34,039 bases of DNA from Thermoanaerobaculia bacterium (lineage in GTDB: Bacteria > Acidobacteriota > Thermoanaerobaculia > Multivoradales > JAHZIX01). Position 1 is the stretch's first letter; each line of letters begins with the position of its first letter. The stretch lies in NCBI GenBank assembly GCA_027069135.1, contig JALXFE010000625.1:1-34039 (forward strand). Direction: 5' to 3'. Position numbers and translations under genes: made by a program. Under the pieces are notes generated by a model that did not search any database, was not told the origin of the DNA, and saw nothing but the letters and a program-made list of their open reading frames with translations. Below are positions 1-34,039 of this stretch, piece after piece.

Positions 1-122
1 ACCTCAAACCATGGTTCTCGAACAACTTTTCCATTAACTCTGACTCGACCATCAATAATTACCCGGTCGCAGAATCTTCTCGAGCCGATACCCGCTTTCT
101 GCAGGAAAGTCCTGAGTTTCAT
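1..122 (-). CDS. S4-domain pseudouridine synthase (RsuA/RluB-type), N-terminal fragment
   Basis: The minus strand reads from an ATG at 122 through the window edge with no stop, giving 40 codons. The product begins MKLRTFLQKAGIGSRR and continues with DGRVRVNGKVV, which is the RNA-binding S4 signature (xLxKFLAxAGxxSRR ... GxVxVNG) found at the start of RsuA/RluB-family rRNA pseudouridine synthases. The catalytic domain lies outside the window, so the exact paralogue cannot be named. A GGAGGT lies 14 nt upstream of the ATG, a long spacing, and a TATACT hexamer lies between it and the ATG. The gene is divergent from the motor operon. This stretch is less GC-rich than the rest of the window. Some other S4 protein is possible, but the spacing of SRR and VNG fits RsuA/RluB best. 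Confidence 0.85.
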   Translation of the reverse strand, partial: MKLRTFLQKAGIGSRRFCDRVIIDGRVRVNGKVVREPWFE

Positions 123-232
123 AGATTAAAAGTATAACCTCCGTTCGTGAATTTTTCCGTGGGCTTCAAGGGGAGGGCGAAGACGAAGAGAACGAGACGG
201 CCAGAACCAGTGCCCCGGAGGTTATCGACCTC

Positions 233-562
233 CTGATCCGGGTCTGGGATCGATGCCAGGATGACGGCAGCTTCCATCCAGGGATCGTCCGGCGGGAGCT
301 CTCGAAGGAAGGCCTCGACCTCGAGGTGCATAGCGGGGTGGATCTCGAGCTAGGAAAATCCGTGATCGCCGTGATGTCCCCCAACGGGGACGAGGTCTAC
401 CTGCTCCCCAGCTTCAACGATTCCCCGGCGGCGGTGCGGCAGTGGTTCGACAACCAGGGGGCCGACGCGAGGCTGGCCCGCATCGACCATCTGATCCAGC
501 CGGCGGTGTTGGGGTCCCGGCAAGGAAATTACGAGCTGAAAGCGAGAGGGGCCATCGCTTGA
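233..562 (+). CDS. Small protein of unknown function, first gene of the motor operon
   Basis: I do not recognise this family. The frame has strongly biased, coding-like codons and stays open from 125 to the TGA at 560-562, but no ATG, GTG or TTG lies in frame before a GTG at 326. The start is therefore unresolved. I chose CTG 233 because GGAGG (217-221) lies 11 nt upstream; GTG 326 would give 78 residues. The segment before 233 encodes a plausible acidic linker, so a rare start nearer 125, or a sequence error, is also possible. The product is about 109 residues, soluble, with no signal peptide or membrane segment. It has a mixed alpha/beta look and a conserved-looking VYLLPSFND stretch. Its stop overlaps the TTG start of the next gene, so it is probably translationally coupled to the membrane proteins downstream. 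Confidence 0.6.
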   Translation: MIRVWDRCQDDGSFHPGIVRRELSKEGLDLEVHSGVDLELGKSVIAVMSPNGDEVYLLPSFNDSPAAVRQWFDNQGADARLARIDHLIQPAVLGSRQGNYELKARGAIA

Positions 563-909
563 CCCACCCTCTGTCGGTTCTGGGAGGGGGAGGCCTGGCG
601 GGCGCCGATACGGTGGTAGCCGTGGGCTTCGTACTGCTGGCCGCGGCGGTCATCGCCAACGCCCGGTCCCACCATGCCCTGGATCGGGAGGTCCTCCGTT
701 TGAAGCGCCGTCTCAGGTCTCTCGAGGAATCCTTGGCGGAGCTCGGGCGGCGCCCGAGAGAGCTCCGGCCCCAGGAGGTGAAAGAACGGAAGAAACGCCT
801 CGCCGATGTCTTGCGCTCCCTCCTGGGGCAGCTGCGAGCCATCGGCGGTCGGGGGGAGATGGGAGAACGGGAGATGGGGGAAAGCGGAAAAAACGAGGAG
901 ACGCCATGA
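559..909 (+). CDS. Small single-pass membrane protein with coiled coil
   Basis: The start is TTG 559, which overlaps the previous TGA in a TTGA arrangement. The 116-residue product has a Gly-rich N-terminus, one hydrophobic segment at about residues 17-35 (TVVAVGFVLLAAAVIANA), then a charged helical region rich in Arg, Leu and Glu (about 40-95) that should form a coiled coil. The end is a low-complexity GEMGEREMGE stretch. Its stop overlaps the ATG of the VWA-like gene in an ATGA junction. No family is recognised. Position and topology suggest a small structural subunit of the membrane complex encoded downstream; this is inference. Confidence 0.75.
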   Translation: MTHPLSVLGGGGLAGADTVVAVGFVLLAAAVIANARSHHALDREVLRLKRRLRSLEESLAELGRRPRELRPQEVKERKKRLADVLRSLLGQLRAIGGRGEMGEREMGESGKNEETP

Positions 910-2273
910 AGGACAGGATCCTGATCGCTATTTTGGGGGGCAGCGCCTTGCTCGCTCTGGCCATCTGGTTGATCACCAGCGGCGGCTCCGAACCCCGGTA
1001 CGAGAGGCTACGGAGTCTCGACCTCGCCGCCACCGCCATTCCTACCGGGGGCGAGGGGGGTCCGGAACCGGACCGTGTCCGGCCGTCCACGGATCACCGA
1101 AGGCTGAGAATCTACGTCGATGTCTCGGAATCCATGGCCGGCTATCTCCCGGTGGGACCGGAGGGGGGGGCGGCAGGGTTTCGAACGGTAGCCCAACTGG
1201 TGCCGGACCATCTGCTGCGTCTCTATGGACCCATCGAAGCCGTCCAATGGGTCGCCGTCGACGACCGGCTCCACCCGCTGGGCGATCAACCCCGATTTCG
1301 GCCGGGTGAGTTTCGTGGAACGGAGACCTTCCTCGACCTGGCGGTGGAGGAAGGTTTTTCCCTGTTGGCCCAAGGGGAGATCGAGGCCTTCGCCCTGGTG
1401 ACGGATCTCGTGGCAACCCGGGAAGTGAGCGGTGCTCTGGGGCTCTATAACGCCATCCGGGAATGGCTCCTCGCGGCAGAGGTCCGGTCCGGCGGCTCAG
1501 ACTTCGGCCTCCTTGGGGTCCGGGTTCCTTTCCATGGAGTGGTCAACGGCAAGTGCCAGGCTGTCGAGGGGCTCGGTTGCTGGTATAGCGAGAGAGGGCG
1601 TGGCTGGCACCCCCTTTCGGCCGTCGTCACGCGTCCCTTTTACGTTCTGATCTTCGGCCGAAGCGGCCTCGGGAAGGCCACCGGAGGGCCCCAAGAAAGC
1701 CTGGTCCATCAGGCCAGCGCGGCGCTTTTGGAGGACGCGGAGAATCTGGGTTTCGAGGGGCGGTGGGAGCTCCTCACCCGTTTGGCTCGGCCGCTCCCAG
1801 CGGCTCTTCACTGCGAGGTGACGGGTCCCGGTGGCGGGGAGCAATTTGCCCTCCTGCGCACCTCTTCTGGGCGTTACCGTTGCCAGCAGGATCAGACGGT
1901 GAGGATGGCCTGTCGCCTCGAGGCCGGCGGCGAGGGTCGGGAAAGGCCTCCGGCCATCGGATGGAAGGCCACCGCCGCAGACCTTTCCTGGGACGCGCCC
2001 CTTGCCGAAGCGAGGATCGAGGACGGAAGGATCGTGGTGGACATCGATTGCGCAGAGGCCCGCCAGGAGGCACCGGAAGGGCCCCTGATCTTCACGAGCC
2101 TGCTGGCCGAAGCCACCGAGGTGGCCGGCGGTTGGGCCCTTTGGTCGGTGGAGTCGGACGAGCAGGAAGAGCAGCTCGACCGGACCTTGCAGCTGCGCCA
2201 CTTCGTTGCCGGCACCCGGCCCGACATTTTCCAGATTCAGGTAGAGGAGCCCTTGCTGGGGGAACGACCCTGA
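906..2273 (+). CDS. Membrane-anchored VWA-like protein
   Basis: The 455-residue product starts at ATG 906, with GAGGAG 6 nt upstream. One transmembrane anchor lies at about residues 5-24 and is followed by a Gly/Pro-rich spacer. The stretch LRIYVDVSESM gives a DxSxS metal-ion-dependent adhesion motif (Asp72, Ser74, Ser76) at the end of a beta strand, as in von Willebrand factor A domains. A later GTET and ALVTDL are reasonable candidates for the remaining MIDAS residues. The C-terminal half (about 260-455) looks beta-rich and is not recognised. The TGA stop shares one base with the ATG of the MotA/ExbB-like gene. VWA domains often mediate metal-dependent protein contacts, so a sensor or scaffold role beside the channel is likely. 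The fold is fairly secure; the role is inferred. Confidence 0.8.
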   Translation: MKDRILIAILGGSALLALAIWLITSGGSEPRYERLRSLDLAATAIPTGGEGGPEPDRVRPSTDHRRLRIYVDVSESMAGYLPVGPEGGAAGFRTVAQLVPDHLLRLYGPIEAVQWVAVDDRLHPLGDQPRFRPGEFRGTETFLDLAVEEGFSLLAQGEIEAFALVTDLVATREVSGALGLYNAIREWLLAAEVRSGGSDFGLLGVRVPFHGVVNGKCQAVEGLGCWYSERGRGWHPLSAVVTRPFYVLIFGRSGLGKATGGPQESLVHQASAALLEDAENLGFEGRWELLTRLARPLPAALHCEVTGPGGGEQFALLRTSSGRYRCQQDQTVRMACRLEAGGEGRERPPAIGWKATAADLSWDAPLAEARIEDGRIVVDIDCAEARQEAPEGPLIFTSLLAEATEVAGGWALWSVESDEQEEQLDRTLQLRHFVAGTRPDIFQIQVEEPLLGERP

Positions 2274-3910
2274 TGCCCGGCCCTCTCTTGATGGTGGGCG
2301 GCAGCCTTGTGGCCGCTATCGTGGCCGTTGAGGCCTGGCTTTTAGGGAAAGCCTGGCGCTGCGTTCGCCGGGATCTTGCCGGAGAGATCGCCGAGGTCGA
2401 GGCTCGGCTCCTCCTCGATATCGATCACAGCGCCCGGCGGGGTTTCGCCCCCGATTGGGGCCGCTATCGGGACGAGCTGGACCGGCTCTACGAGCCCCTG
2501 GACGAGCGCTTGAAGAACCTGGCGTCGGCAGCTCTCGCTTCCGGGTTGGGGGGAACCATTCTGACGCTCATCGCCCACGCTTTGGTCTTCCTTCCGGCCA
2601 GCGGCGACTTCGATGTGTCTCCCCGACAGGTGATCCTCGGAATCGGCGTCGGGCTCTCCGGCAGCTTCGCCGGGGTGGTGAGCAACCTGATCATCACGCT
2701 GGGCTATCTGCCTCGCCTGGAGGAGCGTTTCGAGGCCGCAACCCGGCCCGTCTGGCAACGCTTGCGGGATGCGAGTCATCGCCGCCCGGCGACGGAGGCC
2801 TTCGTCGAGACCCTCCAGCAGGAGATGGTAGAGCTCCGGGGGGTTCTCGGCAGCGAGGTGGGGGATGCCTTCAAGGCTGCCATCGGCCAGTTTCCGGACA
2901 TCCTCGGTAGCCTCAACTCTCAGCTGGAAGAGCTCTCGCGGGTCGTCCAAGCTCAGGGCGAGAACGTCAAGGACATGATCACCACGGTGGATGAGAGCGC
3001 AAGGAACGTCAAGGAGAGTAGCGAGCTTCTGGCACCGGCCATCCGGCCCTTGGTGGAGTTTTCTGAGAAGTTAACGGCATTGCCGGGAGCCATTTCGGAG
3101 GTTCTGATCCGTCAGGAGAAAGTCTGGGTAGAAGACCTGGATCAGCGCCACGAGGAGCGCTTTCAGCAGCTCAGCTCCCTGGTGGAAGATGCCGGGAAGC
3201 AGGAGCGGGCGATGAAGCTGGAGATCAACGATCTGGTGAGGGTGGTCGATGCCATCCCGGAGAAGCTGAGAGAGTCCATCGAAAGGGGAGCCGGGACCTT
3301 CAGTGACCGGTTCCAGTTCTTGGCGGGAGAGCATCTGGAGGCCTTGAAAGAGTTTTCGGCGAGGAATGAGGAGGAGTGGCACGGCAAGATCGCTCGGGTG
3401 GTGGAGGATCTTCTTCGCTCCGCCCAACGGCCGATTGAAGACAACCTCGTACCGAGGATCGAAGACCTGGGGGACAAGCTCACCACCAATGCCGAGATGC
3501 TCTCCGAGGCGGGGAAAGAATTCAACCGTTATCACCAGGCGTGGCTCAAGAGCCAGGATGAACAACTCGCCAGCTGGGTCGACGCGGCGATCAAGATCGA
3601 GGGTGCAGCCACGTCCCTAGGGGAAAGCGAGGGGCATCTCCGGCGGGCCGCCGGGGCTCTGGAGGGAAGCGCCGAGACGCTAGACGGTGTCACCGAGATC
3701 CAGGGGGCCTTCGAAGAGAAGCTCCGGGCGAGCCTCGCCGGCGTGACGGAGAGCTATATCCAGGAGATTCATTCGGTCCTGGGGGAGATGAAGAAGCGCA
3801 GTGAGCGCTACGACGCTGTCCTGAAGGATCAGTCGAGGGTCCTGATTGAGGCTCTCCGGACTCTCGATCTCGGCTCCGATGGGTCGTCGAGCCAGGAAGT
3901 AGATCCTTGA
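2273..3910 (+). CDS. MotA/TolQ/ExbB-like channel subunit with long helical tail (ZorA-like)
   Basis: The start is ATG 2273, in a TGATG junction with the VWA gene, giving 545 residues. Three membrane segments are visible: about 5-25, 83-107 and 119-146. The second carries SGLGGTILTLI, close to the GLLGTVxGI pattern of TolQ/ExbB/MotA, and the third is the small-residue-rich GIGVGLSGSFAGVVSNL. These are followed by about 400 residues of charged, heptad-like helix with almost no other features. A proton-channel core with a very long cytoplasmic coiled-coil tail is the known design of ZorA in Zorya anti-phage systems, where the tail transmits the signal inward. The adjacent MotB-like gene supports the pairing. 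A dedicated Tol/Exb-type energiser is the alternative, but the tail length argues for ZorA-like. Confidence 0.8.
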   Translation: MPGPLLMVGGSLVAAIVAVEAWLLGKAWRCVRRDLAGEIAEVEARLLLDIDHSARRGFAPDWGRYRDELDRLYEPLDERLKNLASAALASGLGGTILTLIAHALVFLPASGDFDVSPRQVILGIGVGLSGSFAGVVSNLIITLGYLPRLEERFEAATRPVWQRLRDASHRRPATEAFVETLQQEMVELRGVLGSEVGDAFKAAIGQFPDILGSLNSQLEELSRVVQAQGENVKDMITTVDESARNVKESSELLAPAIRPLVEFSEKLTALPGAISEVLIRQEKVWVEDLDQRHEERFQQLSSLVEDAGKQERAMKLEINDLVRVVDAIPEKLRESIERGAGTFSDRFQFLAGEHLEALKEFSARNEEEWHGKIARVVEDLLRSAQRPIEDNLVPRIEDLGDKLTTNAEMLSEAGKEFNRYHQAWLKSQDEQLASWVDAAIKIEGAATSLGESEGHLRRAAGALEGSAETLDGVTEIQGAFEEKLRASLAGVTESYIQEIHSVLGEMKKRSERYDAVLKDQSRVLIEALRTLDLGSDGSSSQEVDP

Positions 3911-4728
3911 GGCGACGGCGGCAGATCAACATCTGGCCCGCTTTTGCGGATCTCATGACGGTCCTGGCCGTCGTGGGCTTGGTGACCACCGTGGGAGTGT
4001 TGGCGGCCCATAAGAGCGAGAGCGAGGACCGGCCCAGCGCGGAAGACCTGGAAGCGGCGGAGCAGGCCCAAGAGGTTGCGCAGCGGAGGGTGTCGGAGCT
4101 GGAACGAGAGTTGGAGGAGCTTCGGCGGAAGCGCGAGACTCTTCGGAAGGACGCGGAAGCCTGCGAAGAGAAGGTTGGGGACCTGAAGAAGGAGTTGGGC
4201 CGCAACGAGAGGCTGCAGACCGCAATGCAGCGATTCCAGAGCATCATCGACGGCATCGCCCAAGACGACCTCCTGCGCTTCGACCCCGACCAGAGCCTGC
4301 GTCTGGGAGATGAGTTGGTACGCTTCGAAAGGAACCGGGTGGAACCCATCTGGCAACCCGGTGGACCGCAGCACTTACAGCATTTCTGCGGTCGCCTTTC
4401 CCAGGAATTCGCGCGGCTGGAGGGAGAGTATCCGGATCCCTCCTCCCTCTTCACCATCCACGTGGAAGGGCATTCCGATAGCACCCGATGCCTGGGGGGA
4501 GAGAGGGATTGCAACTGGTCCTTCTCGAGCCAGCGGGCGGTCAATTTTCTCGAGTTGATGCGCGACGAGAGGTTCTGTCCCGGGGGGGCCGGCTGGCGGC
4601 TCCGGCCCATCGGCTATGCCGACACCCGCCCGGTACCACCGGTGCCGGGGCAGGCGCCGGTGCCGATCCGGCGTATCTCCCTGCGGGTGGTGCCGGACTA
4701 CGAGCGTTGGACCTCGAGCGACCGGTAG
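3907..4728 (+). CDS. MotB/OmpA-like stator subunit (ZorB-like)
   Basis: The start is TTG 3907, overlapping the upstream stop in TTGA, with AGGAAG just upstream. The 273-residue product has a short basic N-terminus and then PAFADLMTVLAVVGL. Asp15 sits at the start of the single membrane segment (11-34), matching the proton-carrying Asp of MotB (ADxMT). A coiled coil follows (about 45-110). The OmpA-type peptidoglycan-binding domain spans about 130-262: EGHSD at 187-191, SSQRAVNFL, GYADTRPV and the closing RRISLRV are all recognisable. Together with the ZorA-like protein it should form a peptidoglycan-anchored, ion-driven complex. Insertions with several Cys residues (CLGGERDC, FCPGG) sit between the OmpA strands and could form disulphides. 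It is the last gene of the operon. Confidence 0.85.
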   Translation: MRRRRQINIWPAFADLMTVLAVVGLVTTVGVLAAHKSESEDRPSAEDLEAAEQAQEVAQRRVSELERELEELRRKRETLRKDAEACEEKVGDLKKELGRNERLQTAMQRFQSIIDGIAQDDLLRFDPDQSLRLGDELVRFERNRVEPIWQPGGPQHLQHFCGRLSQEFARLEGEYPDPSSLFTIHVEGHSDSTRCLGGERDCNWSFSSQRAVNFLELMRDERFCPGGAGWRLRPIGYADTRPVPPVPGQAPVPIRRISLRVVPDYERWTSSDR

Positions 4729-4777
4729 ACAGGTAACGCGGAGCTTTCGACAGCCCGCCCGAAGGGAGGAACCGGCC

Positions 4778-7700
4778 TCAGCGATCCTTGGTAGCGAGTT
4801 GGGACAACGCCGCCTCCATGGCCTCGTCGAGGGAGGCGGGAGCGACCACCCGGGGGAGATCCCTTCCTTCCTTTGTAGGGAAATCGAAATCCGGGACCAG
4901 GAGGGCTGTGGCCTGATCGGCGTGCCAAGCTTTGACCAATCCGTCGATTCGAGACGAGTCGTCGGAAGCTTCGATGAGCAGAATGTGGGCCTGACCCGGG
5001 GGCCTGGCAGCGAAGGGGCGGAGGCTCTCCCTACCTTGATGCTGGTTCCATGAGAAGAGGAGAGCTCCATTGTCTTCTGAAGGCGTCCACCCTTCGGTCA
5101 TCGACTCCTTGTTCGCCGCCACGACCACGGCCGTGGGCCGAGCCTTCTCCAGCTCTGGTACGTTCATGGAAAGCCAGAGGGTCCACGCGTCGAGGGGCCC
5201 ATCTAGGTCACCACGATGAGCGGCGCGGAGGGCCTCGCAGCTCTTTTCGAGGTGGGCTCCGAATCCCAGGAAGGCCAACGCCGGCGCGGCCATCCAGCGG
5301 GGGACTCCCGTCTTCTCGCGAAAGGCCAGGTGAAGGATCTGGGTCCACTCCTCCAGGCTCAGCTGGTCGATGGGCGAGCGCAGCAAATTCCCCGGAGGGA
5401 TCTTGGCGGCAGCCGTCACCAGGTGCTCCCAGAGGGTGGGGGCCTCGTCGCCGCCGCTGACGAGGAAGCGCTTGAGAGCCTTATCCCACGACTCCCAGGC
5501 CTGCTCTTGAAGCTCCTCGGTGGGTGGGATGGCGGGCAACTCCTCCCTCCATTTCTCGAAGCTATCCCGCCAGGCTTGAAACCGTTCCCCGGCGAGGAAG
5601 GGGCTCTTCTCGCCCCGGGTGAGCTCGGGTAAGGGATTCTCTTTCGGGAGGGATGCCTCGAGAGTGTCCAGGGCCCGGTCGAAATCCCGTTCCGATCGTT
5701 GGCTCGCAGGGCGCAGGAGATGGGCGACGGCCTCCAGGCCGAAAATGAAACGGCTCTTGGGGCTCCCACCGACATAGGCCTGGCCGGCGAGGGCTCCCAG
5801 CACCAGGCTTCGCTCGAGGCTCCTGCTCCTCCGCTCCATCATTTTCAGATAGTCCTCGAGAATCTGTCGTTCCTCTTGGAACCTACGGTCGGTGTCCGAG
5901 GGCTCCTCGGCTCCCTCCAGCCTCCGGCGGACCGTCTTGACGTGCCTCCAAGAAGGCACCGGTGACAGGAAGAGGAGCTTGGTGGCCAGCTCCTCCAGGT
6001 CCAGGGCCTCGGTGCAGTCGAAGATGAACGTGTCCAATTTCTCCAGCAGCCGCCCCATTTTCAGCATCTCCCCGAGGGGAAGCTCTTCCGGCGCTCCGCC
6101 GTCGGTGGGCGCCTCGCCAAGACCGGATGCCTCGGGTTGATCCTCGGATCCGGCATCGGAGGGGAAATAGGGGAGGCCGTAGGGGTCTACACACCATCGA
6201 AAAATGGGCGGATTATTGGAGACCTCCTCCAGAAGTCTCAGTTCCCTCTCGTCCCCCCCCTTCTCAGTATTGGGGATGGCGGAACGGATGGCGTAGGAGA
6301 CCCGGGGGTCCCCGGCAATCTCTTTGGAGAGGCTGTCGGACTCCGAGCGCAGGCCCGGGAGGTCGCAGAGCCGGTCTACCAGTTCTCGGAGGACGCGCAG
6401 TAGGAAGTCGAGATCGAGGCTGCTCAGGGTGCGGATACGGAACCTGGAATGGCTCTCCGGTGGGTGCCTGCGATGGCGGAGATACCGCCGCAGGACCTTC
6501 TTTCGAACCTTTAGCTCCCGCTTTCCGGCCATCCACTTTCGAAAAGGGTAGTAGAGGGTGTCGTAGAGGGCCTGAACGATCCCCGGATCGAGGGCCAAGC
6601 GTTCCCGGGTCTCCGGCTGATCGAGGGTGAGCTCGACGGCGAGCTGATAGGTGGCGGCGTAGCGGTCTCCGCGGCGGCTCCGGATAGCGTCGGCGTCCAC
6701 GTCCAGGACCCCCCCCGGACCAGCCAGACGCCGCAGCTCCCGCCGCAGGTCCACCGGATGAAGGCAGAATCTGCACAGCAGGGTATAGGTGAGCATCCCC
6801 CGAGCCATTCTCGAGCCCGGCCTTTCATCCACTGCGATGGCCCGCATCAGGTAGTCCCGCAGGTCCTGGGGCCGGTGAATGACGAAGAGGCGGTCGCTGA
6901 AGTAGGTGTGCTCCCGCGGGTAAGGAGCCCCCGGTGAGCGTTTGCACACCTCCTCGAAGTAGTCCCGGTCGGTGAGGAAACAGAAGAAAACCCCGGCACT
7001 GGCCAGATGCTTCAGGTGGTGGATCACCGCCTCCAGCCGGGGCCTCAGGTGATCGACCTTATCCAACTCGTCGATGACGAAAACCGGGCTCAGGCCGGCG
7101 TCGTGAAGGCGATCCACCAGGACCGGCAGCTCCCGTTCCAGGGTCGCCGGAGAAGTATCGGGAAAGAAGAGGCTCTTTTCTTCGATTTCCCGGAGGTCGG
7201 TTCCCTTACGGCGAAGGCTGAAGGAGCCGGTGGCAAGGGCGGCTACCGCGGCGACGACCCCGGCTAGCGGGTAGCCCGTCACCGCTACCCCTAGGGCGGT
7301 GGCGGTAAAGAGGCCGACCAGGGTGCGCAGGAGCTCCGGAGAAGAGATATTGACGGAGCGACTTCTCTCTTCCTCCCGGTGCCGGAGTTTCGATTTCGAA
7401 AACTGGCTCTCTTCCCGACCGCTAATCCGCCGGTAGGCACGGGCCGCCGAGGCCAGCGCGACGATCTCGAGGGGGCCCCGGCCAGCGGTAGGATCCGACT
7501 TCGGGAACAGGATCCCCTTGGGGAGACTACCGGCTCGCCGCCAGAAGTCCCGCAGATCCTCCAGATTGAGACTGCCATCCAAGGCCAACTCGAAATGCGC
7601 AGCCAACTCTGCGAGGTCGTCGGTCCCAGAGGTCCCTATCGCCTTTTCTTTGAGGCGATCTCGGAATGCCCGGCTCAACTCGCGACCGAGGGCGCGATAA

Positions 7701-8077
7701 AGGCCCGCGGTGATCCGCTTCAGAACCCGTTGCCGATCCTCCGGTCCGGTTTCCGGACGGCTGGCTCCGGGCCTCGGGAGTAGCACGCGGTTGGGGAGCA
7801 GATCCGGCCCGTGGAGGAGCACGAGGAGGGGGCGACGATTAGTCCGTTGCCGGAGCTCCTCCCGGACCTCCTGGACCACTTTTCGAACCAGGGTCGTCTT
7901 GCCGGAGCCCCGATGGCCGGAAATCAGGACGGTTCGTCCAGGGATTTTGCGTTCCAGGTAACGGCGCAGGATCCTCGCTAGTTGCCGGGAGGCGTCCGAG
8001 TCGGCGAGGATGACCTCCTTCCCACCGTCGGCGGCCTCGGTCAGCGGCTCCGGAGAGTCGACCAGCCGCAGCTTCAT
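4778..8077 (-). CDS. KAP-like P-loop ATPase with membrane hairpin, 1099 residues
   Basis: I start it at ATG 8077, because the ATG overlaps the upstream gene's TGA in ATGA and the Walker A motif lies near the N-terminus, as usual. Walker A is GHRGSGKT (54-61). A Walker B-like strand is PVFVIDELDKVD (331-342), with Asp-Glu at its end. Between them lies a hydrophobic pair (about 251-285), which is the hallmark of KAP-family NTPases: a membrane hairpin inserted in the P-loop domain. FFCFLTDRDYFEEV after Walker B resembles the sensor strand of that family. The remaining 700 residues are largely helical, charged and unrecognised. KAP NTPases organise membrane-associated complexes and occur in some defence systems. 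The gene is convergent with the motor operon, 49 bp from its end. ATPase function is well supported; the substrate is unknown. Confidence 0.8.
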   Translation of the reverse strand: MKLRLVDSPEPLTEAADGGKEVILADSDASRQLARILRRYLERKIPGRTVLISGHRGSGKTTLVRKVVQEVREELRQRTNRRPLLVLLHGPDLLPNRVLLPRPGASRPETGPEDRQRVLKRITAGLYRALGRELSRAFRDRLKEKAIGTSGTDDLAELAAHFELALDGSLNLEDLRDFWRRAGSLPKGILFPKSDPTAGRGPLEIVALASAARAYRRISGREESQFSKSKLRHREEERSRSVNISSPELLRTLVGLFTATALGVAVTGYPLAGVVAAVAALATGSFSLRRKGTDLREIEEKSLFFPDTSPATLERELPVLVDRLHDAGLSPVFVIDELDKVDHLRPRLEAVIHHLKHLASAGVFFCFLTDRDYFEEVCKRSPGAPYPREHTYFSDRLFVIHRPQDLRDYLMRAIAVDERPGSRMARGMLTYTLLCRFCLHPVDLRRELRRLAGPGGVLDVDADAIRSRRGDRYAATYQLAVELTLDQPETRERLALDPGIVQALYDTLYYPFRKWMAGKRELKVRKKVLRRYLRHRRHPPESHSRFRIRTLSSLDLDFLLRVLRELVDRLCDLPGLRSESDSLSKEIAGDPRVSYAIRSAIPNTEKGGDERELRLLEEVSNNPPIFRWCVDPYGLPYFPSDAGSEDQPEASGLGEAPTDGGAPEELPLGEMLKMGRLLEKLDTFIFDCTEALDLEELATKLLFLSPVPSWRHVKTVRRRLEGAEEPSDTDRRFQEERQILEDYLKMMERRSRSLERSLVLGALAGQAYVGGSPKSRFIFGLEAVAHLLRPASQRSERDFDRALDTLEASLPKENPLPELTRGEKSPFLAGERFQAWRDSFEKWREELPAIPPTEELQEQAWESWDKALKRFLVSGGDEAPTLWEHLVTAAAKIPPGNLLRSPIDQLSLEEWTQILHLAFREKTGVPRWMAAPALAFLGFGAHLEKSCEALRAAHRGDLDGPLDAWTLWLSMNVPELEKARPTAVVVAANKESMTEGWTPSEDNGALLFSWNQHQGRESLRPFAARPPGQAHILLIEASDDSSRIDGLVKAWHADQATALLVPDFDFPTKEGRDLPRVVAPASLDEAMEAALSQLATKDR

Positions 8078-8862
8078 GGTTGTTTTCCGCTGCCGGTATC
8101 GCCGACGACGGTGTCCCCGGCATCTTGTTTCGAGGGGGCCGGAGCCGGGATCGTGGCCGTGGAACTGGCCGGTCGGGCACCGGTGTCGCCGAGGGCGGCC
8201 TTGACCGCGAAGGCCGGTTCCCCTTGGCCACGGAGTTTCTTCGATGAATAGCCGTCGGCGATGAGAACGACGCCCAGAAGGACTCCGAAACCGAGAGTCG
8301 CAGCGAGATAGATCACCGGTCGGGTGGTCCGCCAACCCCTCAGGTTGCCCCCGAGACCGCCCCAATGACGTTCGAAGTGCATCGTGTCCCCGTCCGCGAG
8401 GGCCGCCGCCAGTCGGCCTGCGAAGTAAAGGGTGAGGATTCCGAAGACGGTTGCGGCGATGCCGGTCCGCCAGCTAACGCCGCCGGTGGCGACCCCGGTG
8501 ATGATGCCCACCGGAAGAGCGAAAAAGAGGGGCGTCAGGGCCTGCCGGGCATGGCGGGCTCGGTGGGCCAGACTGTGAATGACGGCGGCGGCGAGAAGTA
8601 CCGCTGTGAGGAGAGCCACCGCCTCTATCCGGTTCACACCCAGGTGGGGGCCAAGCTCGTCGAAAAATCCCAGGAGAATAACCCCCGTGAGAACCATCAG
8701 GAAGCCGTAGAGGACCGAAGGTCGAAGGCGAGAGAAGCGCTTCCCTAGTCTCTGCCGAAAGGGTTCCTTCTTTCTGGGGTGTCCCACGGCCTTCTTTTCC
8801 TTCGGTGATTGGGCCGAAGCACCGGCACTGGATCTTGCTTCGCTGGCTTGGATCGTGGACAT
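8074..8862 (-). CDS. Five-helix integral membrane protein
   Basis: Two ATG codons are adjacent, at 8865 and 8862. AAGGAG (8869-8874) is 3 nt from the first and 6 nt from the second, so I chose 8862, giving 262 residues. A basic, polar N-terminal tail of about 50 residues is followed by hydrophobic segments near residues 50-68, 80-100, 106-126, 132-154 and 182-202, then a Ser/Thr/Ala/Pro-rich tail. No enzymatic motif is visible and the family is not recognised. The gene sits between the lipase-like gene and the KAP ATPase and overlaps the latter by four bases, so it is probably the membrane partner of the ATPase. That partnership is inferred from operon position only. Confidence 0.75.
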   Translation of the reverse strand: MSTIQASEARSSAGASAQSPKEKKAVGHPRKKEPFRQRLGKRFSRLRPSVLYGFLMVLTGVILLGFFDELGPHLGVNRIEAVALLTAVLLAAAVIHSLAHRARHARQALTPLFFALPVGIITGVATGGVSWRTGIAATVFGILTLYFAGRLAAALADGDTMHFERHWGGLGGNLRGWRTTRPVIYLAATLGFGVLLGVVLIADGYSSKKLRGQGEPAFAVKAALGDTGARPASSTATIPAPAPSKQDAGDTVVGDTGSGKQP

Positions 8863-10454
8863 CATCGACTCCTTAGTTGTTCGATCATCAGTTCCCGTCG
8901 CTGCCGGTGAGGTAAATCACTTCCTCCTCCCACACCACCCCATCGCCCCCGAGGGCCAGGACATCGGACTCGAGGCTGATGCCCTCCTCCATCACCTCCG
9001 AAGATCTGCCGAGCCTCAGGCGACCCGGATTCCAGACGACCGTTCCCAGAATTTCGGGAGCCACACCGAAATCGAGATCCCAGAGCTCGAGGTGGATGCG
9101 ACTGGATCGGGGTTTGAAATGCAGCCGGGCCTGCCAGTCTAGGAACACGGGATCCGGGGGATGGCGCATCTCGGGGCTGCGAGCCACTTCCGCACCGCCG
9201 ATACAAAGAACCGCCAGGAGCTCCGGCTCGGCATCGAAGAGATCTGGGTGGAGATGGGATAGGCCCCAGATTTTCCTTAAGTGGAAGACCACCGAGCCCT
9301 CGAGGCTCGGCGCGGTGCAGGGGGAGGGTTCGCCGTGTCGTGACCGAGTGAGGTTCAGGCGCTGGCCGAAGGTGCCCTGGCGGTCGGGGGGGGAGAATGC
9401 GGAACTCCAAACAGCCTGGGGAATCCCGGGGCAGCGACTCGATCCGCCGGCGGGCGATTCCCCGGCGACCCCGGCGCCAGATCTCGGGCTGTGAGATGGG
9501 CAGGGGGCGGCCCCGGGAATCCCTGACCTCGATCCGACCCAGAGGCGGAAGGTAGTCTTCAAAATCCAGGACCAGTGAGACGTCCGCCTCGAGCCTCGCC
9601 TCCCGGAGCTTTGGCGGGCCGCCGATGGCGGCTAGCAGAGCCGTGTATCGGGACTTGACGGTGGGGTGGTCAGCATTGACTCTTTCGACGTAACCCAGGA
9701 GCGAAGGATGCTCGCAGAAGAACTCGATGTTCCCCAGGTGCTGACTGCCGGTGAGAACGGCGCCGTCGCCGTCCTCGAGTGCCTTTCCAGTAAGACGGTG
9801 GATCCATCCCATGATCAGGTTCGAAAGCTTGTGAGCGAGGACAGAGCGATCGAGGACGAGGCTCCGCAGCGCTGCCAGCTCCGCCTGCAAGGTCTTCCCG
9901 TCCGACCCCAGGGGCGATCCGGTAGTGATCAGACAGGCGTACTCCAGGTCTGTGGGATGAGGGCTGCGGTTGAGCTCTTCCAAGAACGCCCCGCCGTACT
10001 CCGACGGGATCGGCTCTTTGAGGAGGGGGGCGTCTATCTTGATGCCGGCAGCATGCTCGATCTTCGCGATGATGGCGTCGAACTTGCCCAGGAAGCCTTC
10101 CCCCAGGAGGCTGCCGTCGAGGGATTTTCGGACCCAGCGGTCGAGCCGGGTGACCAGGGCCAGCTCACTCCCTCGGTGGGGGGACGAGACGGTGGCCAGT
10201 TTGGTGACCCGGTGGTCTTCGATGTGGCCGCCCTGCTCCAGAAAGCCCTGGAGGCCGGAATCGACCCAGGCCTTCGAGGAGCCCCCAGGGCCATGGATGA
10301 AGAGCATCGGGTAGGGAACCTGGATCGCCAGCCGCCTCGGCTGGAGCGCTTGCTTCCTCTCAGATTCTGGGCCGCCGAGAAGCAGCAGCACCAGGGCGAC
10401 CACCGCCAGCATGGCGGTGCCTGCAATGATCACCGTCGTGTCCCTGCCGCGCAT
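8862..10454 (-). CDS. Lipase-like alpha/beta-hydrolase, frameshifted, nucleophile motif not found
   Basis: The start is ATG 10454, with AGGGG 8 nt upstream. Residues 7-27 form a signal anchor. LFIHGPGG (51-58) is the oxyanion strand of alpha/beta-hydrolase lipases, and LATVSSPHRGSELA is the strand that normally follows the catalytic Ser elbow. DGDGAVLTGSQ resembles the region near the acidic residue, with a later His in CEHPSLLG. Only about 33 residues separate HGPGG from SPHRGS, and no GxSxG lies between them, so the segment normally carrying the nucleophile is absent. After about 9393 the frame turns into Arg/Pro/Gly-rich nonsense, while the next frame encodes sensible protein (GTFGQRLNLTRS ... 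EEEVIYLTGSDGN) ending at a TGA at 8888-8890. One extra G in a run of eight explains the break. The intended gene is therefore 8888-10454, about 520 residues. Confidence 0.65.
   Translation of the reverse strand: MRGRDTTVIIAGTAMLAVVALVLLLLGGPESERKQALQPRRLAIQVPYPMLFIHGPGGSSKAWVDSGLQGFLEQGGHIEDHRVTKLATVSSPHRGSELALVTRLDRWVRKSLDGSLLGEGFLGKFDAIIAKIEHAAGIKIDAPLLKEPIPSEYGGAFLEELNRSPHPTDLEYACLITTGSPLGSDGKTLQAELAALRSLVLDRSVLAHKLSNLIMGWIHRLTGKALEDGDGAVLTGSQHLGNIEFFCEHPSLLGYVERVNADHPTVKSRYTALLAAIGGPPKLREARLEADVSLVLDFEDYLPPLGRIEVRDSRGRPLPISQPEIWRRGRRGIARRRIESLPRDSPGCLEFRILPPRPPGHLRPAPEPHSVTTRRTLPLHRAEPRGLGGLPLKENLGPIPSPPRSLRCRAGAPGGSLYRRCGSGSQPRDAPSPGSRVPRLAGPAAFQTPIQSHPPRALGSRFRCGSRNSGNGRLESGSPEARQIFGGDGGGHQPRVRCPGPRGRWGGVGGGSDLPHRQRRELMIEQLRSR
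9386..9393. other. Homopolymer frameshift site in the lipase-like gene
   Basis: A run of eight G on the plus strand (eight C in the gene) marks the switch between coding frames. Reading seven instead of eight joins EFRILPP to DRQGTFGQRL and restores an open frame to 8888. This could be a sequencing or assembly error, an inactivating mutation, or a slippery tract that varies on and off. Confidence 0.7.
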
Positions 10455-10732
10455 GTCGAATCCCCTGCAACAAGCTCTGCTCTCTATTCAAAGAGCGAAG
10501 GGAGGCGCTGATGGGGGTCAGCGGGATAGGAAGGGTTGGTCCGATGAGCTAGCGTTGCGGTTTCGTGACGGTGCCCGCCGAGGGGGCAGATAGTTCTGGG
10601 TGCAGTGGAGCCAGGAAAGTCCAGGCCTCTGTCCACGCGTCGAAACAGGCCTTTCTCGACTTAGCATCGCGCGGGCGTTCATCCGAAAAGAGACCTCGGT
10701 TTGGTCTCTAGGCAGCTATGGGTAGCCGTACA
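10455..10732. other. Intergenic region between the lipase-like and CsgG-like genes
   Basis: This 278-bp stretch has no convincing gene. It holds the minus-strand terminator at 10685-10709 and, at its left end, the ribosome-binding site AGGGG of the lipase-like gene. The promoter of the lipase module should lie here, but I see no clear -35/-10 pair. Confidence 0.5.
10685..10709 (-). terminator. Rho-independent terminator after the CsgG/FlgO-like gene
   Basis: On the minus strand AGAGACC, a 7-nt loop and GGTCTCT form a perfect 7-bp stem that ends in TTTTC. It lies 24 bp beyond the stop of the CsgG/FlgO-like gene and should end the sigma factor-kinase-CsgG transcript. Confidence 0.6.
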
Positions 10733-11767
10733 CTAATGCGCGTTCTGGTGGTCTAGCTCGAGATTCTTCAGGCTGACGGTGCGGTTGACGCGTTTCTCGC
10801 CTTCGAGAAAGACAAGGCTAATGTTCAGATTGAAACGCTCACCTTCGATGCGTCGCTCTTTTTCAGCCTTGAAGGTCATCGCGAACACCGTCGATCCCGA
10901 CGGAAGTGTCGTGAAATCCTCTTTCTTGGAGGTCTTGGTGACGCAGTTGAGAGTACCCGTTCCACGGCCATCTCCCAGCGCGCGGTGCTGAGCACCATTC
11001 TCGTCCAGCAAATAAAGATTGCAGACTCCGAAGCCCCCTTTCTTAATTCCCAGGATGAGGTCCGTATTTGACGTATTGACGAAATTCATCGGGACCGTAG
11101 CCTCTTTCCGATCCAGGGGCCGGAGGACGGTCAGGGCCTCAATTCGGAGGTGTCCTGCACTCCAGGAATCCTGCGTCTTTGCTTTAGGAGGTTTCCGATC
11201 GGGCGTGTCGGCCTCCCCGAGGTTGTTGAGGAGAGGCTGGATACGCGGCGGATCCTCGTCTTTCCCCTCAAAACGGATCAGGACCGAGGAGATCACCTGG
11301 GAAGTCGTCGCCGAGAAGGCATGCACGTCCACCTGAACGACTTCTCGAGTCAGAGTGACAATTCCCCGAATCAGAGTATCGGCTCCCAGGACTTTTCCAG
11401 TCCGGCTCGCAGTTTCCGAATCCATGATGCCGGTCCCGAGAAGGTCCTGCTCCTCCACAGCCTGAGGCAAGTCCTTTCGCTCGACGACTTTGATCCGGCT
11501 TTTCCTCGACGCGAAACGGGAGCGGAGCTCTCCCGCTAGCAAGTCCCCGAGGCTCGACGAACTCCCATCGGAGGTTCTGAAGCTGAGGATTGCCACCCTC
11601 CGGGTTCCTGCCGCCTCAAGTTCTGGGAACAGCTGGGCCACGATGGTGTCCGTACAGCGCTCGTAGCACTGCTGGAGGGGTGGGGGAGAAGGTAGGGCTA
11701 AGGTCCCGCCAGCTGTAGCGAGAAGCATCACGCCTGCGACAAGATTGAGAATGGAAGCTCTTCTCAT
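10733..11767 (-). CDS. Secreted CsgG/FlgO-like protein
   Basis: The frame is open further upstream, but only MRRASILNLVAGVMLLATAGG (starting at 11767) gives a proper signal peptide, so I start there; a second ATG at 11773 adds only Met-Val. The 344-residue product has a cleavable-looking signal (1-24) and then a domain at about 55-165 with RRVAILSFR, LLAGELRSRF, IKVVERKDL, TGKVLGADTLIRG and a following beta strand. This is the order of features in CsgG/FlgO-like outer-membrane or periplasmic proteins. The C-terminal 175 residues look beta-rich and unrecognised (VPMNFVNTSNTDLIL). It lies 62 bp downstream of the kinase on the same strand and is followed by a terminator, so it is the last gene of the sigma-kinase operon. 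It may be the envelope-side output or sensor of that pathway. Confidence 0.75.
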   Translation of the reverse strand: MRRASILNLVAGVMLLATAGGTLALPSPPPLQQCYERCTDTIVAQLFPELEAAGTRRVAILSFRTSDGSSSSLGDLLAGELRSRFASRKSRIKVVERKDLPQAVEEQDLLGTGIMDSETASRTGKVLGADTLIRGIVTLTREVVQVDVHAFSATTSQVISSVLIRFEGKDEDPPRIQPLLNNLGEADTPDRKPPKAKTQDSWSAGHLRIEALTVLRPLDRKEATVPMNFVNTSNTDLILGIKKGGFGVCNLYLLDENGAQHRALGDGRGTGTLNCVTKTSKKEDFTTLPSGSTVFAMTFKAEKERRIEGERFNLNISLVFLEGEKRVNRTVSLKNLELDHQNAH

Positions 11768-11829
11768 GACCATACCGCCAATTTGATATTCAAGATGGTT
11801 GGTTGCCTTGAGGGTAGCATTTTTGCATT

Positions 11830-14223
11830 TCAGTGCTTGAGATTGATCATTCTCACCCACTCCTCCCATCGCTCCCGCGCCTCCCGCGCTGGACGCGAGT
11901 TCTCGCCCCTCGCCTTCGCGATGATCTCCGCTGCACCTTCGAGCAGTGGTCGGGCGGCGTCGAGGTCCCCTTGAGCCAGCAGGCAGGCACCCAGGAGGCT
12001 GCGGGCGTCGGCGGCGCGCCAGGGGGAGCGGTCTTGGGATCGGTCGACGACCGGGCGGATGAGACGTTCAGCGGCCTGGGCGTCCCCTAGCTCGAGGAGG
12101 ACCGCCGCAAGGTTGCGCTGCACGATCTGTGTCTTGTGGTCGCCGGGCTCTTTTTTCCTGACAGCGACTTCCAAGGCTTCTTCGAGGAGGCTTCGGGCCT
12201 CGGTCAGATCGCCTGGGCCTTTTCTCCCGGAAAGAGCGTAGGCGAGGGCGGATTTTGCCCAGGCTGTCTTGATATCGAATCCATTGAGCCGGATCTGTAA
12301 GGCCTGCCGGTATTTCGCCACCGCGGCGTCATGATGGCCCCGGGCGTCCTCGAGGGTCGCCAGGTTGATCAATACTTTGGCCACCGATGGATGGTCGGGG
12401 CCAAGGTTGTCTTGCCGGTTCTGAAGCGCTTCTCGCAGCAGGGGCTCGGCCTCGTCCAGGCGTCCCTTGCGCATCAGGAAGAGTCCGTAGTTGTTGAGGC
12501 TCCTTCCAACTTCCGGACTGGCATCACCATAAAGCTGGCGCCGAACTTCAAGGGTTTCTCGGTAGAGGGTTTCGGCCTTCTTCGTTTCGCCTTTTTGTTC
12601 GTAGAAGGGCGCCAGGTTCGCTCGGAGATCGGAGGCCTCGTATTTGTCGAACTCCGGATGCGCTTCGTGGAGGGCGGAAGCTTCCTGGTAGAGCTCGCTG
12701 GCCCGAGCTAGATCTCGCTGGGCTTTCACCGCCAGGGCCAGATTCGTCAGGCTGGCGGCTAGGGGCCCTGGATCGGACAGCTCTCTTCTGATGTCTAAGG
12801 CCTGTTCGAGGATGTCCGTGGCCGCTGGAAGATACTCGAAGCGATAGAGAGTCCTCCCGAAGCGGTCAAGAATCTTGGCTCGGTCTGCCGGATCTTCGAA
12901 TCGGAGACTTGCGAGAAGCTTGTCCACAGCGGTCTTGGCAGCTTCAGCTCGCGATTCGGAAGCTGTGGGATCGAAGGCCTCCAGGGTTTCAAACAGTGCT
13001 TCGCTGAAGTTTTCGGCACGGGAGGCTTGGTGCCGAGCTTTCACCTCCAGCAGGAGGGCTCCGGTTCCGGTCGCCAGGAGCAACAGGAGGGAAATACCTG
13101 CCAATAGCTCTCTCTTGTTGCGACCCAGGAAGCGGGCGACGATATATGCGTTCGAATAGGGCCGGGCCTCGACCGGCAGCTTCTCCCGATACCGACGGAG
13201 ATCTTCGGCCAGAGCCGCGGCGGAGGAATAGCGCTCCTGGGGATCCCAGGCCATGGCCTTGAGAGTGATGGCGTCGAGGTCTCCGCGGAGGTCTTCCGGT
13301 CGCAGGGGATGGGAGTGGTCCTCGACGAGAGCCTTCGAGGGGACCTGGAGGGGGGCGTTCGGGGCTTTGAGGGTGTCCGGACCGCGACCGGTCAGGAGCA
13401 AGAAGAAAAGGGCGCCCAGCGAGTACACGTCGTTGGTGGTAGTGATCGGGGCTCCATCGATCTGCTCCGGGCTGGCGTAGCGAGGGGTACCCAGGCGGAG
13501 CGTGAGGGAGTGGTCGCCCCCTTCCTGACCCTGTTGGAGGATCTTGGCGATTCCGAAATCGAGAAGCTTCGGCTGTCCATCAGGAGTGACCAGGATATTG
13601 GAGGGTTTCAGGTCGCAGTGGACGACCATGTATTGGTGGGCCGTATGCACCGCGTCACAAATCTTGAGGAAGAGCTCCAAGCGCTGGTCGAGATCCGGCT
13701 GCTTCTGGCTGCAGTAGAGATCCAACCGACTCCCGGCAACGGACTCCATCACCAGGTAGGGGAGGCCATCCTCGGTCGCGCCGCCGTCGAGCAACTGCAC
13801 GATATTCGGATGATCCAAGTCTGAAAGGATCTGTTGTTCGGTGCGAAACCGGCGAACGAAGTCACCGGTATCGAAACCCTTCCTCAAGACCTTGATCGCT
13901 ACCTCTTGATCGAATCCTCCGACGACGCGCCGGGCTCCGTAAACCACCCCCATACCCCCGCGGGCGATCTCTCCTTCGAGGCGGTAAGGACCGATTTGCT
14001 GACCGGCTCGGTACTCCGGCGGGCGGCCTGCGATGAGATCGAGGATCGGCTCTTCGAAGAGGTCTTCGACATCGCTTCCGAGATCCAGGTAGCTTTCGAG
14101 CTCCCGCTGAAGCTCCTCGTCGCCCCCGCAATGGGCCTCGGCAAAAGCTCGTCGTTCCTCCGGAGGGAGGTCGAGTGCTCGATCAAGCAGGGTTTTGACT
14201 TCTGTCCAGCGTTGACGGGTCAT
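11830..14223 (-). CDS. Transmembrane Ser/Thr protein kinase with C-terminal TPRs
   Basis: ATG 14223 has GGAG 9 nt upstream, which is better than the GTG two codons earlier, and gives 797 residues. A short helical N-domain (1-75) precedes a Hanks-type kinase domain: glycine loop GEIARGGMGVVYG (84-96), VAIK with Lys111, an alpha-C Glu near 129, catalytic loop HCDLKPSN with Asp204, DFG 222-224, and TPRYASPEQ. The usual HRD Arg is Cys, making it a non-RD kinase. One membrane segment lies at about 373-393, followed by TPR-like helical pairs to the C-terminus (for example SLNNYGLFLMRKGRLDEAEPLL), which should lie outside the cytoplasm. It sits 66 bp after the ECF sigma gene. Kinase-ECF pairs of this kind are known, with the kinase activating the sigma factor by phosphorylation. 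Confidence 0.9.
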   Translation of the reverse strand: MTRQRWTEVKTLLDRALDLPPEERRAFAEAHCGGDEELQRELESYLDLGSDVEDLFEEPILDLIAGRPPEYRAGQQIGPYRLEGEIARGGMGVVYGARRVVGGFDQEVAIKVLRKGFDTGDFVRRFRTEQQILSDLDHPNIVQLLDGGATEDGLPYLVMESVAGSRLDLYCSQKQPDLDQRLELFLKICDAVHTAHQYMVVHCDLKPSNILVTPDGQPKLLDFGIAKILQQGQEGGDHSLTLRLGTPRYASPEQIDGAPITTTNDVYSLGALFFLLLTGRGPDTLKAPNAPLQVPSKALVEDHSHPLRPEDLRGDLDAITLKAMAWDPQERYSSAAALAEDLRRYREKLPVEARPYSNAYIVARFLGRNKRELLAGISLLLLLATGTGALLLEVKARHQASRAENFSEALFETLEAFDPTASESRAEAAKTAVDKLLASLRFEDPADRAKILDRFGRTLYRFEYLPAATDILEQALDIRRELSDPGPLAASLTNLALAVKAQRDLARASELYQEASALHEAHPEFDKYEASDLRANLAPFYEQKGETKKAETLYRETLEVRRQLYGDASPEVGRSLNNYGLFLMRKGRLDEAEPLLREALQNRQDNLGPDHPSVAKVLINLATLEDARGHHDAAVAKYRQALQIRLNGFDIKTAWAKSALAYALSGRKGPGDLTEARSLLEEALEVAVRKKEPGDHKTQIVQRNLAAVLLELGDAQAAERLIRPVVDRSQDRSPWRAADARSLLGACLLAQGDLDAARPLLEGAAEIIAKARGENSRPAREARERWEEWVRMINLKH

Positions 14224-14289
14224 GGGCACTCACTCCAGGGCTATCGCGTGCCCTATGACTTACCTAGCGTGCCGAGTTGCCAAACGGGG

Positions 14290-14886
14290 TCATGGAGGGG
14301 CAGCGTCCGGACCTTGGTCCTGAAGGGCCCGTTGCAACCAGAACTTGGCAGTCCTCCACTCCCGCTTCACGGTGGAATCAGAAATGTCGAGGAGCTCTGC
14401 GATTTCTTTCACTTGAAGTCCCAGAAAATAACGCAGGGTCACGATATGTGCTTGTTTCGGTGCAATTTTCTGCAGCTCTTCGAGGGCGAGATTCAGATCT
14501 AACAATCGACCGTGGGTGGGTGTCGAAGAGAGTAGGTTGGCGATGCCGGTATCGATGGAGATCGAGGCGACGGCTCCGCCTCGTTTCTCCGCCGAGCGCT
14601 TGCGGGCGTAGTCGACCAAGAAGTGGCGCATCACTTCGGCGGCGAAGTTGAAAAAATCCCCGCGGCCTTCGAAGTGGACATTCTTTTGGCCTCGCAGACG
14701 GAAGTAGACCTCGCTCACGAGGGCGGTGGGTTGGAGGGTGTGGGTCGCCGATTCGCGATGGAAGAAATACCGCGCCATGCGGTGGAGATCATCGAAGACC
14801 ACCGGCACCAGCTCATCCAAGGCGGATAGATCACCGCCGCTCCAGGCCTCCAGGAGGCCAGTAACTTCCGGCTCATTTCTGATCAT
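14290..14886 (-). CDS. ECF sigma factor, kinase-coupled type (TIGR02999-like)
   Basis: The frame opens earlier, but the sigma domain begins at ATG 14886 (MIRNEPEVTGLLEAWSGGD), giving 198 residues, a normal length. Region 2 spans about 9-95, with the signature HTLQPTALVSEVYFRL and MRHFLVDYARKR, then KRGG. Region 4 spans about 130-188, with a helix-turn-helix VKEIAELLDISDSTVKREW. These features match the acidobacterial-type sigma-70 subfamily described by TIGR02999, which is often adjacent to Ser/Thr kinases and lacks a classical anti-sigma gene. Here the kinase follows directly, so control by phosphorylation is likely. The divergent neighbour at 15106 and the operon itself are candidate targets. 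An alternative start at 15018 would add a poorly conserved 44-residue extension that I reject. Confidence 0.88.
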   Translation of the reverse strand: MIRNEPEVTGLLEAWSGGDLSALDELVPVVFDDLHRMARYFFHRESATHTLQPTALVSEVYFRLRGQKNVHFEGRGDFFNFAAEVMRHFLVDYARKRSAEKRGGAVASISIDTGIANLLSSTPTHGRLLDLNLALEELQKIAPKQAHIVTLRYFLGLQVKEIAELLDISDSTVKREWRTAKFWLQRALQDQGPDAAPP

Positions 14887-14897
14887 GACAGCGAATA

Positions 14898-14926
14898 AGT
14901 ATAGCGCAGAGATGAGGCGTTGGCCA
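14898..14926 (-). promoter_or_regulatory. Possible sigma-70-type promoter of the sigma-kinase operon
   Basis: On the minus strand TGGCCA (14926-14921), a 17-bp spacer and TATACT (14903-14898) match the -35 and -10 consensus at 4 of 6 and 5 of 6 positions. Initiation would fall only about five bases before ATG 14886, giving a nearly leaderless message. This is a motif match only. Confidence 0.35.
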
Positions 14927-15045
14927 GCGCGGTTTTCTGTGCTTTCGGAGGCAGGTGTTCCCTCAAACCCAGCCACTCTCAAGACATCGACCGTTAGAGG
15001 CCCATGAAGGTAGATCAAGACGCGTCCTGACCTTCTCGTAATCGT

Positions 15046-15066
15046 GGCTCGGCCCGAAGCCGAGCT
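15046..15066 (+). promoter_or_regulatory. Leader hairpin 1 of the secreted-protein gene
   Basis: GCTCGGC (15047-15053) pairs perfectly with GCCGAGC (15059-15065) around a 5-nt CCGAA loop; a flanking G-T pair can extend it. No T run follows directly, so it may be a leader structure or a weak attenuator rather than a plain terminator. Confidence 0.45.
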
Positions 15067-15078
15067 TCAGAAAACCAT

Positions 15079-15101
15079 GGGGCTTAAGAGCCCCGAGGAG
15101 G
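15079..15101 (+). promoter_or_regulatory. Leader hairpin 2 abutting the ribosome-binding site
   Basis: GGGGCT (15079-15084) pairs with AGCCCC (15089-15094) around a TAAG tetraloop. The next base begins GAGGAGG (15095-15101), the ribosome-binding site of ATG 15106. A stem ending exactly at the site could affect ribosome access or mRNA stability. Confidence 0.5.
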
Positions 15102-15105
15102 TAGC

Positions 15106-16158
15106 ATGAACGCTATTACATCGAGAGCTGGGCTCTCTTCTATGCTCGTCCTGAGCATTTTTGTCTCGTTCCTACACGCTCACACCGTCCAGGCCCTATC
15201 GCCGGACGCTCCCTGCCACCGTTCCGCCCTGATCGACTCTGGCGAATCGTGGGTCTCCGATGGCTCACCGCCTCTCGAAGGGGAGTTCCTAGCGGTCAAT
15301 GTTCCGAAGGCGGGTTGGTTGGCATTTCAGGCCCTCGCCCTCAACTCTGAATCGACCCGACCCGCTTGGGCCGAGCTGCTCTCGCCGGATTGCGGAGGCG
15401 GCTCGTTGGTGCCGACGGCGCCGGCTAAGTATCTGGGGCCCGGATGGGTCCGGGTGTTGGAGGCCGGGACGGTGTACCTCAAGGTTGGGGCCGTGGATCC
15501 GTCCGCAGAGGGCGGCCCTCGAGCCCTTCACGTCACCACCCACCTCTTCGGAATCGCAGATCGGTCCCTCGACAGGATCTACGGCGGCGACGGTGGCCCC
15601 GGGTCGAACACGGAAGAAGAGGACGGCGAGATCCTGCCTCTGACGGTGCCTTGGGGTGTGTGTCCGGCGGTGGCCTCGGATCGCAGCCGAGGGTCCTTCG
15701 AGATGCTCTCCGGCGGCGACGGTGGCCCCGGGTCGAACACGGAAGAAGAGGACGGCGAGATCCTGCCCCTCTTCGCTCCGGGTCCGGCTCTCGACGCAGC
15801 CTCCTGCAGGGTCGAGCCTGCCAACGGCTTCGCCGATTGTGCCCAGGAGATGATCTTTGGTCAGACCCTCGAAGGCGACCTCGGCTCAGCTTCTGGCTTC
15901 GACCAGGACTACTTCGCCTTCTCACTAGCGAGCCTGCGCAAGATCCGCTTGACCCTCGAAGGCCGAGGCGACCTCCGCCTGACGCTCACAGACCTCTTGG
16001 GCCGGGAGCTCCTGGTCCGGACCATCTACGGCGGTGCCCCTGCGGCCCCCATCAAGGCCACCCTGGTGCCAGGACGGTACTTTCTGCGGGTCGAAGGCCG
16101 TAGCGCAGGGGACACCGGCTACCGGGTGGAGCTCAGCGAAGCTGGGCCGGAAGGCTAG
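15106..16158 (+). CDS. Secreted protein with acidic repeat and PPC-like C-domain
   Basis: ATG 15106 has GAGGAGG just upstream. The 350-residue product begins with a signal peptide (about 1-31, ending near TVQA). A beta-rich domain (about 35-150) follows. Residues 160-179 and 203-222 carry the same Gly/Asp/Glu-rich unit, GGDGGPGSNTEEEDGEILPL. The C-terminal part (about 245-345) has the pattern of a bacterial pre-peptidase C-terminal domain: GDLGSASGFDQDYFAFSL, a middle strand pair, and PGRYFLRVEG...GYRVEL. No catalytic motif is visible. Such proteins are exported and usually stick to surfaces or other proteins. It is divergent from the sigma factor gene, which may control it, and a strong hairpin separates it from the CHAT genes. 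The acidic repeats could bind Ca2+, but that is a guess. Confidence 0.75.
   Translation: MNAITSRAGLSSMLVLSIFVSFLHAHTVQALSPDAPCHRSALIDSGESWVSDGSPPLEGEFLAVNVPKAGWLAFQALALNSESTRPAWAELLSPDCGGGSLVPTAPAKYLGPGWVRVLEAGTVYLKVGAVDPSAEGGPRALHVTTHLFGIADRSLDRIYGGDGGPGSNTEEEDGEILPLTVPWGVCPAVASDRSRGSFEMLSGGDGGPGSNTEEEDGEILPLFAPGPALDAASCRVEPANGFADCAQEMIFGQTLEGDLGSASGFDQDYFAFSLASLRKIRLTLEGRGDLRLTLTDLLGRELLVRTIYGGAPAAPIKATLVPGRYFLRVEGRSAGDTGYRVELSEAGPEG
15582..15638 (+). repeat. 57-bp exact direct repeat, copy 1
   Basis: Identical to 15711-15767 over 57 bases and spaced 129 bp start to start, so the frame is kept. It encodes GGDGGPGSNTEEEDGEILP. Identity at silent positions as well points to a recent duplication or gene conversion. 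Confidence 0.9.
15711..15767 (+). repeat. 57-bp exact direct repeat, copy 2
   Basis: Second copy of the 15582-15638 unit, in the same reading frame. Both copies are followed by a similar Leu-hydrophobic step (PLTVP versus PLFAP), while the DNA between the copies is unrelated. Confidence 0.9.
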
Positions 16159-16186
16159 GTCTCGGTTCCCGGTAGGTTTGCAGGAG

Positions 16187-16216
16187 AGGCCCCTCGCCCG
16201 GGTGGGCGGGGGGCCT
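16187..16216 (+). terminator. Strong hairpin after the secreted-protein gene
   Basis: A 13-bp GC-rich stem (16187-16199 with 16204-16216, one G-T pair) closes a GGGT loop 28 bp past the stop. No clean T tract follows, so it is either an intrinsic terminator with a poor tail or a stabilising 3' structure. It separates the secreted-protein gene from the CHAT operon. Confidence 0.5.
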
Positions 16217-16305
16217 GGTGTTGCTTCGGTCTCGATGCCTGTGTCCTAGGTCGAAGAAGAACTGCATACTTCTGTGGATCCGCGAAATTCGGTAAGATTG
16301 GCAGG

Positions 16306-19300
16306 ATGCAATTGCGGGAAAGCGAGCTTCGGCTATCCGAGATCTTGCGACAGCTTAGGGCGGTTCCGCCTGGCCACAGCTGGTCGGAGCGAGCGGAGCT
16401 CTGTCAAGAAGCTCTCAGTTTGTTACCTCGGGAGGCAGCACCCCAATATTGGTCAGTTTTGAAGTCCGAGTTGGGAGCAGCTCTCCTTCGACGAGCGGAT
16501 GGCGATCCCGAGGCAGTTTCAGAATCCGACATCGAAGCGGCGATTCTTGCCTTCGAAACCGCCCTCGAAATTCAAGACGAAGAAGAGATGCCCGTCGTCT
16601 GGGCTCAGACCCAAGTGAATCTCGCCCTCGCCTTGAGGAGGCGGAAGAAGGGCGACGTTTGTGAGAACGTCGAGAGGGCCCTGGTTGCCTATGGGGAAGC
16701 TCTCCGCGTCCGAACCCGCGAAGCTGTCCCCGCCGAGTGGGCCGCGACGATGGCCCACTTCGCGGCTACCCTCCAGGAACGGCAACTCGGGTCAGTGACG
16801 GACAATCTTCAGAAGGCGATGGAGGTTTATGAGAAGGTACTCGAAGTCTTCAGTCTGGAGACGGCTCCGCGCGGGTGGGCGAGTACCCGGATCAATATGG
16901 CCTATCTTCACTGTGATCTGATGGAACAATGTGCCCTCGAGGACTTGTCTTCGAGAAAAGGGTCCAGGGAGTCAGCCATCGCCGCTTTTGAGGACGGGTT
17001 GCAACATCTGCCCAAAAATTCGGCGGCCAGGGACTGGGCGGCTGCATCCATGAACTATGGAAGCTTGCTGTTGAACCAGGGCGGTGGTGCCGGCTCCGAG
17101 GCTACGGAGCGGGGAATCGCGGCCTATCGTGAAGCGGATTCCTTGTTCGGAAAAATCGATCAGCCCTTGGAGCGGGCCCGCGTTTTGAGCCAGCTGGCAG
17201 GCGCTTTGACTCTACGGCAGACGGGCTCTCGGTCCGACAATCTCGAAGAGGCGATTACGACAGCTCGGGCGGCCCTGGAGATCCTCGCCGAGGACTCACC
17301 GGGAGCCGAAAGAGCGGCCGCTCTAACGCATCTGGGGCACGCTTGCCGACACCGCATCCTTGGGACTCGGGCCGAGAACCAAGATCAGGCTCGGAAGGCC
17401 TACCAGGCTGCCGCCGACCTATGGGACCGGGAGCTCTTTCCTCTCGAGTGGGCAAGGGCGACAATCCACCTTGCGAATATCTGGCAGGAGTTCCGAGCGG
17501 GCGACAAGGAAAGCAACGTCGAGCGGGCGCTCGATCTTTACTCGCAAGCGCAGAATGAGATTGACCGAGACGACGACCCACTGGATTGGGCGGGCCTGAA
17601 GCTCAACATTGGAAATGCTCTCGTAGAACGAATAGCGGGCAGGCGCGAAGAGAACCTTCAGCAGGCCATGGCAGCCTATGACGAAGCTCGTGAGGTTTTC
17701 AGCTTCGATGAATCCTCCGAGGATTGGTCCGGCGCGGTGAACAACTTGGCCAATACCCACCGGCTCCTCGGTACACCAGAGTCTTACGAGGAAGCGATAA
17801 AACTCTACGAAGAAGCACTGTCCGTACGGGCCCGTGAGGCATTTCCCCGGGAATGGGCCCAGACTACGACGAACCTCGGAATCGTTTATCGAGATCGTCC
17901 TCGGGGAGATCGTCCTGACAATCTGGAAAGGGCCATCGCTCTCTTCGAGGCGTCGGCCCGGGTGCAGGCAGAAAATGGCGATACTCTCGATTGGGCGGCC
18001 TCTCAGATGAACCTGGGATCCGCATTGATCGAGCGCCTGTTGGGAACTCCGGAATTGAACCATGAGCGGGCTATCGCTGTTTTGTGGCAGTCTATTGAAG
18101 TCTTCACCGAGCATGAAGACGCGGTTCTCCGCGCGACCGCCCTGATGCACCTGGGCAATGCATTTCTTCAAAGAGCTCGAGGAAAGGAAACTGAGAACAT
18201 CGAGGTAGCTCTAGGCTGTTTCGAGCAAGTCCTGGAAGTGCAGACTCGTGAGTCCAACCCGATCGATTGGGCAAATACTTTGGTCAATTTTGCGAGCGCT
18301 TGCGGTCAGCGCCAAACGGGGAACCCCAAAGAGACAGTGATCCAAGGCCTTCGTGCTTGTGCCGGTGCCCTGAAAGTCTTCCGTCCTGAGCTGAATCCCC
18401 GCGAGTGGAGTATGGCGCTCACCAGCCGAGCTCTTCTCCTGGCTCGACGAGGAGACGTGGACGGTGCCGAGAAGGACTTCTGGCGGGTACTCGATGTTCT
18501 GGACCGGGACGAGTTTCCCGCAGAGCGTAGCCAAATCGCCCAGCGCTTGGCAGATTTCTTCTTCGAAGCCGGAAACTGGAACCGTGCGGTGGCCGCTTAT
18601 CGCATTGCGGGGGAGGCCGCGGTACGCCTGTACCAAGGGACTGCAAGCCCACTTGGCAGGGAGGCAGAGGTCGCTCGGGCTCGCGATCTCTATCGAAGGA
18701 CCGCCTACGCCCTGGCCCGCAGCGGAGCTGTCGACGAAGCCGTGCAGGTGCTCGAGGGAGTTCGAGGCCGCCGCCTGGAGGGGATCCTCGGGCGTTCGGC
18801 GGTTTCTCTGGAGGGTTTGGCGAAGGGGCTTGAACCCGACTGCGTCCTGATTTACCTGATTACGGTCGAACCAGGCAGCCTTGCCCTCTTGGTTCGACCT
18901 GGAACTGGGCAGGCGGAGAATCCAAGGGTCGAAGCCATTTGGGTCGATAGTTTCACGGCTTCCGATCTCAACCGGCTGTTGATGCAATGGCAAGGAGGTC
19001 GCCTCGCGGCGGGTCTGGTCCATGCTCTCTTCATCGAGCGGTCGAGCCTTCGTCCCGTACTGGCAAAGGTCCTGCCCGAAGTCGGCCGGGCTCTGGCGGC
19101 ACCCCTGGCGGAGGAATTGCGGAAACGTAGAGTCCGGGGACTCGTTCTCATACCTACCGGCCTCCTGAGTCTCTTGCCCGTCCATGCAGTCTCGTGGAGC
19201 TCTGAGGGCCGCACTTGCACTTTGCTCGATCATTTCGAGGTCAGCTATGTCCCGTCGGCCCTCGCACTGGAAGTTGCTCTTGAGCAGCGAGTCGCGCGTG

Positions 19301-20061
19301 TTAGGGAGGAGGTTGAACTCACCGGAGTGGGCAACCCCTTACCCAAAAGGAGGCCGCTGCGGTTTGGATCGATGGAGCTTCAGGAGGTGGTGGGTGCTTT
19401 TGGGTCGGTAAGCTCGAGAACGCTACTCGGCCAGTCTGCCAGCTTATCCAATCTAAAGGACAGACTCGCCGGGAGCACCTACCTGCATCTGTCCTGTCAC
19501 GGCACCTTCGATTCATGGGAACCGCGGCGCTCCCATCTACAGCTTGCCGGGGAAGACCGGTGGCTGCTGGCCGACATCCTCGAGTCCCAAGACGCCCTCG
19601 CCTCGGTTCGACTAGTCGTTTTGTCGGCTTGTGAGACCGCCTTGGCGGAGTTTCAGAACCACCCGGACGAAGTCCTGGGCTTCCCTGTCGGTTTTCTCGA
19701 TGCCGGAGTACCAGGTGTGATTGGAACCCTGTGGAGTGTGGAAGAGCTGTCGACCGTCTTGCTCTTGCGGGCCTTCTACCGGTTTCATGTCGGCAGGGAT
19801 TCATTCAGTGGGACGGTTATCGAACCCGGAGCCGCCCTGAGGAGGGCACAGCTTTGGCTTCGTCAGGTCGATGCGGGAACGCTAGTCGGATTTTTTTCCG
19901 GAGAGGTCGAAATGCTGGGCAGCCGCCTCAGCCGAGATATCGATCCCGAAATGGAAGAGCTCTTGGACCAGGCGATGACGCTATTCCTATTGGAGGAATC
20001 CGAGTTTCGGCCGTTCGAGCATCCCTATTATTGGGCAGGATTCGTTTTTGTTGGGGTGTGA
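16306..20061 (+). CDS. TPR-CHAT caspase-like protease 1
   Basis: The start is ATG 16306 and the product has 1251 residues with no signal peptide, so it is probably cytoplasmic. Residues about 40-850 are a long array of TPR-like units of about 50-60 residues, each with a variant of NLGxAxxxRxxG...NLExAIxxYExAL. The CHAT domain occupies about 930-1251: IPTGLLSLLPVHAV, HLSCHG with His1065, LSACET with Cys1109, then GFPVGFLDAGVPGVIGTLW and a closing YYWAGFVFVGV. The His-Cys dyad is intact, so it should be an active cysteine protease of clan CD. In known TPR-CHAT proteins the repeats sense a partner or trigger and gate the protease, as in Csx29 of type III-E CRISPR. No CRISPR genes are nearby. It is the first of three CHAT genes in a row. 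Confidence 0.9.
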   Translation: MQLRESELRLSEILRQLRAVPPGHSWSERAELCQEALSLLPREAAPQYWSVLKSELGAALLRRADGDPEAVSESDIEAAILAFETALEIQDEEEMPVVWAQTQVNLALALRRRKKGDVCENVERALVAYGEALRVRTREAVPAEWAATMAHFAATLQERQLGSVTDNLQKAMEVYEKVLEVFSLETAPRGWASTRINMAYLHCDLMEQCALEDLSSRKGSRESAIAAFEDGLQHLPKNSAARDWAAASMNYGSLLLNQGGGAGSEATERGIAAYREADSLFGKIDQPLERARVLSQLAGALTLRQTGSRSDNLEEAITTARAALEILAEDSPGAERAAALTHLGHACRHRILGTRAENQDQARKAYQAAADLWDRELFPLEWARATIHLANIWQEFRAGDKESNVERALDLYSQAQNEIDRDDDPLDWAGLKLNIGNALVERIAGRREENLQQAMAAYDEAREVFSFDESSEDWSGAVNNLANTHRLLGTPESYEEAIKLYEEALSVRAREAFPREWAQTTTNLGIVYRDRPRGDRPDNLERAIALFEASARVQAENGDTLDWAASQMNLGSALIERLLGTPELNHERAIAVLWQSIEVFTEHEDAVLRATALMHLGNAFLQRARGKETENIEVALGCFEQVLEVQTRESNPIDWANTLVNFASACGQRQTGNPKETVIQGLRACAGALKVFRPELNPREWSMALTSRALLLARRGDVDGAEKDFWRVLDVLDRDEFPAERSQIAQRLADFFFEAGNWNRAVAAYRIAGEAAVRLYQGTASPLGREAEVARARDLYRRTAYALARSGAVDEAVQVLEGVRGRRLEGILGRSAVSLEGLAKGLEPDCVLIYLITVEPGSLALLVRPGTGQAENPRVEAIWVDSFTASDLNRLLMQWQGGRLAAGLVHALFIERSSLRPVLAKVLPEVGRALAAPLAEELRKRRVRGLVLIPTGLLSLLPVHAVSWSSEGRTCTLLDHFEVSYVPSALALEVALEQRVARVREEVELTGVGNPLPKRRPLRFGSMELQEVVGAFGSVSSRTLLGQSASLSNLKDRLAGSTYLHLSCHGTFDSWEPRRSHLQLAGEDRWLLADILESQDALASVRLVVLSACETALAEFQNHPDEVLGFPVGFLDAGVPGVIGTLWSVEELSTVLLLRAFYRFHVGRDSFSGTVIEPGAALRRAQLWLRQVDAGTLVGFFSGEVEMLGSRLSRDIDPEMEELLDQAMTLFLLEESEFRPFEHPYYWAGFVFVGV

Positions 20062-20115
20062 TCCTCCGCGCCGGCCATTTCTGCGAAGGTTCACCTGGCA
20101 AACCGAGGGCATGAA

Positions 20116-22833
20116 TTGAGTAAGAAATCGAGGTTCGCTAAGGGGCAGGCTCCAGGTGATGGCTCGGAAGCCCCGACCAGCTCCCCGGACTCTGGTTCCG
20201 ACTCTCCTCCCGGGCAGAATGCCGCCTGGAGGCTGAATGAACGAGGGAATGAGTTGCGGGAGCGCTTTTTGCGGAGCGGGGACCAGGATTTACTCAAGGG
20301 AGCCATCGAACTCTTCGGGATGGCCACCCGCGAGGCCGTAGCGGAGGACCCCGCGAGGGCGGGCTATTGGTACAATTTTGGGAATGGGCTCAAGGATCGT
20401 TTTTATTGGAGCACCAAGGACGGGGAGGATCTGGCTCGAGCCATCGATGCCTACGAGAAGGCTCTGAGTCTTGCCCCGCCGGATTTTCCAGAGCTGGGGC
20501 TGTTGCTCAATGGCCTTGGGGTAGCGTATTTCCAAAGCTATCTCCTTGGATCTCGCCCGGAGGGCCTCCGGGAAGCTATCCCGTTATTCGAAGACGCTGT
20601 TCAGGCCGTGCCTCAAGAGGACCGAGAAGAGAAGGCAACGATTCTTACGAATCTCGGCGTGGCCCTTGAGACGTGGTACCAACCGGCCAGCACTTCTGTG
20701 AGCGATCTCGAAAAGGCCCGGCAGGTTCACCAGCAAGCCGTCGCTACCGCGCCGCCGAAGGGCGAAGCGCATCTCTCGGCTCTCAACAACCACGGCAACA
20801 CCTTAAGGCTCCTCTTTCTTCGGCGCCGGAATCTGCCTGACCTCGAGGAGGCGATTGGTCAGTTCGAAAAATCTGTGGCAGGGACCCGCCCGGACAGTCC
20901 GAAACTTGCGAGCCGGCTGAACAATCTTGGCAACGCCTTGAGAGATCGAGCTCAGTTTCTCGAAGGGCACCGCCTGGACGTAGACCGGGCTCTGGCAGCC
21001 CATGCCAAAGCTATCGAGCTGACGCAGCGTGGAACTCAAGAGCGGTCCCCGGTCTTGACGAATCTGGGCAATGCTCTCGTATTGCGGTTCGAGTACTTTG
21101 AAGAGCCTTCCGATCTGGAGGCTGCGATTGGAGCGTATCGTCAAACCTTGGAGGAAACGCTCCCATCGGCCCCCAACCGACCCGGATATCTGCAGAATCT
21201 CGCCAAGGCTCTAAGTCTTCGTTGGCGTCTCACCTCATCCCCCTCCGATTTCGAAGAGGGGAATGCCCTTTTTGAGGAGGCCCTGAAATTGGGTAAACAG
21301 CTTCAGCCGGAGGCTGCTTTGATCTCGGGGAGGAGTTGGGGGGAATGGGCGATCCGGTGGCGGCGTTGGGAAAAGGCGAGCCAAGCCTTCGGCGGCTGTC
21401 TCGAGGTCATAGAGACCATCCTTCACTCCCAAGATGGCCGGGAAGATGGAGAGGATTGGCTGCGGGAGGTCCAAGGAATCGCGGGAAGAGCCGCCTATGC
21501 CATGGCCAAAAGCGATCGGCTTCTTGAAGCGGTAAGCATCCTGGAGCGGGGGTTGGGACGCCTGCTAAGGGAGCGCTTGGGAGCTGGTCTCGGTATGGAT
21601 TCTGAGACTGGGATCTCGGGATTGGAGGGGATCTTTCCGGCCGAGGTCCTGGAGACCCCGCGGTGGGTCTACTTGATCAGCATTGAGGATGGCGGCTTGG
21701 CGTTGATCGTGGAGCCAGCGCAGGCGTCTCCGGTGCAGGCTCTTTGGCTTCCTGATCTTCGCGAAGATGTCCTTTCCGAGCGGATCCAAGAGATCATGGT
21801 GGCGACGGGGTTCCCTCCGGAAGAGGCGCCCATCGGCACCACGCCGGAGCAGCACAGGGCCAGATCGGAGTGGTTCTGGGACACGATGATCCCATGGCTG
21901 TGGCCGACAGCGGCGGAGGCTCTCCTCGGAGCCCTGGATCCCGGGAAGGCAACGGCTTTGATTCCTACAGGTCTACTATCCCTATTTCCCTGGCACGCCG
22001 TACCGACTCCTGACGGAAAGAGGCACGTCCTCGATTCGCACTGCTTTTCTTATGCTCCGTATGCTTTGAGCCTCGGGCTCTCGGAAGAGCGTCGGGCCCT
22101 GCTGTCAGAATCGCCTCGTTTGGTGGCGGTGGGAAATCCCCGGCCGACCTCTCAGCCGGATCTCCCCCTGGCAGCTCTTGAAGTCGAGTTGATCGCACCC
22201 CTCTTCGCGGTCGATCATTACCGACTCTTCCTGGAGGCCGAGGCCACCAAGGAGCACGTCTTGGCGTATTGGGGTTCAGCTAGCTATCTACATCTGTCTT
22301 GTCACGCGGCCTTCGAGCTCGAGGCTTCTTCCTCTTACATCCTGCTGGCTGACGATGAGCACCTAACGCTGCAAGAGATTCGGGAGCTCAAACTCCTTGA
22401 ATCGGTGCGGCTCGTCACCCTATCCGCCTGCGACTCGGCCACAAGGGAAATCGGCCTCCTACCGGACGAAGCTCTCGGCTTGTTCGCGGGGTTACTGGAG
22501 GCCGGAGCGCCCGGGGTGATCGGTGCCTTGGGGGAGGCAAATGAGGAAGCGTCCGCGCTCCTGATGTGGCGGTTCTACGACAGTTTCATGAATAAAGAGG
22601 GATCTGAGCAGCTGCCTCCTGCGAAGGCTCTGCGCCGCTCCCAGGTTTGGCTGCGCGACGCCACCGCTGCCGATCTAGTGAGGATGCTGGACGGATTGGA
22701 CAGGCGAAGATTCTCGGCAGGAAGCCTCGAGCTGATCGATAGGGTCCTGTCAGGATTCCTCCTTCAATCTCCTGGGGCTCACCCTTTTTCAGCGCCTCGG
22801 TATTGGGCACCATTCGTCTTTGTGGGGGTCTAG
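20116..22833 (+). CDS. TPR-CHAT caspase-like protease 2
   Basis: TTG 20116 is the only reasonable start: a nearby ATG at 20111 meets a stop after two codons, and GAGG lies 7 nt upstream of the TTG. The 905-residue product has a polar tail of about 35 residues, TPR-like helical repeats (about 38-420; LNNLGNALRDR and LTNLGNALVLRF are typical), a linker helix domain, and a CHAT domain at about 540-905. Catalytic residues are His730 in HLSCHA and Cys772 in LSACDS. GLFAGLLEAGAPGVIGAL and a final YWAPFVFVGV complete the domain. The usual Gly after the His is Ala, which is unusual but not necessarily inactivating. It lies 54 bp after protease 1 on the same strand. The two share domain order but differ in repeat type, so they are not a recent duplication. 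Confidence 0.88.
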   Translation: MSKKSRFAKGQAPGDGSEAPTSSPDSGSDSPPGQNAAWRLNERGNELRERFLRSGDQDLLKGAIELFGMATREAVAEDPARAGYWYNFGNGLKDRFYWSTKDGEDLARAIDAYEKALSLAPPDFPELGLLLNGLGVAYFQSYLLGSRPEGLREAIPLFEDAVQAVPQEDREEKATILTNLGVALETWYQPASTSVSDLEKARQVHQQAVATAPPKGEAHLSALNNHGNTLRLLFLRRRNLPDLEEAIGQFEKSVAGTRPDSPKLASRLNNLGNALRDRAQFLEGHRLDVDRALAAHAKAIELTQRGTQERSPVLTNLGNALVLRFEYFEEPSDLEAAIGAYRQTLEETLPSAPNRPGYLQNLAKALSLRWRLTSSPSDFEEGNALFEEALKLGKQLQPEAALISGRSWGEWAIRWRRWEKASQAFGGCLEVIETILHSQDGREDGEDWLREVQGIAGRAAYAMAKSDRLLEAVSILERGLGRLLRERLGAGLGMDSETGISGLEGIFPAEVLETPRWVYLISIEDGGLALIVEPAQASPVQALWLPDLREDVLSERIQEIMVATGFPPEEAPIGTTPEQHRARSEWFWDTMIPWLWPTAAEALLGALDPGKATALIPTGLLSLFPWHAVPTPDGKRHVLDSHCFSYAPYALSLGLSEERRALLSESPRLVAVGNPRPTSQPDLPLAALEVELIAPLFAVDHYRLFLEAEATKEHVLAYWGSASYLHLSCHAAFELEASSSYILLADDEHLTLQEIRELKLLESVRLVTLSACDSATREIGLLPDEALGLFAGLLEAGAPGVIGALGEANEEASALLMWRFYDSFMNKEGSEQLPPAKALRRSQVWLRDATAADLVRMLDGLDRRRFSAGSLELIDRVLSGFLLQSPGAHPFSAPRYWAPFVFVGV

Positions 22834-22911
22834 AGTTGCTCCGGTCCTTGATCGATGGGCTACCGTTGTGTCCTGCGCTCGCTTCGGGACCTTTATTGAT
22901 GTTCCTTGAGT

Positions 22912-22916
22912 GGAGG
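22912..22916 (+). promoter_or_regulatory. Ribosome-binding site deciding the tandem-CHAT start
   Basis: GGAGG lies 10 nt before TTG 22927. A TTG at 22906 lies upstream of this site and has no such motif in front of it, so 22927 is the preferred start. Confidence 0.5.
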
Positions 22917-22926
22917 TCTAGAGACG

Positions 22927-25900
22927 TTGGTTTCTCCTGAGAAGATCGCTACGGCGCTGTTGGAGATCTGGCCCGAGCTTCCGGCCTTATTCGAAGGCCG
23001 CTGGGCCAACGTCTATCCTGAGGTCAACGCCTACTTGCAAAGCCTTCTAGGCTCCCGCAGTACCGGCGAAAACGCCAGGGAGACGACGCGGGTCATGCGC
23101 AGCGCCATCAATCCCCATGAGAGAGTCCGGGTGAGGCTGAAAGAGGCAGTGGGAGAGCTCGAAGAGCGCACAAAGTCAACGGCGGAGGATCTAGGTACAC
23201 CTCTCATGGGCCCTTCGATGACCTCGGTCCGGGCAGCTATTGGCCGTCGCCTCGAGGGTCGTGTCGACCGGCAAACGGAGGTCTCCGCACCCACATACCT
23301 GACCCGCGGAAAAAAGGGGTTCGTGGTCGTTAGTTTGCGTCGAAAGCAGACATCCGATGAGGAAGCGGAACCGCTGCGAATCCAATTGAAGTACCCCCTG
23401 AACATTCACCTCTTGAGTCACTCTGACCACGTTGAGATAACAGAGCCGTCGGAGGGTCGCCTGCTTTGGGTTGAGGAAGGTGTAGCGTGTCCTCCTGTCG
23501 CTTTCGAGATCGAAGCGAAAGACATAGGCGTAGCGGAGTTGGAGGTCGATTTCTTCCAGGACGGAAATTGGCTGCGGTCGCTCTCTCTTTCCTTGGCCGT
23601 CGTCGAGGAGGAAGTACCGTTGAGCCTTTCGACCAAGACTCATGAGTCGGTGGCCGGCGGTTCGCTGCCCGCGCCGGACCTCCTCCTTCGGGTCTTCGAA
23701 AAGAAAGTAGCGAGTGAGCGTTTTCTCTCCTATCTTCCCATCCTCCGGGAGTTTCCCATTCCTGGAGTCGATATCGAAGGACCGGATCTAAAGAGAATCT
23801 TGGAGGAGTTGAGCCGCCAGGATCAGCTTTCGACGGAGGATGCCATCACGAGAGGTCGTTGGCTCTTTGAAGAACTCTTTCCGGAGAGGCTGAAACGATT
23901 CCTTCAGGACCACGAGGGGAGGATCCAATCCATACTCATCGTTTCGAATGAACCCCATGTACCGTGGGAGGAGGTGTATTACGAAAGCGATAGCCCATCC
24001 GAATCCACCCGATCTGGCTTCCTCTGTGAAAGGTTTCAACTCACGCGTTGGTTGACCGGGGCTGATCCGCAGGTTCAGTCAATCCAGCTGGGCCGGGCAG
24101 CGGTGGTGGATCGGCGTGAGGAAAAGCCAGCGAAAGAAGGAGAAGCCGGCGAGCGCTTCTCTTTCCCGGATGCTGCTGCACCTGCTCGGAAGGTCGAGGT
24201 GGTGGAGTTGGGGAGTGCGGCACGTGCGGAGATTCTGGAGCACCTCGAGCGTGCGTATGATTGCTGGTACTTCGCCCCAGAATCACGGCCGGGGGAAGGC
24301 AGCTCTCCAGAAACCATCCCTACCCTGAGCCTCGCCAGGGAGACGAACCTCGATCATTGTGACCTACCGCTAAGCGGTCGGGCCGGCCTCAGGAGATCGC
24401 GACCCTTGATGTTTCTCAACGTCGGGCGATCCGCATTCCTGCGGCGAGGTTTGGGTAATTTCGAGGGTTGGCCTCGGCGTCTCCTAGTCGACTGTCTGTG
24501 CGGTGCGTTCCTCGGGCCCCGATGGGAAGTCTCGGAGGAAGCGGCGGAGCGATTCGCCAAGGCGTTCTTTGGCGCTTTGGATTCTGATGATATCGCCACG
24601 CTTGGTCTGGCGGTGAGAGAGGCCCGGCTAGTCTTGAAGAAGTCGATGCCCGAGGATCTCGGTTGGCTTGCCTACCGTGCCTATGGCCATCCGCATTGTG
24701 GCTTGCAATGGTCGGGGGCATCAGGCTCCGACTCGTTGGGGCCGGCCGGCACGCCAGAGAGGCATCCAGAGGGCGCCGGAGTGAAGAGGGAGGCACCGAG
24801 CAGTCGCGAACCGGTCACTTTGGACCTGGTTGTGAAGGCAGACAAGAAACGAGGCGAGACACGGTTCTCCTACGTCTTAAGACCTTCCCGCGGCGTGGCG
24901 GGCCCCAAGGTACGAAAGGACTCCGGACCGCCATGGGTGGAAAAGCCGGCAGCCGCCGTGGCTTCGGTAGCCCGGTTGATGGAAGCTTTTGTACAGGGAC
25001 TTGATGACCGTGGCAAGAATCTGACTCGGGAAGAGATCATAAGGAGGCTAGAAGCCAGAGGCGAGGATCTCTATCGGGATTTTCTGCCCAAGACGATTCA
25101 GGAGGCCCTTTGGGGTCTAGGAGATCGGCTCGGAGGAGTCCATGTCCTTTGTGAGGAGCCAGGAATACCGTGGGAATTCCTTCGCCTTCACGAACCCGGG
25201 ACCCACCAGGACGGCGACTATCTTGTCGCTCTTGGGACCTTTACTCGGTGGTTGGACGAAGATTCCCATCCGCCCCCGCAGCTTGCCACGAAGAATATTC
25301 TCCTCGTGGAGGTCCCAGCGTCGGGCTACTGCAGGGAGTCCGGAAACCCAGGTTTGGAAGTCAAAACTTTGCAGAAACTCGCTGAGAATCTCGAAGTTGA
25401 CTTAATAGAGCGGAGGAACCCGTCAGTGAGCGAGTTCAAAGAACTGCTCTCCGAGAAGGACTACGGCTTCGTGCATGTGATCGCCCATGGGGCCTTCGAC
25501 ACCTCACGACCCCAGTCGTCTCCGCTCCTCCTGAAGGATGGATCGCTGTCGCCCATGGACCTCTCAGGTCCGCTGAGAGATGCCATTCGCAAAAAAAAGC
25601 CCCTTGTCTTCTTCAATGCTTGCGAGGTCGCCCGCGAGGGTTGGGGCTTGACTAGGCTGAATGGATGGGCAGCCAGCTGGATCGGCTGCCAGTGCAGTGG
25701 ATTTATCGCGCCACAATGGGCCGTCGCCAATGGGCCCGCTTCACATTTCGCGGCCTCCTTTTACGAACATCTGGGAAATGGCAAGTCCTTGGGGGAGGCA
25801 TCGCTGGCGGCTCGCCTTGAAACTCGAAGCCTGAATCTACATCCGCTGACCTGGCTCGCTTATGCTGTCTATGGAGATCCAGAGAGCGTAATTGAGAATG

Positions 25901-25944
25901 GGTCTCTTCCATCAGAACTAGGTTCCGTTGAGCAAGGGAAGTAG
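22927..25944 (+). CDS. Tandem CHAT protein: pseudo-protease plus protease
   Basis: With the start at TTG 22927 the product has 1005 residues. Domains in order: a helical N-terminal domain (about 1-100), a beta-rich domain (about 110-235), a first CHAT-like domain (about 240-595), a linker, and a second CHAT-like domain (about 640-990). The two CHAT units are clearly related: VPWEEV/IPWEFL, PLMFLNVGR/PLVFFNACE, CGAFLGPRW/CSGFIAPQW and LGWLAYRAYG/LTWLAYAVYG. In the second unit the dyad is intact (His854 in IAHG, Cys899 in NACE). In the first, His is Pro451 (FAPE) and Cys is Gly500 (NVGR), so that unit cannot be a cysteine protease. It could bind a substrate or inhibit its twin. It follows protease 2 by 93 bp and ends the CHAT operon. 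Confidence 0.85.
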   Translation: MVSPEKIATALLEIWPELPALFEGRWANVYPEVNAYLQSLLGSRSTGENARETTRVMRSAINPHERVRVRLKEAVGELEERTKSTAEDLGTPLMGPSMTSVRAAIGRRLEGRVDRQTEVSAPTYLTRGKKGFVVVSLRRKQTSDEEAEPLRIQLKYPLNIHLLSHSDHVEITEPSEGRLLWVEEGVACPPVAFEIEAKDIGVAELEVDFFQDGNWLRSLSLSLAVVEEEVPLSLSTKTHESVAGGSLPAPDLLLRVFEKKVASERFLSYLPILREFPIPGVDIEGPDLKRILEELSRQDQLSTEDAITRGRWLFEELFPERLKRFLQDHEGRIQSILIVSNEPHVPWEEVYYESDSPSESTRSGFLCERFQLTRWLTGADPQVQSIQLGRAAVVDRREEKPAKEGEAGERFSFPDAAAPARKVEVVELGSAARAEILEHLERAYDCWYFAPESRPGEGSSPETIPTLSLARETNLDHCDLPLSGRAGLRRSRPLMFLNVGRSAFLRRGLGNFEGWPRRLLVDCLCGAFLGPRWEVSEEAAERFAKAFFGALDSDDIATLGLAVREARLVLKKSMPEDLGWLAYRAYGHPHCGLQWSGASGSDSLGPAGTPERHPEGAGVKREAPSSREPVTLDLVVKADKKRGETRFSYVLRPSRGVAGPKVRKDSGPPWVEKPAAAVASVARLMEAFVQGLDDRGKNLTREEIIRRLEARGEDLYRDFLPKTIQEALWGLGDRLGGVHVLCEEPGIPWEFLRLHEPGTHQDGDYLVALGTFTRWLDEDSHPPPQLATKNILLVEVPASGYCRESGNPGLEVKTLQKLAENLEVDLIERRNPSVSEFKELLSEKDYGFVHVIAHGAFDTSRPQSSPLLLKDGSLSPMDLSGPLRDAIRKKKPLVFFNACEVAREGWGLTRLNGWAASWIGCQCSGFIAPQWAVANGPASHFAASFYEHLGNGKSLGEASLAARLETRSLNLHPLTWLAYAVYGDPESVIENGSLPSELGSVEQGK

Positions 25945-26047
25945 GTTCCGGGAGAAACCGTTCCGGAGACTTTCTACAAGGTAGGTCTGCCGGCGACTCT
26001 CGATGTTTTCTCGAGCCCTGAAAAGAGTAGTCTTGTCGATATGAAAT

Positions 26048-29000
26048 CTAACTTTCCCGCCGCCGTTGCGCCTCCCGCCGCCGATCCCGAGCCCGCCGTT
26101 CCACCGCCCCCACCAGGCGCACCGCCGGATCCCCGATGACGACATAGTTGCGGGCGTCGAGGGTGGCTTTGCGGATCCGTTGCAGCCTTCGGTCCGCCGT
26201 GGTGCCGGGTAGGGGCCGGGCTTCGAGGTGGCGATGGAGCTCGGAGGCGCAGTCGGCGTAGGAGGAGTTTACAGATTCCGTGGCGTGGCCCAGGCGGTGG
26301 CCGGAGAAGAGCTGGCGCAACATGGAGCAGAAGATCTGGTTGTCGTTGCCTTGGGTCGGGTTCGAGAAGGAGAAGGTGGTCTCCCAGGCCCGGTCTACGT
26401 GGCCCAGGACCGCCTGGGCGCCGCAGCTGAGAAGCCTTTGGGAGAGGCGGGAGACAAAGGCGTGGTCATGGAGCTGCCTGCCGCGGCCGACCATGGGCCT
26501 TTCGAAGGGATCGTATCGCGAGCAGCCGGCGCTGTAGCAGGCGAAATGACAGGCGATGAGGCCCTTGAGGTCGGTGCCCTTGGGGATATCGTCGGCTCCG
26601 ACGCAGACCTCTTCCCCGGGCCCTCCGAGCCCGGGATTCCAATCCTCACAGACCAGAGATCCTTGACGCTCCCGCCGTTCCTCGGGATCCGTAGAAAAGA
26701 CCGTTCCATGAGAGGCGGTGAAAAGAAAGGCTGGGGGAGTTTGCAGCTGCTGCAAGAGGGTCGCTTTGCGCCCATCCCGAGCTTTGGAAACGTCGTAGAG
26801 TCCCCGGGCACCCCTCCAATCCTTGAGGTCTCGCAAGACCGGCTCGAGCAACCCACGCATCATCCAATCGCTGCGCGGGTCATCTCGGATCCGGGTACCC
26901 CAGAGGATCGCCTCGCGTCCCTCCCCGGAGGCTTTCTCGGCGGCCAGGACCGATTGGGCATAGGTCGCGTAATCTTCCGGGTTCGGCAGATGCACCCTCC
27001 CCACGGCATGTTGGACGTCGACACGGTATTGGAATTCGAAGGGTATGCCGGCGGGATCTCCCACGATCAGGAGGTAATAGGGGAGCTTTTTCGGTATGGC
27101 CCGGCGAAAGAGAACTCCGCGATCCTCGAGAAAGGCCAGTGGATCCGGGTCGGTCCCGAGCTGAATCTCCTGGTAGAGCCCCCCCGCCTGACCCTGGCGG
27201 TGCTCGAGGAGCGGTCGGAGGTTGGCCTTGACGGCGTTCGTGACCTCGGGGCCGAAGATGACGCCCCACCCGGCCTCGTCGAGGTTCTCCGGCTCCGCCC
27301 CGAACTCCGGTAGCCGCAGGGGATCCCGGTTCTCGGACCAATTCTGCAACCGCCGCTGCTCCCGGTCGCTCAGGGTCAATCCCTGGTCTCCCCGGATCTC
27401 CGGCGAGAGGAAGGCTCCCGTCTCGTCGACACCGTTGGCGAAGTCATCCGGAGGGATCGAAGTCTCGGGCTCCCGATGGGTAAAACCCACCGCCCCTTCC
27501 GTACCGTAGGAGCTGCCCTTCCCCGGATCCGTGAGGATGACGGTGCCGGGGTCCTCCTGACCGAAACCACCGCCGGACACCTCGGTGCCCTGCCAGTCCC
27601 CGAGGAAGATGAAAGGGGCCCAATAGTAGGGCGCGCCACGCTCCTTGGAGCGCATCATCTTCAGCTGGGCCTGGCGCAGGGCGGCGGATGGGGGTTCGCC
27701 GTCGGCCAGATGGGTGTAGAAGTCGGTCATGAGCTCAGCCGTGCTGGCGTCGTTGACGTTCCACAGGCTGACGACGACCCGCGGAACCCCGGCGTAGAGA
27801 AATCCCCTCGGAAGACCGACCAGTCCTTCCCCTCGGACCTCCTTGCCAAGGCCCGTTTCGCAAGCGCTCAAGACCACCAGGTCGGCGCGGAGGGACCGGG
27901 AGTAGATCTCGTGGGTCCGGATGAAGCCGTCGATGGGGTGGCCCTCTTCGTCGAGGAGCGACAGAGCCAGCCCGGAGAGGTCCGGGTGAGCGGCATCGAG
28001 GAGGCCGTGGGTGGCGAAATGGAGGATCCGGAAGTCTTCGATCTCAGGATTCTCGAAGGCCTGACGATTGGCAGCAAAGCCCTGGAAGAAGCGGCTGCGG
28101 TCGGGGTTCGCCAGCTTCTGGATCGCGCGCAGCTCACGCTCGGTATCGGCCAGCCGATAGAGCTTGCCGCCGCGGCTTGTAGCTGTCAGATAGGCTCGGG
28201 TCGAGTCTTTCTTCAAGCCCTCTGCGGCGATGGCGGCCTGGCGAAAGCGCTCCTCCAGGCGCTCGTCGGAGGCGGAGAAGACGGGATCGGCGAAGACGGC
28301 GAGTTCGTAGCGGGCCGGTTGTCGGGCCCTCGTCTCTCGGCGCAGGGCGGCGAGGCTGCTGGCGGAGGGGAGGTGAACGACTTCCCGGTCCTCGAGCATC
28401 CAAAAGGGCCGCCCGGCGTCGGTGGGTCGACCCGAAGGTTCCAGGAGGCCGGAGAAGGGAAGGGTCTGGAGGATGCCGTCGGCGACGATCGCTAGCCGTC
28501 GCCCGTCCAAGGTGGAAGCGACGGGGCCCAGCAGGAGGTCGGAAAGCTCCTGGAGGGAGCGGCGGTGTCGGGGCCATCTCTCCTGGTTCAGGCTCGTGAA
28601 GGCCTGGCGGGCCGCCTCGACGGCGCGGCGGATATGCTGCCTCCCGGCCAACTGGAAGACCTCCAGGGGCTCATCCCGGCCCAAGGTAAAAAGGAAACTC
28701 CGGGTCTGTCCCAGGGAGTAGACCAGGAGGCGGGTGTCCTCATCCAGGACCTGTTGGCGGATCGCCTCCGCCGCCAGGGGCTCATGGCGGGTGATCTCCG
28801 CGTATTGAGGACTGGTGCGGCGGATCTCCCCCCGCACCGTCTCGAGCTCCAGGAGCAATCGCCGCTGACGGCGTACGAGGTCAGCGCCAGCGGCCAGGGC
28901 ACCGAGCTTCGCCTCCCGGTCCACCTCCGCTAATTCGCCGCTCAGGCGCTGCTCCCGTTCCAGGAGGGATGCATCCCCGCGGAATTTCAACGGGCCCTCC

Positions 29001-30745
29001 GCCACCGCGTCGAGGAGGCTCCGAGCCCGCCGCCGCTCGCTGGTAAAGAGGGCCTGCTCCAGGTAGTAGGCATTGCCCGTCGAACGGTGGAGATCGATCT
29101 GGAGATCCGCCAATTCGTCGTAGTAGCTTTGGCGGGTCTCGAAAAAGGCCATGCGCAGAGCCCAGCCGGAGTAGCCGAGGCGCAGGGCTTCCACCTCGGC
29201 GACGGCTCGCTCCAGCTTGGTGAGGGCGGCAGGACCGTCCCCCCGGTCCCGTAGGGCGAGGCCTTCGAGGAGCGAGCAGGCCGCCAGGTGCCGCCGGTCG
29301 TCCAGGGAGGAAAAGAGGGCTCTGGCTCGTTCCAGAAGCTCGAAGCTCGCGGTGATGTCTCCCTCCTCCCGGCGCAGGGCCGCGAAGTTCAGGGCGGCCA
29401 TGGCTTCGTAGGGACGCTGGTTGAGGCCGTGGGCCTCCTCGAGGACCTCCTCAAAGGCAGCGGCGGCCTCGCTTCGCTGGCCGGATTCCGCCCGTACCAG
29501 GCCGAGATTGTTCGAGAGGAGGAGGCGGAGCTCGTTGTTGGAGATCTTGGAGCTCTCTTCGAGGGCGTCCTCGAAATGCGCCTCTGACTCCTGAAAATCA
29601 CCCATCAGACGCCGGACGTTGCCCAGCTGGAGGAGGACCGTAGCGACGCCCTGGGTATCGTCCAACCCTCGACGCAGGGCCAGGGCTTCCTCCAGGGCGT
29701 CGACGGTATCCGGATAGCGACCCAGGCCCTGCAATGCGCGGCTGAGGTTGTAGAGGGTGTTGGCCTCTTCCGCAGGATTTTCGAGCTTCTGCCACATGCG
29801 CCGGACCTCGGAGAAACGCTCCAGCGCAGTGGCCAGGTCCTCGCGCAAGACGGACGCCGAAGCCTGGTTGTGGAGGGTTCGAGCCCGCAGAACATCGTCC
29901 CCTTCCTCGATGGCGACCTGGAGGGCCCTCTCGAAGAATTCTTCAGATTCCTCGGGCTTGCTCTGGGACAAGGCCAAGCGTCCGAGCCGATTCAAGGTAT
30001 TTCCCTCCTCTTTTCGATTGCCCAGGGCCTGGCTCGCGTCGAGGAGCTGCTGGTAGGCGTCGAAGGCCTCAGTAGGGTGGCCCAGGCGTTCATGGGCCCA
30101 ACCCAGGCGTTGCAGACAATCCCATCGGCCCTGAGCATCCCCGGCTTGGGTGAAATGGTCGAGGGCGGCGCGGTAAGGGAAAAGAGCCGGCTCGAGGGAA
30201 GCCTTCTCATGCCGATAGCGCTCCGCCGCATCGAATTCTTCGTCTCCGGTCACGGCGGCGAGGTCTTGCTCCCGGGCGGGATGACTCTCCGACTTCAGGA
30301 GATAGGGTGCTGTCGGGGGTTGGGTGGAGAGGGCTTTGATCTCGATGCGGTATCGCGTGTCCTCTTCCGGGGCGACGAGGACCCGCTCCGTCCCCCAATC
30401 ACCGTTCATGCCATCGACGATGCGGATCGGTGCCTCGCCGTCGCCGAGAAAGACACGGACCTCGACGTCGATGCCCCGCTGCTCGACGAGGAGCCGCCCC
30501 GCCTGCTCACCCCGCACGGTCCAGACTCCGACCTGCGTTTCGCCGGAGGCGATCTGAAATTCTTGTTCCTGGGTACCTTCGATTTCCCATGTCAATTCAC
30601 TCATCGATCGTTCTTTCATAGGTTGGTCGGTGGGGCGGCAACCGAGAGCCATGGACAGTCCCCACAGGGAGGTCGCCACAAAGAAAGTGTCAGCGGCCCA
30701 GCTGCCGGAACCGGGCCTCCGGACGAATGCCGCCGATGTGCTCAC
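26048..30745 (-). CDS. Exported TPR-CHAT protein with second, C25-like protease domain
   Basis: GTG 30745 overlaps the upstream stop (GTGA), which supports this start; the product has 1565 residues. A basic N-terminus and hydrophobic stretch ending in MALGC suggest a signal peptide, perhaps a lipoprotein with an imperfect lipobox. Residues about 50-140 form a PPC-like domain (LLVEQRGIDVEVRVF), as in many exported TPR-CHAT proteins. TPRs span about 165-520 and a CHAT domain about 690-1060, with His913 (ATHG) and Cys962 (LSACETGL). After a linker, a second protease-like domain (about 1130-1490) has LFTASHG with His1346 and HFACYSAG with Cys1403, resembling peptidase C25 or caspase-type catalytic strands. 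Both dyads look intact. It is the last gene of a three-gene operon and converges on the tandem-CHAT gene. Confidence 0.85.
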   Translation of the reverse strand: MSTSAAFVRRPGSGSWAADTFFVATSLWGLSMALGCRPTDQPMKERSMSELTWEIEGTQEQEFQIASGETQVGVWTVRGEQAGRLLVEQRGIDVEVRVFLGDGEAPIRIVDGMNGDWGTERVLVAPEEDTRYRIEIKALSTQPPTAPYLLKSESHPAREQDLAAVTGDEEFDAAERYRHEKASLEPALFPYRAALDHFTQAGDAQGRWDCLQRLGWAHERLGHPTEAFDAYQQLLDASQALGNRKEEGNTLNRLGRLALSQSKPEESEEFFERALQVAIEEGDDVLRARTLHNQASASVLREDLATALERFSEVRRMWQKLENPAEEANTLYNLSRALQGLGRYPDTVDALEEALALRRGLDDTQGVATVLLQLGNVRRLMGDFQESEAHFEDALEESSKISNNELRLLLSNNLGLVRAESGQRSEAAAAFEEVLEEAHGLNQRPYEAMAALNFAALRREEGDITASFELLERARALFSSLDDRRHLAACSLLEGLALRDRGDGPAALTKLERAVAEVEALRLGYSGWALRMAFFETRQSYYDELADLQIDLHRSTGNAYYLEQALFTSERRRARSLLDAVAEGPLKFRGDASLLEREQRLSGELAEVDREAKLGALAAGADLVRRQRRLLLELETVRGEIRRTSPQYAEITRHEPLAAEAIRQQVLDEDTRLLVYSLGQTRSFLFTLGRDEPLEVFQLAGRQHIRRAVEAARQAFTSLNQERWPRHRRSLQELSDLLLGPVASTLDGRRLAIVADGILQTLPFSGLLEPSGRPTDAGRPFWMLEDREVVHLPSASSLAALRRETRARQPARYELAVFADPVFSASDERLEERFRQAAIAAEGLKKDSTRAYLTATSRGGKLYRLADTERELRAIQKLANPDRSRFFQGFAANRQAFENPEIEDFRILHFATHGLLDAAHPDLSGLALSLLDEEGHPIDGFIRTHEIYSRSLRADLVVLSACETGLGKEVRGEGLVGLPRGFLYAGVPRVVVSLWNVNDASTAELMTDFYTHLADGEPPSAALRQAQLKMMRSKERGAPYYWAPFIFLGDWQGTEVSGGGFGQEDPGTVILTDPGKGSSYGTEGAVGFTHREPETSIPPDDFANGVDETGAFLSPEIRGDQGLTLSDREQRRLQNWSENRDPLRLPEFGAEPENLDEAGWGVIFGPEVTNAVKANLRPLLEHRQGQAGGLYQEIQLGTDPDPLAFLEDRGVLFRRAIPKKLPYYLLIVGDPAGIPFEFQYRVDVQHAVGRVHLPNPEDYATYAQSVLAAEKASGEGREAILWGTRIRDDPRSDWMMRGLLEPVLRDLKDWRGARGLYDVSKARDGRKATLLQQLQTPPAFLFTASHGTVFSTDPEERRERQGSLVCEDWNPGLGGPGEEVCVGADDIPKGTDLKGLIACHFACYSAGCSRYDPFERPMVGRGRQLHDHAFVSRLSQRLLSCGAQAVLGHVDRAWETTFSFSNPTQGNDNQIFCSMLRQLFSGHRLGHATESVNSSYADCASELHRHLEARPLPGTTADRRLQRIRKATLDARNYVVIGDPAVRLVGAVERRARDRRREAQRRRES

Positions 30746-32790
30746 GGTTCCTCTAGAATCTCGATCTTTTGCTCGCTCAGCAGGGTGGGTTTGCCTTCCC
30801 GCAGGCCATAGAGCCGAGAGATCAAGGAGGGACCGCGAAGACTGCGAACCGGCAGGGTGACGGTGTACTGACCCTTCGGCTCCAGGTCCGGGCTGCGGTA
30901 GATGAGTCGTCCGTCGGGCTTTGCGAGCTCGATGCGATAGAGCGGGTAGCTTTGTGGATCCTGCAAGATGAGACCGATCTGAACGCTAACGGAACCCCGG
31001 GGAATCGCCAGTTTTCGGGGGCCTCGAGGCTCGGATTCGAATTTGACTTCCCCGTAGGGCAAGTCGAGGACGGGTTCAGAAAGCAGCTCGATAACCGAGC
31101 CGAGCCGAGCCACCTGGATACCCAACCCCAGCGCCACCAGAGCCATGGCCGCGGCGAGCCAGAGGGAGGCTTGGGAGGGCTTGGTGGGTTTCTTGGGAAA
31201 GGGGAGCGGCTTGGCCCGGAGCCTTTCGTAGGCGGCACGGGGTCCTTCCTCGATCCATTCCCGGTAGGAGGGGAGGTCGTCGTCGACCACCTGGCAGCCC
31301 TCCAGGTCCGGTTCCGCGAGGGTCGCCTTGAGGGCGCCGGAATCCAGGTGGTCTACGAGAGTGGCCCGGGCCAGGAGGTTGTCCCCGAGGGGGAGCTCGA
31401 AGCGGCGGCGCAGGACCCAGGGCTGCTGGGTTTCCCGTGCTGGAAGTGGCACGTCGGTGGGGCCGACGAAGGGGAAGGTGTCGACCGGTGCGCCGCTTAG
31501 GCCACCATCCGCCGGTTCCGAGAGAAGAAGCCAATGGACCCCGGGGACTTCAGCGTCGGGGAGGGTGAGGATGTCTCCCCGTCGAAAGGGTGCTGAGGTT
31601 CGCTCAGCGATTGGATGTGATTCCTGTGCTGCCTTGGCGTGGGCCGCTCTGGCGCTGGCCAGGGCCCGCTCCCGAGGAGATTGAGTCGGTGGTGGCGACG
31701 CCATGCTTTCCCCCTTTTCAAAGGAGTCTATTCTTTGTCGGCAATCCCGGAGCTGGCCTCGGAGACTCTCGAGGAGGCCGGGGATCCGTTCCCGGGGAAT
31801 GTCCAGGATCTTGGAAAGCTGCCGACCGGACGGCAGCTCGCGGCCGGCCCCGAGGTCCGAGTCTTCGAGATCCAGCCGGTCTGCGGCGAAGGCCTCGAGA
31901 AAGCTCCACAGCCTCGAGAGGTAGGCCCGGGTTTTCTTTCTTCCGCCGGAGTCTGCGATGGTTCGGGTGACGCAGCGGGCGAGCTTTTCGAAGCGCGATT
32001 GGGAATCCGAGGCTTGGGCGGAGTCGTCGGTTCTCTCTTCGAAGGACGGAATAGGGGGGAAGAGAGCGCTCAGGTAACGCCCGCTCCACCCCGAGCGCAC
32101 CTGATCCTTGAGAGCGGCGGCGAGGTCACCGAAGCGAAAGCCTGGGGTGTCCGGCCCGAGCCAGGAAACGAGTTCGGCGCCGAGCGTTCGGATCAGCTCC
32201 GTGAGAGCTTTGTGGGAAGCGGTCACCAACTCTTCGAGGTATGAGAGGCTCCAACGATCCGCCAGCGGCGACGGATCGACCCGCAGGATTTCTTTCACAG
32301 GTACAGAGACCGCCATGGCCAGCAGGGTGTCGTTGCGGATCCTCTCATCACCGCTCACCAGAAAAAGGCGTTCGGTCTCGAGCATCTTGCGGACGATGCG
32401 TTGGAGGACCTCGTAAACTCTGAAGCCCAGAGGGTCACTACGCCGCTGGGCCTCGAGGAGAAAGTGGCGGATCGCCAAGACCACCAAGCCGTCTATCGAA
32501 GGCTTGGTCTCCGTCTGGATCCTCAAGGAGCCCAGGCGCCGAATGAAAACGTATTCGAAGCACTGCGCCGCCAGCTCTTCTAAGGCATCGGAGTCGCTTC
32601 CTGGGATCGTCCAGGCATGGTGCCCCACCACGCCGAGATAGCTCGGTGGAGAAAGCCAGCTGCTGCGCCGTTTCATCTCCACTACCAGCAAGGCCCGCAA
32701 GGCTCCCCACATATCGGAGAACGTCTCTGCGGTGGGACCGGGGCCTTCCGGATCCATTTCGAGGACGAAGTGGGTGAGGGGGGTGGTCAT
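30742..32790 (-). CDS. Single-pass membrane protein of unknown function in the CHAT operon
   Basis: ATG 32790 has only a weak ribosome-binding site and lies 30 bp after the CsgG-like gene. The 682-residue product has a large cytoplasmic helical region: about 1-360 with conserved-looking IDGLVVLAIRHFLLEAQRRSDPLGFRV segments (shown in parts 100-124), then a polar linker rich in Ala/Arg/Ser. A small beta-rich domain follows (about 405-530). One membrane segment lies at about 541-560, and about 120 residues follow outside, with a beta-sandwich look (YRIELAKPDGRLIY). The layout, cytoplasmic helical part, one membrane pass and external beta domain, suits a signal-transfer protein. I do not recognise the family. 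Its four-base overlap with the TPR-CHAT gene implies balanced production of the two. Confidence 0.75.
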   Translation of the reverse strand: MTTPLTHFVLEMDPEGPGPTAETFSDMWGALRALLVVEMKRRSSWLSPPSYLGVVGHHAWTIPGSDSDALEELAAQCFEYVFIRRLGSLRIQTETKPSIDGLVVLAIRHFLLEAQRRSDPLGFRVYEVLQRIVRKMLETERLFLVSGDERIRNDTLLAMAVSVPVKEILRVDPSPLADRWSLSYLEELVTASHKALTELIRTLGAELVSWLGPDTPGFRFGDLAAALKDQVRSGWSGRYLSALFPPIPSFEERTDDSAQASDSQSRFEKLARCVTRTIADSGGRKKTRAYLSRLWSFLEAFAADRLDLEDSDLGAGRELPSGRQLSKILDIPRERIPGLLESLRGQLRDCRQRIDSFEKGESMASPPPTQSPRERALASARAAHAKAAQESHPIAERTSAPFRRGDILTLPDAEVPGVHWLLLSEPADGGLSGAPVDTFPFVGPTDVPLPARETQQPWVLRRRFELPLGDNLLARATLVDHLDSGALKATLAEPDLEGCQVVDDDLPSYREWIEEGPRAAYERLRAKPLPFPKKPTKPSQASLWLAAAMALVALGLGIQVARLGSVIELLSEPVLDLPYGEVKFESEPRGPRKLAIPRGSVSVQIGLILQDPQSYPLYRIELAKPDGRLIYRSPDLEPKGQYTVTLPVRSLRGPSLISRLYGLREGKPTLLSEQKIEILEEP

Positions 32791-32820
32791 TAGAGCTGCT
32801 ACTTCTCGGAAGGGGAATAG

Positions 32821-34023
32821 CTAGTTATCGGCGATCGCGACGGTTTCCGAAAGCAGCATCCGTACTTCGGGCTGCTCATCGATTTCGACGAACAAATCCC
32901 ACTCGGTCAGCTTCGCCGCCAGACCCAGCATTTTGAGGGTCGCCCGATCGTTCGAAATCCGATAGGCCGAGTGGAGTTTGAGGCTTGCCTTTTCGGGTTG
33001 GTTGGAGCAGAGGAGAGTTACTCCGTAGTTGTGGAGAAACTCGGAAACCTCACGTTCGTTCATCCCGGACAGCTCCTGAGAGGCTTGTTTCTCCATGAAG
33101 GTCGCCGCCATGGGGCATTGTCCTAACTTCACCAGACGAATGGCCTCCGAGTACCCCCAGGCCGGGTTCTTCCACATTTCCACTTCCTCCCAGAAGGATC
33201 TGGCGAAGAACTTGTCGGCGAATCCGTTGGCCATATCATCCGCAGCCCGCATGACGGCATATCTTCTTGGTTCGGGGTGGACCTTGACTTTCTTACCATT
33301 GTTCCTCCGGAAATGGCGGGCTTGAGAAGAGCCATTCGAAGAGGAGTGGAAGGGCAGGAAGCCTTTTGCGCGGGCGAACATCGAAGGGGCGGAAGCGGCT
33401 TGAGTGTCCTGTCCGTCGGGAATGGGTGCTTGGGGTAGATCCGGTATGGACGAGGGCGGAGTCGTGCTCGGAGGAGCGGCCGAATCCTGAGGAGATTCTG
33501 AGCCTTGAGCCTGCTGGACCGGGGGAGGTGGCGGAGAGCCCAAAGCGGGCTTTGCCTCCTGAAAGTCCAACAACTCTATGGGCCTGGGAACGTAGTGACC
33601 TTCACTCGAGCTCGAGACCAGAACCTTTCCTGTCTCGAGATCGATGATCTGGAGGACGGCGAAGATGTTGAATTGAGATTCGAACTCGTTCTCTTGGGCT
33701 TCGTTCGCCGATTGATCGCAATAGACGACACGGCCCACGATCCATAGGGAAGCCCCCATCAGTCGGCCAAGTTTTGCTGCCGTTTCCGTATTGAACCTTC
33801 CGGCCCAGCTGAGGTCCGCTTCGCCGGCTATCTGCTGGAGGTTGTCGCGGGTGAGGACATCGTAGTCGGCATTGTCGATGAGGCGCCGCATAAGAGCATC
33901 TTTGACCTCGGCAGCGCAGTTCCCAGCGATATCGGCGATGACGATTCTCGACCCCTTCGGGATCACCCGCTTTTCTTTCGGGGTCACGACAATGGGAATT
34001 TTGACCACCTGGGGCTCGGGCAT
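32821..34023 (-). CDS. CsgG/FlgO-like protein, 5' end probably outside the window
   Basis: The first ATG in the window is at 34023, giving 400 residues, but the frame stays open to the edge with Pro-rich codons and no ribosome-binding site, so the true start and a signal peptide probably lie beyond 34039. Residues about 20-150 have the CsgG/FlgO-like order: GSRIVIADIAG, ALMRRLI, YDVLTRDNLQQI, AKLGRLMGASLWIVGRV and a further beta strand with IIDLETGKVL. A Pro/Ser/Gln-rich linker follows (about 165-230). The C-terminal 150 residues are helical, with a TPR-like ending (LHNYGVTLLCSNQPEKASLKL). It precedes the membrane protein and TPR-CHAT genes and probably forms an envelope complex with them. 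It resembles the protein at 10733-11767 only in the CsgG-like part. Confidence 0.75.
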   Translation of the reverse strand: MPEPQVVKIPIVVTPKEKRVIPKGSRIVIADIAGNCAAEVKDALMRRLIDNADYDVLTRDNLQQIAGEADLSWAGRFNTETAAKLGRLMGASLWIVGRVVYCDQSANEAQENEFESQFNIFAVLQIIDLETGKVLVSSSSEGHYVPRPIELLDFQEAKPALGSPPPPPVQQAQGSESPQDSAAPPSTTPPSSIPDLPQAPIPDGQDTQAASAPSMFARAKGFLPFHSSSNGSSQARHFRRNNGKKVKVHPEPRRYAVMRAADDMANGFADKFFARSFWEEVEMWKNPAWGYSEAIRLVKLGQCPMAATFMEKQASQELSGMNEREVSEFLHNYGVTLLCSNQPEKASLKLHSAYRISNDRATLKMLGLAAKLTEWDLFVEIDEQPEVRMLLSETVAIADN

Positions 34024-34039
34024 GGGAGGGGGGCCGGCC

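Follow-up and report, generated by a model that had tools for sequence, protein, structure and literature searches.

The window analysed here (34,039 nucleotides) is the entire contig C625 of a Thermoanaerobaculia genome and holds an operon that is severed at the left edge, so that only its downstream part is present. Five genes lie on the forward strand between positions 128 and 4728, in the order g1, a membrane/coiled-coil protein (g2), a VWA protein, a ZorA-like protein and a ZorB-like protein, with successive overlaps of 4, 4, 1 and 4 bases; the first-pass annotation, which described a ZorAB-like pair in an operon with a VWA protein and two small proteins joined by short overlaps, is thus borne out for all genes. 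Positions 1 to 127, where the operon is broken off, are unique and without homologous coding sequence. The g1 frame (128 to 562, +) is open from 128, with stops before that position, and lacks a start codon within the window; its stop ends at 562. Only the 3' part of the gene is present; it encodes a soluble domain, the C-terminal one of a membrane protein, which can be aligned with the C-terminal ends of the intact g1 proteins in loci L008, L020, L022 and L023. The 5' part of g1, with two membrane segments, is found at the end of contig C377 of the same genome. A repeat at the contig break was considered and rejected, positions 1-200 occurring only once in a search of the genome. The g2 gene (559 to 909, +; TTG start, 4-base overlap) encodes one membrane segment and a coiled coil, and has a counterpart in L008 (11080-11397). 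A GrpE identity for g1 was rejected since no family match supported it, and an ATPase gene converging on the operon (4778 to 8365, −) was rejected as a component since homologous operons were not seen to have it as a neighbour.

The VWA protein (906 to 2273, +) has an N-terminal membrane anchor and the MIDAS motifs DxSxS (DVSES, residues 72-76), T and TD. Comparison of the 20-member VWA family with ordinary VWA_2 domains using hhalign gave a probability of 95% and an E-value of 3.8e-8 (negative controls about 0.1%), which upholds its initial description as a membrane-anchored, MIDAS-bearing VWA protein; the VWA of the window's clade alone is not recognised against VWA_2 (E 0.03). The DxSxS motif of the window is replaced by DxSxP in most close homologues and is found in many distant ones.

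The ZorA-like channel protein (2273 to 3910, +) comprises a membrane part with the MotA/TolQ/ExbB fold (residues 1-175) and a coiled-coil tail of about 370 residues. Its structural model has confident helices at residues 2-31, 36-56, 62-106 and 117-170, followed by a long low-confidence coil (pLDDT below 50) which is read as helical and no further. The closest PDB folds are ExbB (Z 12.1, 158 residues aligned), TolQ, PomA/MotA and ZorA (8vvi, Z 11.7, 99 residues aligned), and the Foldseek list is dominated by the MotA/TolQ/ExbB/ZorA superfamily, which places the protein in this channel superfamily and agrees with the original reading of a MotA/ExbB-like protein with a long coil. Because full-length ZorA matches, those of PADLOC included, were mostly coiled-coil artefacts, the membrane part was tested separately; its profile, searched against 177,635 PDB sequences, placed ZorA chains at ranks 1-4, with E-values of only 0.011-0.019, and MotA next (0.09). 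Coiled-coil matches (apolipoprotein, SMC, MCP and others) were rejected as composition artefacts. Pfam PF01618 does not match the ZorA-like protein, an absence that was not used as evidence because the canonical ZorA of L107 is also unmatched. A search of named close-relative genomes with the ZorA-like protein found nothing.

The ZorB-like protein (3907 to 4728, +; TTG start) has the two parts of a ZorB/MotB stator axis, namely an N-terminal membrane segment (WPAFADLMT, residues 10-18) carrying Asp15, the MotB-type Asp, and, after a coiled coil, a C-terminal OmpA-like peptidoglycan-binding domain, both as first described. In the family alignment W-P-A-x-A-D-L-M is invariant, Asp15 included, and the OmpA-like domain aligns with the motifs GH[ST]DS, NW.LS.QRA and RR. 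The best PDB match of the profile is the ZorB of Zorya I (8vvn_B, whole length, 1.9e-15), and PADLOC ZorB1 matches at 1.3e-11; with ZorA and ZorB chains ranked first by the profiles, the pair is ZorAB-like, and not flagellar or of the TolQR/ExbBD type. The OmpA domain is missing in the closest homologues and present in distant ones. Beyond the profile's own members, the ZorB search returned one strong new match, in genome G301, which sits in an operon of a tubulin-Hsp70 fusion, VWA, ZorA and ZorB, as predicted.

The end of contig C377 carries a small membrane protein gene and a gene for a protein of 1,625 residues whose N-terminus has the FtsZ/tubulin fold and whose C-terminus is Hsp70/actin-like, an unusual combination of folds in one polypeptide. 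The model of the tubulin part (AF2, pTM 0.84) matches FtsZ with Z 16.4 over 236 residues, and all 50 matches listed for it are FtsZ or tubulin; the fold-search lists for this model and for the ZorA-like one were each filled by one superfamily, so that the remaining parts may have other folds. The glycine-rich T4 loop S-x-x-G-G-[TA]-G is conserved in all 11 tubulin-part sequences. The fused protein itself does not match Pfam PF13809 (Tubulin_2); its unfused homologue in L025 is above the cut-off (44 vs 27 bits), and the L026 protein matches weakly. The profile of the Hsp70/actin part matches DnaK (1.9e-9) and MreB (2.3e-8), and the D-G and D-GG-T-D columns of its phosphate motifs (DFGTS and D-x-GGGTxD type) are invariant across 20 sequences. 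No named family was found in Pfam, NCBIfam or PADLOC for the VWA or tubulin-Hsp70 proteins. The fused protein, encoded just upstream on C377, is likely the cytoplasmic partner of the ZorAB-like pair.

Both halves of the operon are contiguous in relatives from Acidobacteriota, Rhodothermales and Gemmatimonadota. The set forms one operon in L008, L018, L019, L022 and L023 and, with unfused genes, in L028, L029, L025 and L065; tubulin-like, vWA and OmpA-domain genes are likewise contiguous in L025, L028 and L105, and split by a contig edge in the present genome. Since the gene order recurs in other phyla, the operon is more than a chance assembly. Of the five genes of the first-pass annotation, the two small ones are not constant across genomes: g1 is absent in L018 and was not found in L019, and g2 is seen only here and in L008. 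The constant core across 25 loci consists of tubulin, Hsp70-like and VWA genes; ZorB is present in 12 of them (with ZorA wherever readable) and absent from 11. Both small proteins that had been placed in the position of Zorya effectors are present, but g1 is partial and neither belongs to this constant set, their apparent replacement of the effectors being a contig-edge effect. Presence is patchy (one of the two genomes of the same genus in the sample), and a single fused clade spans three phyla, with the Rhodothermales locus L020 nested among Acidobacteriota (support 100/99). Broken copies include frameshifts in L020 and L023 and an insertion-sequence transposase within L019. The core of sister systems is instead accompanied by adjacent zinc-ribbon, Ig/PKD, TPR, FGE-sulfatase or beta-helix proteins, which resemble the modules that vary among published conflict systems (PMC7159879). 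The plasmid and phage records searched gave no match to the system, the neighbourhood scan found only scattered restriction-like genes (HSDR_N_2 near L008, Uma2 beside L018) and established no defence-island link, and no nuclease or toxin effector was recognisable in the system.

The operon and the two C377 genes are considered, at about an even chance, as an envelope-spanning, ion-driven machine, a motor-bearing FtsZl1/Tubulin_2-vWA variant whose likeliest role is that of an accessory conflict (anti-phage or anti-invader) system. Defence is favoured because of conflict-type traits, namely patchy presence, the three-phylum clade, broken copies and variable partners. The main competitor, to which a smaller but substantial probability is given, is an envelope or membrane remodelling machine without defence role, with the tubulin-Hsp70 protein as a cytoskeletal element and the ZorAB-like motor either driving this element or exerting a pull on peptidoglycan. 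It matches the interpretation of FtsZl1 operons with vWA and OmpA-family proteins as membrane remodelling by Makarova and Koonin (PMC2875224), and the same motor fold does envelope work in Tol-Pal, Ton, gliding and flagella; however, the system has a very patchy distribution and has apparently moved horizontally, about half of the tubulin-Hsp70-VWA loci lack the motor, and the broken copies found in several genomes speak against the system being essential. It is improbable that the system is a true new Zorya subtype, with ZorAB sensing infection just as it does in Zorya and the tubulin-Hsp70 protein in the effector role of ZorC/ZorD or ZorE: the ZorB matches to Zorya I and the long ZorA tail speak for it, but the same-phylum canonical Zorya I of L107 (ZorC 4.4e-16, ZorD 2.1e-197) has none of the tubulin, Hsp70-like or VWA genes in its vicinity, and ZorC (EH_Signature) was not found in a genome-wide search of the present genome with a model that detects the L107 ZorC at 1.1e-79. 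It is very improbable that the system is a force transducer of the usual Tol/Ton or gliding type, with the VWA protein as motor-driven periplasmic arm and the tubulin-Hsp70 gene as a functionally unlinked neighbour, since tubulin and Hsp70-like genes adjoin every ZorAB-bearing locus complete enough to judge, even if motor-driven inner-membrane vWA transducers have been proposed before (PMC12204202).

Returning to the conflict-system reading, the inferred function is that of a motor which senses the envelope and switches an NTPase in the cytoplasm, probably for defence. A ZorA5-ZorB2 assembly would form the motor in the inner membrane, and the periplasm-facing OmpA domain of this ZorB copy and VWA protein would register disturbance of the cell wall or envelope. 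Ion flow past Asp15 would then turn or strain the ZorA pentamer, the rod-like tail would carry the signal to the tubulin-Hsp70 NTPase in the cytoplasm, and assembly or a change of state of the latter would constitute the response. It is a more tentative proposal, and on balance an unlikely one, that an ion-driven Zorya-type rotary motor, mechanically coupled to a tubulin-Hsp70 NTPase and a surface-facing VWA protein, forms an immune machine of a new class that is triggered from the envelope, with motor rotation controlling the assembly of a cytoskeletal effector.

Zorya types I-III reportedly go back to Doron et al. in 2018. Their structures and subtypes are covered in PMC11890865, according to which Zorya needs its peptidoglycan-binding domain. 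The lack of this domain in close homologues is counted against a defence role, as are the missing phage, plasmid or defence-island link and the missing nuclease or toxin effector. As in Zorya I-III, a three-helix ZorA-like channel with a long tail is followed by an adjacent Asp-bearing, peptidoglycan-binding ZorB-like protein; unlike them, the operon has no recognised ZorC/ZorD (I), ZorE (II) or ZorF/ZorG (III), the PADLOC ZorC-ZorG models giving no match at E<=1 while working on L107, as already remarked for ZorC to ZorE without such models in the first-pass annotation, and its constant partners are VWA and tubulin-Hsp70 proteins. Because the tubulin/Hsp70-like/VWA core is constant, the motor optional and no ZorC/ZorD/ZorE recognisable, the system is not Zorya, and the earlier term "Zorya-like subtype" fits the motor but not the system. 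The channel fold and MotB-type Asp motif are shared with TolQR/ExbBD and flagellar MotAB, from which the pair differs by its profile ranking, its long ZorA-type tail and the absence of TolA, TonB or flagellar genes from the operon. The closest precedents are the FtsZl1 (Pfam Tubulin_2)-vWA-OmpA-GTPase/kinase operons of Makarova and Koonin 2010 (PMC2875224, here its main text), which likewise unite tubulin-superfamily, MIDAS membrane-anchored vWA, OmpA-domain and membrane proteins in one predicted operon. In contrast to what is described there, the OmpA protein is here a stator of the ZorB/MotB type that pairs with a ZorA-like channel, the tubulin is fused to an Hsp70-like part, and no P-loop GTPase/kinase is seen in the present operons; that main text names neither a MotA/ExbB-type motor nor Hsp70. 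The GTPase-centred conflict systems of Kaur et al. 2020 (PMC7159879), with tubulin, HSP70, GrpE and vWA, share the side-by-side tubulin, HSP70 and vWA, the membrane association and the modular variable partners; their text does not mention MotA or a proton channel, and the loci scanned here yielded no recognisable GTPase, as opposed to their DO-GTPase/GAP1. The combination of a Zorya-type motor, VWA and tubulin-Hsp70 was not found described in the literature text searched (for PMC2875224, the main text), nor do the two literatures joined here, on Zorya motors and on the long-unexplained FtsZl1/tubulin-vWA-OmpA operons, meet in it. The system is probably a variant, equipped with a motor, of the FtsZl1/Tubulin_2-vWA-OmpA systems of 2010, akin to the tubulin/HSP70/vWA conflict systems of 2020; it suggests a motor-stator role for the OmpA-type protein in at least some FtsZl1-type operons, which would provide an energy source for those systems, and it offers a case of ZorAB with a cytoskeletal-fold NTPase in place of a nuclease.

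The window spans all of contig C625, one of 626 contigs in a draft genome of 7.17 Mb, and the operon is therefore truncated at its left edge. The genes present, all on the forward strand, are the 3' part of g1 (a frame open from 128 to 562, with stops before 128 and without its own start codon), g2 (559-909), a VWA gene (906-2273), a ZorA-like gene (2273-3910) and a ZorB-like gene (3907-4728); successive genes overlap by 4, 4, 1 and 4 bases. Positions 1-127 form an AT-richer contig end, possibly an assembly artefact, without homologue elsewhere in the same genome. When 59 relatives were searched for the VWA protein, one good match emerged, locus L008 from Holophagales (same record as L021), in which the operon is intact: small membrane protein, 1,599-residue protein, g1, g2, VWA, ZorA, ZorB. 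The sole full-length homologue of the 1,599-residue protein in the genome of the window (42% identical; hereafter the giant protein) is encoded on contig C377, where its gene stops 657 bases short of the left end. The interval contains the 5' part of g1, including membrane segments, and a small membrane protein gene lies behind the giant-protein gene. Since homologous operons are intact elsewhere and the contig ends match, C377 very likely precedes C625 in the genome; the two ends have no shared sequence joining them, so this order is inferred.

The giant protein was identified as a fusion of a tubulin-fold part and an Hsp70/actin-fold part on the basis of fold matches, a kept loop and profile matches. 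The predicted structure of its N-terminal 620 residues has a confident fold (pTM 0.84) and matches FtsZ with a Z of 16.4 over 236 residues; FtsZ or tubulins account for 50 of the 50 fold-search matches listed, Foldseek concurs, and the S-x-x-G-G-[TA]-G loop is present in 11/11 aligned homologues. The C-terminal 600 residues contain the motifs DFGTS and DLGGGTLD; for this Hsp70-like part, a profile built from 20 members matches DnaK (1.9e-9) and MreB (2.3e-8). The VWA protein was named by no library searched. A 20-member alignment of its family (DxSxSM, a T, TDG) matches ordinary VWA_2 domains in the correct register (hhalign, E 3.8e-8), two unrelated alignments used as a control giving no match; the clade of the window alone is too derived for recognition (E 0.03).

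The first-pass annotation had proposed a ZorAB-like motor pair, and profile searches upheld this. Against 177,635 PDB sequences, the profile of the ZorA-like membrane part placed ZorA chains at ranks 1-4, with E values of only 0.011-0.019, and MotA next (0.09); the top PDB match of the ZorB-like profile was Zorya I ZorB (positions 9-238, E 1.9e-15), and the window protein matches the PADLOC ZorB1 model at 1.3e-11. The AlphaFold2 model of ZorA-like residues 1-175 (pLDDT mostly 80-92) contains helices 2-31, 36-56, 62-106 and 117-170, beyond which a long tail is modelled as helical at low confidence; the nearest PDB folds are ExbB, TolQ, PomA/MotA and ZorA. The motif W-P-A-x-A-D-L-M, with Asp15, is invariant across the close ZorB-like family. 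The OmpA-like domain, with its usual conserved positions, is kept in the window copy and in distant homologues. Close homologues (L008, L018, L019, L022, L023) carry in its place a conserved, short periplasmic domain, which in several of them has an ending like VNQYFLLTNSSEVNR.

A scan of named genomes gave seven loci in Vicinamibacteria and other Acidobacteria, Holophagales, Rhodothermales and Gemmatimonadota, and further relatives, in which the tubulin and Hsp70-like parts are separate genes, came from searching about 400 genomes of the phylum. The conservation of gene order, which the first-pass annotation had named as a check, was found at every locus with a long enough contig. According to profiles, the tubulin-like, Hsp70-like and VWA genes (the core) co-occur at essentially every locus. 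A ZorB-like gene is present at 12 of 25 loci (window/C377, L008, L018, L019, L022, L023, L024, L025, L028, L029, L065, L105), with ZorA adjoining wherever readable; the L029 contig stops short of the tubulin gene, and for L024, a degraded locus, the check covered the ZorB frame alone. At L025, the unfused tubulin scores above the Pfam Tubulin_2 cut-off, and the locus also has a MotA_ExbB match slightly below cut-off (20.3 vs 22.9 bits) and a good OmpA match. The ZorB profile, run as a test over 297 genomes, gave a single strong new match beyond its members (G301, E 2.4e-30), located in a complete operon of tubulin-Hsp70 fusion, VWA, ZorA and ZorB. Eleven loci have no ZorB-like gene near the core (L026, L027, L060-L064, L066, L068-L070), and two (L020, L067) are cut off before this can be judged. 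The eleven motor-less sisters read VWA, small membrane protein, tubulin, Hsp70-like; several continue with zinc-ribbon proteins that have Ig/PKD or TPR parts, or with an FGE-sulfatase/beta-helix protein, which suggests that the core may take differing input or output modules.

In a tree built from the tubulin and Hsp70 parts, the fused clade of the window is fully supported and covers three phyla; deep joins in the tree are uncertain because of several long branches. Rhodothermales L020 is nested among Acidobacteriota loci (support 100/99), a placement that points to horizontal transfer. L060 carries an independent fusion (8885-13954, 1,689 aa) without ZorAB and outside this clade, so that by parsimony fusion arose at least twice; the motor's presence switches at least three times. 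Frameshifts in L020 and L023, some of which may be assembly errors of metagenome-assembled genomes, and a transposase gene within L019 indicate that the operon can be lost.

Elsewhere in the window, a large P-loop ATPase gene (4778-8365, reverse strand; AAA_16 E 4.3e-7, weak KAP_NTPase, two predicted membrane segments) converges on the operon; no such gene was seen adjoining homologous operons. An ORF with an alpha/beta hydrolase-like (lipase-like) start (8862-10454, reverse) seems to leave frame, and its more protein-like continuation in ORF 8888-9562 (reverse) suggests a frameshift. The reverse strand of 11830-15018 encodes a 799-aa Ser/Thr kinase containing TPR repeats and, ahead of it, a sigma-factor-like protein; a CsgG-like protein (10733-11869) comes next. 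Several very large TPR proteins that by eye resemble CHAT-type proteases occupy both strands of 16306-30745 (e.g. 16306-20061, 20116-22833, 26048-30745) and possibly form a further conflict cluster.

The components with their folds, and the conservation of their linkage, are established here. In the mechanism proposed for them, the motor would assemble at 5:2, the VWA and OmpA domains would sense in the periplasm, and the ZorA tail would relay the signal to a tubulin-Hsp70 NTPase. A conflict role is given about an even chance; GTPase-centred conflict systems including tubulin, HSP70, GrpE and vWA were described by Kaur and colleagues (PMC7159879), whose 2020 main text does not mention MotA or a proton channel. 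Envelope remodelling, given a probability of about one third, recalls the interpretation as membrane remodelling of FtsZl1-vWA operons with OmpA proteins by Makarova and Koonin (PMC2875224), FtsZl1 corresponding to Tubulin_2 (PMC9871819); ExbB is not mentioned in their 2010 main text. An open-access search for papers on both Zorya and tubulin found two irrelevant items. As the comparison covers the main texts of open-access papers, priority for the combination of motor and tubulin-Hsp70-VWA is not certain.

The same phylum also has canonical Zorya I. Locus L107 encodes ZorA, ZorB, ZorC (4.4e-16) and an intact ZorD (2.1e-197), with no tubulin, Hsp70-like or VWA gene within the 17 kb taken. A second such locus, L106, in a further genome, reads ZorA-ZorB-ZorC, its ZorD frame apparently cut short and followed by mobile-element-like genes. 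Because the operon proteins of the window match no Zorya effector model (PADLOC), the system is not Zorya by the membership test, and a search of the window's own genome for ZorC was negative; the motor is nonetheless Zorya-type. Zorya defence requires ZorB peptidoglycan binding, the ZorA tail and ion flow (PMC11890865). The long ZorA tail is also found in the system of the window, and peptidoglycan binding by ZorB is plausible only for the copy in the window.
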